Part shown: positions 1 to 64,000 of the stretch, piece after piece
Layout of the letters: the number at the start of each line of letters is the position of its first letter
Numbering within the stretch: position 1 is the stretch's first letter
Assembly: GCA_002928535.1 (NCBI GenBank)
Contig: PERG01000012.1
Span: forward strand, 1 to 64,000
DNA length: 64,000 bases
Reading direction: 5' to 3'
Origin: Methylotenera sp.
GTDB lineage: Bacteria; Pseudomonadota; Gammaproteobacteria; Burkholderiales; Methylophilaceae
Position numbers and translations under genes: made by a program
Notes under the pieces: generated by a model
Seen by the model: the letters and a program-made list of their open reading frames with translations, nothing else
Database searches by the model: none
What the model was told of the DNA's origin: nothing

Positions 1-345
1 AGTGGTCTATATTCAGCTAAATATGGAAGAGTAATAGGTAGTGGATATAACAAACTCACTCAAGTTGCTCATACAATTGCTAGTTTGAAAGATAAGAGTG
101 TATTGCAGATATTTAGAGTTGCATTACTTGTCTATAATCGTGCCAATCAAATAATTGAAGAAGATAAAACTGGCTTATGGAAAAGGAAATCAAATAAATT
201 CAGGAAACTTCTTTACACCACTAATGAGTATCAACGAAATAAAAATTTAGATGATTTGATGAAGTTCCTATTTCCTGAGTTAATGAAAAAAGAAATATGG
301 ATAAAGTTGAAAACATTTGACGATAAGCACAATCTCAATAATTAA
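1..345 (+). CDS. Unrecognised protein, C-terminal part (5' truncated by window edge)
   Basis: The reading frame is open from base 1 to a TAA at 343-345 with no good start, so the gene begins upstream of the window. About 114 residues are visible. They are rich in Lys, Asn, Leu and Ile, with no signal peptide or membrane segment and no motif I can assign. The A+T-rich composition and Lys/Asn bias differ from the metal-efflux genes that follow, which fits accessory or transferred DNA, but the sample is short. A TTG at 85 could be read as a start but is unlikely, because the frame stays open upstream of it. Confidence 0.5.
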   Translation, partial: SGLYSAKYGRVIGSGYNKLTQVAHTIASLKDKSVLQIFRVALLVYNRANQIIEEDKTGLWKRKSNKFRKLLYTTNEYQRNKNLDDLMKFLFPELMKKEIWIKLKTFDDKHNLNN

Positions 346-386
346 ACCAAAGCCCTATCCACCATATGAAACACTCAATTGGGACA

Positions 387-408
387 TCTGCTTTCGGCCC
401 AAAGCAGA
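387..408. repeat. Intergenic palindromic repeat, copy A
   Basis: Perfect 8-bp arms TCTGCTTT and AAAGCAGA flank the loop CGGCCC, followed by ACGCTCAA-type sequence. It belongs to the dispersed repeat family also seen near 9786, 32843, 49068 and 49412. It lies in the 126-bp gap before the copper-associated periplasmic gene. That gap also holds a short inverted repeat, AACTTG/CAAGTT at 431-448, of unknown role. Confidence 0.65.
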
Positions 409-471
409 CGCTCAATATTTAGACCAACAGAACTTGTTGAATCAAGTTTGAAGTGATAAAGTAATTTCATA

Positions 472-828
472 ATGAAATTTTTTCGTGAAATAGCAATGGT
501 TTTGATTCTGGCGCTGGCTTCAAGTCCTGCGCTAGCAGCTATTTGTGCGACTTCATGTGCATCTCAATCGATTATGTCTTCTATGCATTCAGATAGCATG
601 GCCGGAATGAAAAACTGCCATGAAGGCTCAATGAGTAAAGATAAGCACAAATCTAGTACTGAACATAAGTCTTGTGCCATGGGTGCCGGTTGCCAGTTCA
701 CGCAAGTAACACCAATCGTATCGCCCACTAAGTACGTTTTTACAGCTTCTGCTGCAATTGTATTTCCTAGTTTCGTTCCTTCCGAAAAATCTGTAGACCT
801 TTCCCCGCCGTTAAAGCCTCCAGCTTGA
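472..828 (+). CDS. Small Met/His/Cys-rich periplasmic protein of a metal-efflux locus
   Basis: This 118-residue protein begins with a clear Sec signal peptide (MKFFREIAMV, hydrophobic core, ALA-A cleavage near residue 22). The mature part has Cys at CATSCAS and further Cys, His and Met in MHSDSMAGMKNCHEG and EHKSCAMGAGC, and ends in a Pro-rich tail. Such composition suits binding of soft metals such as Cu(I) or Ag(I) in the periplasm. I cannot assign a named family. It sits directly upstream of a TolC/CusBA-type efflux operon in the same direction, 62 bp from the next gene, so a role as metal scavenger or sensor for that pump is inferred from context and composition only. Confidence 0.7.
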   Translation: MKFFREIAMVLILALASSPALAAICATSCASQSIMSSMHSDSMAGMKNCHEGSMSKDKHKSSTEHKSCAMGAGCQFTQVTPIVSPTKYVFTASAAIVFPSFVPSEKSVDLSPPLKPPA

Positions 829-838
829 ATTGATGTCA

Positions 839-860
839 TTAGGGCGTAATTACGCCCTAA
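839..860. promoter_or_regulatory. Perfect 22-bp palindrome before the efflux operon
   Basis: The arm TTAGGGCGTAA is followed directly by its exact reverse complement. As RNA it could form a GC-rich stem with a small AU loop. There is no T tract after it, so it is a poor intrinsic terminator. An operator for a metal-responsive dimeric regulator or an RNA processing/attenuation hairpin are alternatives. It lies 30 bp upstream of the outer-membrane channel gene start. Confidence 0.45.
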
Positions 861-890
861 ATCGTCACATTTAAGTTTAGGAGAGCTCTC

Positions 891-2198
891 ATGAATGCCC
901 CCAGATTGGCTTATAAGCCAAGATTTATATGCATGTGGTTTTGCATCATGGTGGTATTAGCACTGTCTTTAAAAGCTGGCCTTGCGAAAGCAGAAGAGCC
1001 GCTGACATTAGCTGAGACCATACAATTAGCCACACAAAACCAACCATTGCTGCAATCACTTGATGACGCAGCGGCTTCGTCACGTCAAGCAGCCATCGCA
1101 GAAGGACAGCTACCCGACCCCAAGGTCAAACTTGGTGTCATCAACCTACCGGTGACCAGTAGTGATAGCTTGCGCTTTGACCGTGATGATCAAACCATGG
1201 TCAATGTGGGCATTTCGCAAGACATGACACCGCGTAAAAAGCGTGAAGTGGCTTCAAACCGCATGCTGGCCGAGGCAGATCAATTCCATACTGAGCAAAT
1301 CGCAACGGCAAGATCAATCGAACGCGATGTTGCTTTGGCCTGGTTGGATGTTTATGAGGCGCAGCGAAAGACTGAGCTTTATCAGCGCATGATTGACGAT
1401 ATGGTAGCTGAACGCAAAGTGCAGACTGCCAGTGTGAGCTCAGGTGGCACTAAAACCAGCGATGTCTTACGCATGGATACGCAAATATCCATGACCAATG
1501 AAAAGCGTATCTTTGCACAGCGCGATGAGCGTAAAGCACGGGCTGCATTAGCACGCTGGATAGGCAAGGCAGCATCGCGTTCCATCTCTTCTGAACTTCC
1601 GGTGATGAGCAATAGTGTTAGTTCTGATGCAGCTCAAGCACAAATTGACCAGCATCCACTATTACGCAATGCCGTTCAATCTGAAAAGGTCGCCCAGCTT
1701 GATGTAGACAGTGCCCAAGCCAATTTGGAACGCAACTGGGGCTGGGAAGTTGGCTATGGCAAACGTTTTGCCGATCGTAGCGATATGTTGAGCTTTCAAG
1801 TATCGATTGATCTGCAGTTAGATCGTGCTAATCGACAAGACCGCCGGACTGCAGAAAAGCTTGTACTAGTCGAAAAGGCACGCAAGCTGACCGAAGACAG
1901 ACGGCGTGAACTCTCATCTGAATTGGAAAGTGCCATGGCAGATGCTGAAGCTGCTGAAGCCCGTGAAAACGAGCACATCACCAAACTTATCCCCAATGCC
2001 GAAGCTAAATTAAGCATCGCCCAAGCTGCATATCAATCTGGCAAGCAACCCCTCACTGAGGTCTGGGACGCTCGTAGAGATGTGCTGGATATCGAATTGG
2101 ACCACTGGACCATCTTGACTGACAAGCAACGCGCTGTCGTCAAAATTGGCTATTTACTTAACGATAGTCGTCTATTTAAACAAATTGAAAAGGAATAA
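891..2198 (+). CDS. cusC: TolC-family outer-membrane channel of a CusCBA-type efflux pump
   Basis: A 435-residue protein with an N-terminal signal sequence (hydrophobic core about residues 13-33, AKA-E cleavage) and no lipobox. The body is the alpha-helical outer membrane efflux protein (OEP) repeat: long Ala/Glu/Arg-rich helices and the PLTLAETIQLATQNQP start typical of the family. It would form the trimeric exit duct of a tripartite RND pump. A GGAG ribosome site precedes ATG 891. It is followed after 3 bp by a metal-binding lipoprotein and then CusB and CusA, so it is the first gene of the pump operon proper. The symbol follows operon context; metal specificity is not shown by this protein itself. 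Confidence 0.85.
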   Translation: MNAPRLAYKPRFICMWFCIMVVLALSLKAGLAKAEEPLTLAETIQLATQNQPLLQSLDDAAASSRQAAIAEGQLPDPKVKLGVINLPVTSSDSLRFDRDDQTMVNVGISQDMTPRKKREVASNRMLAEADQFHTEQIATARSIERDVALAWLDVYEAQRKTELYQRMIDDMVAERKVQTASVSSGGTKTSDVLRMDTQISMTNEKRIFAQRDERKARAALARWIGKAASRSISSELPVMSNSVSSDAAQAQIDQHPLLRNAVQSEKVAQLDVDSAQANLERNWGWEVGYGKRFADRSDMLSFQVSIDLQLDRANRQDRRTAEKLVLVEKARKLTEDRRRELSSELESAMADAEAAEARENEHITKLIPNAEAKLSIAQAAYQSGKQPLTEVWDARRDVLDIELDHWTILTDKQRAVVKIGYLLNDSRLFKQIEKE

Positions 2199-2201
2199 AT
2201 C

Positions 2202-2522
2202 ATGAAAACAACACAAATTTTAGTATTGGCAACATTCTTAATGGCGGCAGCCGCTTGTTCTAAACAAGAAAATACTGAAGCCTCCAGTCAAGCACCGAAA
2301 GCAGAAATGCCTGCTATGGAAAAACCTATGGAGGCCAAACCAACTGTCATGCTTCCGAACGAGATTGATCCTAAAGATATGAGTGGCAACAACGTTGAAC
2401 AGGATGCTAGCGGTAAAAAAGTTCTGTATTGGGAAGACCCGATGGTACCGGATAGACACTTTAGCAAATCTGGCCAATCACCTTTCATGGATATGAAGCT
2501 ATACCCTAGATACGCTGAGTAA
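2202..2522 (+). CDS. Lipoprotein with heavy-metal-binding domain
   Basis: A 106-residue protein with a lipoprotein signal peptide (lipobox AAAC, Cys19), a Met/Pro/Glu-rich linker, and a C-terminal segment LYWEDPMVPDRHFSKSG...FMDMKLYPRYA. This matches the short heavy-metal-binding domain found at the N-terminus of CusB-type adaptors, and the same motif recurs in the next gene. The usual Cys residues of the classic YTCPMHP version are absent and Met dominates. It probably handles Cu(I)/Ag(I) in the periplasm beside the pump. It starts 3 bp after cusC and ends 26 bp before cusB, so it is co-transcribed. Confidence 0.7.
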   Translation: MKTTQILVLATFLMAAAACSKQENTEASSQAPKAEMPAMEKPMEAKPTVMLPNEIDPKDMSGNNVEQDASGKKVLYWEDPMVPDRHFSKSGQSPFMDMKLYPRYAE

Positions 2523-2548
2523 TAAATCGCGAATATTAAGGAAATAAA

Positions 2549-4174
2549 ATGAAACGACTCCATTTAATAATAATGTTAATTTTACTAACCCTAGTAGCAG
2601 GATTAGGTTGGTTTTTTGGGCAAAGATCGGTGCAATCGCCTATGGCTAACATGCCAGGCGATTCCAAGATGGCTCAATCCAACAATGGGGTCGTTCAAGA
2701 CGGCAGCGGTAAAACCGTTAAATACTGGTATGACCCTATGGTGCCGAATCAGAAATTCGATAAGCCTGGCAAGTCTCCTTTCATGGACATGATGCTAGAA
2801 CCTAAATACGCCAATGAGGGCAGCAATGGCGAAGAAGGCGGCGTAGCAATTTCATCACAAACCGCACAGAACTTAGGCATCAGACTTGAGAAGGTATCCA
2901 CTAAAATTTTCGGTGAATCCTTCTCTGCAGTAGGCCGTATCGAGCCAGACGAACGACGTTTTTACGCGGTACAAACACGTATCCCAGGATTCGTAGAGCG
3001 TCTATCCGTACGCGCTGTAGGTGATCCAGTCAGCAAAGGCCAAAAAATCGCTGAAATCTATGCACCCGATTTGCTGGCAGCTCAGCAAGAGTATTTAGCG
3101 TTACTGGAATTAAACAGCGTAGACAGTGATAACTCGCTTAAACAAGCTGCACGCAATCGACTCAAATTACTGGGCATGACTGAAGGTGAGATTGCTGCCA
3201 TTACGAAGTCTGGTAAATCTAGTCCTAGATTTGGCGTATATGCTCCTGCATCGGGAATAGTCACTGAACTAGGTGTACGTGAAGGTGGGCAGTTGATGGC
3301 TGGGAGTTCATTAGTACAAATCTCCGACCTCTCCCAAGTATGGATGATTGCAGAAGTGCCTGAGCGTGATGCTGCCAGACTGAAGCCAGGCATTGCTGCA
3401 GATGTTCAGCTACAAAGCCTGCCTGGCGAAGTATTCAAAGGCGAGGTGGGTTATCTCTATCCGATGTTGAACGACAGCTCCAGAACGCTACAGGTACGTA
3501 TCGAATTACCTAACAAAGGTAACCGTTTACGCCCTGGCATGTATGCCAATGTCGAGTTCACAGGCCAAACACATGAAGCGCTATCTGTTCCAACCGAAAG
3601 CATTATTGCGACTGGTAAGCGCAAACTCGTGATTGTGAAAGAAGCTAACGGTTATCGTCCTGTAGAGATTAAAACAGGGCAAGAACGCGATAGCTATACA
3701 GAAATATTGGATGGCTTGAGCAAAGGTGAAGATGTGGTTGTTTCAGGTCAGTTCTTGATTGATTCTGAAGCTTCGCTATCAGGTGTATTGGCGAGGCTAT
3801 CGCAGCAAGATAAAGCGATGGACAAAGGCATGGGTCAAGACAGTGATTTGCATGACATGCAAATGAGCAAAGACAAAACTATGCCCGCTGAAAAAATGCC
3901 CAAGGGCCATGGCAAAGTAATTGATGTGGATCCTAAGTCAAACCATGTCACTTTGTATCATGAACCAATCGCTGAGCTTGGTTGGCCATCTATGACCATG
4001 GGCTTCAAGGTCAAAGATAGTAAACAGCTTAGTCAACTTAAGGCCGGTGATGAAGTGAAGTTCGATTTAAAAGCGGAAGCCCAAGAAAAACCTGACATGC
4101 CAGCGCAATACATGATTGAGCATATTGAAAAAGCTCCAGCAATGAAAGATGGTATGAAGGGAGCCAAACCATGA
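2549..4174 (+). CDS. cusB: CusB-type periplasmic adaptor fused to a C-terminal CusF-like domain
   Basis: 541 residues. An N-terminal membrane anchor (about 5-22) is followed by a heavy-metal-binding domain (about 57-90, [13 protein letters not shown]...SPFMDM). Then comes the membrane fusion protein body with lipoyl/barrel-sandwich and beta-barrel segments (about 100-410, [17 protein letters not shown]). After a Met-rich linker, residues about 455-535 resemble the copper chaperone CusF ([10 protein letters not shown], then GWPSMTMGF, supplying the Trp and two Met ligands). In E. coli CusF is a separate protein, so here chaperone and adaptor are one chain. The stop overlaps the cusA start by four bases (ATGA), implying coupled translation. 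Confidence 0.9.
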
Positions 4175-7100
4175 TTGCTCAGCTCATACGCTGGTCAGCC
4201 AATAACCGCTTGCTGGTGTTGCTGGCCACACTCATGGTGATTGCATGGGGAATATTCGCCATGCTTAAAACGCCTTTAGATGCGATTCCTGACTTATCTG
4301 ACACACAGGTCATCATCCGTACCCAATGGCCTGGCCAAGCGCCGCAGATTGTTGAGAACCAGCTGACTTATCCACTCACTACAACCATGCTTTCCGTGCC
4401 TGGTGTGAAGACGGTGCGTGGCTATTCATTCTTTGGTGACTCTTTCGTTTATATATTATTCAACGATGGTACCGACCAATATTGGGCACGATCCCGCGTA
4501 CTGGAATACTTGAGCCAGATTTCCTCAAAGTTGCCCAAAGGCGCGAATCCTAGTTTAGGACCAGACGCGACAGGCGTAGGCTGGGTATATGAATACGCGT
4601 TGGTGGATAAAAGCGGCAAGCACGACTTGGGAGAATTGCGAGCCTTACAGGACTGGTTCCTCAAGTTTGAGTTGAAGACCATTCCTGGTGTAGCTGAGGT
4701 CGCCACATTAGGCGGTATGGTGCGCCAGTATCAGGTGCAGGTTGACCCTGATAAGTTGCGTAATTACCGCATACCGCTCTCAAAAGTCGTATCAGCGATT
4801 CAATCTGCCAACCAAGAAACAGGCGGTGCTGTGGTGGAAACCGCGGAAGCTGAGTACATGGTTCGAGCACATGGCTACCTAGAGTCGCTTGAAGATTTTC
4901 GTAATATTCCACTCATGGTGAGTAGTAGTGGTACGCCAATATTATTATCTGATGTTGCGCACATTCAAATCGGGCCTGAACTTAGGCGAGGTGTAACCGA
5001 GTTAAATGGTCAAGGTGAAGTCACGGGTGGCGTCATTGTGATGCGTGCGGGGCAAAATGCCCTAGAGGCGATTGATGCAGTGAAAGCCAAGCTTGCTACC
5101 CTCAAAAAAAGTTTGCCTGAAGGTGTAGAGATTGTGACGACCTATGACCGGTCGCAACTGATTAAACGTGCGGTAGATAACCTCACGCACAAACTGATCG
5201 AAGAGTTCATTGTGGTGGCTTTGGTGTGTGCTGTATTCCTTTGGCATTTCCGCTCAGCTTTAGTCGCTATTGTTGCTTTGCCTATCGGTGTATTGGTCAG
5301 TTTTATCGTGATGTACTATCAAGGCGTCAATGCCAATATCATGTCGCTAGGCGGTATCGCTATTGCCATCGGCGCCATGGTCGATGCCGCGATTGTAATG
5401 ATAGAAAACGCGCATCGGCAGCTTGAGCATTATAAAAATACACATGTTGAACCGAACAATAATCAGCGTATTAAAGTGATTATTGATGCCGCCAGCGAGG
5501 TTGGACCGGCATTGTTCTTTTCCTTGCTTATCATCACCTTGTCGTTCATTCCAGTGTTCACACTAGAAGCGCAAGAAGGCAAGTTATTCGCGCCTTTAGC
5601 TTTTACCAAGACCTATGCGATGGCCGCAGCCGCAGGATTATCCGTGACATTGATTCCGGTGCTGATGACGATCTTCATTCGTGGACATATACGACCTGAA
5701 CATGACAATCCACTCAATCGTGGACTAATTGCCATTTATAAACCACTGCTCAGTAAAGTCTTGCATTACCCAAAAGTTACATTAGGTGTCGCCCTCATTT
5801 TAGTGCTTATCACGCTTTATCCACTAAGTAAGCTTGGTAGTGAGTTCATGCCGCCACTGGATGAAGGCGATTTACTCTATATGCCAACGGCGTTGCCAGG
5901 ACTCTCTGTTTCCAAGGCTTCGGAGATACTGCAATTGAGCGATAGGCTCATCAAAACCGTACCTGAAGTGAAATCAGTATTTGGTAAAACTGGACGTGCC
6001 GAAACAGCAACAGACCCTGCGCCATTGGAAATGCTGGAAACCACTATACAGTTCAAGCCACGTGATGAATGGCGTGCCGGCATGACACCTGAAAAACTCG
6101 TGAAAGAACTGGATGCACGACTCAAAATCCCAGGTATGGCTAATGTTTGGGTACAACCAATTCGTAACCGTATCGATATGCTATCCACTGGTATCAAAAG
6201 CCCGGTAGGTATCAAAATTGGTGGTGCTGATTTAGCTACTCTAGAAAAACTAGGTGAAGAAGTCGAACGGCTCATGAAAAAAGTACCTGGTGCCAGCTCC
6301 GTGATCGCTGAGCGTGTCACTGGTGGGCGCTACATTGATGTCAAAATCGATAGACTAAAAATCGCCCGTTACGGTTTGAATATTGATGATGTGCAGATGT
6401 TGGTATCTACTGCAATTGGTGGCGATAACATCGGCGAAAAAGTTGAGGGTTTGGCACGTTTCCCAATCAACGTTCGATTCCCTAGAGAACTACGCGACTC
6501 GGTAGAAAAGCTTAAATCTCTGCCTATCATCACTGAACAAGGCGCGACTGTTCCTCTTGGTGAGGTCGCAGAAGTCAAAGTGTCCGACGGACCACCTATG
6601 ATTAAGAGTGAGAATGCTCGACCAAATGTCTGGGTATATGTGGACATTCAAGACCGTGATTTGGGTGGCTTTGTAAAAGATGCCAAAGCCATGCTGGATA
6701 AAGAACTGCAATTAACAGCAGGTTACTCGCTAGCCTGGTCTGGGCAGTTCGAATACTTTGAGCGTGCTTCTAAAAGGCTTAGCTATGTAGTACCAATGAC
6801 TTTGGGCATCATATTTATTATGCTGTTCTTGGCTTTTAAACGTATTACACCAGCCATACTCATACTAGGTAGTTTACCTTTCGCATTAGTAGGTGCGGTA
6901 TGGTTTCTGTACTTCTTAGGGCATCACTTCTCGATTGCCAGTGGCGTCGGTATGATTGCTTTGTCAGGGCTAGCTGCGGAGTTTGGCATCATTATGCTGG
7001 TGTATTTAGATGATGCGATTGAACGTTATCGTGCCACCGGTAAACTCAATAATGAAGAGGATTATTATGCTGCATTGATTGAAGGAGCAGCGCTCAGAGT

Positions 7101-7293
7101 CAGACCAAAAGCCATGACAGTGGCAGTGATTCTAGCTGGCTTGATACCTATCCTTATCGGTACTGGTACAGGCTCGGAAGCGATGAGTCGTATCGCGGCG
7201 CCGATGGTCGGTGGAATGTTGACTGCACCATTGTTGTCACTATTTGTATTGCCGGCGGCGTACATGTTGTTAAGGAAAAAAGATAATGGCTAA
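4171..7293 (+). CDS. cusA: CusA-type heavy-metal RND efflux transporter
   Basis: 1040 residues, the normal size for the heavy-metal efflux (HME) RND family. It has an N-terminal transmembrane helix ([20 protein letters not shown]), two large periplasmic loops and two blocks of helices. The TM4 proton-relay motif [16 protein letters not shown] is present with Asp and Glu. DLSDTQV and the [19 protein letters not shown] region are typical of the Cu/Ag (HME4) subgroup. Driven by the proton gradient, it would move Cu(I)/Ag(I) through CusB and the TolC channel. Specificity for Cu/Ag rather than Co/Zn/Cd is inferred from the CusF-like domain and Met-rich neighbours. It overlaps cusB by 4 bp and the next gene by 8 bp. 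Confidence 0.92.
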
Positions 7294-8002
7294 TTGCTGT
7301 GAAGATAAATCTTGTGAAATCGACGCTTTACGTGAAAAGCATAGCCGTGTCTTAAAGATTGTTTTAGTCATTAATGCGGTAATGTTTTTAGTGGAAAGCA
7401 CCACTGGCTGGCTGGCGCACTCAACATCTCTGATGGCAGATGGACTTGATATGCTTGGTGATGCATTAGTTTACGGAATGAGCTTATATGTATTAACCAG
7501 AAGTCAGCAACAGCAAGCCAAAGTAGCGTTAGCTAAAGGTGGTTTCATGATGCTATTTGGTCTATTTGTTTTAGGTGATGCAATATATAAGGCAATTCAT
7601 CCCGTGTTGCCTGATGCAGTCACAATGGGAGTGATTGGCGCTTTAGCACTAATTGCAAACTTAGTTTGCTTCATCCTTTTATATACTCATAGGGAAGACA
7701 ATCTAAATATGAGCTCTACTTGGTTATGCTCACGCAATGATTTATTCGCTAATGTAGGAGTTCTGGTAGCTGCTGGCTTGAGTTACGTTTTTATTTCCAA
7801 GTGGCCAGATATAGTCATAGGAACTGCAATCGCAATATTGTTTTTAAAATCTTCTTGGTCTGTAATCAAAGAAGCTATCGACGCTATTAAGCAACCAGAG
7901 CCTATAGGTGTTCAATTCAATACAAAGCCAGCAACTCAAAGTCTAAATATTAAAATCCAAAGAAAAACTCACTCGTCTAAACGGAATAAATCATTCGAGT
8001 GA
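7286..8002 (+). CDS. Cation diffusion facilitator (CDF) family transporter, short form
   Basis: 238 residues, about six transmembrane helices. The N-terminus is Cys-rich ([19 protein letters not shown]). TM2 carries the metal-site Asp residues in [15 protein letters not shown], and TM5 carries [12 protein letters not shown], both diagnostic of CDF proteins related to CzcD/DmeF. The usual cytoplasmic C-terminal ferredoxin-like dimer domain is replaced by a short basic tail of about 40 residues. It overlaps cusA by 8 bp and is the last gene of the efflux operon. It would export a divalent metal from cytoplasm to periplasm, complementing the RND pump. The metal cannot be told from sequence. Confidence 0.85.
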
Positions 8003-8010
8003 CCGCTGAA

Positions 8011-8034
8011 GGCCGGAAGTAGTCCTTGAATAAC
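8011..8034. repeat. Degenerate intergenic palindromic repeat, copy F
   Basis: GACCGCTGAAGGCCGGAAG followed by TAGTCC resembles the GTCCGCTTT-GGGCC-GAAAGCGGAC family but with several mismatches. It lies in the 263-bp gap after the efflux operon, just past the CDF stop. Confidence 0.4.
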
Positions 8035-8217
8035 TTAGTACTAAATAGTGGCAATGAAACGTAATAACACGAGGTTTTCTTGAAATAGTAATTAGTGGCT
8101 TTTTTCACAGTAATACTCATAAAGAAACTTAGTGTCTAATGAGACCAAGGATAGGGAATCACAAGTTTTGCCTTATGAACAGTGGGCTATTTAGCCAAAC
8201 TTATCAATTGTGAAATA

Positions 8218-8242
8218 AATATGACAGAATATGCGTCATATT
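8218..8242. promoter_or_regulatory. Inverted repeat upstream of porin remnant, weak Pho-box resemblance
   Basis: AATATGAC and GTCATATT are perfect 8-bp arms around a 9-bp spacer, 24 bp upstream of the porin start. On the minus strand one half reads CTGTCATA, matching half of a PhoB box, while the second half matches poorly. A phosphate-regulated operator would suit an OprO/P-type porin, but the match is weak. Confidence 0.3.
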
Positions 8243-8265
8243 AATTATTGATTTCAGTTGATTAT

Positions 8266-9725
8266 ATGAATATTCAGAAGAGAGTTTTATCTACATTATT
8301 GGCAACATGCGCATTCCATAACTCAGCACTGGCATTAGATTTGTACGTTGATAGCGATACGCAACAGCTTTATGCAGCCCCAGGCAAGAATCGTGTGAAG
8401 CTAGGCACTTTCGAAAAGAAAGAAGATATTGAGCAATTAAAAGCCTCCTTAAAAGCTGAATTGAGGAGGAGCTTAAGGCTAAGCAAGATATTCAATCAGT
8501 CAAAACTGAAAGTAAGGAAGTCACCAAGGCTACAATTAATATAGACACTGAAGAAGAAATCACTAATCAAACCACTGCTCAAAGAATAAATAAAGGCACC
8601 ATTCAAGCTGGCATCAGCTATGGCAAAAATGGGTTTTAATTCAGAACTGATAACGATAAGTTTCTTTGGCCATTCAAAACAGAGTTCAAGCACGTTATGC
8701 AGAGCCGTTTGATAGCGACCCCCGCACACTCGCCGACCTTGAAAGAGACGAAAACTCTTTTATGATTCGCCGCGCACGTACCAAATTGAACGGTCATGCC
8801 TACGTACCTTGGTTGAAATATTGCCTGCAATACGATTGGTCTCAACCCGTGCTACGCGACTTAAGTCTTACCATCGATAAATATAAATGGGCTCAAGTGC
8901 GCGTTGGGCGTGGCAAAGTCAGCTACAACAACGAGCGCGTGACCTCATCTGGCAGTCAGCAATTCGTAAACCGATCCATTGTGAACGATATATTCACGGT
9001 TGATCGTCAACAAGGCATCGAAGTCAAAGGCAATCTATTTCCCGATACCTGGCATGACATTACTTATTATGTCGGTGCATATACGGGTTTGGGCGTGGGC
9101 GAGCGGAATAATGACGATGGCAACATGATGTATTCCGGCCGCTTACAGTGGAATGCATTAGGCGGCGAGATGAAATTTAGCCAATCAGATTTAGATTTAC
9201 TTGAACAGCCAGCGCTGAATATTTCCGTAGCTGCTAATTCCAACAGAAGCCGGTGCACCGCTTTTGAGACGGCTCAAGAAAGCTGTAGAGACATTAATGA
9301 TTTAAGTGAAGAAAGTAGCGCAGAAGCTGGCCAATACAAAGTAAGTCAAATGATGCAAGAAATGCATTTCAAATGGAAAGGCTTTTCGCTGTTACAAGAA
9401 TTACATTCAAAGAAAATTAAAGATACCTTTAATAACGATCAAGAGTCCAAATTGCTCGGTGGGTTCGTTCAGGCCGGTTACTTTCCGCATGGGATCGTTA
9501 AGTTCATTCCACCTGGTATTGAACTAGCTGGACGATATGCATTTGTGGAACACTGATCGTGATAACGATAAACAGACCGAACTCAGTGCAGTTATAAACT
9601 ACTTTATGGAAGGACATTCCAATAAGCTAAGTTTTCAATTAAGTCGCTTAACAGTAGAAGACCCTATTAATTTAGGAAAGAACTCTGAAAATAGAATATG
9701 GGCGCAGTGGGACTTCTCGTTTTAA
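8266..9725 (+). pseudogene. Phosphate-selective porin (OprO/OprP-type) pseudogene
   Basis: The gene begins with a good signal peptide (MNIQKRVLSTLLATCAFHNS...ALALD) and then breaks repeatedly. The frame shifts near 8463, where the sense continues as EELKAKQDIQSVK. There is an in-frame TAA at 8637-8639 (KNGF*FRTDNDKF), another shift near 8661 into the main body (IQNRVQARYAEPFDSDPRT...), and a last shift near 9550, after which TDRDNDKQTELSAVINYF runs to the end WAQWDFSF. Joined, the pieces make an outer-membrane beta-barrel resembling the phosphate-selective porin O/P family, ending in Phe as barrels do. Three frameshifts and a stop make function unlikely unless the sequence contains errors; all but the first lie beside short homopolymers or repeats. 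Confidence 0.8.
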
Positions 9726-9785
9726 TATCTGCACCAGAAGCAGCCTTATTAAATTTTTCTGCTAAGAAATTGGCAAATACTCAAA

Positions 9786-9837
9786 GTCCGCTATGGGCCG
9801 TTTGATGTTGTCGCTTTCGGCCCGAAGCGGACACTCC
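9786..9837. repeat. Intergenic palindromic repeat, copy B (long form)
   Basis: Outer arms GTCCGCTATGGGCC and GGCCCGAAGCGGAC pair at 12 of 14 positions around TTTGATG-containing sequence. A 33-bp stretch (9791-9823) matches copy E at 49412-49444 with two differences. It sits in the roughly 300-bp gap between the porin remnant and the convergent siderophore operon. Nothing else recognisable is in that gap. Confidence 0.65.
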
Positions 9838-10027
9838 AAACTTTGCTTGGAAAGTAGGCGTTCAAATGTAGACAGTGGATTAACTCAAGAATTATTTTGA
9901 TACCTGTCGATGGGAAGGGTTAGAGCTTCTCTAGTTATGCTGGGTAGCTAAAAAGCTTGTTACGTATTAATAGATACAGTCAGAAATTTTACGCCAGTAA
10001 ACTCTCATGAATGTCGGTTGAAAATAT

Positions 10028-10795
10028 TTATTTGTACATTGCGGTTTGTGCCTTAAGTGCACGAAAGCAGATTCCTCTATCGTCCCCCATTAGGAATGCA
10101 TTCATACCTTGCTTCCGCCAAGCTTCAAACTGCCCTTCAGCACGCGGTATGGCGCAAAAAGGAACCGCATAAGCTTGGCATTTGGAAGCCACATGTTGAA
10201 TAGCCTTCTGTACTATAGGTTCAAGCGGACGCGCAGGATATCCATAGCTTTGTGAAAGATCGACAGCGCCTTCGAGAATCATATCTATTCCAGGTACGGA
10301 TACGATTTCTTCTATATTTTCCACCCCATTTCGATCCTCAATCATGGCCACAACCATGATTTCACGATTAGCAAGTTCCATGTAGCTCACAAGATCGATG
10401 GTGCCAAAGCCGGTACAGCGCCCGCCGCTGATGCCACGCGCTCCTAATGGATAATAGCGGCTGGCTGACACGATTTGTTCCGCTTCAGCCCGGTTTCTAA
10501 TACGAGGCGCGACGATGCCCATTGCGCCGCAGTCAAGAACGCGCATTATCGTTGCGGGATCTATGCTCGGAACGCGTACCAATGGGGTGAGGTCAGCACA
10601 TTCCGCACTTCGGATCATGTTTTCTAGTGTCTCAGGGTTCACCCCTACATGTTCCATATCCAGAATCACAAAGTCATAACCGGCATAGCCGATCATTTCC
10701 ACGATCAGTGGCGAGGGAATGGAGTTGAGTAAGCCGAGGACGGGCTTATCCTGTTTGAGGCGGGCTTTAAGCTTGTTATGCCGCAACATGCTCAA
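10028..10795 (-). CDS. SbnG-like aldolase-family citrate synthase of siderophore biosynthesis
   Basis: 255 residues of the HpcH/HpaI aldolase TIM-barrel family. Visible motifs are FVILDMEHVGVN, TPLVRVPS, GAMGIVAPRIRN, PLGARGISGGRCTGFG, MIEDRNGVENIEEI and EGAVDLSQSYGYPARP. The ARGISGGR-TGFG and EGAVDLSQS segments are those of SbnG, which makes citrate from oxaloacetate and acetyl-CoA for staphyloferrin B independently of the TCA cycle. Its start overlaps the preceding decarboxylase stop by four bases (ATGA), so it is the last gene of the siderophore operon. Citrate is a vibrioferrin building block, so the function fits, but an ordinary aldolase activity cannot be excluded from sequence alone. 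Confidence 0.8.
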   Translation of the reverse strand: MSMLRHNKLKARLKQDKPVLGLLNSIPSPLIVEMIGYAGYDFVILDMEHVGVNPETLENMIRSAECADLTPLVRVPSIDPATIMRVLDCGAMGIVAPRIRNRAEAEQIVSASRYYPLGARGISGGRCTGFGTIDLVSYMELANREIMVVAMIEDRNGVENIEEIVSVPGIDMILEGAVDLSQSYGYPARPLEPIVQKAIQHVASKCQAYAVPFCAIPRAEGQFEAWRKQGMNAFLMGDDRGICFRALKAQTAMYK

Positions 10796-12000
10796 GCCTC
10801 GATCGGCAGATAGTGATGTTCTGGATGCGGATGCCTAAGGAAATCATGATGTGAAATATGCCAGGCATAGGCCCCCGCGTACGGAAAAACGACAAGATCG
10901 TTGCTGCGTACTCGTTCTATTTCGGCATCATAGGCCAGTACATCTTTAGGCGTGCAGAGCTGGCCTACTATCGTTACCGGTAGCCCTTCAATCTGGGGAC
11001 GCGTGAATGAGTAAGGCCAATGCTCAACCGCCATGACTCGGAACGGATGGCTATGGCCTTGTGCATATGGGGTTCGGAACTGATGGGTACCGCCGCGTGC
11101 AACGAGGTAAGTTTTACCGAATGCCTGTTTAATATCGATGACCTGCATCGCGTAATAACCGCAAGCTGCTGTGATGTAACGTCCGCATTCGAACCGTATT
11201 CGTGGCCCGTCTGCGTATAAATCGGCTAGGCTTCTTAACCCGGCCCCAAACAATGCCCAGTCGAATTGTTTATCCGGTTCACGGTAGTTTATCCCTATAC
11301 CGCCTCCGACATTGATGTGATCGATCGCAATGTCGTAATAACGCGCCCATTGACGGGCTTGTAGAAGATAAGCTTCCAGTATTTCTAAATGCGCCACTGC
11401 ATTAAGCTGATGCGAGAGCAAATGCAGGTGAAACCCTTGCATATTGAGTTCGGGATGACTGCGCAGCCATTCGATGCAATCCGGCAATTGATCTGCCGCG
11501 ATACCGAACGGTGTTGGACCCCCGCCCATCATCAGGCTTGTAGAAGAGAGGTTTTGCAATTGAAGGTTGATGCGTAGCAGTATCGATACAACACGCTTTT
11601 CTCCTTCTGCAATCAGACCAAGCCTTTGCAATTCACCCATACTTTCAACATGAATAGCGCCAGCATTGCTTTTAACGGCCAGCAGCAGTTCCCTATCCGT
11701 TTTCCCCGGTCCGCTAAAGATGACATCTTGTTGCGGAAAATGCTGCCTGACCCAAGACAGCTCTCCACCGGATGAAACTTCAAAACCATGCACGATGGGG
11801 GCAAGGGTTTCAAGTATCGGTAAATCCGAGTTGGCTTTGATGGCATAAAACAGTTCATAGGCAGGCGGCAGCGAATTTACGATGTGTGTTGCGTGCAGAC
11901 GAAGCGCTTCAAGGTCATAGACATACGCACTTATCGGCTCTGTATTGCCATGGGCTAACTGTTGAAAATATGCAGTCAGCTTGTTCCATCTCAATTCCAT
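10792..12000 (-). CDS. pvsE: PLP-dependent decarboxylase of siderophore biosynthesis (PvsE-like)
   Basis: 402 residues, fold-type III PLP decarboxylase of the diaminopimelate/ornithine decarboxylase family. The PLP lysine lies in FYAIKANSDLP (near residue 50). The phosphate-binding glycines are in INVGGGIGINY, with ECGRYI and the dimer-interface catalytic Cys segment QLCTPKDVLA, and FPYAGAYAW near the end. Genes of this type in NIS siderophore operons (PvsE, SbnH, AcsE) decarboxylate an amino acid bound to citrate; in vibrioferrin a seryl group becomes ethanolamine. It overlaps the upstream NIS synthetase by 10 bp and the downstream gene by 4 bp. A true diaminopimelate decarboxylase is unlikely given the context. 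Confidence 0.85.
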   Translation of the reverse strand: MELRWNKLTAYFQQLAHGNTEPISAYVYDLEALRLHATHIVNSLPPAYELFYAIKANSDLPILETLAPIVHGFEVSSGGELSWVRQHFPQQDVIFSGPGKTDRELLLAVKSNAGAIHVESMGELQRLGLIAEGEKRVVSILLRINLQLQNLSSTSLMMGGGPTPFGIAADQLPDCIEWLRSHPELNMQGFHLHLLSHQLNAVAHLEILEAYLLQARQWARYYDIAIDHINVGGGIGINYREPDKQFDWALFGAGLRSLADLYADGPRIRFECGRYITAACGYYAMQVIDIKQAFGKTYLVARGGTHQFRTPYAQGHSHPFRVMAVEHWPYSFTRPQIEGLPVTIVGQLCTPKDVLAYDAEIERVRSNDLVVFPYAGAYAWHISHHDFLRHPHPEHHYLPIEA

Positions 12001-13820
12001 GCCGCTGCCCCTCCCAATGCAATGGGATTGGTGACTGGCACGTAACTGGCATCCCGGTCGGCACGTTTAAAAAAGCGATTGATCATGTTAGTCTTGGCCG
12101 GGAATGGCTGGCCAGCAAGCAGAGTGTTAATGCGACGTGCGGAAACCGTATCGCCGTAATGTACTTGATATTCCTGCAAGCTGTGACCTACGAGCTGCCA
12201 CAGACGCTGTTGCAGGGCTGGTTGGTCCGGCGCCAGCTGACTGATGGCTTCACAGAAATTATTGACGAATAGGCAATAGGATATACGGTTCCAGCCCTGC
12301 TCGCTGGAATACCACAATGAGTCGCGTGCGCGCTCGCTTATGCCTTGTAGTTGGTCAGCATGGTAACGTTCACGCACCAGCTTGACACCCTCAAAATCGC
12401 GCAGGAAAGTCTGGCGCGGCCAATCCTCTTGAATACCGATCACCACATTCTGCAGATGCGGCTCAAAAATGAGTCCATGCGTGAAGTAACAATGCAGCAC
12501 AGGGTGTAGTATCAATTTAAGGTATTTAGTAAACCACTGTTCTATAACAACATTAAGTGGCATCGCTTCACGTGTCGCAATATTTTCGACGAGATTTTTC
12601 AGCCTCTGCTCGCTGTATATATGATTACCGAACAAGGCTCCAGCCAGGATAGGCTTGGTTTGCGGCAGCAGTATGCCATCGAAGCTTTGACGCAGTATCA
12701 TGCCGAAACCTTCAATCACTTTTTTATTGGCCTCGCTGTCTGGATCACCCATATCGACCGACATGAAAGCCGGCTCTTCCAGCACGCGCATGCCGTCGAA
12801 GCTGTTGTAGAGTTGGTTCAGCAATGGCCGTAGTATGCGCGTTACTTGCATGGCACTTTCCAGCTCATACCATGCATTCTTGCGCACGCAATTGGTGATA
12901 CGTATGTTCAGAGAGAATTTATAGAAATAAGGATTATTCGGCTGGTACAGTGTGCGTATTGACGAGGTGGGGTAAAAGTCCTGACCTTGTTCGCCCAGGT
13001 AGCGCATACGCCCGCTTTCCAGCGCCTGCTTTACGAGCGGTAAGCCCAGCAGATAATCCGCTTGCCAAGGATGGGTCGGCATCGCCACAAACCCCGGCTC
13101 AACTGCAGGAGATGTCCTGGCAACCGCTTCTGGGCATGACTCCGGCAGCAAAGACTCCTGACGGATGTCTTCCTTGCGGATAGCGAAATAATGTAATCGG
13201 AAGCGTGTGCGCATCTCCGGAGAATACCGAATCAAATTCTCTTCGGAAAACCCTTGTCGGCTTTTAGGCGCTGGATGAAACGGATGGCCAAAAGTTAACG
13301 ATTGCTCAGAATCGATATAAGCTTCAGCAGGATCATCTGAGAAACTTTCGTTTACTGGCAAGGATAGGGCTAGCCTGGTCATGTTGACGCTATTGTGTAT
13401 TTGCTCCATTAATTCGGTATTGGGCGGTAGATCATACTTCTGAGACAGCTCACGCAGCAGCACGCTAGCAAGCTTATCGTCTTCAAGCAAAGCCCAAGGT
13501 TTATTCGGTGCTTTGTGGAAAACGGGTGAACGATAACGGTAATTTCCTGTGGCAGAATGGAATGCGACAACGGTCAGCAGGCGCTCGGCGGTATGTGGCA
13601 GTAGTATTTCCATGGTAAGCCCGCCTTTTTGCTGCAGAATCAGTTTGACCGACATGGGCCATTCATTCTGGGCGAATATAGGACTTACCGCTAATTCGCC
13701 ATTTGGCGCCGCTACTTCCCTGCAATAGCAATTCAGTAGCGTTTCCTGGCTGCGTTGGACTGCTTTGAGTTCTGCAGTCGAAGTGACTGGACGATGCTGT
13801 AGATTAAAATGGGTATTCAT
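11991..13820 (-). CDS. pvsD: NIS siderophore synthetase, IucA/IucC family (PvsD-like)
   Basis: 609 residues, the usual size for this family. Conserved IucA/IucC pieces are present in order: LTFGHPFHPAPKSRQGF, MPTHPWQADYLL, PTSSIRTLY, FKFSLNIRITNCVRKN (ATP and carboxylate binding), then the C-terminal FhuF-like part with FEPHLQNVVIG. These enzymes adenylate a carboxyl group of citrate or a citryl intermediate and condense it with an amine or alcohol. By position it corresponds to PvsD of the vibrioferrin operon; which bond it forms is not decided by sequence. It overlaps the MFS gene upstream by 4 bp and the decarboxylase downstream by 10 bp. Confidence 0.88.
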   Translation of the reverse strand: MNTHFNLQHRPVTSTAELKAVQRSQETLLNCYCREVAAPNGELAVSPIFAQNEWPMSVKLILQQKGGLTMEILLPHTAERLLTVVAFHSATGNYRYRSPVFHKAPNKPWALLEDDKLASVLLRELSQKYDLPPNTELMEQIHNSVNMTRLALSLPVNESFSDDPAEAYIDSEQSLTFGHPFHPAPKSRQGFSEENLIRYSPEMRTRFRLHYFAIRKEDIRQESLLPESCPEAVARTSPAVEPGFVAMPTHPWQADYLLGLPLVKQALESGRMRYLGEQGQDFYPTSSIRTLYQPNNPYFYKFSLNIRITNCVRKNAWYELESAMQVTRILRPLLNQLYNSFDGMRVLEEPAFMSVDMGDPDSEANKKVIEGFGMILRQSFDGILLPQTKPILAGALFGNHIYSEQRLKNLVENIATREAMPLNVVIEQWFTKYLKLILHPVLHCYFTHGLIFEPHLQNVVIGIQEDWPRQTFLRDFEGVKLVRERYHADQLQGISERARDSLWYSSEQGWNRISYCLFVNNFCEAISQLAPDQPALQQRLWQLVGHSLQEYQVHYGDTVSARRINTLLAGQPFPAKTNMINRFFKRADRDASYVPVTNPIALGGAAAWN

Positions 13821-15034
13821 GCGTTTTCCTTTGCGGTGTTTCTGAGACTGTTCAATCGCAGCTGATTTGTTTTAACAGCGGCGATATAGCAAATACTGAT
13901 GGAGATGGCGGCAGCACCAACCCAAAGTGGGCTGTATAAGCCGAATTGAGCGGAAACGACCCCCGCACACAGACCTGCCCCTACCGCACCCCATTTTGAG
14001 CTACTTTCAAACCAGCCGAAGGTTTCTCCCGCTGAGTGATGTTTGATGGTACTTGCGATCATGGTATGCAGCACAATAAAGCTTATGGTCATACCTATGC
14101 CCATGAGCAGGCGCCAGATGACGAGCCACTCGATGCCTGTCTGTTGCGCTTGTCCGATCAGACTGGCAAGTAGAAGCACAAAAGCAATGCCTAGGTTGAC
14201 CAATAAATAGCGTTTGCCAAGCCAGCGTGTCATTGGCAAAGCCAGCATCAGGTATACCAGGTGAGGTAGTCCAAACAGTAAGCCTGCCCAGTTCGCTGCT
14301 AGCGATGGGAACTGAGCTTGCACCTGTGGAATAAAATACGGGAAGGTAATAACGGTAGCGAATACGAAGATGAACTGAAAAACATAGATCTGGCGTGCTG
14401 TTATCTCTGGCGCTGTGGCCGCTGTTTTTTCTGTTGACTTTTGCACCGCTGATGCATTGCCTTGCGGCAAAAATGCGATGCACACCGCTCCTAACAAGGG
14501 CAGCCATGCAAGATAACGGTACAGCAGAATTGGCGACTCGGTATTGACCCACAATCCCATGCATATTGGTGCTGCTACCAGCGCTGCCCGTGCAGACCAT
14601 TGCATGGCCGTAAGTCCACGAACGAGTGCGGAACCGGACAGGATAGATGACAAATAAGTGTTGGAAGCAGCAAAAGTGCCGCCCAGTAAACCCTGCAGCA
14701 CAAGGGCAAACAAGAAAACATAACTATTGCTGGCGAATCCCGCCAACAGAAAGCTAGCACTTAAACCAAGCTGCGCGCGTATCAGCAGACGTTTCTTTCC
14801 GAAGCGGTCAGACAGCTTGCCCCACCACGGGCTGGACAAAGCTGCGAATAGCGTAGGCACGATATAGAACCAGCCCGCAAGATAGATGGCATCGCTATGC
14901 AAGGATTTACTGAGAATCAGTGCGAAGAATGGCGGCATGCCCAGTGCTGCGAAAGCCGAAATGAAATGGCTGATCATCACTGCCAGCACCATCCAACGCG
15001 TACGGAAAGCGCTTGCGGAATCAATCGGGTTCAT
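13817..15034 (-). CDS. pvsC: MFS siderophore exporter (PvsC-like)
   Basis: The frame is open further upstream, but ATG 15034 is chosen because it overlaps the preceding synthetase stop by only 14 bp and starts a normal MFS N-terminus (MNPIDSASAFRTRWMVLAVM). The resulting 405 residues form about twelve hydrophobic helices, with the loop 2-3 motif WWGKLSDRFGKKRLLIRAQ. PvsC-type MFS proteins export finished vibrioferrin across the inner membrane. The position between the two NIS synthetases is the same as in pvsABCDE. Export of this siderophore is inferred from family and position. Confidence 0.85.
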   Translation of the reverse strand: MNPIDSASAFRTRWMVLAVMISHFISAFAALGMPPFFALILSKSLHSDAIYLAGWFYIVPTLFAALSSPWWGKLSDRFGKKRLLIRAQLGLSASFLLAGFASNSYVFLFALVLQGLLGGTFAASNTYLSSILSGSALVRGLTAMQWSARAALVAAPICMGLWVNTESPILLYRYLAWLPLLGAVCIAFLPQGNASAVQKSTEKTAATAPEITARQIYVFQFIFVFATVITFPYFIPQVQAQFPSLAANWAGLLFGLPHLVYLMLALPMTRWLGKRYLLVNLGIAFVLLLASLIGQAQQTGIEWLVIWRLLMGIGMTISFIVLHTMIASTIKHHSAGETFGWFESSSKWGAVGAGLCAGVVSAQFGLYSPLWVGAAAISISICYIAAVKTNQLRLNSLRNTAKENA

Positions 15035-16868
15035 GATGTGTCTCCCGCAAGAAATTCGGGGCTGTACGCCCATAGTACTTGTTGACGTCAGATGCGCCAG
15101 TCGTCTGTTTATCGACCAGAGTAGCTGCCACCAGCAGATATTTGATATACAGCCAGTCTTCTTCCAGCAGTATGCGTCGTGCAAACGTTACGTCTTCACT
15201 TTCCGCTTCTAGTCTATTCAGTACCTGACTAATCTGATTCTTCACTCGCTTATATAAATCTTCAGAGTTGAGTTCACCAAGCGCTGCAATTGCCTCGACC
15301 AACGCTGCGATGTTCAATTGCAGCGTGATGGTGGTGAACATCTGTGCCAATGGCAATTCGTCATTGACCAGAATGCGTTTATCTTCCAGATGCTTGATGC
15401 GAGTAGCCAAGTCAGGCCAGCGCTTTTCGAGCATTGCACCATTGATGCGCGCCGCATCATTGTCCTTCAGCAATAGACGCAATCGTGGCACATTGTCCTG
15501 CAGTACCAACATTGAATTCTGCTGATTGGATTCGAGGGCAATGCCGTAACGAATCCATAATGTCAGATGCAGATTCAAAGTTAGCGTTAAGTATTCTTCA
15601 ATAAACTGATCCAAGTTTCCTTTATAGAAGCACTGGCAAATCTCTTCAACCACAAGCTTTCCTGCAGGCGTTTTCGCAGCCAGGGCCGCGACAGGCAGCA
15701 TGCTTGACTCCTGCAATTGATCTTGCGGATAGCGGCGTATGATAAATCCCAGGAAGTTCTTCTGCGCCACATGGGCGCCAGTGTCTTCTGCCGATAGCAA
15801 TACCGAATCATGAAGCGCTGGTTCGGTTTCAATGATCTTGCTTAATAGCGTTTGGATACGGTGTCCATCGGCGATGGTGCTGGGTTTGATGGTGCGGATA
15901 TTGCGCCCGCCCAGTGTGCGTATCGTGAGTGGTAGTTTGAGATGCCAGGCTGGCTCCTCGCAGAGTGCCAAAGTACGTACCGAAAGCGTGGGCTCTACAA
16001 GCATTGAGCTATTAGGAGCCCGTATGCACTGGTTTGCGAGTCCGCTGCTGCTCAGGAATTCGTCTAGATCGTTGTTCCATACAAATGGATGCACTGGCAC
16101 CAGGGTATGGGTCTCGGCCAAATGCGTTGTTAAACCGACTTTAGCAAAATCTGGCCAACCTTGCGGTAGATTGTCTCCCTGCTGACTATAAAGTGCTTTC
16201 GGTACCGCTAGCCAATTGAGTTCAAATTCAGGCTGGAATTCAGGCGCATATTGAGCCAGATCATTTACGTTAAAGCCCAGTTTGGCACGTGCTGTCGGGT
16301 AAAAAGGATGGTCCTGGAATGCGGCAAGTCGGTCATAATGTTGTAAGCGCTGATGCCATGTTGGCAAATCTGCGCCGCATGCCTGAGTCATGCTGCTGTG
16401 CCAATTTGCGAACCAGTCACTGCGTACTTTTTCGCAAGCGCTGCGATGTTCTGTTGCAGCTTTGCATTCAACTTCAAAGTCAAAATAGCCTTGTGCCTGT
16501 TCATCGTCAAGGCCCTGACGGAAGAATCCCAGTATTTCCTCAACGGTGGCCATCGGCTTGCTTTTTTGGAAGTCACCACATAGCAAAGGTAACTGGCTTA
16601 GTCGCCACGACTGCATATATGCACAGTGTTTAACGGGTATCCACAGCTTATCATTACCGATATGGTCAATTTGTAGCCAGAGCTGACCAGCTTGGGAATA
16701 TGCCTTGGCACTGTCGGGCAATCCGTTAGCATTTATGATGTGCCCAATGGATACACATTGCCTGACATCCTCGCGTAATAGAGTATCGACTACGCGTTGG
16801 CAAATGTAATCCACATCTTGCAGCGTTTTTGCCCAGTCTGATTCATCGACTATGGTAGGCATATTCAT
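15021..16868 (-). CDS. pvsB: NIS siderophore synthetase, IucA/IucC family (PvsB-like)
   Basis: 615 residues. IucA/IucC landmarks are LGFNVNDLAQYAPEF, LVPVHPFVWNNDLDEF, VEPTLSVRTLAL, HLKLPLTIRTLGGR and, in the FhuF-like C-terminal part, the binding segment ALESNQQNSMLVLQ in place of the common EAHxQN. It is clearly a paralogue of the other synthetase in the operon rather than a copy, and probably acts on a different citrate carboxyl or substrate. It overlaps the ATP-grasp gene upstream by 4 bp and the MFS gene downstream by 14 bp. Role and symbol follow operon order. Confidence 0.87.
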   Translation of the reverse strand: MNMPTIVDESDWAKTLQDVDYICQRVVDTLLREDVRQCVSIGHIINANGLPDSAKAYSQAGQLWLQIDHIGNDKLWIPVKHCAYMQSWRLSQLPLLCGDFQKSKPMATVEEILGFFRQGLDDEQAQGYFDFEVECKAATEHRSACEKVRSDWFANWHSSMTQACGADLPTWHQRLQHYDRLAAFQDHPFYPTARAKLGFNVNDLAQYAPEFQPEFELNWLAVPKALYSQQGDNLPQGWPDFAKVGLTTHLAETHTLVPVHPFVWNNDLDEFLSSSGLANQCIRAPNSSMLVEPTLSVRTLALCEEPAWHLKLPLTIRTLGGRNIRTIKPSTIADGHRIQTLLSKIIETEPALHDSVLLSAEDTGAHVAQKNFLGFIIRRYPQDQLQESSMLPVAALAAKTPAGKLVVEEICQCFYKGNLDQFIEEYLTLTLNLHLTLWIRYGIALESNQQNSMLVLQDNVPRLRLLLKDNDAARINGAMLEKRWPDLATRIKHLEDKRILVNDELPLAQMFTTITLQLNIAALVEAIAALGELNSEDLYKRVKNQISQVLNRLEAESEDVTFARRILLEEDWLYIKYLLVAATLVDKQTTGASDVNKYYGRTAPNFLRETHHEPD

Positions 16869-18073
16869 GCTGCAATCTCCCAGTTTAGCGATTGACTGGC
16901 CCTGTCCATCGCACTGGCCAATTGTGTTGCACAGGTCCCCGAACCTCTTAATACCCCCAGGTAATCCTTGTTGGAGTTAGTCAATCTTATCTTGTCGCCG
17001 ACTTTACGCAGTGGCAAATAGGTTAACTTGAAAGCTTCCTCGCTCATAGTGAACCCCTCCGGCACATGATCCAGCCGGCCAGCCTCGCCAGCAGTAAAAT
17101 AGCGTATCCATGCCGCATTGTTCGAGACCTGAATGTTAGGTAACGCTTCACCTAGATACAGCCTAAGCACAGTCTCAAATAAGCGAATCTGCAATACATC
17201 GCACAGCAGGAATTCACGATAATCACCGATGTTGCGGTAGTTGATTTCAATTAAGCGCGGACCGCGCTTGGACATGACGAATTCAGTATGGCAAGCACCA
17301 AACCCTACGCCGAATTTACGGATTATTTCGAGCACCTCTGCCTCAACTAGCGACGGCAATCCCGTGCCCCAAACTGCATCCAATTCAACAAAATAGGGTG
17401 GGGGTGTGAGTTTGACTTGGAAGCCGCCCAGAACTATCAGGTCTTGACCATCTCCCAGCGTTTCCAGCGTATATAAGGGCCCCTCAATATACTCTTCAAT
17501 TAGCAGGGCCTGGCCGGCATGCGCTGCCCATATTGCTGCACAGTGTGCATATAGCTCTTCGTGGTTATGGGCCATACTGACGTTCTGACTGGCTACGCCT
17601 TCTCTGGGCTTGATGATGCAAGGCAGTGGGACATCATGTTGAATTTTTTTAAGATCTTTGGCATCAAACACTACAGCGTGCCAAAGCGTATCGATGCCTA
17701 GCGTAGCAAGGCGTTTCCGCATCTCCGCTTTGTTTTTTGCACGATAGGTCGTTTGCCAAGCTTTGCCAGGCAGACCGAAATATTCCGCCGCCAGTGCTGT
17801 GCTGCTCTGAAGATGGTCACTATTGGAAAAAATCGCCGCTGGCGGTTGCTGACGACTGGAGATCGCATCAATAACTGCCAGCGGGTTAAAAACGTCACAC
17901 GCTAAGATCTCATCCGGACATGCAAGCAAGTCTTGCTTGGCAAAGTGCTCACGGTGGGCCTGTGCACAGTCGGTAAGCAAGATCACTGAAAGTCCGAGTG
18001 ATTTTGCGGCTGGAATGAAACCTTCATTAACAGAATCTGTGGGTACATGTGCATTAATGATAATTTCCCTCAT
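16865..18073 (-). CDS. pvsA: ATP-grasp ligase of siderophore biosynthesis (PvsA-like)
   Basis: 402 residues with an ATP-grasp fold. PCIIKPREGVASQNV is the ATP-binding lysine loop, LLIEEYIEGPLYTLETLG the hinge, and RLIEINYRNIGDY the metal-binding Glu/Asn. The N-terminal part (about 1-100) resembles the pre-ATP-grasp domain. In the vibrioferrin operon the equivalent PvsA is an ATP-grasp ligase thought to join an amino acid, forming an amide in the Ala/2-oxoglutarate half of the molecule. It is the first gene of the operon, preceded by a good ribosome site (AAGGAGAAG) and a Fur box about 40 bp upstream. Confidence 0.83.
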   Translation of the reverse strand: MREIIINAHVPTDSVNEGFIPAAKSLGLSVILLTDCAQAHREHFAKQDLLACPDEILACDVFNPLAVIDAISSRQQPPAAIFSNSDHLQSSTALAAEYFGLPGKAWQTTYRAKNKAEMRKRLATLGIDTLWHAVVFDAKDLKKIQHDVPLPCIIKPREGVASQNVSMAHNHEELYAHCAAIWAAHAGQALLIEEYIEGPLYTLETLGDGQDLIVLGGFQVKLTPPPYFVELDAVWGTGLPSLVEAEVLEIIRKFGVGFGACHTEFVMSKRGPRLIEINYRNIGDYREFLLCDVLQIRLFETVLRLYLGEALPNIQVSNNAAWIRYFTAGEAGRLDHVPEGFTMSEEAFKLTYLPLRKVGDKIRLTNSNKDYLGVLRGSGTCATQLASAMDRASQSLNWEIAA

Positions 18074-18113
18074 AAACTTCTCCTTGATTTAAGTGCTCAA
18101 AACTAGCTAATAT

Positions 18114-18132
18114 GATAATGATAATCATTCTC
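18114..18132 (-). promoter_or_regulatory. Fur box of the siderophore operon
   Basis: GATAATGATAATCATTCTC matches the 19-bp Fur consensus GATAATGATAATCATTATC at 18 of 19 positions. It is 40 bp upstream of the pvsA start, where a promoter should lie, so iron-dependent repression of the whole operon is strongly suggested. Confidence 0.9.
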
Positions 18133-18252
18133 AATATAAAAGCAACCTAAATCAATCAAAATATTATGTTGTCTATCGGTGCAGGGTTGAATTAAGTAGA
18201 AACAAAAGAGGCGATGTAGCCTTCTGGAACGGCAAGAAGCAAGGTTAATTGT

Positions 18253-19287
18253 CTACTTGAATCGACGGACTAAATATAGATAAACTCCTGTCAACATTAA
18301 AAAGGTTGGCATCAATCCTACCGTGAGTAATAGCCATAGATGGCCTGGTAGCACTTGCCCGGTATGTATGGGAAAAGCCCAGTTAAACCACCGTTTGGCC
18401 GGTTCAGATTGGTCTATTTTTTTTACCTCTAAAACTTCACCATCCTGGGGATGTAGATAGACTAGGTTTAATCCATTGGGGTGCGGATCATTCATCGTCT
18501 TCATGCGCACAACTATCGGCTTGATTGGCAATGAAGGAACCAACATAGAATGCGCATGCCCATCTTTCATGGCTAATTTGGCATGCAGAAGCACAGTATC
18601 TAATGACGCTCTTTGATTTTTGCCATCATTTATAACAATTGGCGGTTTATCAGCAATACGATTAAATAAACCATTTACTAAAACAGATGTAGCTTGAGAG
18701 AAGCTTAAGCTTACACCCGTTACCAATGCCACCATCAATAGCGGCGCGGAAAGAATACCTACCAGCCTATGTAGATCGTAATGCCAAACCAACTGACTTT
18801 TTTTTGCCCTAAACTTGAATCCAGATTTCCACTTTTTAGGTTGCCAAAGGTATATGCCAATGATAGTAATCAATATCAACCCTATACCTATCCACCCTGA
18901 TATCTGTTTTCCGTCCTTACCTAATAATAATTCGCTGTGTAAATGTAATAGCCAGCCGAATGGCCAATAATTGGGGGAGCGAATATCAAGGACTTCTCCC
19001 GTATATGGGTTGATGACTATCTGTTTTTCTTTAGTTTTAAATTCATAAGGAAAAGTGGGGCTTTTGGGAAATAAAATTTGTACATCCTGATGTACAGGTA
19101 ACCTTGAGCTTGCCTTTAAAAAAAGACTTTGTAGAGGCAAAGCTACTTTATTTGTTTTTAGCACGTACTCTGGTGTAGCAATCTCACGATCATAGATTAA
19201 CCAACTGCCTGTCAATCCAATGATTGAAATAAAAACGCCGAGGATCAGGCCTAACCATCTGTGTAACCATCTTAAAGTTCCCATCAA
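18253..19287 (-). CDS. PepSY-associated membrane protein, probable siderophore-iron reductase/utilisation protein
   Basis: 344 residues of the PepSY-associated TM family. TM1 begins RWLHRWLGLILGVFISIIGLTGS (about 5-27). A periplasmic PepSY-like domain with IVINPYTGEVLDIRSPNYWPFGWLLHLHSELLLG follows, then TM2 (GWIGIGLILITIIGIYLW), TM3 with YDLHRLVGILSAPLLMVAL, a second PepSY segment and TM4 near the end (LLLTVGLMPTFLMLTGVYL). The His pairs in the helices suggest haem binding. Such proteins occur beside TonB siderophore receptors and are thought to help reduce or release ferric siderophores. It lies between the siderophore operon and the receptor; a separate Fur-like site is upstream. Confidence 0.85.
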   Translation of the reverse strand: MMGTLRWLHRWLGLILGVFISIIGLTGSWLIYDREIATPEYVLKTNKVALPLQSLFLKASSRLPVHQDVQILFPKSPTFPYEFKTKEKQIVINPYTGEVLDIRSPNYWPFGWLLHLHSELLLGKDGKQISGWIGIGLILITIIGIYLWQPKKWKSGFKFRAKKSQLVWHYDLHRLVGILSAPLLMVALVTGVSLSFSQATSVLVNGLFNRIADKPPIVINDGKNQRASLDTVLLHAKLAMKDGHAHSMLVPSLPIKPIVVRMKTMNDPHPNGLNLVYLHPQDGEVLEVKKIDQSEPAKRWFNWAFPIHTGQVLPGHLWLLLTVGLMPTFLMLTGVYLYLVRRFK

Positions 19288-19380
19288 TTGATGAACCTAT
19301 TCTGTTAATTAATAGTGCCAGTTATGAATTTAATAGCCAAACATATAAAGCGAAGCAAAATTATAAATCTTGTTGCGAAC

Positions 19381-19399
19381 AATAACAATTATCATTTAG
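19381..19399. promoter_or_regulatory. Weaker Fur-like site between PepSY gene and receptor
   Basis: AATAACAATTATCATTTAG matches the Fur consensus at 12 of 19 positions and keeps the central AT-A-TATCATT core. It sits in the 269-bp divergent region between the PepSY gene and the TonB receptor, so it could control both. Support is moderate because AT-rich DNA gives chance matches. Confidence 0.45.
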
Positions 19400-19556
19400 A
19401 ATTACATATTAAGTTGAAGTTCGGCTAAATGAATCTTCATTTATAAAAAAATAATTGAGCCGATATCTGAGTCTGATTAGCCATCTTAGCTAGTGGCGAC
19501 CTCGATAGCTCCTCTTTATTTCATATTAAAACTAAGTCACAGGGATAAATAACCAC

Positions 19557-21755
19557 ATGTTTTACCAATCTCAACTAAAAATCATTCATGTCGCAGTGTT
19601 AATGGCACTGGCGAGTAGTGCACAATTTGCCACAGCTGAAGAATCAAGCGCTAACGCGACTGCTGAATCACCTGCTATTGAAGCACTCCCAGAGGTGACA
19701 GTAAGCTCGACTAAAGACGAGTCTTCCTACCAACCTTTAACCACTACGACAGCAGCCAAGATAGAAGCGCCATTGCGTGATATTCCGCAGACCATCAATG
19801 TTGTTCCAGAAGTCTTAATCGAAGACCAGGGGGCAAGATCCATGCAAGACGTTCTGAAAAATGTGCCTGGCGTTTCTTTTAATATAGGAGACGGCCAGCG
19901 TGATCAGTTCGTCATCCGCGGCTTTGATGCGATTGGCGACCTCTTCGTCGATGGGATCAGAGACGATGCACTTTACTATCGAGATCTTTCCAATATAGAA
20001 CGTGTGGAAGTGGTAAAAGGCCCTGCTGCGGTGTTGTATGGTCGCGGGTCTTCAGGCGGCATCATTAACCGGATTACCAAAAAGCCAGGCATATCCGTGC
20101 GAGACGTGGAGTTGACCGCAGGCTCTTATGAACAGAAACGCGCAACTTTCGACTTTGGTGATGCACTAGGGGATTCAGCGGCGTTTCGGGTTACCGGGGC
20201 AGTAGAAGATTCAGGCAGCTTCAGGGATGAAGGATTTTTGGAGCGTGAACATATTGCACCATCGCTGGCTTTGCAATTATCGCCAGACACAAAACTGCTA
20301 TTACAGGTAGAAAAGCTGCGGGACCGTCGTCTGACGGATATGGGCATCCCCGCTTTTCAGGGTAAGCCAGCAAAAGTGGATATCGATACTTTTTATGGTA
20401 CCTCTGATGCGAAAGACGAAGATTATTCGCAATCCGACGTACTGTCTGGCCGTATAAAGCTGGAACATACGATCAACAATAGCCTTAAGATACAGAACAC
20501 TTTCTCCAGCTACCACTACGAACTGGACCGCAAGAATACTTTTGGTCAAACCGTCAATGAGGCTGCTCGAACAGTGAGGCTTTTCCACGGCGAAACCCAG
20601 CGTGAGGACGATGGATGGTTCAATCAGCTGGAACTGATTCAGGACCTGACATTAGGCAATACTCAACATCAGCTGTTATATGGGACTGAAGTGGGACAGC
20701 AGCACAAAGACCTGCAGGTGATTAACTGGACTACATCACTACCCAATGCGGCCGGAGTACGGGCTCAGTCCGGTCCTAACGTACCATTATTCAATCCTGG
20801 TCAGCCGGATATTTCCGCTTTCGGTGTGCCTGTTTTGAGGCAAGACAATGTGACTACTTTGAAAGTCACGAGCGCTTACGTTCAAGATTTGGTCACGCTC
20901 ACAGACCACTGGAAAGCGCTGGTGGGCGTTCGCTACGACGAATTCAAGCAGAAAGTAGACGACAACTTTAGAGGCGGTATTGATCGCGAGCGGACGGACC
21001 GCGAATGGAGTCCGCGTGCCGGTGTAGTCTTCCAGCCGAATAATTGGCAATCCTATTATGTCTCTTATAGCCGCTCCTTCCAGCCTTCAGGCGAAGTGCT
21101 TGCATTCTCGACAACTCAATCGGAACTGGAGCCGGAAGAGACCAATAATATTGAAGTCGGGGCCAAGCTGGATTTCTTCGGTGGCCGACTTTCGACCACT
21201 GCTTCGGTGTTCCATCTGGAGCGGGAAAATATCAAGAATACGGTTCCGGGTACTAATCCTGCCCAGATTCAATCGGTGGGTACGCAACGGACGCGCGGGC
21301 TTGAACTGACTGCCGCTGGCGAAATCGCTTCACGCTGGCAGGTCTCAGTAGGTTATGCCTACCTGGATGCAGAAATCACTGATTCGATCGCGACACAAAA
21401 TACCAATACCTCTCCACCAATCGTCATCGCCTTGGAAGGCAATCGCGCCGCACTAACCCCGCGCCACAGCGCTAACCTATGGCTAATGCACGATTTAGGA
21501 AGCGGCTTTAGTGTCGGTGGCGGACTGAATTATGTAGGGGATAGATACGCTTCTCCGGATAATACCGTTACTTTAGAGAGTTATTTAACGGTGGATGCAG
21601 CGGCGATATACAGAAGTAAAAAATACGATGTTGCACTCAACCTAAAAAATATTACTGACAAGGAATATTTCATTTCAGGTCACGGCGCAAGCAATAACCT
21701 CAATGCACCGGGCGCGCCTAGAACGGCTGAAGTCAGTCTAAGACTTCATTTCTAA
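19557..21755 (+). CDS. TonB-dependent ferric siderophore receptor
   Basis: 732 residues. Signal peptide 1-27 (VAVLMALASSAQFATA-E), then a TonB-box-like LPEVTVSS near 44. The plug domain (about 65-185) carries DIPQTINVVPEV, VPGVSFNIGDGQRDQFVIRG and ERVEVVKGPAAVLYGRGS. A 22-strand-type barrel follows and the protein ends in Phe (EVSLRLHF). The family is the TonB siderophore receptor group (FhuE/Fiu/FpvA type). It is divergent from the PepSY gene and siderophore operon, so it is the likely receptor for the ferric form of the locally made siderophore. Ligand identity is inference; vibrioferrin receptors (PvuA/PsuA) belong to the same broad family. Confidence 0.92.
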   Translation: MFYQSQLKIIHVAVLMALASSAQFATAEESSANATAESPAIEALPEVTVSSTKDESSYQPLTTTTAAKIEAPLRDIPQTINVVPEVLIEDQGARSMQDVLKNVPGVSFNIGDGQRDQFVIRGFDAIGDLFVDGIRDDALYYRDLSNIERVEVVKGPAAVLYGRGSSGGIINRITKKPGISVRDVELTAGSYEQKRATFDFGDALGDSAAFRVTGAVEDSGSFRDEGFLEREHIAPSLALQLSPDTKLLLQVEKLRDRRLTDMGIPAFQGKPAKVDIDTFYGTSDAKDEDYSQSDVLSGRIKLEHTINNSLKIQNTFSSYHYELDRKNTFGQTVNEAARTVRLFHGETQREDDGWFNQLELIQDLTLGNTQHQLLYGTEVGQQHKDLQVINWTTSLPNAAGVRAQSGPNVPLFNPGQPDISAFGVPVLRQDNVTTLKVTSAYVQDLVTLTDHWKALVGVRYDEFKQKVDDNFRGGIDRERTDREWSPRAGVVFQPNNWQSYYVSYSRSFQPSGEVLAFSTTQSELEPEETNNIEVGAKLDFFGGRLSTTASVFHLERENIKNTVPGTNPAQIQSVGTQRTRGLELTAAGEIASRWQVSVGYAYLDAEITDSIATQNTNTSPPIVIALEGNRAALTPRHSANLWLMHDLGSGFSVGGGLNYVGDRYASPDNTVTLESYLTVDAAAIYRSKKYDVALNLKNITDKEYFISGHGASNNLNAPGAPRTAEVSLRLHF

Positions 21756-21771
21756 AGTTCAGTTAAACGAA

Positions 21772-21797
21772 GGGCGGCGGCAAAACTACCGCTGCCC
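21772..21797 (+). terminator. Possible terminator hairpin after the receptor gene
   Basis: GGGCGGCGG and CCGCTGCCC pair at 8 of 9 positions around CAAAACTA, 16 bp after the receptor stop. The following sequence (ATAATCTCTACATTTTG) has only scattered T residues, so it may be a weak intrinsic terminator. Confidence 0.5.
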
Positions 21798-21871
21798 ATA
21801 ATCTCTACATTTTGCAGTAGCTATTTCGACTATGAATGCCAGCAATTTTGCTATAAAAGCTCATCGTTGGA

Positions 21872-21896
21872 GGTCCGCTAAGGGCCGGAAAGCGAC
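21872..21896. repeat. Intergenic palindromic repeat, copy G
   Basis: GGTCCGCTAAGGGCCGGAAA followed by GCGAC matches the dispersed GTCCGCTTT/GGGCC/AAAGCGGAC family with a few changes. It lies in the roughly 445-bp gap between the receptor and the MFS gene; the rest of that gap is AT-rich with no coding or RNA feature that I can see. Confidence 0.5.
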
Positions 21897-22201
21897 GACG
21901 TATTAGGCGGCTTTTTGTTGTCCTTCAGAATTGATAGTCAACTTGAGATCCCAGCCTTTTCATTATTCTCAATTCAGCATTCAACCTTAACATCCCTTCA
22001 GCAGACGTTCATTTAAATGAGCCATCGAAAACCGTCGACCAACGAAAATACATAGATGCGAACAGAATAAGATTTTTGTTTCAATAATGAACATTTGGAT
22101 TAAACTGAATTAAATAAAAATAATACTGGCGATTAAGCTTACTCAAATATCAATTACTTGAACGATTTATATTGCGAAATCGGAATGAACAATCTCAGCG
22201 C

Positions 22202-23353
22202 ATGAAAGTTCTTTGCGCAGGCGTATGCAGCCTAATCCTTTCGATGGGTATAGCTCGATTTTCTTATACGCCCCTTTTGCCCTTAATGCATGAGCAAGCT
22301 GGCCTCCCACTTTCACATGCAGGATTTCTAGCAGCGATTAATTACACAGGCTATTTATGCGGAGCACTCCTAGCCTCATTAATCAATGATATTGTAATCA
22401 AAGATCGTCTATTTAGAATTGGTATGGTCATTGCCGTTGCCAGTACAGTAATGATGGGGCTCACTGACAATTTCACCATATGGTCAATATCACGCTTCAT
22501 CGCTGGCCTAAGTAGCGCTGCTGGATTAATGTTTGGTAGTGGACTAATCCTGAATTGGCTCATTCGTCATAATCATTACAGCGAACTTGGCATACATTTT
22601 TCTGGCGTTGGTTTGGGTATTGCTGTTTGCTCGGCAGCCGCTATCCTAATGGGTCCCTCAGTTAGTTGGAATGTGCAGTGGTTTGTTTTTTCCATCATCG
22701 GATTATTGTTACTTATTCCAACGTTTAGTTGGTTTCCTGCTCCAGATCGAAGTGCTATTACTAACACTGGTAAGATCTTGTTGGATTCTCCGCCAACTCC
22801 AGCTTTTCTGAGCCTTTTAATGGTAGCGTATTTTTGTGCAGGCTTTGGCTATGTGATCACCGCTACATTCATTGTATCAATCGTAAATTCACTCCCAGGG
22901 CTAGAAGACAAAGGTAACTTAGTATTTCTTGTGATTGGCATAGCCGCTGGGCCGTCTTGCATTGCCTGGGATTCAATAGCTCGCCGGATTGGGGGGCTGA
23001 ACGCACTCGTCATCGCTGCACTTATTCAAATCATTGGGATTTTGCTTCCAATGACAGGAGGCGAATTAATAAGTGTCATGGTTGGTGCGTTCCTATTTGG
23101 TGGTACATGTATGGGTATTGTGAGTCTTGTACTTAGTATTACAGGACGCTATTATCCAACGCGACCGGCCAAGATAATGGGGAAAATGACGATTGCTTAT
23201 GGTATTGCCCAAATCATTGGCCCCGCAATTACTGCCCAGATTGCCGTCAACTATGGGAGTTACTCTACAGGACTTTACATAGCTGCTGGGGTTATGGCAT
23301 TGGGCAGTTTCTTATTTTTTCTGCTTAGAAGAATGGAGATGGTTACTGTTTAG
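22202..23353 (+). CDS. MFS transporter of the YbfB/YjiJ family
   Basis: 383 residues from ATG 22202; a TTG at 22172 would add ten charged residues and is less likely. Neither start has a strong ribosome site. The start MKVLCAGVCSLILSMGIARF, followed by SYTPLLPLM, is the signature of the YbfB/YjiJ group. About twelve hydrophobic helices are visible. The substrate is unknown for the family. It is in the same direction as the TonB receptor but about 450 bp away with a repeat and possible terminator between, so it is probably a separate unit; a link to siderophore handling is only a guess from proximity. Confidence 0.8.
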   Translation: MKVLCAGVCSLILSMGIARFSYTPLLPLMHEQAGLPLSHAGFLAAINYTGYLCGALLASLINDIVIKDRLFRIGMVIAVASTVMMGLTDNFTIWSISRFIAGLSSAAGLMFGSGLILNWLIRHNHYSELGIHFSGVGLGIAVCSAAAILMGPSVSWNVQWFVFSIIGLLLLIPTFSWFPAPDRSAITNTGKILLDSPPTPAFLSLLMVAYFCAGFGYVITATFIVSIVNSLPGLEDKGNLVFLVIGIAAGPSCIAWDSIARRIGGLNALVIAALIQIIGILLPMTGGELISVMVGAFLFGGTCMGIVSLVLSITGRYYPTRPAKIMGKMTIAYGIAQIIGPAITAQIAVNYGSYSTGLYIAAGVMALGSFLFFLLRRMEMVTV

Positions 23354-23493
23354 TTTGGCCAATCTTAAGCAGACATTAGTTTTGTGATCCAAGGGAACTT
23401 AGATTTATCAGCAGGCTTAACTGAATTTCCACTAAGATTTTACAAATGACAGCATAATAAATCTAATCAGCAAATGGGTATTGCAAGTCCATC

Positions 23494-26400
23494 TTAATTC
23501 ATTAGAAAAGTATCAAAATCACTTTCGTTAAGGGGTTTGCTGAAGAGATAACCTTGAAATAACTTACACCCATTCGCGATTAGGAAATTCTTTTGATCTA
23601 TAGTTTCCACACCTTCAGCTATTACTTCCAAACCTAAGATTTTTGCTAAAGAAATTATAGTTTTAGCAATTGATGCATCATGCTCATCATGCATGATATC
23701 TCTTACAAATGATTGATCTATTTTCAATTGACTCAGTGGCATTTTCTTTAAATGATTAAGCGAAGAGTATCCCGTACCGAAGTCATCCAAAGAAAAATTT
23801 AATCCTTTATCTTTGAGCTTCAGCATTTTGTCTACTATTTCTTCATGATTAGAGATAAAAATACTTTCAGTAAGCTCAATTTTTAATTTTGATGGGTCGA
23901 TTTTATATTTCTCGATTGTTTGTAGGATGTGGTCCACGAAATCAGGTTGGATGAATTGAATGACACTTACATTAACTGCAACAGTCAATTTTGAAGTAAT
24001 TGTATCTTTTCTCCATTGCACTAATTTTTTGCATGCGCTTTCAATCACCCACTTGCCCATTTGAATAATCATCTTATTGTCTTCAGCAATAGGTATAAAT
24101 GTAGCTGGCGAAACCATACCTCTATTGGGATGTGTCCATCTTAGTAAGGCTTCTGCACCAACAACATTCGCTTGCACATCTAGTTGAGGTTGATAGTGTA
24201 AAGAAAGTTGATTTTTGGTAATACATACTCTTAAATCCTCTTCAAGCGATACTCTCGAAATTATTTCTAAATGCATAGCAGGATCATAGAATTGCATCGT
24301 GTTTCGCCCACTAGACTTGGCTTTATACATAGCTAAATCGGCATGCTTGAGTACCTCTGTAATATTGTCATCATTCCTCGAAAATAAGGTTATACCTATA
24401 CTTGCTGAACTAACATGCTCAATATGTTCCAGCATGTAAGGCGAATTCAGACTATTGAGAATTTTCTGGGAAATTTCTGCACATTCAAATGTTGCTACAG
24501 TTTCAATTTTGCTGAGATTCTCTAACATTACCACGAATTCATCCCCTCCAAATCGAGCCACGCAATCTGTTTTTCTAATACACGAAGATAATCTTTGACT
24601 GATTTGCTTCAACAAAAGATCACCCACATCGTGCCCGACTGTGTCATTCAAAGATTTGAAATTATCGATATCGATGAATAATAATGCACCATAAGTATCA
24701 TAACGACTGCAAACATTAAAGGCATGTTTTAGCCTTTCCGTAAGCAGTGTACGATTTGGCAAACCAGTCAATTGATCGTAGAACGCGAGCTTTTCAATTT
24801 TTTCTTCGGCAAATTTTCGGTCGGAAATGTTTGTGTTAATTGAAAAAACAGACTGGGGTATATTTTTCTCATCTCGTACCAGAGTCCAATGACTTTCGAT
24901 CATTAACTTTTTAGAATATTTGTTAACTTGCTCAATTTCTCCAGTCCACTCACCTTTTTCGAGCAATGTTTTCATAGCAATTCTGAATTCCGTAGGGTCA
25001 GGATAAATCAACGATTCAATCGGTTCACCTAAAGCCTCATCAATTGTCCACCCATATAATCTCTCAGCTCCTCTATTCCAGAATAGTACGTTATTGTTTA
25101 AGTCTTTTACTAAAATGGCATCTTGAGCTTTATCCAATAAAGATGCCTGGTTCCTGATATGCACGTCGGAGTTGAGTCTTGCTAATTCTGAACTTGCTCT
25201 TGCCGCAAAAACTTTCAACAAAGCTATTGCTAGATCGGTCCCTTGTGTAATGTTTTTCATCAATATGAAAATCATTCCAATTAATTTGCCATCACTACTA
25301 GTGAGTTGGTGGCCTATATACTCTTGCATGCCAAGTGAAATCATCGTTTTGGAAAGCGAGCAATTTTTATCCTTGGATAATACGTATGTTTCATTTTCAA
25401 GAAGAAAACTACATGGACTACCTGAAACTTCATACTCAATATTATCTATAATTTCATTATTCACTACTGCAACCAATGTTTTTGCTTTTAATGGCTTTTC
25501 ATCAGTAAGTTGAGCGATAAATCCTGCATCAGCTCCAATAGTTTCAATCATGCTATATGTAAGCTGGTGAAAAAACTTTTCATCTATGCTAGCAGTTACG
25601 CTTTTGGACATTTTGAGCAAGGCTTCGTGAAACTTTTTATTTTCTTCTTGGCTGCGGATGTTGATAATGCCGAAAGCTAAGTCATCTGCTAATTCCTGTA
25701 ACAAATTGACCTCGCTAGTTATAGGAGTAAATGTTTCTTTTGTATACATTGCTACCAAACCAAAAGTGGTCCCACCATGATTCAAAGGTAAACATATAAC
25801 TCCTTTGAAACCATGCTTAAGCGCTATGTTTGTCCATGGTGAAAATCCACTATCGCGTGTTATATCCCCAACTACAACAGGCTTACCTCCCCGAATGGTC
25901 CTTGCAGCCGGACCTCTTCCTATAACTGGGTCGTCAGACCATGTGAGTTTTATGTCTTTAATATGAGAAATGTTTCCAAAGTGCGCAGCAGGTTTTATTG
26001 ATTTTTCAGGATCATTGTTTGCAAAACCGACCCATGCCATTTCATAGTTGCCTGTAGAAACTATTAGCTCACATAATTTGGTCAATAGCTCTAACTCATT
26101 GACCGAACGAATTAAAAGTTCATTGGAAGAGCTTAGTAACCGAAGTGATCGATTCATCCGTGCTATTTCTATTTCAGTTTTTTTTCTTTCAGTCACATCT
26201 TGTCCAGAAGCTAAAAGAAAAACCACATTTTGATTTGCGTCTTTAATAGGGGTCAGTACAAACTCTGTTTGCCTGCATTCTCCGGAGTTTGTAAAGTAAT
26301 CAGTCGAGGCATGAATTACTTGCCCAGCTTTTCCTTTATGAACTACATCCTTTATGTAATCAGTTACACCGGAGCTTTTAGACCACCAGCTCGTGTCCCA

Positions 26401-27063
26401 AAAATACTTGCCTATCTCATCTCCACGAAGGTAGCCACAAGCATTTAAAGCAATATCGTTAACATCAATTAAAATTCCATTTTCATCCATAAGACCTTGG
26501 AACAAATAGGATTGATTAAAAACTGCTGATAGTTTGTTGATATTTGAAAAGTTCTGATCAGATAGCTCACTCAAAAGCTTATTTTGACGCCGTAACTCCA
26601 ATTGAGTCATAGCTTGGCCAGCAAGGATTTTCAGAGAGTCAATCTGCAATGATGTGAGTTGCCTTGGCTGAAAATCTTTGATAGCTAATGTGCCTAGTGG
26701 GTGACCATTGGGGGATATCAGAGGAACACCGGCATAAAACCTTATTTTCGGATGCCCAACCACCATGGGGTTTTCTTTGAATCTAGAATCTTCTAGGGCA
26801 TCAGATACAATGAAAATATCCGCAGATAGAATCGCCTGTGCACAGAATGCAATCTTTCTGTCGTTTTCACGTTCCACCAGGCCAACTACTGATTTAAACC
26901 ATTCTCGCTCTTTGTCAACGAGAGTGATGGTTGCAATAGGGGTATCGCAAATTTTCGATATCAAACTGGTGATATTATCGAAGTCAGATTCAAAAGGGGT
27001 GTCTAATATGTTATATGACAACAGATCCAACAACCTGCTATTTTCATCTTCGAGATTTTTCAT
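23494..27063 (-). CDS. Multi-sensor GAF/PAS diguanylate cyclase/phosphodiesterase (GGDEF-EAL)
   Basis: 1189 residues without an obvious membrane span. Domains in order: GAF (about 15-150), PAS (about 175-295), GAF (about 310-465), GAF (about 480-640), PAS (about 650-770), GGDEF (about 780-935) and EAL (about 950-1189). The cyclase motif ARFGGDEFVV is intact, with the inhibitory RxxD site (RKTD) five residues before it. The EAL side has GAEALLRW, NVSVIQF and DDFGTGYSS, all intact. It could therefore make and degrade c-di-GMP. ATG 27063 has GGAAG seven bases upstream. It is monocistronic, flanked by AT-rich gaps. The signals sensed by the five input domains are unknown. Confidence 0.9.
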   Translation of the reverse strand: MKNLEDENSRLLDLLSYNILDTPFESDFDNITSLISKICDTPIATITLVDKEREWFKSVVGLVERENDRKIAFCAQAILSADIFIVSDALEDSRFKENPMVVGHPKIRFYAGVPLISPNGHPLGTLAIKDFQPRQLTSLQIDSLKILAGQAMTQLELRRQNKLLSELSDQNFSNINKLSAVFNQSYLFQGLMDENGILIDVNDIALNACGYLRGDEIGKYFWDTSWWSKSSGVTDYIKDVVHKGKAGQVIHASTDYFTNSGECRQTEFVLTPIKDANQNVVFLLASGQDVTERKKTEIEIARMNRSLRLLSSSNELLIRSVNELELLTKLCELIVSTGNYEMAWVGFANNDPEKSIKPAAHFGNISHIKDIKLTWSDDPVIGRGPAARTIRGGKPVVVGDITRDSGFSPWTNIALKHGFKGVICLPLNHGGTTFGLVAMYTKETFTPITSEVNLLQELADDLAFGIINIRSQEENKKFHEALLKMSKSVTASIDEKFFHQLTYSMIETIGADAGFIAQLTDEKPLKAKTLVAVVNNEIIDNIEYEVSGSPCSFLLENETYVLSKDKNCSLSKTMISLGMQEYIGHQLTSSDGKLIGMIFILMKNITQGTDLAIALLKVFAARASSELARLNSDVHIRNQASLLDKAQDAILVKDLNNNVLFWNRGAERLYGWTIDEALGEPIESLIYPDPTEFRIAMKTLLEKGEWTGEIEQVNKYSKKLMIESHWTLVRDEKNIPQSVFSINTNISDRKFAEEKIEKLAFYDQLTGLPNRTLLTERLKHAFNVCSRYDTYGALLFIDIDNFKSLNDTVGHDVGDLLLKQISQRLSSCIRKTDCVARFGGDEFVVMLENLSKIETVATFECAEISQKILNSLNSPYMLEHIEHVSSASIGITLFSRNDDNITEVLKHADLAMYKAKSSGRNTMQFYDPAMHLEIISRVSLEEDLRVCITKNQLSLHYQPQLDVQANVVGAEALLRWTHPNRGMVSPATFIPIAEDNKMIIQMGKWVIESACKKLVQWRKDTITSKLTVAVNVSVIQFIQPDFVDHILQTIEKYKIDPSKLKIELTESIFISNHEEIVDKMLKLKDKGLNFSLDDFGTGYSSLNHLKKMPLSQLKIDQSFVRDIMHDEHDASIAKTIISLAKILGLEVIAEGVETIDQKNFLIANGCKLFQGYLFSKPLNESDFDTFLMN

Positions 27064-27477
27064 AGCTCTTCCATAATAAAATCTTTAACATTGGAAAAGT
27101 AAATTAATAAGGCTTAAGAAATTTATTAGCTTATATTTTACAAATTAGTTCAACTTGTATTTAAGGTAGTGTTACGACCTCAAATTGTTCTGAACATATA
27201 AACTACTGGATTCAACTACAAGCTTCATCGAGTATTCATTTTTGTAGTTGAATCAAATTACCAATTTACTCTAAATTTGCATATATATGAATATTTACCG
27301 CGCTAACGATGGTTATTCAAATTAGTATAAGAAATTACCCGCAAAAGAAATTCAACTGATTACCTCTATTACTGAAAACTTTGAGGGTAACGGAATTATG
27401 GAAATTTAATTTAGTGTGAAGAACTTTTATAGGCAGAAAGCGACGTATCAAACACTAAGCAGACATTCACAATTGCA
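27064..27477. other. AT-rich intergenic region with degenerate repeat
   Basis: This 414-bp gap separates the multi-sensor gene from the porin gene. I see no coding frame or RNA. Near 27432-27470 there are two broken pieces of the dispersed repeat (GGCAGAAAGCGAC and AAGCAGACATTCAC). A stretch AATTTAGTGTGAA at 27407 recurs approximately near 63226 (GATTTAGTGTGAA) and 63493. Confidence 0.5.
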
Positions 27478-28566
27478 CTAGAACTGCATTATTAAAGCTG
27501 TCGTAGCACTTAGGCTTTCTTCAGAAAAGCTATCTTTCTGTTGGAATATTTTATCTTTACTGTGAAATTTTCTAAGCTCGGCTCTTAATGCAAAATGCTT
27601 AGATATTTTATAATCAAGATTGGCTGAATAGCTGAATGTCCTGAAGCCTTTAGGCGTATCCGTAGTAACAATGACTTGGTCTTTGTCTTGATAATACTCA
27701 GCTCTCGCACTCATGCTCAACTTGTCTGAGTACGTGAATTTAGCAATGACTATCGGCGTAAACCATACATTGTATCGACTACTGTTTTTCTCTGATTGCT
27801 CTGCGCCGATATCAAAACCTGTGATCAAACCCCATTGATCATTGAGCTGATATTGCCCATAAAAATTATGGAAATAGCGCATTCTTCTATCCTCATCGGA
27901 TTTATCATTGCCTATATAAGAACTGCTATTGAAGGTGATTCTTGAATTGGGTTTATAAGTCAGTTGGTGACCCATGGATGGCGTTGTATTACCGTCAGGG
28001 CGCTGGATTCGCTGCCAACCATTCAAGATAAGCCCGCTCGCATACCATCTGCCATCTTCAGAGGTATAGGAAAGGCGCAGTCCCGTTTCGAAATAAGGGG
28101 AGTTATCTGCGAGCATGCTTCTGGTAACAGTCCAGTTGTCAATTCCAATCGCACTTTCAAACCCGATATGTGAGGGTAGTAGGCCTGCGTCTATCCAGAC
28201 AGTATCCGATAGCTTCAGGCCGATATTAGCTTCAAACAGCTTCTGTAAATCTTTCGGTTCCAAAGCGTAATTAGCGCGCATATAGGTGCCTGAACCTAGG
28301 GCTAAATTGGCCCGTACCCATTCAGTGTTAAAATTTGCTTTAATAAATCCTAAATTAATACTTGGTTTATCAGTGACATTATGACTGTAGGTAAAGCCAG
28401 GCCTTAGATCATCAGAGGGGCGATTGAAATCATGCAAATAATAGGTTTCTAAGTAACCACTAACGCTTAACTTGCTTTGCACTGGTTGGCTCGATTCCGC
28501 TGCAAATGTTTGTTGGGCGAATATGGACAGAATGGTCCATAGTGATAAGTTGCTACTAATTTTCAT
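27478..28566 (-). CDS. Outer-membrane beta-barrel porin (OmpL-like / BBP2 family)
   Basis: 362 residues. A signal peptide (about 1-22, cleavage FAA-E) precedes SKLSVSGYLETYYLHDFNRP, and the chain ends in a C-terminal Phe (ALIMQF). Alternating Tyr/Trp-rich strands (TYMRANYALEP, WTVTRSMLADNSPYFETGLRLSY) resemble the putative beta-barrel porin-2 family. It starts 33 bp after the kup stop on the same strand, so it is probably co-transcribed with the potassium transporter and the KdpDE-like regulators. A role in letting potassium or osmolytes across the outer membrane is suggested only by that context. Confidence 0.78.
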   Translation of the reverse strand: MKISSNLSLWTILSIFAQQTFAAESSQPVQSKLSVSGYLETYYLHDFNRPSDDLRPGFTYSHNVTDKPSINLGFIKANFNTEWVRANLALGSGTYMRANYALEPKDLQKLFEANIGLKLSDTVWIDAGLLPSHIGFESAIGIDNWTVTRSMLADNSPYFETGLRLSYTSEDGRWYASGLILNGWQRIQRPDGNTTPSMGHQLTYKPNSRITFNSSSYIGNDKSDEDRRMRYFHNFYGQYQLNDQWGLITGFDIGAEQSEKNSSRYNVWFTPIVIAKFTYSDKLSMSARAEYYQDKDQVIVTTDTPKGFRTFSYSANLDYKISKHFALRAELRKFHSKDKIFQQKDSFSEESLSATTALIMQF

Positions 28567-28599
28567 AAGGCATAAATCTTGACTTAAACACGCATTATT

Positions 28600-30468
28600 T
28601 TAAATATGCACCCGTGATCCTAATTCAATAACACTATTGCTAGGAATATTGAAATAATCTACGACACTTCCTGCATTTCGTGACATCACACTAAACATAT
28701 CATCACGCCATTTAGCCATGGCACCGCCATGTCCAGAAATAATAATTTCCCTACTCACGAAATATGAAGTGGTAAACGGGTCGAAAGTGAACCCAGGGAT
28801 ATCACATTCAGCTAATGCTTTTGGAATATCTGGTGCCTGCATAAAGCCGTAATTTAAACTCACTTGCCAAAAACCCTTACCCAGAAATTTTACAGAGTGA
28901 CGTTCTTCAGCAGCTACAGTAGGGATATCAGCATACGTCACAGTAATAATCAGATTGGTCTTATGTAGTACCTGATTGTGTTTTATATTATGCAACAATG
29001 CTTGAGGCACAGTATCCTTGCTTGCATTGAGATAAGCGGCTGTACGATCAATTATTGAAATATCACTATTCTCTAGATTATTGATGAACAGATCCATTTT
29101 AGGATCATCCTCATGGATCTTACTTAAAAGGATCTGTCTCCCTTCTCGCCATGTCCACATAACCACAACCAAAATCATTGCCAATGCTATTGGAAACCAC
29201 CCACCTTTTAAAAACTTTACAGAACATGATGCTAGCAACAATATATCTAACGAAATAAATATGCCTGTAGCACCTAAGGCGATCCATAGGGGATACTTCC
29301 AAATATTGCGTACTACAAAAAAGGTCAATATAGAGGTAATCAGCATGGTGCCTGTAACGGCTATACCGTAAGCCGCTGCAATAGCAGACGAATTTTTAAA
29401 AGCAATGACCGTTAAACATACAGCAATGAGAAGCGCCCAGTTAATAGCAGGTATATAGATCTGCCCGGACTCTTTTGCTGAGGTATGCAATATGCGCATG
29501 CGAGGTAAAAACCCTAGTTGAATGGCTTGTCTGGTAATTGAATATGCGCCAGAAATGACCGCCTGCGATGCAATAATGGTTGCAAGGGTAGATAGCACCA
29601 CAGCAGGGATAAGCAAGCTTTCTGGAAATGCGAGGTAAAAGGGGTTGGTCACTGCCTCTGGGTGTGCTAACAATAAGGCGCCTTGCCCAAAGTAATTGAG
29701 TGCTAAGCCCGGTAATACTAAAGCTGTCCATGCAATCCTAATCGCAGGGCGCCCAAAGTGCCCCATATCGGCATAAAGCGCTTCGGCTCCAGTTATTGCT
29801 AGTACGACGGCGCCTACTGCAAGAAATACTCCTGACCCTCTATCAACTAAGAATTGAAGTGCATAGAAGGGATTAATGGCTTGGAGGATAGTAGGCATTT
29901 TGATGATATGCCAAATGCCAATGATACCCAGCGTTAAAAACCAAATGACGATAATGGGTCCAAACAGTTTGCCTACTTTGTCCGTGCCTTTTTTCTGGAA
30001 ATAGAATAGGCCGATCAAGATAGCAATTGATAATGGCAAAATGTAAGGGGTAAGTTTTGGCGTAATCAATGACAACCCCTCAACCGCTGATAAAACAGAA
30101 ATGGCTGGGGTGAGGATGCTGTCTCCGTAAAACAAAGCAGCACCAAATACACCTAGTCCAAATAAAACAGTTTTTGCTCGATGTTGATGAACAGCCGAAG
30201 ATGCCAAAGCAAGCAATGCCATGATGCCGCCTTCTCCCTTATTGTCGGCCCGAAGTACTAACATCACATACTTAAGCGAAACCACAAACATAAGGGCCCA
30301 AAATATGGCAGATACTGCTCCTAATATATTGGCATGGGTTAAAGTGATACCTGTCGATTCCCCAAAAATTTCTTTGACGGTATAAAGCGGGCTTGTACCG
30401 ATGTCTCCGTATACGACACCAATAGCTCCCAGTGTGAGCGCGGCAAGGCCTTTGGATGGTTGACTCAT
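28600..30468 (-). CDS. kup: Kup (Trk-D) low-affinity potassium transporter
   Basis: 622 residues, the normal length for the family. The N-terminal signature GVVYGDIGTSPLYTVKEIFG is present, followed by about twelve transmembrane helices (to about residue 450) and a cytoplasmic C-terminal domain of about 170 residues. It imports potassium together with protons in the inner membrane. It lies 71 bp downstream of a KdpE-like regulator and 33 bp upstream of a porin gene, all on the same strand. A short hairpin covers its ribosome-binding region. Confidence 0.95.
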   Translation of the reverse strand: MSQPSKGLAALTLGAIGVVYGDIGTSPLYTVKEIFGESTGITLTHANILGAVSAIFWALMFVVSLKYVMLVLRADNKGEGGIMALLALASSAVHQHRAKTVLFGLGVFGAALFYGDSILTPAISVLSAVEGLSLITPKLTPYILPLSIAILIGLFYFQKKGTDKVGKLFGPIIVIWFLTLGIIGIWHIIKMPTILQAINPFYALQFLVDRGSGVFLAVGAVVLAITGAEALYADMGHFGRPAIRIAWTALVLPGLALNYFGQGALLLAHPEAVTNPFYLAFPESLLIPAVVLSTLATIIASQAVISGAYSITRQAIQLGFLPRMRILHTSAKESGQIYIPAINWALLIAVCLTVIAFKNSSAIAAAYGIAVTGTMLITSILTFFVVRNIWKYPLWIALGATGIFISLDILLLASCSVKFLKGGWFPIALAMILVVVMWTWREGRQILLSKIHEDDPKMDLFINNLENSDISIIDRTAAYLNASKDTVPQALLHNIKHNQVLHKTNLIITVTYADIPTVAAEERHSVKFLGKGFWQVSLNYGFMQAPDIPKALAECDIPGFTFDPFTTSYFVSREIIISGHGGAMAKWRDDMFSVMSRNAGSVVDYFNIPSNSVIELGSRVHI

Positions 30469-30475
30469 TTTTAAC

Positions 30476-30498
30476 TGCCCCTATGAAAGATTGGGGCA
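30476..30498 (-). promoter_or_regulatory. Hairpin covering the kup ribosome-binding region
   Basis: In the transcript, TGCCCC pairs exactly with GGGGCA across an 11-base loop. The only Shine-Dalgarno-like sequence before the kup ATG (AGGGG, 9 bases away) lies in the right arm, so folding would mask it. This may tune kup translation within the kdpDE-kup transcript; no known riboswitch class is recognised. Confidence 0.4.
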
Positions 30499-30539
30499 TT
30501 TAAACATCATCAATATATCAATCGCATAAACAAAACCTG

Positions 30540-31235
30540 CTAATTAGCAGCTAAACGATAACCTATCCCAGCCTCTGTAAGGATATATTGAGGTGTTGCC
30601 GGATTCTTCTCTAACCTCGCACGTAGTCTACCCATGTGAATCCGCAAATAATGAAGTTCGTCAACATATTCACTTCCCCAAACGGCGCTCAGCAGCTGGC
30701 GATGGGTAAATACTTTGCCGGGTTTCTGTGCTAACTGAAACAGCAACTTAAATTCAATGGGTGACAGGTGTACTGGTTGACTATTGAGCCTAACGGTTTG
30801 ATTCGCCATATGGATTTCTAGTGCGCCAGCAAGGTAAACATCATCCCTCAGAGACATCATACTCGTTCGTTTTAAACTAACGCGAATGCGCGCCAATAAC
30901 TCTTGAATTCCAAAAGGCTTGGCAAGATAGTCGTCCGCGCCCAAATCAAAACAACGCACTTTTTCTTGCTCCGACTGTTTAGCTGACAATACAATAATGG
31001 GCAAATCTGAATAGGAGCGAATACTAGTGATGAACTCTGCCCCATCGCCATCAGGAAGGTTTAAATCCAAAATGGTTAACAAAGGTTTAAAGCGGGCAAA
31101 GTGATGTTTGGCGTTTTCAAGGTGAGTGACGCAAATCACCGTATAACCATTTAACTGTAAGCTGGACTGTAGAAATTTTTTAATTTCAGCATCGTCTTCA
31201 ACAATTAAAATATATGGGTTATTTGACATGATCAA
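30540..31235 (-). CDS. kdpE: KdpE-like OmpR-family response regulator
   Basis: 231 residues. The receiver domain (about 8-120) has VEDDAEI, the phospho-acceptor Asp in LTILDLNLPDGDG and the Lys in YLAKPFGIQEL. A winged-helix DNA-binding domain follows (about 135-230, LSPIEFKLLFQLAQKPGKVF, RIHMGRLRARLE). Its start overlaps the sensor kinase gene by 17 bp. It is 71 bp upstream of kup. In most bacteria KdpE activates kdpFABC; no kdpFABC is in the window, so kup and the porin are the likely targets here. Confidence 0.87.
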   Translation of the reverse strand: MIMSNNPYILIVEDDAEIKKFLQSSLQLNGYTVICVTHLENAKHHFARFKPLLTILDLNLPDGDGAEFITSIRSYSDLPIIVLSAKQSEQEKVRCFDLGADDYLAKPFGIQELLARIRVSLKRTSMMSLRDDVYLAGALEIHMANQTVRLNSQPVHLSPIEFKLLFQLAQKPGKVFTHRQLLSAVWGSEYVDELHYLRIHMGRLRARLEKNPATPQYILTEAGIGYRLAAN

Positions 31236-32691
31236 TATCGATATTTGGTTTGCTGAAAATTAGGCTGACTTTAGCCCCATGCTTTTCCCCTTTTTCAAAG
31301 ATAAGCGCTGCTTGATGTAAATTTGCAACTGCATGCACAATCGACAAGCCCAAACCGAAACCTTTATTGCGGCTAGATTCAAATTTCTTAATATGATCTA
31401 CATTAAATCCATCCGCAAAACCACATCCACTGTCACACACTGTAATAAAGACCTTTCCCTCGGATTCGCCCACGGCAACTTGTATCATGGCATTAGGACA
31501 GTTGTTATCAATATTGGCTTGCTTTGCATTTTCAACCAAATTAGCCAATGCCAAAACCACAAGGTCATGGTTAGCATTCACCAAGATGTCGGGTTGATTT
31601 ACTTGAATGGATAATGGCGGAGCATCTGTTTGATACTGATAGAGATTGACTAACGACCCTAACATTTCCTCTGGTGATTGAATCTCCTTTGCAATGGACT
31701 CTTTAGATACCGATTCTAATCGGACCAGGGACAGTATATTTTCTGTCGTTCGTGCTAAATGCTTTGCTTGAGATGAAATAATGGTAGTGAGGTGTTGCCT
31801 CTCATGTTCATTGAATGAAATCTCTGGCTGGTTGAGTGTCGTTGCTGCACCTAAAATCGATGTAAGCGGTGTTCTCATGTCGTGGGCAATCGAAGCTAGT
31901 AATGCACTTCTGATCGCTTCTTCTCTAGCCTGATTTTCTGCAATAAGCGTTCTTTCTTTTTGCAAAAGATGTTGATATGCAACTGCAATGTTTACTACGG
32001 CAAGTTTGATGCTTTCTAGTAAATGGTGATCTACTAAGGGGCCAGTTTGGGGAATCAGTACGACAGGGTCATGACTTGAGAGTCGATTGAAAGGAAAAAT
32101 TACAAAATCCGCATCAGACCAATTGTTAGTCCCAATCCCAAAAGATTTACCATTGGCTTGCACCCATGCAATGGCATTGCATTGTTCAGAAGTAAGAGCG
32201 TAATTACCCAGTATGGGCACCTCATTGTTAACGATTAACACCGTGCTGCCAAACTCTTTCTCAAGCAATATTTGGCAGTCCTCTAATAGTCCTTGAATGG
32301 TGTCTGAATATGAAAGCTTTTCAGCTAGCTTTCTTAAAAACTCTGCACGCATGTAAGCCTGCTGTGATTGAAAAGTTTCAACTTTCAGCCGTTTCACCAA
32401 AGAAGTAATGGCAACCGATACAATCAAAAAACTAAGCAGACTCGCCCAAGATGCAACATGACTTACTTGAAAGGTGAATCTTGGCTCAACAAAGAAATAG
32501 TTGATGATGAGAAAGCTTATAAATGCAATAAGTACCGTTTGGAAATTGGAATAGTGATAAGCAATTCCCACTACAAACATCAAGTAGAGCATCGAAATAC
32601 CAGTTAATCCCAAACTCTCATACCACTGATAGCTTATGAGAGTAATGGCTGATATTAGAAAGATCAGTAAGGAGTACTTTTTTAATGACAT
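31219..32691 (-). CDS. kdpD: KdpD-like sensor histidine kinase lacking the N-terminal KdpD/Usp domains
   Basis: 490 residues against about 890 for full KdpD. It begins directly at the four-helix membrane domain (DUF4118; YSLLIFLISAITLIS to about residue 105, with NYFFVEPRFTF). A GAF-like segment (about 115-235) follows, then the HisKA dimerisation domain with phospho-acceptor His in SIAHDMRTPLTSILGA and the ATPase domain (LANLVENAKQAN, VCDSGCGFADG, GFGLGLSIV). The cytoplasmic ATP-binding KdpD domain and universal-stress-like domain that precede the membrane part in E. coli KdpD are absent, and the ATG with upstream gap gives no sign of recent truncation. The following regulator and kup suggest potassium or turgor control. 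Confidence 0.87.
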   Translation of the reverse strand: MSLKKYSLLIFLISAITLISYQWYESLGLTGISMLYLMFVVGIAYHYSNFQTVLIAFISFLIINYFFVEPRFTFQVSHVASWASLLSFLIVSVAITSLVKRLKVETFQSQQAYMRAEFLRKLAEKLSYSDTIQGLLEDCQILLEKEFGSTVLIVNNEVPILGNYALTSEQCNAIAWVQANGKSFGIGTNNWSDADFVIFPFNRLSSHDPVVLIPQTGPLVDHHLLESIKLAVVNIAVAYQHLLQKERTLIAENQAREEAIRSALLASIAHDMRTPLTSILGAATTLNQPEISFNEHERQHLTTIISSQAKHLARTTENILSLVRLESVSKESIAKEIQSPEEMLGSLVNLYQYQTDAPPLSIQVNQPDILVNANHDLVVLALANLVENAKQANIDNNCPNAMIQVAVGESEGKVFITVCDSGCGFADGFNVDHIKKFESSRNKGFGLGLSIVHAVANLHQAALIFEKGEKHGAKVSLIFSKPNIDIDHVK

Positions 32692-32842
32692 CTTACTATG
32701 AAGACCTTATGAATCTTAAAACACTATTATGAGTCTTATCAGAGAAAATAAATAAAACTTCAATGCGAATTAGTGTTCTGCTTCACTATTTAGAACGGCG
32801 GAATTAGATCTGAATCCGTATAGAGACTTTTGATAACTGAAC

Positions 32843-32866
32843 GTCGGCTTTGGGCCGAAAGCGGAC
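32843..32866. repeat. Intergenic palindromic repeat, copy C
   Basis: GTCGGCTTTGGGCCGAAAGC followed by GGAC, with arms GTCGGCTTT and AAAGCGGAC pairing at 8 of 9 positions. It is the reverse orientation of copies A and B and sits between kdpD and the Spy/CpxP-like gene. Confidence 0.65.
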
Positions 32867-32887
32867 CTTGGAATTTCAAACTTCAAA

Positions 32888-32918
32888 AATATTAAAGCCC
32901 ATAAAGGCCTTTAATATT
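32888..32918 (-). terminator. Intrinsic terminator after the Spy/CpxP-like gene
   Basis: AATATTAAAGCC and GGCCTTTAATATT form a 12-bp stem with one bulge around CATAAA. Read on the minus strand the stem is followed by TTTTTGAAG, a short T tract, 48 bp after the stop of the Spy/CpxP-like gene. Confidence 0.7.
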
Positions 32919-32966
32919 GATATCTCATCTTAAATTAATTAAGAAATTGCCAGACTTGTTATGAGC

Positions 32967-33536
32967 TTACATTTTGCGGTGTTGATCACTCCCATGGTGA
33001 TGTGATTTTCCATGAAACTTATAACCAGTGCGTTCGCCTTTAGCATGATTTTCTTTGAAGGTCTGCGCTTTTGTGCGTTGTTCAGGGGTTAAAAGTGCGA
33101 ATACCTTGGCTTGCGTACGGGCACGCATCAGAACCTGATCTCTTTCCAAATTAGCTAAGCCTGCTGCAATTTGCTGGGCTTTGGCATCATCGAATGATTG
33201 CGCATGAGTCGTATCGCGTAATGCTTGCATCAGTTCATGACGCTGTTTTTGCTGCTCGCGAATAATCGGTGCCTGATCATGGCGCAATGTAAAGAGCTGG
33301 TCTTTTTGTGCTTGGCTTAAATCTAGCCCACGCAGGAAGTGTGGTACACCGTCTTTGTTAGCGCGGTGGTTAAATCCATGTTTATGACCATGATGATTGC
33401 GTTCGCAATGTGCACCTTGTTTGCCATCTTGCTGCTGGCCGTCGTGGGCGATAGCAGGGGTCGCTAATGGAAGTGCCAGAGCCAGTACTGAAGCACTTAT
33501 CAATTGTTTCAATGTCAATCGTGTGTTCATATTCAT
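32967..33536 (-). CDS. Spy/CpxP-family periplasmic protein, His-rich
   Basis: 189 residues. Signal peptide (about 1-30, ATPAIA-H), then a His-rich region (HCERNHHGHKHGFNH), then the helical Spy/CpxP core (about 68-160) with DLSQAQKDQLFTLRHDQ and the LTPEQRTKAQTF repeat (LTxxQ motif). A second His/Lys-rich tail (KFHGKSHHHGSDQH) follows. Spy and CpxP act as periplasmic chaperones, and CpxP damps the CpxA sensor. It is divergent from the adjacent CpxRA-like pair, and the shared promoter region has CpxR-type sites. The His clusters may bind metal, as also suggested for ZraP. Confidence 0.87.
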   Translation of the reverse strand: MNMNTRLTLKQLISASVLALALPLATPAIAHDGQQQDGKQGAHCERNHHGHKHGFNHRANKDGVPHFLRGLDLSQAQKDQLFTLRHDQAPIIREQQKQRHELMQALRDTTHAQSFDDAKAQQIAAGLANLERDQVLMRARTQAKVFALLTPEQRTKAQTFKENHAKGERTGYKFHGKSHHHGSDQHRKM

Positions 33537-33628
33537 TCCTTTGATAATAAAAATTATTGCTTAGTAAGCATGAGTGAACTGTGGTTTACGTGCTTATTTA
33601 AGACGATGTCATTGTGAATTTTGGCCAT

Positions 33629-33664
33629 GTTAAGTGCTGTTAAGCGCGTGTAAATCTAGGTAAA
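33629..33664. promoter_or_regulatory. CpxR-type tandem binding sites
   Basis: GTAAA-TCTAG-GTAAA at 33650-33664 is an exact match to the CpxR consensus GTAAA-N5-GTAAA. Just before it, GTTAA-GTGCT-GTTAA at 33629-33643 has the same 10-bp spacing with one change per half site. Four half sites at one helical period each suggest cooperative binding controlling the divergent Spy/CpxP-like and cpxRA-like genes. Confidence 0.7.
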
Positions 33665-33727
33665 TGCAGAAATAGCACGTTGTGGCAGTTGCCTTGGCTG
33701 GTTATTATGCGATATCGAATATTCCAT

Positions 33728-33743
33728 GTACCTAGTTAGGTAC
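33728..33743. promoter_or_regulatory. Palindrome abutting the cpxR ribosome site
   Basis: GTACCTA-GT-TAGGTAC is a perfect 7-bp inverted repeat ending one base before the AGGAG ribosome site. It may be an operator or a small 5' leader hairpin; which is not decidable here. Confidence 0.35.
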
Positions 33744-33757
33744 AGGAGATTAAGGTG

Positions 33758-34447
33758 ATGATGCAAAAGGTATTATTGATTGACGACGACATAGAGCTGG
33801 TTGAGATGCTAAAAGAGTATCTTGAACAGGAAAGCTTTGAAGTGAATGTTGCGCATGATGGTGCCGGCGGTGCACAGACGGCCATGCAACAGGCTTATGA
33901 CATTATTGTTCTGGACGTAATGATGCCTAAATTGAACGGCATTGATACGCTGAAAGCCATACGTCAGCACAGTAATGTTCCAGTGATCATGTTGACTGCG
34001 CGGGGTGACAACACTGACCGGATCCTGGGGCTGGAGCTGGGCGCTGATGATTATGTGCCTAAGCCTAGTACGCCTCGGGAAATTGTGGCGCGCATTCGTG
34101 CAATTCTTCGCCGCGTGAAACCAGAAGAAAACAATCACGCTACAACACAGATCATTGTTGGCGACTTGACGATTTGGCCCACACAACGCTTGGTCATCTG
34201 GCAAACACAGCCCGTAACGCTTACCAGTACCGAATTCAACCTGCTGGAAATTCTCGCCAAAAATGCCGGACAAGTGGTAACCAAGCAGGATCTTTCGCAA
34301 CTGGCTTTAGGCCGACCTTTGGCCCGATTTGACCGTACCATTGATGTGCATCTAAGCAGTATTCGACATAAGCTAGGTACGCTGGCAGATGGCAGGCAGC
34401 TCATTCAGACGGTATTCCGTCTCGGCTACCAGTTATTAAAAGATTAG
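33758..34447 (+). CDS. cpxR: CpxR-like OmpR-family response regulator
   Basis: 229 residues from ATG 33758, nine bases after AGGAG; GTG 33755 and ATG 33761 are also possible. The receiver domain (about 1-115) has LLIDDDIELVE, phospho-acceptor Asp in IIVLDVMMPKLNG and the Lys in VPKPSTPREIVARI. The winged helix (about 130-229) has LTSTEFNLLEILAKNAGQVV and VHLSSIRHKLG. It resembles CpxR of the OmpR group. The next gene, 1 bp away, is its likely sensor, and a Spy/CpxP-like gene is divergent, completing a Cpx-like envelope-stress module. The symbol rests on that synteny and the CpxR-type sites. Confidence 0.85.
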   Translation: MMQKVLLIDDDIELVEMLKEYLEQESFEVNVAHDGAGGAQTAMQQAYDIIVLDVMMPKLNGIDTLKAIRQHSNVPVIMLTARGDNTDRILGLELGADDYVPKPSTPREIVARIRAILRRVKPEENNHATTQIIVGDLTIWPTQRLVIWQTQPVTLTSTEFNLLEILAKNAGQVVTKQDLSQLALGRPLARFDRTIDVHLSSIRHKLGTLADGRQLIQTVFRLGYQLLKD

Positions 34448-34448
34448 G

Positions 34449-35867
34449 ATGCGCATGGGCCGCTTATATTGGAAATTCTTTATCTTCTTCTTCCTCGCGC
34501 AATTAACCGCAGTGAGCGGCGTAGGCTTGGCCGTATGGGTTTCTAACAAAAAACAGGAAAATGCCAATGCACAGATTGAAGCGAGTCCGCCGGCAAAATC
34601 ACTAGTGGCTTCAGCTGCTGCAACGCTAAAATTTGGCGGTGTAAATAGTTTAAAAGAATTGATGCAGTATTGGTCAAGTCGGCCAATGCCACAAGTGTAT
34701 GCCGTAGATGAAAATGGCAAGGAATTGCAAGGACGCAAAGTGTCACCAGAGTTAGTCAGAAGCGCTAATGAAGTGCTAAGCAGCCGCTTGACTGGTGACG
34801 AACGGCCCAATAGCCTGGTGCGAGGAGCCGTGCAACTTATTGAAGCGAATGACGGGCGCACTTATCTGTTATTTGTACCGGCATTCCAGAAAGATATTTC
34901 CAACACTAAATTACTGGGTTTTAATGCCAGGCCAAGGAACCGACATCTTTTCCCGGTGATGCCTTTGCTTGCAGGCATACTGGCGAGCCTCATTTTTGCG
35001 GCCTTGCTGGCTTGGTATTTTTCTAAACCGATTAAGCAGTTAAGGCAAGCTTTTGCTAGTGCAGCAAATGGAAGCCTGGATGTGCGTATCGGGAACAGCA
35101 TGGGTGCGCGGCATGATGAACTCGCAGATCTCGGTAGTGCTTTTGACCTCATGGCGACCCGCTTGGGGGCTTTGATGCAAAGTCAGACACGGTTGCTGCA
35201 CCAGGTCTCTCACGAGTTGCGTTCGCCGCTGGCAAGGTTGCAAATGGCAGTTGGCCTCGCGAGGCAGCAACCCGATAAGCTGGAGTCATCCTTGGTACGT
35301 ATTGAGCGTGAGTCTGCACGTATGGATTCCTTGGTAGGTGAGTTGCTCGAACTATCACGATTAGAATCCGGCGATGTTCGGCTTGAAAAAGAGTTGGTGA
35401 ATGTGGATGAATTATTATTTAGCATCGTGGAAGACGCGCGGTTTGAAGGGATGGCAAAAGAAATTGCCATTCAGTATCAGGCAAACCCAAAAGCAATTAC
35501 TTTATCCGGCCAGCACGACCTATTGCACCGTGCCATTGATAACGTAATTCGCAATGCCTTGAAGTTCAGCCCCTCCCAATCCATGATCGATATTCGTACA
35601 GAAATTTTGCGTACTGAGTTGAAAGAACACAAAGTCATTATTCAAGTGTCAGACCAAGGGCCCGGCATTGTTGAAACCGAGTTAGAGCATATCTTTCAGC
35701 CATTTTTCCGTGGCAGCGCTAGTGCACTAACTGATGGTCACGGCATTGGGCTGGCGATTGCTAAGCAGATTATAGAAGCCCATGGCGGAACGATCACAGT
35801 GCGTAATCTGTCTCATAGAGGTTTACTCGTTGAAATCACTTTGCCGCTTGCGAATAGCGTCGCCTAG
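34449..35867 (+). CDS. cpxA: CpxA-like sensor histidine kinase
   Basis: 472 residues. TM1 (about 6-28, WKFFIFFFLAQLTAVSGVGL), a periplasmic sensor of about 140 residues, and TM2 (about 172-195, MPLLAGILASLIFAALLAWY). HAMP follows with FSKPIKQLRQAFASAANG, then HisKA with the phospho-acceptor in HQVSHELRSPLARLQMAVGL. The ATPase domain carries DNVIRNALKFSPS, VSDQGPGI and GHGIGLAIAKQI. It pairs with the preceding CpxR-like regulator, one base away. CpxA senses envelope protein stress; the divergent Spy/CpxP protein is a probable feedback partner. The start ATG 34449 fits the membrane anchor well. Confidence 0.87.
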   Translation: MRMGRLYWKFFIFFFLAQLTAVSGVGLAVWVSNKKQENANAQIEASPPAKSLVASAAATLKFGGVNSLKELMQYWSSRPMPQVYAVDENGKELQGRKVSPELVRSANEVLSSRLTGDERPNSLVRGAVQLIEANDGRTYLLFVPAFQKDISNTKLLGFNARPRNRHLFPVMPLLAGILASLIFAALLAWYFSKPIKQLRQAFASAANGSLDVRIGNSMGARHDELADLGSAFDLMATRLGALMQSQTRLLHQVSHELRSPLARLQMAVGLARQQPDKLESSLVRIERESARMDSLVGELLELSRLESGDVRLEKELVNVDELLFSIVEDARFEGMAKEIAIQYQANPKAITLSGQHDLLHRAIDNVIRNALKFSPSQSMIDIRTEILRTELKEHKVIIQVSDQGPGIVETELEHIFQPFFRGSASALTDGHGIGLAIAKQIIEAHGGTITVRNLSHRGLLVEITLPLANSVA

Positions 35868-35970
35868 ATAGTCGGTCTATTCGACTCTATATGAGGCATA
35901 AATAAGAAATTACGCATCTAACTTCAGTTGCGCTACGTAATATAGATATCTTCAAAGCAATACTAAAGTT

Positions 35971-36873
35971 ATGAAACCTAATCGTGCAATCAAAAAACTC
36001 CTTTCCTTAGCAGCCCTTGGTATTAGTGCCACAGTGGGTGTTGCATGCTCCCCAGTCAAAACCTTAAATGCCTTAGTGCCCGCGAGTGGATACCAACTGC
36101 AAGCAGACATTGCTTATGGCGATTTACCAAGGCAAAAGCTGGATATTTATAGCCCCAAGCAAGCGGTATATGTTCAACCCCCTGTTGTGCTGTTTTATTA
36201 TGGCGGCGGTTGGGAAGAGGGCAATAAAGCGGATTATAAATTCGTCGCGGAGGCATTCACCTCCAAGGGTTATGTGGTGGTAATTCCTGACTACCGTGTT
36301 TATCCAGAAGTTAAATTTCCGGGTGTCATGGAAGACCCGGCAAAAGCAGCGCAGTGGGTTAAAAAGCATATCGCGCAATACGGCGGTAATGAAAACAAGG
36401 TGTTTCTGGCGGGCCACTCCGCAGGTGCACACCTTGCTGTGATGATGAGTCTAAACCCAGAATATTTAGCAAAAGTAGGGATCACTCCAGCTGATTTTGC
36501 GGGAACGATAGGCTTGGCTGGTCCCTATGATTTCTTGCCGCTTAAAAGCGCACGGCTCAAGGAAATATTTGGGCCGGAAGCGCAACGTTGGCAATCGCAG
36601 CCCATTGAATATGTCTCTGGCAACAATGCACCCATGCTGTTATTGGTCGGCCTGAAAGATGGCACGGTATGGAAGCACAACACGTTTAACCTTGCTGCAA
36701 AGATCAGGTCAAAAGGCGGGCCAGTAGACGTGGTGGAATACCCAAACTATGGGCATGTCGATATGGTTGCGAAACTGGCTAAGCCCCTACGTGGCAATGG
36801 TGAACTGCTAAAACCTATTTTGAATTTTATCCAAACGCACTCTTCAGAAACCCCAACGGTTCTAGCGCATTAA
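35971..36873 (+). CDS. Alpha/beta hydrolase lipoprotein (carboxylesterase-like)
   Basis: 300 residues. Lipoprotein signal (lipobox GVAC, Cys26). The alpha/beta hydrolase core has the oxyanion-hole segment VLFYYGGGWEEGNK, the nucleophile elbow AGHSAGAHLAVMM, an acid residue around LVGLKDGTVW and the His in PNYGHVDMV, a complete Ser-Asp-His triad. It resembles the HSL/kynurenine formamidase-type esterases; the natural ester is unknown. It would be anchored in the envelope. Its last 47 bp overlap the convergent gene that follows. Confidence 0.82.
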   Translation: MKPNRAIKKLLSLAALGISATVGVACSPVKTLNALVPASGYQLQADIAYGDLPRQKLDIYSPKQAVYVQPPVVLFYYGGGWEEGNKADYKFVAEAFTSKGYVVVIPDYRVYPEVKFPGVMEDPAKAAQWVKKHIAQYGGNENKVFLAGHSAGAHLAVMMSLNPEYLAKVGITPADFAGTIGLAGPYDFLPLKSARLKEIFGPEAQRWQSQPIEYVSGNNAPMLLLVGLKDGTVWKHNTFNLAAKIRSKGGPVDVVEYPNYGHVDMVAKLAKPLRGNGELLKPILNFIQTHSSETPTVLAH

Positions 36874-37675
36874 CTTTCTGGGCGGGTATAGGTTCTGGTT
36901 GCGCTAAATTATGGGGCGCTAAATCGGTTTGGACGGACCATTCAATATCACTCGCAGATTGCAGGTTTGTTAAAGCGGGGAGGGAATCGGTGGTTTTCAC
37001 ATGACTAGTTTCTACTACATTGATACTGATTACATTTGCTGCAGGCGTTGTCGTCGTTACGGCCGCGCTAGTGGCTGAATCACTATGCGCTTGATTGCCT
37101 TCCAGGGCATGATGAATCTGCTGTAATAGAAAACTGGTGGATTCACGTCCTAGCTTGGATTCGCGCATCGCCATGTGCCAACTGGAAATGCAGTTGCGAA
37201 GCTCTATTTCATTATTGCATGCGCTGATACGTGCCCTGATACCACGACCCATCAACCCTAAGTAATCATCCGTAGCTTCAACCAGAATTGTTTTCACTGC
37301 TTCAATAGTGGCTGAATTGACGATGGTATTAACGTTTTCAGTCTGGAAAAACGACATCGTTGTGAGCGATGCCACAGAAAAATCAGCCGCTGGAGATGCT
37401 GTAAGAGTAGGGGAAGCTGACGTATCTACTAGGCTAATGCTGGTTTCAGTAAGGGCTGGTGTGGTGCTGGTATAAGCTTTGGTAGGGTTAATGTATCCGC
37501 CCGCTTTCAGCTTTTCCAGCATTTCAATCAGATGTTCTTTTTTAAAAAACTTTTCCAGATCATCTAAATCGCGGATGCCATTTACCAGCAGAAGCACCTG
37601 ACGTTCTCTGACGTTGAGCGTGCGCTTATTATTAGTAAATTCGGTATAACCCCGTGCAGACTTTTCGTAGACCAT
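36827..37675 (-). CDS. Uncharacterised protein with N-terminal winged-helix-like segment
   Basis: 282 residues, no signal peptide. Residues about 10-65 (LNVRERQVLLLVNGIRDLDD, then LIEMLEKLKAGGYI) look like a winged-helix segment common at the start of uncharacterised betaproteobacterial proteins. Residues about 75-110 are a Thr/Ser/Ala linker, about 120-195 a helical domain (ILVEATDDYLGLMGRGIRAR, SSWHMAMRESKLG), and the rest is low complexity. I do not know its function. It overlaps the hydrolase gene tail-to-tail by 47 bp; both frames look coding, so the overlap is probably real. Confidence 0.65.
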   Translation of the reverse strand: MVYEKSARGYTEFTNNKRTLNVRERQVLLLVNGIRDLDDLEKFFKKEHLIEMLEKLKAGGYINPTKAYTSTTPALTETSISLVDTSASPTLTASPAADFSVASLTTMSFFQTENVNTIVNSATIEAVKTILVEATDDYLGLMGRGIRARISACNNEIELRNCISSWHMAMRESKLGRESTSFLLQQIHHALEGNQAHSDSATSAAVTTTTPAANVISINVVETSHVKTTDSLPALTNLQSASDIEWSVQTDLAPHNLAQPEPIPAQKVNALEPLGFLKSAFG

Positions 37676-37795
37676 AGCATTCTCGTATAGAAAATTTAAT
37701 GGATATCCTACAAAGGTTTTGTGACATTACAATTTCATAAATATTACGATTAAAAATGTCAGGTCTGTGGGGGATGACTTAATACGCTGTTCAAA

Positions 37796-38317
37796 TTAAT
37801 AGTCATGCGCAGCATGTGGATGATGAACGCTGGATTCCTGGGCGATGATTTCTTTAGCACTTGGCCAGCCCTCTACCGCACGCTTGATTGCCAGTTTAGT
37901 GGCTTCATAATTCCAGTCTTGGATTTTGGTGGCATCTTCGGCATCCCAGTGGATAAATACCCCTATGCAGATAAAGATATCATCGGCTTCTTCCATGGGA
38001 ATGATGCCTTCTTTAACTGAATCTGATACGGCTTTTGCCACGCCAGGTTGGGCCACGCCAAACATTTGCACGGCTTGTTTCCCATTTTTAATATCAACTT
38101 TATTGAACATGACTGTGGCTGGTTTTGCCATATAATTCGGCGCCACCATCGCTAACAAAGCATTGTTCCCGTGCTTTTGATTTGTCAGGGTCAAACAAAA
38201 TGCCGTATCTACGGCACTGCCGCGCGGTCCCATAATTAAATCTACATGCGCGACTTCATTCCCTTCACCCACCATTGCTTCGCCTACCAAAACTTTGTTG
38301 ATTTTTAATGCACTCAT
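37796..38317 (-). CDS. fae: Formaldehyde-activating enzyme (Fae)
   Basis: 173 residues, the family length. The core motifs [20 protein letters not shown] (with the His proposed as catalytic base), [38 protein letters not shown] and [15 protein letters not shown] are all present. Fae condenses formaldehyde with tetrahydromethanopterin to give methylene-H4MPT, the first step of formaldehyde oxidation in methylotrophs. Some positions differ from the best-known Fae ([13 protein letters not shown]), so this may be one of several paralogues. No other C1 genes are next to it; it is flanked by an unknown gene and a diguanylate cyclase, so it is probably monocistronic. Confidence 0.93.
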
Positions 38318-38417
38318 CTCAAACCTTTCTGTTTCTCACTTAGCGTGAAAGCTAACAAGTTTTCCCAGCTTGTATGATGGATATGACAATACAATTAATA
38401 GAGTTAGTTTATTGACA

Positions 38418-39905
38418 TTAAGTGGCGCCTGGGGACGCTAGCATGACCTGGTTTCGCCCAGCGCCCTTAGCGCGGTATAGGGCAGTATCTGCCGCCTTCA
38501 TTAATGCGACAGCGGTATCGCCGTCTTGTGGATACTCAGAAACACCTAGCGAAGCAGTAACCCCATTTAAGTTTTTACCCTGGTACACAAACTCATGCTG
38601 TTCAATCGCGGCGCGCATGCTTTCTGCACGCATGGCGGCTATTTCTTTAGAAGCCCCCGGCATTACCAGCACTAACTCCTCACCGCCAAAACGACAGGCA
38701 ATATCGCCGCTTCTAAGTTTGGATCGCAATAGTTCGGCAATTTCTACCAGCACAAAGTCACCCGCGTCATGCCCATGCGTATCGTTGTATTGTTTAAAGT
38801 GATCGATATCGATCATGATAAAACCAAGACGCTGGTCGGAGCGCTTGCCATTGCTGAGTTCTCGGGCAAGCGTTTCTTCCAGATAGCGACGGTTAAATAA
38901 TTTAGTGAGAGGGTCACGCACAGAGCGATTGCGCAAGGCTTCGCGGAGTTTCAAGCTCACAAGGGCCATGGCCAGGTTATCCGCCGCCATTGCAATCAGG
39001 CGCGTGCGGGATTCTTTAGACGTGCGTAATTTACTTTTATCGTATGACACATTGGAGGAACCTAATGTGACCGTGAGCACCCCGATCATTTCGCCCTGGG
39101 CGATCACTGGGGCGCACACATAACCATCTTTGCAGTGGCCGTGAATATGGTTGCAAACAATCACATCATCTACGCCATCCACTACATGCACTTTGCCTTG
39201 ACGCAATCCCCAGCAATCATCAGGTGAGATCGTAGGTTGAGATAAGCTTTCGTCATCGCCCCATCTTGCAGCGGTTTCCACCATGCTATGGGCTTCATCA
39301 AATAAGTACAGCACACCGGAATAGTCTGCAAAAATCTTTTTTGCGTAGTGTTCAATAATCGGATGGGTTTCATCGAGGGAAAGGCATACTTGCAAGTACG
39401 AGTTCAACTCATTGATGAACTGCATTTCCTTGTTATGTTGGGTGAGTTCCAGTTGGGAAAGACGTAATTGATCCTCATGATTTTTGCGATCTGTCACGTC
39501 GCTGGATGAGCCGATGAATCCGGCAAATTTACCGTCTTTATTCAGGTAAGGTTCACCCGTATCCAGCACATAACGGTATTGGCCATCAGCGCGACGTAAA
39601 CGGTATTCCATCTGAAACGAAGTATGGTCTACAAAAGCATCATTGAATGTCTTCATGCAGTGATCAAAATCATCCGGGTGCAAAGCTTGGACCCAGGCAT
39701 CACTGGCTAAGGGCTTGTGGTCAGATGAGCCGCTGATGAACTTCTTCCACTTTAAGTTGGTGAACACCACTTTTCCCTCGGCATTCGTCAGCCATAGCAT
39801 GACGGGGGCATCTTCAGCAACGATACGGAAATCAGTACTTTCTAGAACAGCAAGGGGATTTGAAATATCGTTTTTGCTTGTAGGGGCAATTTTATTTTTA
39901 TCCAC
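38418..39905 (-). CDS. PAS-GAF diguanylate cyclase
   Basis: 495 residues. PAS (about 20-140, VFTNLKWKKFISGSSDHKP and GFIGSSSDVTDRK at its end), GAF (about 165-320) with a Cys/His-containing loop CNHIHGHCKDGYVCAP, and GGDEF (about 335-490). The active motif is ACRFGGEELVLVMP (GGEEL, a functional variant) with the inhibitory RxxD site (RSGD) five residues earlier. It would make c-di-GMP in response to signals at PAS/GAF. No EAL domain. It is monocistronic, about 100 bp upstream of fae on the same strand, with no sign of coupling. Confidence 0.9.
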   Translation of the reverse strand: MDKNKIAPTSKNDISNPLAVLESTDFRIVAEDAPVMLWLTNAEGKVVFTNLKWKKFISGSSDHKPLASDAWVQALHPDDFDHCMKTFNDAFVDHTSFQMEYRLRRADGQYRYVLDTGEPYLNKDGKFAGFIGSSSDVTDRKNHEDQLRLSQLELTQHNKEMQFINELNSYLQVCLSLDETHPIIEHYAKKIFADYSGVLYLFDEAHSMVETAARWGDDESLSQPTISPDDCWGLRQGKVHVVDGVDDVIVCNHIHGHCKDGYVCAPVIAQGEMIGVLTVTLGSSNVSYDKSKLRTSKESRTRLIAMAADNLAMALVSLKLREALRNRSVRDPLTKLFNRRYLEETLARELSNGKRSDQRLGFIMIDIDHFKQYNDTHGHDAGDFVLVEIAELLRSKLRSGDIACRFGGEELVLVMPGASKEIAAMRAESMRAAIEQHEFVYQGKNLNGVTASLGVSEYPQDGDTAVALMKAADTALYRAKGAGRNQVMLASPGAT

Positions 39906-40076
39906 AATCGACTTCCTAACATAAAGTTAACGAAACTAAAAAGTAGGGATGAGAAAATTGAAAAGGCATTCTTTCAATCTCACAGTATCAGCTAGCCTGT
40001 AATTGATTAAGCGCTTTAATTACTATAACCACAAGGGATAATCGCTTAACCGCCATTTTAAATAGGCTAAGCCAGA

Positions 40077-40508
40077 TTAATAACTGGTATCACTATCAGT
40101 ACGGGGGTCAGTGCCATGCAGGTAGTACCAAGCATTTTCGATGCGGACAAACTGGCTTAGTTCATGAAGCCGTTCTGCTTTCCCGCCGACTTTGTAGCGT
40201 GCTATAAAGTTAACGGTTGCCGTGGTTTCGCTGGTTGTGGCTTGTTTAACTTGCAGGCCCAGCCATTTGATCGCTTGATCTTCGCTTAGGTTCAGGGTGA
40301 GGGGACGGGTGTCTGGATGCCAGGTTTGCAATAGATAGGGCGCAAGCCCAAGTGTGTAAGCGGTATAGCGCGAACGCATAAGGACTTCTGCAGTTGGCGC
40401 CAAAAGACCTAAGTGATAGGGTTCGCAGCAGGTTTTGTAAGACTTGCCACTTTCACAAGGGCAAAGTGCATCCAGTGCTTTTTTAGAAGATGGATGTTTC
40501 TTTGCCAT
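40077..40508 (-). CDS. ychJ: YchJ-family SEC-C motif protein
   Basis: 143 residues. The N-terminal SEC-C zinc motif is visible as CPCESGKSYKTCCEPYH (about 17-33), followed by VLMRSRYTAYTLG and the NTF2-like UPF0225 body ending in WYYLHGT. The family is widespread but its function is poorly known. It starts 20 bp downstream of prfC on the same strand and may be co-transcribed with it. Confidence 0.88.
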   Translation of the reverse strand: MAKKHPSSKKALDALCPCESGKSYKTCCEPYHLGLLAPTAEVLMRSRYTAYTLGLAPYLLQTWHPDTRPLTLNLSEDQAIKWLGLQVKQATTSETTATVNFIARYKVGGKAERLHELSQFVRIENAWYYLHGTDPRTDSDTSY

Positions 40509-40528
40509 AGAATTTAGATGGCAATCGC

Positions 40529-42100
40529 TTAGATAAGCTCGCGCGTTTCTAAAAACTCAATATCGGGGTAACGCTCTTGCGCCATCTGTAAGTTCACCCG
40601 GTTCGGTGCTAGATAGACGTATTCGTCATTGCCATCGAGGCCAACGTTGAAACCATATTTATCGGCAATGGCGCGCAGGTCTGAATCTTTGCCACGCAGC
40701 CAGCGCGCGGTATAGCAATCGTAGGGTTCAAAGACCATATCGACACTGTATTCATGCTCCAGGCGATGGGCCACCACATCAAACTGCAGCATACCAACTG
40801 CCCCTAGAATTAAATCATTTGATAGCAAAGGTTTGAATAACTGTGCAGCACCTTCTTCAGCGAGCTGTTTCAAGCCGATCTGCAACTGCTTCATCTTCAT
40901 CGGGTTTTTGATCCGCGCGCGGCGGAAATGCTCAGGCGCAAAGGACGGAATACCGGTGAACTTGAGTGCTTCGCCTTCGCTGAAGGTGTCGCCTACTTTA
41001 ATCGTGCCGTGATTCGGAATGCCGATAATATCGCCGGAATAGGCTTCATCCATGGTGGTACGGTCTTGCGCCATAAAGGTAATGGCATTATTCACCGCCA
41101 TAAGCTTGCCAGTAGAAATTTGCTTGATCTTCATGCCGCGTTCGAAGCGGCCGGAACAAACGCGCAGGAACGCGATACGGTCGCGGTGTTTGGGGTCCAT
41201 ATTGGCTTGGATCTTGAATACAAAACCGGAGAATTTGGTCTCGTCAGGCGCGACTACCCTGCTTGCAGTATTGCGTGGCAACGGCGCAGGGGAGAGCTCG
41301 ACTACGGCATCTAACAGTGACTGCACGCCAAAGTTATTGATGGAGGAACCGAAAAATACCGGTGTTTGTTTACCGCTTAAATAACGTTGGGCATCAAACG
41401 CATGCGAAGCACCACGCACGAGCTCGATGTCAATACGCAAATCTTCTGCTTGTTTGCCTAATAACTCATCCAGACGGGGATTATCCAGGCCCTGAATGAT
41501 CTCGGAAGTACCTTTTTCGGCACGTGGATCAAAGAATGAAATGCTGTCGGTATAGAGGTTATAAACACCGCGGAAACTTTTACCCATGCCGATCGGCCAG
41601 GTCATGGGCGCGCATTCCATGCCCAGGGTAGACTCGATTTCATCCAGCAACTCAATGGGCGCGCGGCTTTCACGGTCCAGCTTGTTGATGAACGTGATAA
41701 TCGGTGTATCGCGCATGCGGCACACGTTGAGAAGCTTGATGGTCTGTGCTTCCACGCCATTCACAGAGTCGATCACCATCACGGCGGAATCGACGGCGGT
41801 CAGCGTTCTATAGGTATCTTCCGAGAAGTCGTCATGGCCCGGAGTATCGAGCAAATTAATCATATGCTCACGATAGGGGAACTGCATGACGGAAGAAGTC
41901 ACGGAAATACCGCGTTGCTTTTCCAGCTCCATCCAGTCGGATGTTGCATGCCGTGAGGCTTTGCGCCCGCGAACTTCACCGGCGACCTGGATCGCACCGC
42001 CGAACCATAGTAACTTCTCTGTAAGCGTAGTTTTACCGGCATCCGGATGGGAAATAATGGCAAAGGTACGGCGGCGGGTAATTTCTTGAGGCAATGACAT
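40529..42100 (-). CDS. prfC: Peptide chain release factor 3
   Basis: 523 residues, a translational GTPase that recycles RF1/RF2 from the ribosome. The G1 motif is [16 protein letters not shown]3 [16 protein letters not shown] and G4 NKLDRE. Domain 2 and the RF3-specific C-terminal part ([20 protein letters not shown]) are complete. ATG 42100 is in the expected place, with [16 protein letters not shown] as N-terminus. The 187-bp upstream gap holds a tandem repeat and the microprotein gene coupled to eptA. Confidence 0.97.
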
Positions 42101-42204
42101 GGCGTGCTTTAAGGCGAATTTAGTAAAGGCGCCATTTTACCCGAAATCCAGCACTCGGCCTAAAGCGCAAAGATGCAAGGCTTGAACTTAAGTTTATCTT
42201 CGCC

Positions 42205-42238
42205 AGGCTTATTTCCGCATTAGGCTTATTTCCGCATT
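42205..42238. repeat. Tandem duplication of a 17-bp unit
   Basis: AGGCTTATTTCCGCATT occurs twice head to tail with no difference. On the minus strand each unit contains ATGCGGAAATAA, so the copy nearer eptA supplies the last codons and stop of the microprotein gene and the second copy follows the stop. Confidence 0.85.
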
Positions 42239-42291
42239 AAACACCAGGCGACCAAAAAGAATATGATTAGAACAAGCAAGCCTTCCATCAT
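42226..42291 (-). CDS. Candidate 20-21 aa single-helix membrane microprotein coupled to eptA
   Basis: The ATG at 42291-42289 overlaps the eptA TGA as ATGA, and a second ATG follows at once. AAGGA lies three bases before the first ATG and six before the second, a good ribosome site for the second. The product is one hydrophobic helix (GLLVLIIFFLVAWC) with an acidic residue before it and a basic end (MRK), the layout of known bacterial membrane microproteins. It ends with TAA inside a duplicated 17-bp unit. It could act on EptA or the membrane. Below normal annotation length; translation is not proven. Confidence 0.5.
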   Translation of the reverse strand: MMEGLLVLIIFFLVAWCLMRK

Positions 42292-43994
42292 TTTTCCTTG
42301 GCAGATAACGTTACCGGGCTTAGCTTAATAGGCGGCGCTGCTTGGGTCTTAACGGCTTTTTGCAGATGATGGTTTTGCAATAGTATACTTTTTTTAGCTT
42401 CGCACATTTTGGCATCCAGCTCATACGCTACCAGTAAGGTACAGAACACATCATCATGACTGAGCGGATGATGTGTATAAGGTTTGATCTGGTCCATACT
42501 GTAATCAAAATGCTGACCAGCCCAAACAATGGCTGGGATATGCGTTTGTTCTTTCGGCGCAATGAGGTAAGGCGCAGCATGTAGGTAAACTCCATGCTCA
42601 CCGAGCGACTCCCCATGGTCAGCCACATATAGCATGGCTGTCTCGTACTTATCGTCATATTTTTTCAGAAACTTAATGGTCTCGGACAAGAAGTAATCGG
42701 TATACAAAATTGCATTATCGTATGCATTGTCGATTTCCTGCTGGCTGCATTCGTTGAGTTCGCCGGTCTGGCAAGCTGGTGTGAAGCGTTCAAATGCTTT
42801 CGGGTAGCGGCGGTAATATTCTGGTCCGTGGTTACCCATCTGATGCAACACGATGAGCATATCCTTACCTTTTTTGGATGCAATGTACTGATCTAAACCA
42901 TTCAACATGCCAATATCACGACATTCGTCATCGCATACGGGATTCAAGGTCGGTGTCTTGAAATCTTCATATTCCACGCGTGTTGCCACACCTTTGGAAT
43001 CTGAATTGTTGTCGCGCCATAACACTTGAACGCCGTTATCGGTTAATACATCCAGTGCATCTTCCTGTTCCAGGGCCGCATCTTTATCGTAGTGTTCGCG
43101 GCCTAGTGATGAGAACATACACGGCACGGAAACGCCCGTTGAAGTACCGCAAGAAGTCACGTCTGTAAAACTTACGATGTCTTCCTTACTGAGCAAGGGA
43201 TTAGTTGTTCTGTGATAGCCGTTCAATGAAAAGCGGTCGGCACGGGCGGTTTCTCCAACCACCATGATGATCAATTCATGCTTGCCATCATCAGGATCGA
43301 CCAGTACTGCATCTTGCGCAATTTTATGTAAGACGAAGTTCTTGGTGGTATGCAGATGTTGCGTGACTACTTTAATGACGGAATAGGCGGGATAAGTCGG
43401 GTTGGCATAGAACCTGACGATTTTATGCTCACGGATAAAGCTGGCATAGCTCGCAGTAAATGGTGCTACCAGTAATATGAGCGAAGCTATTAAGGTTAGG
43501 ATCAATTTAAGTCTTGAACGCAGTTCTGTTTTAAGATCGCGCGTTTTAGGGCATAGCTTAAACACTATCCAGGCGGGTATAACGCCAAGAAATATGGTTC
43601 TGGCGATTAAACTGAAGGTCATTAAACCTGAAGCTTCGCGCATATCCGTTTGCAATACGTTGTCCAGCATCACGGTGTCGATGATCACACCAAAGTGATC
43701 CATGTAATAGGCCGATAAAGAGACCACAATCAAGAATATGGCCAGTATCCAGCGTGTGGCTCGCCCGAAACATATAACCAGAAAGAAAATGGCAGTGAGG
43801 ATGCTAAAGAATAGCGTTAATGAAATGAGGAAAGGTAAGTGCGTAGCGGATAGCGGATAGATTCTCAATATGCCCGCAAACAGCGCTTGGTTTCCTGTAA
43901 ACATCATGAAAATAACCACCATGAAAATCATGGTAGTTTGTTTTTTAATAACTGGGAAAGACCAGGAATTCTGCAAACGAAATAGTGCGGTCAT
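42288..43994 (-). CDS. eptA: EptA-type lipid A phosphoethanolamine transferase
   Basis: 568 residues. Five N-terminal membrane helices (to about 190) include YYMDHFGVIIDTVMLDNVLQTD, quoted here in part: FGVIIDTVMLDNVLQTD. The periplasmic alkaline-phosphatase-like domain has MVVGETARADRFSLNGY, the Thr nucleophile in TSCGTSTGVSVPCMFS, HQMGNHGPEYYRRY and YVADHGESLGEHG, the metal ligands. It transfers phosphoethanolamine from phosphatidylethanolamine to lipid A and can reduce sensitivity to cationic peptides. Six Cys in the soluble part suit disulphides. It appears monocistronic except for the coupled microprotein downstream. No PmrAB-like regulator is adjacent. Confidence 0.92.
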   Translation of the reverse strand: MTALFRLQNSWSFPVIKKQTTMIFMVVIFMMFTGNQALFAGILRIYPLSATHLPFLISLTLFFSILTAIFFLVICFGRATRWILAIFLIVVSLSAYYMDHFGVIIDTVMLDNVLQTDMREASGLMTFSLIARTIFLGVIPAWIVFKLCPKTRDLKTELRSRLKLILTLIASLILLVAPFTASYASFIREHKIVRFYANPTYPAYSVIKVVTQHLHTTKNFVLHKIAQDAVLVDPDDGKHELIIMVVGETARADRFSLNGYHRTTNPLLSKEDIVSFTDVTSCGTSTGVSVPCMFSSLGREHYDKDAALEQEDALDVLTDNGVQVLWRDNNSDSKGVATRVEYEDFKTPTLNPVCDDECRDIGMLNGLDQYIASKKGKDMLIVLHQMGNHGPEYYRRYPKAFERFTPACQTGELNECSQQEIDNAYDNAILYTDYFLSETIKFLKKYDDKYETAMLYVADHGESLGEHGVYLHAAPYLIAPKEQTHIPAIVWAGQHFDYSMDQIKPYTHHPLSHDDVFCTLLVAYELDAKMCEAKKSILLQNHHLQKAVKTQAAPPIKLSPVTLSAKEK

Positions 43995-44110
43995 GTAATT
44001 AACTACGTGAAGTAATTATGGAATGGTAACGCAAGTAAGCCCGCTACGATTTGATTTTAGTCATTCACTTTTATTAAAAGCACTAAAGGCAAGATTCAAC
44101 GAAGACTAGC

Positions 44111-44135
44111 CCAAGTAAGCGCATTGCTTACTTGG
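44111..44135 (-). terminator. Hairpin after acs, possible terminator
   Basis: CCAAGTAAGC and GCTTACTTGG are perfect 10-bp arms around GCATT, 13 bp after the acs stop. On the minus strand it is followed by GCTAGTCTTCGTTG, with no real T tract, so it may be a Rho-assisted end or a 3'-stabilising stem. Confidence 0.6.
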
Positions 44136-44148
44136 AAGCTTCTATAAG

Positions 44149-46125
44149 TTAGAGCACGGGTTGTTTAAGCTGTTCCAGAATTGCCGGATTATCCAACGTT
44201 GAAATGTCAGAGGTAATTTCTTCGCCTTTCGCCAAAGAGCGTAACAAGCGGCGCATGATTTTGCCGGAACGTGTTTTCGGTAAATTATCGCCGAAACGAA
44301 TTTCGTCAGGCTTAGCGATGGGCCCGATTTCTTTGCCTACCCAATCCCGCAGATTAGCCACAATTTTCTTGGCATCGTCACCTTCAGGGCGTTTGCCCTT
44401 CAATACTACATAGGCCACGATAGATTCGCCTTTAATATCATGCGGTTTGCCTACTACGGCGGCTTCAGCTACTAATGGATTTGATACCAATGCGGATTCA
44501 ATTTCCATGGTCCCCAGCCGATGGCCCGAAACATTTAATACATCATCAATGCGGCCCATAATAGTGAAATTACCAGTTTTGGCATCGCGCACGGCACCAT
44601 CGCCTGCCAGATAGGTTTTGCCACCTAAGTCAACTGGGTAATAACTAGACTTGAAGCGTTCTGGGTCATTATAAATAGTGCGGATCATCGAAGGCCATGG
44701 CTTTTTAATGACCAATAAACCACCCGTACCCCAAGGCACATCTTTACCTGTTTCGTCGACCACCTCGATATCAATACCGGGGAAAGGAAGTGTACATGAG
44801 CCGGGCACCAGTGGTGTTACGCCGGGCAATGGTGTGATCACATGACCGCCGGTTTCAGTCTGCCAGAACGTATCAGCGATCGGGCAGCGGCTGCCGCCTA
44901 CATTCTCGTAATACCACATCCATGCTTCAGGGTTGATCGGTTCGCCGACAGAGCCGAGTAAGCGTAAGCTGGATAAGTCGTAATTTTTAGGGTGTGTTTC
45001 AGGTGTGGTTTCCGCGGCTTTAATGAGTGAACGGATTGCCGTTGGCGCGGTATAGAAAATCGACACCTTATGTTTCTCAATCATTTTCCAGAAACGGCCA
45101 GCATCGGGGTAAGTCGGGATGCCTTCAAATACGACTTGGGTGGCACCCATGGCCAATGGGCCATATGCCACGTAGCTATGTCCTGTAATCCAACCCACGT
45201 CGGCCGTACACCAAAATACATCTTCGGGCTTCACATCAAAGGTCCAGCGCATGGTGTTCATGGCATGTAGCAGGTAACCGGCGGAGCTATGCTGCACGCC
45301 TTTCGGTTTACCGGTAGAACCCGAGGTGTAAAGTAGGAACAGTGGATGCTCGGCATTCACCATCACAGGTTCACAGGTATCCGCAACACCCTCCACCAGG
45401 TCATGCCACCAGATGTCGTTTTTATTCCAGGTAATATCCTGGCCAGTTTTTTTCAGTACTACGACTTGCTTGATGCTGTCACACCCGCCCATCGCCATGC
45501 CTTCATCCACCGCCGCTTTCAATGGCAAGGTTTTGCCGCCGCGGAACTGGCCGTCAGAAGTAATGACCGCTTCGGCACCAGCGTCAATAATGCGCTCGTG
45601 CAAACTTTTGGCTGAAAAGCCACCGAACACAACGGAATGAATCAGGCCCAAACGTGCACAAGCTTGCATGGCGACGATGGCTTCAATGCCCATTGGCAGG
45701 TAAATAATGACGCGTGCGCCAACTGGCAAACCAAGTTTTTTCAGGCCATTTGCAAATTGGCAAACGCGGTGATACAGCTCTTTATAGGTGACATTGATAG
45801 CACTGCCGTCATCTGCTTCAAAAATGATGGCGGTTTTATTGGGAATAGTCGCGAGGTGTTTATCCAGGCAGTTGACTGAAACATTCAGCTCGCCGTCTTC
45901 AAACCATTTGTAGAAGGGTGCATGGTCTTCGTTGAGGGTTTTAGTGAAAGGCTTATGCCATACCAATAACTCGCGCGCCAGCTTGGCCCAGAAGCCTTCG
46001 TAATCGCTAGCTGCTTCCGCACATAATTGTTGATAAGCCTGCATGCCTGAGACGTTGGCAGAGTTGACAAAATCCGTACTGGGTTCAAAAACGCGTGTTT
46101 CGGTTAAAACTGATTCAATCGACAT
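44149..46125 (-). CDS. acs: Acetyl-CoA synthetase
   Basis: 658 residues, typical length. Activates acetate to acetyl-CoA through acetyl-AMP. Motifs: the adenylation P-loop [17 protein letters not shown], the substrate region [34 protein letters not shown], the hinge [18 protein letters not shown] and the acetylation-regulated lysine in [15 protein letters not shown]. All are intact. It is divergent from glnE with 169 bp between them and stands alone. Confidence 0.97.
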
Positions 46126-46294
46126 GCAACTCCCCTAATGATGCTCAACGCACTTATAATAAATTTCGTGGTAATTAATTGCCCTTTGTTAATGAACTAG
46201 TGCTGTTGAACTAGCCAATCATTTTACTGACCATGTAGGCAATTAATTCGTTTATTTAATTTGTCATATTACCTTAAACCCAGCTTAAAAATCC

Positions 46295-49030
46295 ATGCTA
46301 ACTCTTGACATGATTCTATCAGAAAACCGCGCCCCGTCTAGTGTTGAGGCATATATACGCCATGCAGTATCTTGCAGTCCTTTTCTTGCCAGGCTGCTTT
46401 CAAAAGATACTGCATTGCTAGAAGATTTGCTAACGAATCTGTCGCAAGCGTATCAGTTAAGTGACATGCAAAGTTTTCTTTCGCTGCAAAATATCCAGGA
46501 TGAAGCCGGTTTAAAACATGCATTAAGAGCATTACGCCAGCAAGTGATGGCCAGAATCATTACCCGGGATTTGAACGGTTTGGCAGATTTGCAAGAAGTG
46601 ATGCACAGCACTTCGCACCTGGCAGAAATTGCCGTGCAAACGGCGATTCAATATTTATCGCTATGGTTAACGCCACAATATGGCACGCCAGTAAATGCGG
46701 ATGGCATTGCGCAATCTTTAATCGTCGTTGGGATGGGCAAGCTGGGTGGTGACGAACTGAATGTTTCCTCTGATATTGATTTGATTTTTGCCTACGAAGA
46801 TGAAGGCGAAACTGATTCAAAAACCAACGCGATTAGTAACCAGGATTACTTCACGAGGCTGGGCAAAAAACTCATTGCCGCCATTGATGAAAGCACGGCA
46901 GATGGTTTTGTATTCCGCGTGGATATGCGTTTGCGGCCATTCGGCAGCGAAGGTGCATTGGTCAGCTGCCTGGATGCACTGGAAGATTATTACCAGACCA
47001 ATGGCCGCGAATGGGAACGCTACGCCTGGATCAAAGGCCGTGTGATTGCTGGTGAAAGTGCAAAACTCAGCAAGTTACTGAAGCCATTTGTATTCCGCAA
47101 ATATCTTGATTTTGGTGCCTTTGCCAGCATGCGTGATTTAAAAATCCAAATTCAGCGTGATGTGAATAGCAAAGGCATGCAAGACAATATCAAGCTAGGG
47201 CGTGGCGGCATACGCGAGATTGAATTTATCGCACAAGTATTCCAGTTGATACGTGGCGGACGTGACGCCAGCCTGCAAATCAAACCCACACTTTCTGTTT
47301 TAAGCTTATTAAAAGATAAGGGTTTGCTGCAGGAAAAAGCAGTACACGAACTCAGTGAAGCTTATATTTTTCTACGGAATCTCGAACACAGATTGATGTA
47401 TGTTGAGGACGCACAAACTCAGGAACTCCCTAAGACGGACGAGGGAAGAGCGCGCATTGCTAAATCCATGAATTTTGCCTCAGATGGCGTTGGCGATTGG
47501 CCGACTTTTTTAGCTAAGCTCAATACGCATCGGCAAATTGTGCAAATGCATTTCGATGTGACTTTTAGCGATACAACGACCACGCATTATGATGCACTTG
47601 AAACTGAGCAATCTATTTGGAACGGGCAATTACCTGAAACCGTAGCGGTGCAAGATTTACAGCAGCTGGGTTTTATGGAGCCGTTGGAAACCTTGCGGCG
47701 CTTGAATGCGGTGCATCAAAGCAGCCGTTACAGCAAATTACCGGAGCTCAGCCGCCAGCGCTTCGATACCCTGATGCCTTATGTCATTTCGCTTTCCGCT
47801 AAGACTCCAAACCCGGATGTAACGTTGTTGCGCATGTTGGATCTTCTGGAGAGTATCTGTCGCCGTGCCAGCTATTTAGCACTGCTTGCCGAGCATCCGG
47901 AAGCCATGCATTTGGTGGTCAAGCTATGCAGCAGCAGTCCTTGGCTTGCCAATTACCTGACCCAGCACCCGATTTTGTTAGACGAGCTTTTAGATACCAG
48001 AACACTGTATGCTGCGCCGGATTTCACCGAGTTGCAGGACGAGCTATCCAGTCGAATGGGGGAAGTGAAAGGCGATATTGAACGTCAAATGGATGTCATG
48101 CGTCATTTCAAGCATGCCACCATGTTCCGTATTGCAGCACAGGATATTCATGGTGAGTTGCAGCTGGAAACGCTCTCGGATTACTTAACTGCGCTGGCTG
48201 ACCTCATTTTAAATGTGAGCCTCACAACGATCTGGCCATATGTGCGCGGCAAGCATCGTGAAGTGCCGAAATTCGCAGTAATCGGCTACGGTAAATTAGG
48301 TGGAAAAGAGCTGGGGTATGCATCGGATCTGGATATTATTTTCTTGTATGACGATGATGCGCCGGAAGCAGGCGAGGTGTATGCGCGTTTTGCGCAGCGC
48401 ATCAACAACTGGTTCAATAGCCTCACCTCGGCAGGTTTGCTTTACGAGACTGATTTACAGCTACGGCCCGATGGGAATAGTGGCTTGTTAGTCAGCGATA
48501 TCGCAGCATTTAAAGAATATCAATTACACAAAGCCTGGCTGTGGGAGCATCAAGCACTTACACGAGCACGGTTTGTGGCTGGGGATGCCAAGATAGGCGA
48601 GGCCTTTGAAGCCATTCGCGGTGAAGTGATTGCACAGCCGCGTGATCCGGAAACCCTTAAAATTGAAGTTCTGAGCATGCGCCAGAAAATGCGTGACGCA
48701 CAACCGGATGCAAAAGGGGAGTCCGATTTAAAACATAGTCTGGGCGGCATTATTGATGTGGAATTTCTCGTGCAATACCTGGTTTTAAAACATGCGGTGG
48801 CGCATCCTGAATTGATCAAAAACATCGGCAATATTGCATTGCTTAAAGTGCTTGGTTCGCTTGAGATTATTAACTCAGATTTAGCTGAAAAAGCGGCTTC
48901 AGCATATCGCGAATACCGTCATATGCAACATATGCTCAAGTTACAAGGCATTACTAATAATTGTGTAGAAAATGCACTCGTTGCGGAGCATGCGAAAAAT
49001 GTAATGACTTTGTGGCTAGAAGTGTTCTGA
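46295..49030 (+). CDS. glnE: Bifunctional glutamine synthetase adenylyltransferase/deadenylase
   Basis: 911 residues. It contains two nucleotidyltransferase halves: GMGKLGGDELNVSSDIDLIF (about 148-167, deadenylase side) and GYGKLGGKELGYASDLDIIF (about 668-687, adenylylase side), each followed by its GlnD-like helical domain (GRGGIREIEFIAQ; LGGIIDVEFLVQ). It modifies GlnA in response to PII protein and glutamine, controlling nitrogen assimilation. ATG 46295 gives the standard N-terminus. Monocistronic here. Confidence 0.96.
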   Translation: MLTLDMILSENRAPSSVEAYIRHAVSCSPFLARLLSKDTALLEDLLTNLSQAYQLSDMQSFLSLQNIQDEAGLKHALRALRQQVMARIITRDLNGLADLQEVMHSTSHLAEIAVQTAIQYLSLWLTPQYGTPVNADGIAQSLIVVGMGKLGGDELNVSSDIDLIFAYEDEGETDSKTNAISNQDYFTRLGKKLIAAIDESTADGFVFRVDMRLRPFGSEGALVSCLDALEDYYQTNGREWERYAWIKGRVIAGESAKLSKLLKPFVFRKYLDFGAFASMRDLKIQIQRDVNSKGMQDNIKLGRGGIREIEFIAQVFQLIRGGRDASLQIKPTLSVLSLLKDKGLLQEKAVHELSEAYIFLRNLEHRLMYVEDAQTQELPKTDEGRARIAKSMNFASDGVGDWPTFLAKLNTHRQIVQMHFDVTFSDTTTTHYDALETEQSIWNGQLPETVAVQDLQQLGFMEPLETLRRLNAVHQSSRYSKLPELSRQRFDTLMPYVISLSAKTPNPDVTLLRMLDLLESICRRASYLALLAEHPEAMHLVVKLCSSSPWLANYLTQHPILLDELLDTRTLYAAPDFTELQDELSSRMGEVKGDIERQMDVMRHFKHATMFRIAAQDIHGELQLETLSDYLTALADLILNVSLTTIWPYVRGKHREVPKFAVIGYGKLGGKELGYASDLDIIFLYDDDAPEAGEVYARFAQRINNWFNSLTSAGLLYETDLQLRPDGNSGLLVSDIAAFKEYQLHKAWLWEHQALTRARFVAGDAKIGEAFEAIRGEVIAQPRDPETLKIEVLSMRQKMRDAQPDAKGESDLKHSLGGIIDVEFLVQYLVLKHAVAHPELIKNIGNIALLKVLGSLEIINSDLAEKAASAYREYRHMQHMLKLQGITNNCVENALVAEHAKNVMTLWLEVF

Positions 49031-49067
49031 AATTGATACCTGCTAACATAACTTTAAATGACAATAA

Positions 49068-49090
49068 CCGGCCCAAAGCAGACATTCAAA
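49068..49090. repeat. Intergenic repeat, half copy D
   Basis: CCGGCCCAAAGCAGACATTC followed by AAA is the right half of the repeat family (compare CGGCCCAAAGCAGACGCTCAA of copy A). The left arm is missing. It begins 37 bp after the glnE stop. Confidence 0.55.
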
Positions 49091-49125
49091 GTTATAGTCA
49101 AAGGGCTGTCTTTGCTAGGACCGCT

Positions 49126-49293
49126 TTAATGATGGATCAGAATTTTAATGCAAATAGCTCCTAACAGAACCATCATATATAAACTTAGCGTCTTTTCAAG
49201 GGAAGCACTTCCTAGATTGTATCTGAGTCCATAGCCTATTATAGAAAGTGCAATAGAATTGAAATGTAATATAAGTGCTATGGATGAAAGCAT
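49126..49293 (-). CDS. Weak candidate ORF, 55 aa, hydrophobic (possible gene remnant)
   Basis: ATG 49293 to TAA 49126-49128 reads MLSSIALILHFNSIALSIIG, then GYGLRYNLGSASLEK and a second hydrophobic run (LYMMVLLGAICIKILI). Two short membrane-like stretches separated by a basic/polar loop are visible. There is no convincing ribosome site and the frame is blocked upstream by a stop near 49346. It may be the tail of a lost membrane-protein gene or chance; no family is recognised. Confidence 0.2.
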   Translation of the reverse strand: MLSSIALILHFNSIALSIIGYGLRYNLGSASLEKTLSLYMMVLLGAICIKILIHH

Positions 49294-49411
49294 TGGCGCC
49301 TGTAGTCTGCAGTAAGGGCTGGAGGTTGTTTTGTTTGTATCTTAATGAGTAACACTTCCGGGACAACCCAATAAAAGTACTAAGCCGCTATTTGAAATAC
49401 GCACATCTCTA

Positions 49412-49459
49412 CTATGGGCCGTTTGATGTCGACGCTTTCGGCCCAATGCTAACGCTCAA
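49412..49459. repeat. Intergenic palindromic repeat, copy E (long form)
   Basis: CTATGGGCCGTTTGATGTCG followed by ACGCTTTCGGCCC equals copy B (9791-9823) at 31 of 33 positions. The right arm is degenerate (AATGCTAACGCTCAA). Confidence 0.65.
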
Positions 49460-49594
49460 GTAAAATTATAACTGTTAAAAAAACTACTCACACATCGCAC
49501 TCTTAATTTCAGATTGTTGTAATCTTTTGAAAGTAAAGGCCCACTTTCATACACACTTAAGGAAAGTAGTATCGCCATAGTGTTCCTATATTAC

Positions 49595-52261
49595 TTAAAC
49601 CATTAATTGATTTAACCAAGCTTCAACATCGTTACTTGGCATTGGTTTACCCAGCAAATAGCCTTGCAGTTCATCGCAGCCCATCAAAATAAGTTGTGCC
49701 CGCTGCTCTTGAGTTTCCACTCCTTCTGCGATGACTTTGAGTTTTAGGGCATGCGCAAGCAAAATAATGGTGGAAACAATGGTCCGCTGGTCAGCATTAC
49801 TGTTTAATTCGGAGATAAAAGAACGGTCGATTTTGATACTATTAAGTGGAATCTTGGTGAGATAGCTAAATGAAGAATAACCAGTACCAAAGTCATCAAT
49901 AGAGATATGGAAACCTTCGTCTTGGAGCTGCTGCAATATTGGAATCAAGCTATCAATATTTTCCATCAACACGGACTCGGTGATTTCCAGATCAAGGGCT
50001 GCTGATTCCTCACGACTGTATGTAATAATTTTATCGTTGCTTAATGCAGCCTCATCTATATGCCCCCATTTTGAGTTGCGAATGACATTCACAAAATCAG
50101 GATCTTTTAATTGTGCTGCTGATACATTCACAGCAATTGGTGGCGGGTTTAGCCCGAGCTTTTTCCACTGGAGATAATCCGTTGCGGCCTGGCGAGTTAG
50201 CCACTTTCCAACTTCGAGAATCATGCCGGAATCTTCCAGGATGGAAATGAACTCAAGCGGAGGAACAAAACCACGTTCCGGACTAATCCAACGGATGAGC
50301 GCTTCCATTCCTACCAGGCGCCCACTATTAGCAGCATGCTTTGGTTGATAGTACATAACGAATTGATTTTCAGTAATTGCCTGACGTAGTTGGCTTTCCA
50401 TTAGCAATTGCTCAGTGACGCGTGCATTCATATCTGAGGTATAGAACACATATTCAGTACCGGATAACTTGGCTTTTTTTAATGCCACTTCTGCATTACT
50501 TATTAGTACATCAACCTCTCTACCATCTGTTGGGAATACAGATATCCCACAACGTGTAGAGACATTCAGCTCTTGATCGCCAATCAGGAATGCTATGTTA
50601 AATGGCTCCACTAGATATTGCTGTAATGCATGGGCTACTTCTGCTTCATTATGTAACCCCGAAATAGCAATGGCAAAGCTGTTGCCACTGATACGTGCAA
50701 TGTTAACCGGTTGATCTGTAGACAATCGCTGCGCTATCATTTGCAGCAACTGGTCACCCTTAATTTTACCGAACGAATCATTGATCATCCCGAAATGTCG
50801 TATATCAATTAACAACAAAGCCAGAAAGGTATGGGCTTGTGCATTGGATTGGATTTCGTGATCCGCACGCTCTAGAAAAAGCTGTCGGTTAGGTAGGCCA
50901 GTTAGTATGTCAAATAAGGTTGCATAATTCAACGCAGCTTGTTTTTCCTGGTAATTGAGTGCAAAAGAGATGTCATCAGCCAAGGTTGCCAGTAATCTCA
51001 TCTCATCAGTGTCGAATGTGTCGGCATCTTCAGAATACATGACCATAACGCCAGCAAATTGCTCATTAATAGTGATTGGGAATGAAGCGAATGATTGAAA
51101 GCCCTTTTGCAACAACAATTTCTCGCGTCTAAGTCCCTCCTTACCACCGTGGACAATACTGGACTCTTTCAAGTTGACTGTAATAGGCACCTTTAAGTCG
51201 ATATTTTCATTCAATGTATAATCCTGCTCAGAAAGCGCCCCCCCCAAATTGAGTCGAAATCCATTCAGGATGCCACGTTGATCCCCTGCGTAGACAGCAG
51301 GCGTCAACACCTGAGTTTGATTATCGATAAAACCACACCACGCTAGCGAGAAGCCTCCCTCATCTATTGTAATGCGGCAAGCTTCTTCTAATAGTTCAGT
51401 TCGTTCTTTGATACGTGAGATTGCGGAATTGATACCACTTAACATGCTATGCATGCGGTTAAGTCGTGATAAACGTAACTCTTGATTTTTACGTTCGGTG
51501 ATATCTGTAGCTACTCCTAATACCATAGTGGCCTTGCCATTCTCCATAATGGGACGTTTGATCGTTTGTAACCAGCGTACTTTCCCCGTAGCATCCGTGA
51601 TGTGTTCTTCCGGGATCAATACCTCCTGTAACGTCTCCATCACAAAACGATCACGATTTTTGAAAAATTCAACCTCCTCTATATTGGGATTGAAATCGGC
51701 ATCAGTTTTCCCTAGCATGTGGTTGACTGTGGTGCCATAAGCCTCTGCCAGGACCTGATTAACCAGCACAAACTGTCCATCATAATTTTTGGCAAAAATG
51801 AAATTTCGGTCAAGATCAATGACCTGCCGCAGGAATTTATGCTGGCGGACTATCTCCTCTTCTGCTTCACGTCGCGCCATCTGTTCAGCTTTTTCTACCA
51901 AGGCACGACGTACAGCAGGACTTAATCGCTGCATTCGCTGTTTTAATACATAGTCAGTGGCACCAGCTTTCAGACACTCCACCGCTTCTTCTTCACCGAG
52001 CCTGCCTGAAATCACAATAACCGGTGTTTCAGGCCTATGTTTCCGAACATATTGCAGTGCTGACATACCATCATAGTCCGGTAGGTTGAAGTCTGTCAGT
52101 ACGATGTCAAAGGTGCCTTCATTCAGTGCAGACTCAAAAGTTTGTTTATTGTTAGCCCGAGTAATAGCATAAGATTCACCACCGGATTCCAGCTTTTGTT
52201 GAATCAACTCAGCATCAAACGGATCATCCTCCAGGTGTAGCAGTCGAATTAACACGTCCAT
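49595..52261 (-). CDS. REC-PAS-GAF-GGDEF(degenerate)-EAL c-di-GMP phosphodiesterase, output of the chemosensory operon
   Basis: 888 residues. Receiver domain (about 5-125; LHLEDDPFDAEL, phospho-acceptor Asp in VLTDFNLPDYDG, Lys in YVLKQ). PAS (about 140-265, ending VLGVATDITERK), GAF (about 270-440), GGDEF-like (about 450-615) and EAL (about 620-888). The cyclase signature is degenerate: ISGNSFAI replaces GGDEF, so no cyclase activity is expected. The EAL side keeps GMEALIRW, NVSAAQL, ITESVLMENID and DDFGTGYSS, so phosphodiesterase activity is likely. It is the last gene of the operon, 22 bp after a single-domain regulator, and takes the place that the diguanylate cyclase WspR has in Wsp systems. 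Confidence 0.9.
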   Translation of the reverse strand: MDVLIRLLHLEDDPFDAELIQQKLESGGESYAITRANNKQTFESALNEGTFDIVLTDFNLPDYDGMSALQYVRKHRPETPVIVISGRLGEEEAVECLKAGATDYVLKQRMQRLSPAVRRALVEKAEQMARREAEEEIVRQHKFLRQVIDLDRNFIFAKNYDGQFVLVNQVLAEAYGTTVNHMLGKTDADFNPNIEEVEFFKNRDRFVMETLQEVLIPEEHITDATGKVRWLQTIKRPIMENGKATMVLGVATDITERKNQELRLSRLNRMHSMLSGINSAISRIKERTELLEEACRITIDEGGFSLAWCGFIDNQTQVLTPAVYAGDQRGILNGFRLNLGGALSEQDYTLNENIDLKVPITVNLKESSIVHGGKEGLRREKLLLQKGFQSFASFPITINEQFAGVMVMYSEDADTFDTDEMRLLATLADDISFALNYQEKQAALNYATLFDILTGLPNRQLFLERADHEIQSNAQAHTFLALLLIDIRHFGMINDSFGKIKGDQLLQMIAQRLSTDQPVNIARISGNSFAIAISGLHNEAEVAHALQQYLVEPFNIAFLIGDQELNVSTRCGISVFPTDGREVDVLISNAEVALKKAKLSGTEYVFYTSDMNARVTEQLLMESQLRQAITENQFVMYYQPKHAANSGRLVGMEALIRWISPERGFVPPLEFISILEDSGMILEVGKWLTRQAATDYLQWKKLGLNPPPIAVNVSAAQLKDPDFVNVIRNSKWGHIDEAALSNDKIITYSREESAALDLEITESVLMENIDSLIPILQQLQDEGFHISIDDFGTGYSSFSYLTKIPLNSIKIDRSFISELNSNADQRTIVSTIILLAHALKLKVIAEGVETQEQRAQLILMGCDELQGYLLGKPMPSNDVEAWLNQLMV

Positions 52262-52283
52262 GCCAAGCCCCTTTCGTAATAGG

Positions 52284-52727
52284 TCATTTACTTTCCAGTG
52301 GTAGCTCGTTGAGTACTGCCCAGTAAAGTCCTAATTCTTGAATGGCTTTTACAAACTGGCTGAAATCAATGGGTTTGACTACGTAAGAATTGGCACCTAG
52401 TTGGTAGCTACTCAGCAAATCTCGCTGCTCCCGAGAAGAGGTGACCATGACTACCGGGATCATTCGTAGATGTTGGTCGGCTTTTATTTGGCGTAACACC
52501 TCTACACCATCGATCTTGGGCATTTTGATGTCCAAAAATATTACCATCGGTTGCACATCATTCCGATCTTTGTATCTATTGCGACGATATAGGTAATCCA
52601 GTGCATCCGCTCCATCCCGAACGACCATCACATGGTTGGCGAGGCGACATCCCTCAAGCGCCTCCAAGGTCAGTTGAATATCCTCTAGATTATCTTCTGC
52701 CAGCAAAATGTGCTTTAAACTCTGCAT
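52284..52727 (-). CDS. Single-domain response regulator (Rcp1-like)
   Basis: 147 residues from ATG 52727. The frame is open further upstream, but this ATG overlaps the preceding kinase stop as TAATG and has GGAGAA before it. The receiver has LLAEDNLEDIQLT, phospho-acceptor Asp in VIFLDIKMPKIDGVE, the Thr/Ser switch in VVMVTSSRE and the Lys in YVVKPIDFSQF. The long loop with YRRNRYKDRND is typical of Rcp1-type regulators, which accept phosphate from phytochrome-like kinases. No output domain. The upstream REC-kinase is its probable partner. Confidence 0.88.
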   Translation of the reverse strand: MQSLKHILLAEDNLEDIQLTLEALEGCRLANHVMVVRDGADALDYLYRRNRYKDRNDVQPMVIFLDIKMPKIDGVEVLRQIKADQHLRMIPVVMVTSSREQRDLLSSYQLGANSYVVKPIDFSQFVKAIQELGLYWAVLNELPLESK

Positions 52728-53995
52728 TACTGACTTCTCCTGTGATTGGGCAAAGAAAAATAAAATGTAGCACCTTGGTCTGGCTTGCCTTCTGCCCACG
52801 TGCGTCCGCCATGGCGCGCTATAATGCGCCTTATGTTGGCGAGACCGATACCCGTTCCTTCGAATTCTTCGGCCCTATGGAGACGCTGGAACACTCCAAA
52901 AAGTTTGTCTGCGTATCGCATATCAAAACCAACCCCATTATCACGCACAAAAAATATGGTTTCTTTTGTGCTAGGCTGGACGCCAATTTCAATTTCGGTA
53001 GTTTCGCGGGTTCGAGTGTATTTTGTGGCATTGGATAGCAGGTTGGCAAACACCTGCCGTATCATCGCAGAGTCGGCTTTTATTGGCGGTAAGCTGGCAA
53101 TACGCCAGTTGATCTTTCGCCCCTGAATTTCAGGACCTAAATCCCGAATGGTTTCCTGTACCAATAAGGTTACGTCCATTTCTTTACGCATCATTTCGAC
53201 CCTTGCCATGCGTGAGAAAGCCAGCAGATCGTCAATTAGACACCCCATCTTTTTTGCTGCTTCAGCAATAGTGTTTAGATAACTCAGGCCTTTGTCATCT
53301 AGCAGGTGTGCGGCATTTTTTTCCAGTAAACCAAGAAAACCATCGATATGCCTAAGTGGCGCGCGTAAATCGTGGGAGACTGAATAGGAAAACGATTCCA
53401 ACTCCTTATTGGCATTGTCTAGTTCAGTATTGAGGATTTGCAACTTTTCATGATTTCGATTGAGCTCCTTGTTCCGCTGGATAGCGGCATCGTAAGTTGA
53501 AAGCAGCAGGTTAAGAATTTGCAGTCGATCCGCGGTAATAAAATGGCGATTTCCGTTGAAATAGATTTCTACTCCCATGCCTACATTATTTGATCTACGC
53601 AACGCCTGGTTGGCCAGGGCATAACGCACACGACTGATTAGATATTCATTTTCATAGGGCTTCAGTACGAAATTATCGGCGCCGCATTCCAGCCCACGAA
53701 TGACGTCATGGGGATCAGACATGGTGGTGACTAGAATGACCGGGATATGGCGTAATGTTTCATCCGTCTTGACGTGTCGCGATAGTTCGTAGCCATCCAT
53801 TTCCGGCATGTTGATATCACTGATTACCAGCGCGGGTCTGAATTTCGCCATCATTTCCAGCGCAATGCGGCCATTAGCAGCAACGCTTACTTCATACCCA
53901 TGTTGTTCTAATGTGAATTGCAGTTGCTGTGCTTGAGTTGGGCTGTCCTCCGCGATTAAGATTTTCGCTGCAGATATTTCATTGTCCCGGTTCAT
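52727..53995 (-). CDS. Hybrid receiver-histidine kinase
   Basis: 422 residues, no membrane span. N-terminal receiver (about 10-130; LIAEDSPTQAQQ, Asp in LVISDINMPEMDGYE, Lys in VLKPYENEYL). A coiled-coil linker (about 165-205) leads to HisKA with the phospho-acceptor in YSVSHDLRAPLRHIDGFLG. The ATPase domain has FANLLSNATKYTR, VRDNGVGFDM and GTGIGLANIRRI. The kinase half resembles bacteriophytochrome-type kinases. It lies 2 bp after cheB and overlaps the next regulator by 1 bp. The N-terminal receiver may be phosphorylated by the CheA of the operon, linking the two relays; this is inference. Confidence 0.9.
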   Translation of the reverse strand: MNRDNEISAAKILIAEDSPTQAQQLQFTLEQHGYEVSVAANGRIALEMMAKFRPALVISDINMPEMDGYELSRHVKTDETLRHIPVILVTTMSDPHDVIRGLECGADNFVLKPYENEYLISRVRYALANQALRRSNNVGMGVEIYFNGNRHFITADRLQILNLLLSTYDAAIQRNKELNRNHEKLQILNTELDNANKELESFSYSVSHDLRAPLRHIDGFLGLLEKNAAHLLDDKGLSYLNTIAEAAKKMGCLIDDLLAFSRMARVEMMRKEMDVTLLVQETIRDLGPEIQGRKINWRIASLPPIKADSAMIRQVFANLLSNATKYTRTRETTEIEIGVQPSTKETIFFVRDNGVGFDMRYADKLFGVFQRLHRAEEFEGTGIGLANIRRIIARHGGRTWAEGKPDQGATFYFSLPNHRRSQ

Positions 53996-53997
53996 GG

Positions 53998-55065
53998 TTA
54001 GCTCCTCGAAGCAGCATTTTTATGATTAACCAATGCAATCAGCGCATTGGCGATTCTATCAGGTGGCAACACATGCGTAGCTGCCCCCAAGGCAATAGCC
54101 ACACCCGGCATGCCGTGCACCACCGAGCTGTCCTTGTCCTGTGCGATGGTAATGGCGTGGAGATCCTTCATTACTTTCAATTCTATGGCCCCATCTCGTC
54201 CCATCCCGGTGAGCAAGATACCCAAAGCTCTTGGGCCATAGACAGCCGCCAATGAACGGAATAAAAACGCTACGCTAGGTCGCAGATAGTTTTCTGGATG
54301 TTCACGGCTCAACAAGATTTTACCGTCAGTACCTATCCCCAAATGAAAGTCATCAGGAGCAAGGTAGACATGACCTGGCAGCGGCATGATGCCGTGAGAA
54401 GCAATCTGAACCTGCAAGCTGGTCGTTTGGTTTAACCAGTCGCACATGCCGGTAATAAAGCTGGGTGTAATATGCTGCACTACAAGAATTGGCACGGCGA
54501 AATCTTTATTAAGACCGGATAAGATCGTTTGTAACGCTGGCGGACCGCCAGTAGATGCACCAATCCCGATTACCTTGATTTCGATCGGAGCACGCTGCCA
54601 CTGTTCCTGTTGAATTTTTGCAGCCATTAGTTCAGGTCTGGCTGTACGGCGTACCACTTTGACCTCAGACATGAGTTTGACTGTTTCCAGCATGGTTGCA
54701 GCCGTCACTTCAAAATCCTCGTGTGCATGCCCCAAAGGTTTTTCAATACAAGCAATGGCGCCTGCTTCCATCGCCCTGAAAGTGATCACGGTATCTTTGA
54801 CATTGCTAGTGGCGCTGCAAATAACAATAGGCACCGCCTTAGTTTCCATAATGCGGCGGGTTGCTTCGAAACCATCCATGCGTGGCATGTTGATGTCCAT
54901 CAGGATGACATCAGGTTTGCTGTTCTTAACGAATTCAAGCGCAGCCTGACCATCGGCAACGGCACCGATTACGCTGATTTTCGGATCGGATTCGAGCAAG
55001 TGAACTAGAAACATACGGATCACCGTTGAATCTTCCGCCACCAGTACTTTGATCTTGTTAGCCAT
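53998..55065 (-). CDS. cheB: Chemotaxis-type methylesterase CheB (WspF-like)
   Basis: 355 residues. Receiver (about 5-120; VLVAEDSTVIRMF, Asp in VILMDINMPRMDGFE, Lys in CIEKPLG) joined to the methylesterase domain (about 160-345). The catalytic residues lie in IGIGASTGGPPALQ (Ser), LVVQHITPSF (His) and LTGMGRDGA (Asp). It removes methyl groups from the MCP of the operon to adapt the signal, activated when the receiver is phosphorylated by CheA. It begins 19 bp after cheA. Confidence 0.94.
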   Translation of the reverse strand: MANKIKVLVAEDSTVIRMFLVHLLESDPKISVIGAVADGQAALEFVKNSKPDVILMDINMPRMDGFEATRRIMETKAVPIVICSATSNVKDTVITFRAMEAGAIACIEKPLGHAHEDFEVTAATMLETVKLMSEVKVVRRTARPELMAAKIQQEQWQRAPIEIKVIGIGASTGGPPALQTILSGLNKDFAVPILVVQHITPSFITGMCDWLNQTTSLQVQIASHGIMPLPGHVYLAPDDFHLGIGTDGKILLSREHPENYLRPSVAFLFRSLAAVYGPRALGILLTGMGRDGAIELKVMKDLHAITIAQDKDSSVVHGMPGVAIALGAATHVLPPDRIANALIALVNHKNAASRS

Positions 55066-55084
55066 GGATGTATTAGGTCTCTAG

Positions 55085-57340
55085 TTAAATTAACCGTTGT
55101 ACGGCCTCAAGGAGATTGCCCTGATCGAAACTGCTCTTGATCAGGTACGCATTCGCGCCAGCTTCAAGTCCGCGCTCTCGATCATCCCGCGTTTCAAGTG
55201 CTGACACGAGTATGACTGGTAAATCAGCTAGTTTGTGGTCGGCCCGGATGCGGGCAGTCAGGTCAAATCCATTCAAACGTGGCATTTCCACATCAGAAAC
55301 CACCAGGTCAAAATGTTCAGCCCTGAGCAGGGTAAATGCCTCCATGCCATCTACTGTCGTTTTAACACGATAGCCCGCTGACTCTAGAATGCCTTTTAAT
55401 AACATGCGTGAGGTAATTGAATCTTCAGCCACCAGTACGGCTTTGGCTTTTGCTGTCGTAGATTCGGCGGTGACTTGCGGAGATGTCTTCGCCATGAGGC
55501 GCGCAGATTGAAGCAGGTCAACAATGTTGAGTATGGGCGCAATCCGGCCTGAGCCTAATATCGTTACCGCAGAAACATTACGTATACGTGAGAAAGGCTT
55601 GCGCAAAGGCTTAACGAGTATTTCCTGTTCGTCTAATACGGCGTCCACTGCAAATGCAATCCGCTGATCCCCCTCGCCCAGTACTATGACAGGGACCGCG
55701 ATTACGAGACTCTCCTTGCGCTCTGGCATTGGTAATTCAAGTATCTCGGCAAGAGGTACCAAAGCCAGAGTGCTACCACTAAAAGTGATGGTCTCACGGC
55801 CTTCAATGGTCTGAATATCGGCCTGTCTGGCGCGTGTTACTCCCTCTACCAGCGTGGTAGGGACTACCATGGTTTGCCCAGCCACTTCGATGATGATACC
55901 TCTGAGGTTTGCTAATGAAGTTGGCATGGTGATGGTGAAAACAGTGCCAATGCCTAACTGACTGCTTACCGAAACCTCGCCGCCCAGTTTGGTGACTTTT
56001 TCCCGCACAATCGTCAGTCCAAGTCCACGTCCTGACAGCTGCGTGATCATTGGGCTGGTAGAGACTGCTGAATGAAAAATCAGTGCCAGTGATTCGGCCT
56101 CATTGAGCTGCATAGAGTCTTTTGCTGAGATGAGCCCGTGCTTGACTGCCGATGCTTTTACTTTGTCGATGTCGATACCGGCGCCGTCATCTTCAATAAT
56201 CAATTGCACTTTGTTGCCGCTGATTTGCGACACTTCAAGCTTGATGGTCGCTTTTGACGGCTTGTTTTTTTTAAAGCGGTCATCCGGCATTTCAATGCCA
56301 TGATCGATACTGTTACGCAGTAAATGGATAAGCGGATCTTTGAGGCTCTCCAAAATCCGCTTGTCGATCTCGATGTCGTCGCCCTCAATTCTGAACTCAG
56401 CTTCTTTACCTTGGTCACGGCATAGATCACGCGCTACTTTGGGCAATGATGCAGAGATTGTGGAAAACGGTAACAACAGTAATTTCTTGGAGCCTTCCAT
56501 CAAATCGTCTACCAACTTGCCAAAGTGATAGCCATCTCGCTCCATGGTGTAGCCAAGCGTTGCTGTCTGACTTTCGACTAATTTGAAATAATCCATGCTC
56601 CAATCGAAAAAATCTAGTAAGCGTGTTACACCTGCAGCAGAACTGCGCTTCTCTTGCATAGGCAAGTGATGACGTAATTCCCGTACTTCCGGTTCTAACG
56701 TTGTCCATGCTTTCCGCCATGCTTCGAAATGCTCAGAGAGCACGCGCAGGTCAATAGCCCGCTGGCGGACAGTAAGCTTCACCATGAGCATCTCTTCTGC
56801 TTGTAATAAGCTGGATTCCAGCTTAGCCACGGCGACTCGTACCGTTTCCTCGGACGCGGTAACTTGCTGCACCTTTGGCACGGGCATGGTAGGCTTTGCA
56901 ATAGGAGTATCAGACTGTGTGGACAGAGTCCCCACGGAGATTGTTTCAACTGTTTGGTCTGAAAACGATGCCTCACGCTTCTGAGAATCAGTAGTTGTAT
57001 CAGAGGGTGTAGTCAGCGCAGAAGTGATGATATTAAGGTCACGGTGCAGAGCATCTAGCGCCTCCAGTGACGGCGCACTTTGTTGCCGTTTCCAGGTTGC
57101 GAATACATCTTCCAGTAACTGACATGACGATTCAATGTCTACAAAGTCAACGGCCCGCGCAGCGCCTTTCAAGCTATGTGCGGCGCGGAACACCAACTCA
57201 ATGATGTCGTGCAGCGCCTCTGGGACGGGTGTTTTTTCCAATTCCAGCAAACCGTCTGAAATCACTTGCAAATGCTCTTTAGCTTCGACTTTGAAAGTCG
57301 CTTGGAGCTTTTTGAGAAATTCCTCGTTTTTGCTGATCAT
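55085..57340 (-). CDS. cheA: CheA-receiver hybrid histidine kinase (WspE-like)
   Basis: 751 residues from ATG 57340; a TTG at 57358 overlapping the MCP stop is possible but has no ribosome site. The HPt domain carries the phospho-acceptor in LVFRAAHSLKGAARAVDF (His about 55). No CheY-binding P2 domain is seen. ATPase: HLLRNSIDHGIEMPDD, IEDDGAGIDIDK, SGRGLGLTIVREKV. A CheW-like domain (about 480-620) follows, then a C-terminal receiver (about 640-750; LVAEDSITSRMLL, Asp in LVVSDVEMPRLNGFD, Lys in AYLIKSSFDQG). This single HPt plus C-terminal receiver layout is that of WspE and FrzE rather than motility CheA. Confidence 0.93.
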   Translation of the reverse strand: MISKNEEFLKKLQATFKVEAKEHLQVISDGLLELEKTPVPEALHDIIELVFRAAHSLKGAARAVDFVDIESSCQLLEDVFATWKRQQSAPSLEALDALHRDLNIITSALTTPSDTTTDSQKREASFSDQTVETISVGTLSTQSDTPIAKPTMPVPKVQQVTASEETVRVAVAKLESSLLQAEEMLMVKLTVRQRAIDLRVLSEHFEAWRKAWTTLEPEVRELRHHLPMQEKRSSAAGVTRLLDFFDWSMDYFKLVESQTATLGYTMERDGYHFGKLVDDLMEGSKKLLLLPFSTISASLPKVARDLCRDQGKEAEFRIEGDDIEIDKRILESLKDPLIHLLRNSIDHGIEMPDDRFKKNKPSKATIKLEVSQISGNKVQLIIEDDGAGIDIDKVKASAVKHGLISAKDSMQLNEAESLALIFHSAVSTSPMITQLSGRGLGLTIVREKVTKLGGEVSVSSQLGIGTVFTITMPTSLANLRGIIIEVAGQTMVVPTTLVEGVTRARQADIQTIEGRETITFSGSTLALVPLAEILELPMPERKESLVIAVPVIVLGEGDQRIAFAVDAVLDEQEILVKPLRKPFSRIRNVSAVTILGSGRIAPILNIVDLLQSARLMAKTSPQVTAESTTAKAKAVLVAEDSITSRMLLKGILESAGYRVKTTVDGMEAFTLLRAEHFDLVVSDVEMPRLNGFDLTARIRADHKLADLPVILVSALETRDDRERGLEAGANAYLIKSSFDQGNLLEAVQRLI

Positions 57341-57354
57341 TTTGACTTCACTTT

Positions 57355-57633
57355 TCAAACTTGATAGCGCTCGACCATTTGTTTAAGCCGTTGGCCGAGC
57401 TCACTCAGGTTACGCGCTGCGATTTCCAGTTGCTGCGCACTTGCCACGTTTTGACTACTGGCAAGCTTAATACTGTCCATAGCCACCGCCACCTGATCCA
57501 CTCCTACCAGTTGCTCTTGACTCGAAGCCGCAATCTGCGTGGCCGCCTGTGCCGAATCCATGACGCTGCCAGTTAACACCTGAATGGCTTCACCAGCCAC
57601 CTCGGTTTGGTGGACTCCGACTTCTACCGCCTT
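57355..57633. repeat. Exact direct repeat in MCP genes, block 1 (partner 59007-59285)
   Basis: These 279 bp, coding for the receptor C-terminus, recur without a difference that I can find at 59007-59285. Block 2 is 58112-58233, identical to 59286-59407 (122 bp). In the second gene the two blocks touch, so the 478 bp that separate them here are missing there. Confidence 0.9.
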
Positions 57634-58992
57634 GCTGCCTTGCTCGGTGGCCATCACAGCAGTTGTGGTGGCTTTCTGGATATCGCCAAGAATGGTGCGT
57701 ACCTGGTTGGTAGCTTGCCGGGATTGCTCAGCCAGACTCTTCACCTCTTGGGCGACAACGCTGAAACCTTTGCCATGCTCACCTGCCTTGGCGGCTTCTA
57801 TCGATGCGTTGACAGCTAGTAAATTGGATTGTGTAGCAAGGTCTTCAACTGAGGCGATGATCTGGCCAATGGCCTGATTCTGTTCGGAGAGCCGTACCAT
57901 GCTGGCGGCAATGGCATTCATTTGCTGACGGATGTTATCCATCCCTTTATTCACATCTTCAATGGATTTGTATCCGCTCTGGGAACTTTGCGCTGCTTTC
58001 TGGGCGCTGTCGGAGACCAGCTTGGCTTTTTGGCTGGACATCTGCGCGGTCTGACGTACTTCTTCTACCGTTGTGGTCGTTTCACTCACGGCCACAGCCG
58101 ATTCACTAGCGCTGGCAGAAAGCTGGGTGGTTGAAGCCACAATCTCGCTGGCGGCTGAACCTAATACGTTGGCACCTTCCAATAATCCTCGGATCTGTTC
58201 GCGCAGATTCTCCGACATGCGCGCAAAGGCATTCCTTAACGCACCTACTTCATCTGTACGCTGCTCCGTTAATAACTGAACTCTTAAATCGCCCGCGGCC
58301 ATACGCTCAGCAGATCGGGTAATTTCAATAAGTGGCCTAGAAATTAGCTGGTTCAAAACAATCGTCAAAACCAAGCCTATTAGAAGTGCCAGACCGCCTA
58401 GAATGGTAAATGTGCGCATTGACTTTGTGGTTAGTTTATTGGTGGCGGCTACCTTCACCTTGGCATATCCCAACATCTCTTTTCCAAGTTCTAATGAAAT
58501 AGTATTCATCTTTTCATAACGGTCAGTCTGAATTCCCTGGATCTTCCTCAGTGCCTCCTTATTCTGACCGGAAAATATCTCGGTAAATACGATTTCCCGT
58601 GTCTGCCGAAAAGCTGCCAGCGTGGTTTTCAACTCATCAAGCTTGGTCATGAACTCTGAATTATTTTGGTAAACATACCCGAGTTGTTCCAGTGAATCTT
58701 CAACTACTTTGACACGACTTCTAATGTCTTGGACCAAGAACTGCTGCTTTGCACGGTCCGGGGTGAGGATCATCTGCAACATTTGAGAGCGTTGCCGGTT
58801 CAAATTAGCCCGTAATTCGACCATGTTGATCACACCCACAAACTCTTGGCCCATCAAGCGTTCCTGTGAATTGCGGATGGACATGATAGTGGTATAAGCG
58901 ATGAAGATGACCATCCCCAACAACACGAACATGGTCCCGAACCCCATTAGAAGTTTGACGCCAGTTTTAAGATTTTTGAACCAGTTCATCAA
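57355..58992 (-). CDS. Methyl-accepting chemotaxis protein (4-helix-bundle sensor)
   Basis: 545 residues. TM1 (about 14-34, LMGFGTMFVLLGMVIFIAYT), a periplasmic four-helix-bundle-like sensor (about 35-190), TM2 (about 193-213, ILGGLALLIGLVLTIVLNQL), HAMP (about 214-267) and the signalling domain with the conserved tip ATQSNLLAVNASIEAAKAGE and FSVVAQEVKSLAEQSRQAT. It ends in MVERYQV and has no CheR/CheB docking pentapeptide. It is the intact receptor of the operon. Its 3' part is identical in DNA to the broken receptor gene upstream. Confidence 0.93.
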   Translation of the reverse strand: MMNWFKNLKTGVKLLMGFGTMFVLLGMVIFIAYTTIMSIRNSQERLMGQEFVGVINMVELRANLNRQRSQMLQMILTPDRAKQQFLVQDIRSRVKVVEDSLEQLGYVYQNNSEFMTKLDELKTTLAAFRQTREIVFTEIFSGQNKEALRKIQGIQTDRYEKMNTISLELGKEMLGYAKVKVAATNKLTTKSMRTFTILGGLALLIGLVLTIVLNQLISRPLIEITRSAERMAAGDLRVQLLTEQRTDEVGALRNAFARMSENLREQIRGLLEGANVLGSAASEIVASTTQLSASASESAVAVSETTTTVEEVRQTAQMSSQKAKLVSDSAQKAAQSSQSGYKSIEDVNKGMDNIRQQMNAIAASMVRLSEQNQAIGQIIASVEDLATQSNLLAVNASIEAAKAGEHGKGFSVVAQEVKSLAEQSRQATNQVRTILGDIQKATTTAVMATEQGSKAVEVGVHQTEVAGEAIQVLTGSVMDSAQAATQIAASSQEQLVGVDQVAVAMDSIKLASSQNVASAQQLEIAARNLSELGQRLKQMVERYQV

Positions 58993-59006
58993 TTGATCTC
59001 CCTATG

Positions 59007-60256
59007 TCAAACTTGATAGCGCTCGACCATTTGTTTAAGCCGTTGGCCGAGCTCACTCAGGTTACGCGCTGCGATTTCCAGTTGCTGCGCACTTGCCACG
59101 TTTTGACTACTGGCAAGCTTAATACTGTCCATAGCCACCGCCACCTGATCCACTCCTACCAGTTGCTCTTGACTCGAAGCCGCAATCTGCGTGGCCGCCT
59201 GTGCCGAATCCATGACGCTGCCAGTTAACACCTGAATGGCTTCACCAGCCACCTCGGTTTGGTGGACTCCGACTTCTACCGCCTTCTGGCAGAAAGCTGG
59301 GTGGTTGAAGCCACAATCTCGCTGGCGGCTGAACCTAATACGTTGGCACCTTCCAATAATCCTCGGATCTGTTCGCGCAGATTCTCCGACATGCGCGCAA
59401 AGGCATTGCCAAGCACATCTTCGGCAGATTGAGGTTTGATGCTGGCGCGCAAATCACCCGTGGCGATCTGCTCGGCCGCATCTGCCATCCCGCGTAAATA
59501 GCGTGTCATGCGCTCGAAGGATCGAGCTAACACGCCAACTTCGTCGCTCCGGTTATCTGTCAGCACATTGACGCTCAGGTCGCCAATGGTGATGCGTTCT
59601 GCCACTGTAGTGAGATACTGTAAAGGGCGAGCGATATTACGCGCAATAATAAAACCAGATAAGGCGGCAAGCAGCAAGGCAACAAGCGTTCCTAAGAGAA
59701 TGGTTCTTTTGGCATTATTTGCATTTATCTGCGCAGCTTCAACACGTTGTTTGAGTGAGGCTTGCTCTTCACTAGCCATCTCTTCGAGTATTTGTCGGAT
59801 TTTATTCGAGAGCGTTATTCCCTTACCAGTCTTGATGATTTCAATACCCATTTTTATGCCATTGGCTTGAATTGCATCCACCGTTTCCTTCGATAGATTA
59901 ACTCGATCTTTGATTGGCATTTCTAGCATGTCCAGTCGCTGTTGTTGGCGAGGATTATCAGCTGTCAGTTTCCGTACTTCTTGAAAACTTTCATCGATAC
60001 TCCGAATTGCTATGTGATAGCGTTCTAGTTGCTGGTCTTGCCCTGTGATAGCGTAACCACGAACACTATTTTGTATGTCTACTGCCAGTGATTCTAATTC
60101 TGCGAGACGCCTCAGAACTTCGTATGTCTGCTGACGTAAATTAGACGCTTCGACGAGTTGAGTAGTGCTTTGGTAAGAGACGATACCGACCATAATAAAA
60201 ATAGCTACTATTAGGCCAAACCCCATACTAATCTTAGTGCCGACATTCCATTTCAT
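59007..60256 (-). pseudogene. Methyl-accepting chemotaxis protein with CHASE3-like sensor, internal deletion
   Basis: The start is ATG 60256 with GAGGA eight bases upstream. The N-terminal half is intact: TM1 (about 8-28), a CHASE3-like periplasmic domain (SVRGYAITGQDQQLERYHIA), TM2 (about 184-204), HAMP (about 205-258), a second HAMP-like segment and the start of the signalling domain (VLGSAASEIVASTTQLSA). There the frame is lost and ends at 59276-59278. The C-terminal 81 residues (59007-59252) continue in another frame. Compared with the neighbour, 478 bp containing the whole CheA-contact tip are missing, so the product cannot signal to CheA. It is either a true deletion between near-identical copies or a collapsed assembly. 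Confidence 0.85.
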
Positions 60257-60291
60257 GATGTAAATCCTCATCAGTAATTCATGCTAAGTAT

Positions 60292-60849
60292 CTAATTTTC
60301 CGGAATCACTTCCTCATGTACGATAATTCTTGGATCAGCCAAAATACGGTCTAAATTCAGCACCACCAGGCACTCTTTCGTTACACCTTTCAGATAATCG
60401 CTATGGATACCAGTAAGTGTTGCCAAGGGAGGTTGCAGGCTGTTTTCCGCTATATTCCGCACACCCACTATGGCATCGGCCAATAAGCCAAACTCGATAT
60501 CGTTGCCTTGAACTAGAATGATCCGGTGCAGATCAGTAATCCCTTTATCAGGCAGGTCGAAAAATTTTTTTATGTCGATGACTGGTGTGATATTGCCCCG
60601 CACGTTCACCATGCCTAATACGAAGGCAGGGGTACAAGGCATTGGAGTCAGGTCTTCAAGAGGGTAGACCTCGTGTACATGGCGTGTTTCCAATGCGTAG
60701 CATTCTTGTGCCAGCTTGAACTCGAGTAGCTCAAGCGAAGACTCTTCCAATGTGTCGTTTTGTGAAGGCTGGGCTAGCAGTTGCGCACGAGTACGCAGTA
60801 TTTTTCTGTCCTCTGCGCTCACATTACTGACTGTCATATTCTTTTTCAT
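60292..60849 (-). CDS. cheW: CheW-type coupling protein (WspD-like)
   Basis: 185 residues. An N-terminal extension (about 1-38) precedes the CheW fold (about 40-175): ELLEFKLAQECYALETRHVH, PMPCTPAFVLGMVNVRGNIT, PVIDIKKFF, and YLKGVTKECLVVLNLDRILA. It bridges receptor and CheA. It overlaps the CheR gene upstream by 4 bp (ATGA) and lies 35 bp before the broken receptor gene. A second, distinct CheW is the first gene of the operon, as Wsp systems have WspB and WspD. Confidence 0.92.
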   Translation of the reverse strand: MKKNMTVSNVSAEDRKILRTRAQLLAQPSQNDTLEESSLELLEFKLAQECYALETRHVHEVYPLEDLTPMPCTPAFVLGMVNVRGNITPVIDIKKFFDLPDKGITDLHRIILVQGNDIEFGLLADAIVGVRNIAENSLQPPLATLTGIHSDYLKGVTKECLVVLNLDRILADPRIIVHEEVIPEN

Positions 60850-62351
60850 GATACGGTTTCCATTATTGGCATGGCGTTAATGATGTCAGTCAATTGTCCT
60901 GCTGTGAGATTATCAGATTCGGGCAATACCTCTTCTGGGGCATAAGTAATTAGCAAGCGCTGTGCAATGGAAAAGTGCTTACAAGCTTCAGCTGTTTTTC
61001 CGCAATGATGAGCGATGCTGCCTAATGAAAAATAAGCCTGCACGAAGTTAGGCCGTAAAAAGATTGCTTGTTGGAAGGATGTCTGTGCCTGTTTGACATC
61101 GCCCCGCTCCATCAAAACAAGGGCGCGCATGTAATAAGCGGCTGCATCAATCTTGTCGGCTGCAATCCAGCGATCGCAGCATAACAGCGCATCTTTCAAT
61201 CGACCTAAGTTAGCGAATGCTCGCGCAAGCAGAGAGAAGGCCTCCAAATAAGAATGTCTGGGCGCCTTTTGGTTAATCATTTCGCATAGCGTATCCGCTA
61301 CTTCTGCGTAATTACCTTGGGTGTAAAGCGATTGAGCAAGGGCCAACATTGCAGACGGATCGTTTGCCTTCACCGATATTGGTTGGAATGCGGCCACGGC
61401 GGTAGGCTTGAACGGTCTCGGTATATATGCTTTGTCCGCAGAGGCCGCAAAAGGGGGGTGCGTAATCGCCGTTGACGGTCTTGAAGGATTTGTTATTGAG
61501 GGATGGTTTTTTTGAAACAGGATGGCTCCGGGATAATGCACACTCCTAAACTGCGGAAATAAGGCCTTAGATGCTTCACTTGGGCTCACTAGCAACCACC
61601 CACCCTCGATTATCGATTTGCTGAGATTGCTGATGACCTTTTGGGTCTGCGTGGGTGAGAAATACATCAGTACATTGCGGCAGAAAACCAAATCCATGGC
61701 ATTGGTATTGTTAGCTAGCGATGGGTAAGCATCTTCAACCAGATTCAAATGACCAAAATTCACCAGTTGCTTGATCTCAGGGATGAGGGCATAGCGGCCA
61801 TCAGCATAAGGTTGGAAATACCGCTTTTTAAGCCATGTTGGTGCATTACGGAATGACCATTCGCTATAAAAGCCTTTAGTTGCTTTCTCTAAAAAGCGTA
61901 GATTGATATCTGTGGCAGTAATGGTTATTTGCCAATCCCGCAAATCAGGCAGTAATTGATGTAACAATATGGCTAGCGTATAAGCTTCTTCGCCGCTGCA
62001 ACAGCCTGCGCACCAGAAACGCAAGCGCTGCTCACGGCTGCGATTCTTGCTAATTAACCCTGGTAAGATGTGCTGAGTCAGCGCTTCTAATAATGGCTTA
62101 TCTCGGAAAAAGTAGGTTTCACCTATCGTTAAATGGCTGGCCAGAATTTGTAAATGTGCTTTTTCCGGGGTTGAGGTAAGCAGCCATTCCATGCATGCCT
62201 CAGGACTCTTGAATCCAATTTCCTGCGAAGCAGCAGCAAGACCTCGCTTAAGGTCATCCCAGCGTTCGCGTGGAAAATACAGACCTATCTTTTCAGCAAC
62301 GAACTCACTGAGCTGTAACAAGTGTGAATCATGAAGGGTAGAGGGCATCAT
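60846..62351 (-). CDS. cheR: CheR methyltransferase with C-terminal TPR domain (WspC-like)
   Basis: 501 residues. CheR N-terminal helices (about 10-80), then the SAM-binding methyltransferase (about 85-275) with GETYFFRDKPLLEALTQHIL, RFWCAGCCSGEEAYTLAILL, ITATDINLRFLEKA and MDLVFCRNVLMYFSP. After a Pro/Ser-rich linker, TPR helices fill about 335-480 (MLALAQSLYTQGNYAEVADT, AAYYMRALVLMERGDVKQAQ, YFSLGSIAHHCGKTAEA). The TPR extension marks WspC-type enzymes. It methylates receptor glutamates. Overlaps CheW on both sides by 4 bp. Confidence 0.93.
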   Translation of the reverse strand: MMPSTLHDSHLLQLSEFVAEKIGLYFPRERWDDLKRGLAAASQEIGFKSPEACMEWLLTSTPEKAHLQILASHLTIGETYFFRDKPLLEALTQHILPGLISKNRSREQRLRFWCAGCCSGEEAYTLAILLHQLLPDLRDWQITITATDINLRFLEKATKGFYSEWSFRNAPTWLKKRYFQPYADGRYALIPEIKQLVNFGHLNLVEDAYPSLANNTNAMDLVFCRNVLMYFSPTQTQKVISNLSKSIIEGGWLLVSPSEASKALFPQFRSVHYPGAILFQKNHPSITNPSRPSTAITHPPFAASADKAYIPRPFKPTAVAAFQPISVKANDPSAMLALAQSLYTQGNYAEVADTLCEMINQKAPRHSYLEAFSLLARAFANLGRLKDALLCCDRWIAADKIDAAAYYMRALVLMERGDVKQAQTSFQQAIFLRPNFVQAYFSLGSIAHHCGKTAEACKHFSIAQRLLITYAPEEVLPESDNLTAGQLTDIINAMPIMETVS

Positions 62352-62809
62352 TTTGATTGCTCTAATGCTTTATCTAAAACGAGCACATCATCGGGGGAGA
62401 GAAACTTATCAAGGTTATAAATCAGTACCAGGCCATCATGGAGTTTGATTGCACCCTGAATCTGCTCAATATCAGACGAGAATTCATCAGCGTTAACGAG
62501 TAACAGCTTATCTACTTCAATTACGTCTTGAGGCGCATCAATCAATAACGCCACTTTATGCTTAGTAGTTTGAGCAATCAGAAAATGATGGCTTGGATTA
62601 AGCTCACTCTCCGGCAAATTCAAGCGCTTGCGGAGATTGAGCACGGGGATAATTTCACCTTTGTAATTAATAATGCCAAGTATGGCAAGAGGCGCGTTGG
62701 GTAGTAGTGTTATCTCGGTAGCATTAACAAGGCGTAATGTATTGGGCAGTGGCAAAGCAAAGCGCTGATCTTCAACAAGAAATACGACCAGATTGATAAG
62801 TTCGGCCAT
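62348..62809 (-). CDS. cheW: CheW-type coupling protein (WspB-like), first gene of the operon
   Basis: 153 residues of CheW fold: LINLVVFLVEDQRFALPLPN, PLAILGIINYKGEIIPVLNL, KVALLIDAPQDVIEVDK and IYNLDKFLSPDD. It differs clearly from the second CheW of the operon. It overlaps CheR by 4 bp. Upstream is an AT-rich region with no gene that I can support, so the operon promoter should lie between about 62820 and 63250. Confidence 0.9.
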   Translation of the reverse strand: MAELINLVVFLVEDQRFALPLPNTLRLVNATEITLLPNAPLAILGIINYKGEIIPVLNLRKRLNLPESELNPSHHFLIAQTTKHKVALLIDAPQDVIEVDKLLLVNADEFSSDIEQIQGAIKLHDGLVLIYNLDKFLSPDDVLVLDKALEQSK

Positions 62810-62990
62810 ATTAGAAACTTGTCAATCTACCCCACGGATTGGGTAGTTGGTCGTTGAGTAATTGAACTCGCCAGTAGTATGAAAGGGTTCGTTATACGAG
62901 GTAAAAAAACATCTCAGGCTAACTAGAACTTTCAGTAAATGTAGTACTTGAAGGCCTATAAACCTTTTACCAGACCCCGTTATCCAAGGC

Positions 62991-63031
62991 GGAATTTTGG
63001 TAATTTCCCTAAAATTGGAATTTCGGTAGTT
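62991..63031. repeat. Pair of 15-bp direct repeats upstream of the chemosensory operon
   Basis: GGAATTTTGGTAATT (62991-63005) and GGAATTTCGGTAGTT (63017-63031) match at 13 of 15 positions with a 26-bp period, about 180 bp upstream of the first gene. They could be tandem sites for an activator or repressor. Confidence 0.4.
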
Positions 63032-63067
63032 TATTAGTAAACGGACCAATTTTATAATTGATACCAT

Positions 63068-63850
63068 TTGATTAACCTCTTTGTATTATTTAGTTTGATT
63101 TTAAAAGGTTTACTAAAATCATCTCTATATTTACATTCCAACACAAAACTAATTAAATGTTTATCGTTAATTGTAACTAATGATATTTATTAAATGTAAA
63201 CATATTAACCATAACGATGGAATTGATTTAGTGTGAATATTTTCTGAGCTTTTAAATAGCTAGTAGTTTTAACAGGATTGTTGATAAATTTACTGAGTAT
63301 CAATGTAGGTTTTTACAGTTTCCGATGAAGTTGAAGCCATAAATTTTGGGGATTGTTTGTAGCTAATGGCGGAAATTGAATGGAATCTTTTAGCTAGATC
63401 AATAATAGTCAACTTAACAGGGTTGTTAAAACACTCTTTTACTCATACTCATTATCTTTATATATGATGCACCCAACTACAATGAAGGAATAATTTAGTG
63501 TTAAATATTTTGCATCAACGCATGATCATTGTTAACCTTCTTTCACTGGCATATTATTTACAAACCTCCTAGCTGAGAGGATTTTGTTGTGTCAACTTAT
63601 GACCAATTAATCAAGTTTAAGAATGCAGGTCAGACGAATGGTTTAATAACTTAAATAGGAAATCTTTTTCTAAATTATGAATTCATGAATAAGAACGATA
63701 TTATTCTTTTCATTGAGTAGACGTGTAGCCTCAATGATCCCCCAGAGTGATCAAAATGGCAGGAACAACGCTCGAGAACTACAAAGTTTACAACTTATGA
63801 TTTTATTTTAATAAAATAGTAGAACAGTAGCCATTCAATCTTTTTTCTGG
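63068..63850. other. AT-rich region without supportable genes
   Basis: About 780 bp with only short frames. Two copies of TTAACAGG(A/G)TTGTT occur at 63269-63282 and 63414-63427. A short frame from GTG 63590 (STYDQLIKFKNAGQTNGL, behind AGAGGA) stops after 21 residues and may be a broken gene start. No RNA gene is recognised. Confidence 0.45.
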
Positions 63851-64000
63851 TTAAAGCTTAAGGCCCCTAGCTTTCAGCTCTCTAAACAATCGATCCCATT
63901 CTGATTTAATAGAATCTTTATTTAAATTGTAAACATCAGATGCGCAGGCTCTATAGTTTTTACTTTTCTTACTAAAACAAGCCGATTTTTTAGGTAAATG
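63851..64000 (-). CDS. Unrecognised protein, C-terminal 49 residues (cut by window edge)
   Basis: On the minus strand the frame is open from base 64000 to TAA at 63851-63853. It contains two Cys (SACFSKKSKNYRACASDVYN) and a charged helix (KSEWDRLFRELKARGLKL). There is no start in the window, so the gene begins beyond it. No family is recognised. Confidence 0.4.
   Translation of the reverse strand, partial: HLPKKSACFSKKSKNYRACASDVYNLNKDSIKSEWDRLFRELKARGLKL

Follow-up and report, generated by a model that had tools for sequence, protein, structure and literature searches.

A chemosensory operon with the layout of the alternative cellular function (ACF) class occupies positions 49595 to 62809, on the minus strand, of the window (the whole 64,000-nucleotide stretch of Methylotenera sp. 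DNA analysed here), and it appears to control the destruction of c-di-GMP via a second kinase, not directly. Our best model, which we hold with modest confidence, is a relay from the receptor array to CheA, from CheA to a REC-histidine kinase, and from this kinase to a small receiver and a REC-phosphodiesterase. Gene order, domains, catalytic residues and receiver classes are read from the sequence, whereas we infer each phosphotransfer step, its sign, the enzyme activity and the stimulus. The genes, in the direction of transcription, are:

62348 to 62809, minus strand: CheW, first copy (Pfam CheW, 5e-25)
60846 to 62351, minus strand: CheR methyltransferase with TPR repeats (Pfam CheR, 1.7e-48, plus TPR)
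60292 to 60849, minus strand: CheW, second copy (Pfam CheW, 7.7e-32)
59007 to 60271, minus strand: MCP1, CHASE3-HAMP, signalling domain broken (Pfam; DNA comparison with MCP2)
57355 to 58992, minus strand: MCP2, 4HB-HAMP-MCPsignal, intact (Pfam)
55085 to 57358, minus strand: CheA, Hpt-HATPase-CheW-REC (Pfam; CheA tree)
53998 to 55065, minus strand: CheB, REC-methylesterase (Pfam, 3.5e-58)
52727 to 53995, minus strand: REC-HisKA-HATPase, proposed direct target of CheA (Pfam; receiver class; PDB matches)
52284 to 52727, minus strand: single-domain receiver, relative of the bacteriophytochrome response regulator (BRR) and Rcp1 (PDB matches; receiver tree)
49595 to 52261, minus strand: REC-PAS-GAF-GGDEF(degenerate)-EAL, predicted c-di-GMP phosphodiesterase (Pfam; alignments; residue check)

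The open reading frames and Pfam recover every gene that the original prediction had named, from the first CheW to the output; its single MCP gene is in fact two, the first of them broken. The single-domain receiver probably starts at 52727, while its listed open reading frame starts at 52799. Since neighbouring genes overlap or stand no more than about 22 bp apart, the operon is likely to be one transcription unit, as predicted, judged by spacing alone; promoter and terminator scans of the operon returned sites no more numerous than in shuffled sequence. For MCP1, Pfam recognizes CHASE3-HAMP only, in the stretch from 59276 to 60271; the reading frame is lost near 59288 and the tail continues out of frame. 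MCP1 lacks 474 bp that MCP2 has, and the surrounding stretch is identical between the two genes at the DNA level but for one base. Two relatives carry unbroken tandem MCPs whose signalling DNA is 99.3% and 99.6% identical. Because the gap lies within a near-identical stretch and the relatives' tandem MCPs are unbroken, the break is probably an assembly collapse, and a truly shortened receptor is disfavoured.

By its domain content the operon layout is that of the ACF class: Pfam identifies CheR-TPR together with multidomain response regulators in the cluster, the combination that marks this class, and relatives of the operon share the layout. CheR-TPR has been described as typical of ACF clusters (PMC3447774). 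The original assignment to a 'Wsp (ACF) class' therefore holds for the ACF layout and is not supported for Wsp descent, as the CheA falls outside the WspE clade and the MCP gene does not come first. In the CheA phylogeny that had been proposed as a check, seven WspE-type references (eight stretches were fetched, of which L232 yielded no CheA) form a clade with 100% support, and the window CheA lies outside it. The gene order is CheW-CheR-CheW-MCP-MCP-CheA-CheB, in place of the Wsp order MCP-CheW-CheR-CheW-CheA-CheB-WspR, which was confirmed in references L233, L235, L237 and L238. On the CheA placement and the gene order we reject Wsp membership. The output, too, has SGNSF where a Wsp REC-GGDEF output has an intact GG[DE]EF motif.

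The proposed relay draws chiefly on the receivers encoded after CheB. In a tree of 184 rows, built on only 120 columns, 89 of 96 receivers in first position after CheB (among the related operons listed) fall in one clade (SH-aLRT 96), compared with just 5 of 43 later receivers; the rows behind these counts are related and so not independent. The loci named here are the top 80 among at least 569 relatives. Copies (L128, L135 and L192, of L085, L083 and L096, respectively) were left out of the trees, L104, L105, L119 and L120 were excluded from the output counts, and L308 represents the L092 operon a second time; it was placed in the receiver tree among the family rows, of which it alone falls inside the first-position clade. 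The four WspR references in the tree all lie outside this clade; only four of seven are present because receivers starting beyond the first 60 residues of their reading frame were skipped. The effectors on the 89 receivers of the clade vary: 44 are histidine kinases, 26 EAL proteins and 4 diguanylate cyclases, and on the other 15 none of these three was detected. Over the same 26 loci, receiver distances track CheA distances in first position (r 0.76) but hardly in later positions (r 0.18).

In the window, the first-position receiver sits on the REC-histidine kinase, not on the EAL protein. Scored against profiles trained with the window rows left out, the kinase receiver reaches 185.8 bits for the first-position class and 109.6 for the next class, while the receiver of the EAL protein reaches 124.0 bits for a class found in stand-alone cassettes and 34.7 for the first-position class. 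In eight held-out loci from alphaproteobacterial plasmids, five had no scorable receiver gene after CheB, one encodes a WspR-like REC-GGDEF protein outside the first-position class, and two are narrowly nearer that class (15.4 versus 13.2 and 92.5 versus 81.4 bits).

These observations bear on the original proposal that the EAL protein is CheA's own terminal receiver. In a direct model of this kind, CheA would phosphorylate the EAL protein to control c-di-GMP breakdown, and the kinase and small receiver would be side branches. The EAL protein does carry a receiver (Pfam), and its gene lies in the same operon with tight spacing. Moreover, in 26 rows the output gene directly after CheB encodes an EAL protein, in every case with a first-position receiver, so that direct CheA-to-EAL coupling probably exists elsewhere. 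However, none of the nine EAL proteins in later positions, the window's among them, has such a receiver; the cassette class fits the window's EAL receiver 89 bits better, and the same receiver type adjoins a histidine kinase in cassettes with no CheA nearby. We consider direct control unlikely in this operon. The kinase and small receiver, previously described as two extra proteins inserted before the output, are more likely to be a link than an insertion, given the first-position receiver on the kinase and the placement of the EAL receiver in the cassette clade.

Cassettes of this kind occur apart from chemosensory genes. Both the EAL-protein receiver and the small receiver group in the tree with stand-alone kinase/receiver/EAL cassettes. 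Across 38 non-ACF loci, a selection from the best-scoring matches, 11 of 41 family proteins are encoded downstream of a kinase gene and a single-receiver gene in the same orientation, and none of the 38 stretches fetched contains CheA, CheB, CheW or CheR. The closest PDB matches of the small receiver are 5brj (8.2e-52) and 5ic5 (7.3e-50), with RcpA and Rcp1 weaker, and the catalytic half of the REC-kinase resembles bacteriophytochrome kinases, judging from its nearest PDB chains. One stand-alone cassette (G213) is closer to the window than is Collimonas silvisoli, whose operon is the closest with the same three tail genes among the relatives listed: identities are 59% versus 53% for the kinase, 55% versus 42% for the small receiver and 64% versus 40.5% for the receiver of the EAL protein, although in sliding windows the kinase difference is small and uneven. 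In four of the 11 cassettes (L282, L294, L303 and L306) the kinases and small receivers fall in clades other than the window's. No description of an ACF operon ending in a kinase/receiver/EAL cassette was found among the literature matches listed.

The output protein is predicted to be a c-di-GMP phosphodiesterase. As originally stated, its GGDEF motif is degenerate (SGNSF) and its EAL domain intact: the domain has each of the nine conserved EAL catalytic residues tested (E, N, E, E, D, D, K, E, Q). The protein also aligns with PDB 4rnh ('Motility regulator'). They are complete in 21 of 22 degenerate-GGDEF-EAL outputs of the ACF operons listed, the window's included, and in all 40 non-ACF degenerate-GGDEF proteins counted; this count omits outputs that are split or are truncated where a locus ends (L093, L108 and the second of L098), REC-EAL proteins without GGDEF (L086, L151, L156 and L157), and L110 and L308. 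Alternatively, the EAL protein may be a trigger-type c-di-GMP receptor or scaffold, in practice no enzyme, whose phosphorylation changes a protein contact. This would fit the syntenic Collimonas silvisoli copy, which has kept gene and receiver and lost catalytic residues (D for E, DN for DD and K for E), and the insertion that the window copy alone carries ahead of its EITES motif. With such a degenerate EAL domain the tail may work without catalysis in Collimonas, and catalysis by this tail's EAL protein is, on these residues, not universal. The window copy nevertheless retains all nine residues and is one of 61 proteins that do so among the 62 degenerate-GGDEF proteins compared, which makes this alternative improbable here.

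An EAL output often follows CheB in the operons examined, and similar degenerate-GGDEF-EAL outputs in related ACF operons led us to reject the notion of an output peculiar to this genome. A single clade of ACF degenerate-GGDEF outputs was also dropped: with 41 non-ACF proteins added, they are scattered in the 62-row family. This scatter makes it likelier that such outputs were recruited into ACF operons several times.

In the proposed wiring, the ACF array (two receptors, two CheW, CheR-TPR, CheB and CheA-REC) would phosphorylate the REC-histidine kinase on its receiver and thereby raise or lower the activity of this second kinase. That kinase would in turn phosphorylate the small receiver, the receiver domain of the PAS-GAF-GGDEF-EAL protein, or both. 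The EAL domain of the latter protein would break down c-di-GMP; its degenerate GGDEF domain is not expected to synthesize c-di-GMP and may have a regulatory role. The EAL protein has its own receiver, which CheA could still reach; this observation counts against the relay. Another possibility is that the REC-kinase acts, as in WspH-type systems, on an unlinked regulator and independently of c-di-GMP, the EAL protein being co-transcribed and separately controlled. A kinase is indeed the commonest first-position effector (44/89), and wsp mutations in Burkholderia cenocepacia left c-di-GMP unaltered (PMC8552884). However, the small receiver groups, as does that of the EAL protein, with cassette receivers found beside kinases partly related to the window kinase, and we rank this as the least probable of the explanations.

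Within the genome (assembly 87.6% complete), an own-genome search found CheB once, and the other full MCP lies in a separate cluster (L120), which we take to resemble PilG/H/I/J-ChpA. The original prediction had raised the prospect of a WspR-type cyclase elsewhere; of 33 GGDEF places found in the genome, 30 loci were fetched, and a REC-GGDEF protein without EAL was seen in none of them. PF00460 (flagellar rod/hook), the sole flagellar family searched, has no match in the genome at this completeness; the operon, predicted to act in c-di-GMP removal, stands in a bacterium without such a match.

The first-position receiver class offers a rule, readable from sequence, that would predict the target of CheA among the receivers of an ACF operon, a persistent problem in Che clusters with several receivers. 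Our results also suggest that chemosensory arrays may change output by taking on whole two-component cassettes, and indicate families of chemosensory operons built for c-di-GMP removal, not synthesis. With the chances evenly balanced, ACF operons may in general carry one position-specific, CheA-matched receiver grafted onto interchangeable effectors, with a whole stand-alone kinase/BRR/phosphodiesterase cassette captured here to give a two-kinase relay on c-di-GMP breakdown. If true, this relay is opposite to Wsp in its enzyme and different in its wiring.

The Wsp R-system (WspA-F and WspR) shares with the window CheR-TPR, two CheW, CheA-REC, CheB, a 4HB receptor and a receiver-bearing c-di-GMP enzyme, but WspR makes c-di-GMP, the MCP comes first and the CheA references form a separate clade. 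The Burkholderia WspH system likewise uses a REC-histidine kinase as output receiver; wspH lies 5' of its operon as an apparently independent transcription unit, whereas the window kinase directly follows cheB, and the sections on that system in PMC8552884 describe no small receiver or EAL protein. ACF CheR-TPR clusters resemble the window in having multidomain response regulators with HK, GGDEF and EAL outputs (about 40% HK; some 20 have GGDEF, one has EAL and two combine both; PMC3447774). EAL outputs in such clusters are thus already in print, while the relevant part of that survey describes no receiver-class analysis or kinase/receiver/EAL tail. Pch of Pseudomonas aeruginosa is a degenerate-GGDEF EAL phosphodiesterase with GAF/PAS domains whose localization and activity need CheA, a link for which its authors proposed an unidentified receiver adaptor; unlike the window output it has no receiver, and it works with a CheA that serves polar chemotaxis in a flagellated cell (PMC3861689). 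Bacteriophytochrome kinases and their BRR/Rcp1 partners are among the nearest PDB chains of the window kinase half and small receiver, yet the window REC-kinase has its receiver at the N terminus, in the photosensor's place, and Pfam finds no phytochrome domain or photosensory module in it. Rhodospirillum centenum Che3 offers, by analogy, a biochemical precedent for the first steps of the relay: CheA3 phosphorylates a receiver of CheS3, a transfer observed only when the receiver of CheA3 itself was mutated, and CheY3 is phosphorylated by CheS3~P alone (PMC3868531). Like the window operon, the Che3 cluster encodes a CheA with a C-terminal receiver, a second kinase bearing REC and a single-domain receiver; CheS3 is a REC-REC-PAS-HWE kinase where the window has a single REC with HisKA-HATPase, and the output of Che3 is cyst formation, the account of its cluster in the portion of PMC3868531 concerned mentioning no GGDEF-EAL gene.

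The operon on the minus strand at 49595–62809 comprises ten genes that overlap or are separated by short gaps, and a Pfam search found the expected domains in all of them: CheW, CheR-TPR, CheW, two MCPs, CheA-REC, CheB, and a tail of a REC-HisKA-HATPase kinase, a small receiver and a REC-PAS-GAF-GGDEF-EAL protein. This agrees with the gene list of the original prediction, except that the MCP genes number two and the first of them is broken. In MCP1 the reading frame is lost after the CHASE3-HAMP half; by DNA comparison the 3′ part of MCP1 is identical to MCP2 over 122/122 bp and 282/283 positions, and the 474 bp of MCP2 lying between these stretches are absent. Collapse during assembly is the most likely cause of the break, since near-identical tandem receptors exist unbroken in two related loci, L085 and L093 (signalling DNA 99.3% and 99.6% identical over 763 bp). 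Across the tandem MCPs of the window (57355–60271), L085 and L093, the signalling-domain DNA is 99.3 to 100% alike and the upstream halves differ (in the window and L085, one is 4HB and the other CHASE3), which suggests gene conversion. In several relatives a contig start or end falls between the MCP gene and cheA.

The order CheW, CheR-TPR, CheW, MCP, CheA-REC, CheB recurs in many operons fetched by CheA similarity, which are often cut by contig ends. The system had been predicted to be Wsp-like, an assignment that CheA phylogeny does not bear out. In a 122-row tree, seven references from operons with an adjoining REC-GGDEF gene form a clade at 100%, and the window CheA lies outside it, grouping instead (100%) with those of Caenimonas (L121), genome G435 (L081), Collimonas (L122) and Chthoniobacter (L123), all of which have REC-kinase genes downstream. 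Within the window's own family a CheB match at 1e-60 is found in 6 of 187 genomes, its own counted, so the operon is sporadic there. A second kind of tail (L086, L151, L156, L157), with Hydrogenophaga and Methyloversatilis MAGs among its carriers, pairs a large REC-kinase-REC protein with a short REC-EAL protein, encoded after it, that lacks GGDEF. HAMP-GGDEF genes lie between cheA and cheB in L085 (8683–14205), L174 and L087, with PAS-GGDEF too in L085, and the output of these operons is a predicted phosphodiesterase.

Receivers were compared in an alignment of 184 rows and 120 columns, containing the first receiver of each gene after CheB, CheB receivers and those of proteins of the GGDEF-EAL output family from outside alternative cellular function (ACF) operons; where CheB was unrecognised, genes were counted from CheA. 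One clade of 95 rows (SH-aLRT 96) includes 89/96 receivers from the first output gene after CheB and 5/43 later ones (Fisher 1.6e-21, a descriptive value as the rows are related). The effectors on these 89 are HK (44), EAL (26) and DGC (4), with none of these detected in 15, and the seven first-position receivers outside the clade include all four WspR references in the tree. For EAL proteins alone, the receiver falls in the clade in 26/26 cases at the first position and 0/9 at later ones. Distances between receivers also follow those between CheAs more closely at the first position (r 0.76) than later (0.18) in the 26 loci with both kinds, the bootstrap range of the difference being 0.23 to 0.78. 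Profile scores place the receiver of the window REC-kinase in the first-position class (185.8 bits, next class 109.6) and that of the EAL protein in the cassette type (124.0 bits versus 34.7 to the first-position class). Among eight held-out alphaproteobacterial plasmid loci, five yielded no post-CheB receiver gene that could be scored, one gave a WspR-like protein and two narrowly favoured the class.

Outside ACF operons, 41 proteins of the GGDEF-EAL output family from 38 loci were picked among the best matches. The fetched stretches of these loci contain no CheA, CheB, CheW or CheR, and one of the 38 contains an MCP. In eleven of the 41 cases, the genes immediately upstream, in the same orientation, encode a single receiver and a kinase, making up a stand-alone cassette. 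In trees, the kinases of seven cassettes fall in the 26-row clade of the window's kinase and the small receivers of five in the eight-row clade of its small receiver; kinases and receivers of the cassettes L282, L294, L303 and L306 fall outside these clades. The cassette of genome G213 (L286) is nearer to the window than is Collimonas for the kinase (59 versus 53%, a small difference that is uneven along the domain), the small receiver (55 versus 42%) and the EAL-protein receiver (64 versus 40.5%), so the stretch expected to handle kinase-to-target phosphotransfer looks cassette-like. Collimonas is nearer for GAF, GGDEF and EAL, and its kinase's receiver is 72.5% identical to that of the window, whereas the G213 cassette has no such receiver. 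On sequence grounds, the window tail looks like such a cassette fitted with a new input. The nearest PDB entries to the small receiver are 5brj and 5ic5, which we take to be bacteriophytochrome response regulators, then others including RcpA and Rcp1; those to the kinase half are 8f71 and bacteriophytochromes. In Ramlibacter, a bacteriophytochrome response regulator is reported to form arm-in-arm dimers (PMC6848086).

The degenerate GGDEF and intact EAL proposed for the terminal protein hold: it carries SGNSF at the cyclase GG[DE]EF site and all nine EAL residues tested, and among PDB entries it matches 4rnh ('Motility regulator') best. The nine residues are kept in 21/22 complete degenerate-GGDEF-EAL outputs of ACF operons, the window's counted, and in eight more with GGDEF also intact. 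The exception (D for E, DN for DD, K for E) is Collimonas silvisoli L122, among the matches listed the nearest of the relatives that share the three-gene tail; its syntenic output (5565–8210) is degenerate in both GGDEF and EAL, with gene and receiver retained. Of the non-ACF proteins, 40/41 have a degenerate GGDEF and 41/41 the nine EAL residues. Since ACF members are dispersed within the degenerate family, a 62-row clade at 100% in an 88-row tree, loss of the GGDEF motif appears to predate recruitment to ACF operons. The EAL part in the window (49607–50959) has a ∼15-residue insertion preceding the EITES motif that none of the other 21 aligned relatives has.

The assembly that contains the window totals 2.3 Mb in 41 contigs and is 87.6% complete; it encodes a single CheB, and the rod/hook family PF00460, the sole flagellar family searched, gave no match. 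The assembly's one other full MCP adjoins two small receivers, CheW and a 1718-residue CheA (L120), presumably a Pil-Chp arrangement. The 30 loci fetched, out of 33 GGDEF places in the assembly, showed no REC-GGDEF protein that lacks EAL, and a WspR-like query in a 300-genome order search gave no match at 1e-50 in this genome (7/81 of its candidates scored). GGDEF stretches with a stop codon or frame split occur at G000:C7:40288–40758 and C17:10794–11251.

The simplest reading is that the array would signal through CheA to the REC-kinase, which would in turn act on the small receiver and the phosphodiesterase. REC-kinase outputs are already known; our literature search, which reached few subscription papers, found no report of cassette capture or a position-specific receiver class. 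In Rhodospirillum centenum, according to the account in PMC3868531, CheA3 phosphorylates a CheS3 receiver when its own receiver is mutated, not in the wild type, and CheY3 is phosphorylated by CheS3∼P only. Receiver phosphorylation is there thought to reduce kinase output, so the sign in the window is not predictable. A 2012 count of CheR-TPR clusters gave one REC-EAL and two REC-GGDEF-EAL regulators (PMC3447774). The Pch system, for which a receiver adaptor is described as proposed, not identified (PMC3861689), likewise has a degenerate-GGDEF phosphodiesterase under the control of CheA, as is predicted for the window.
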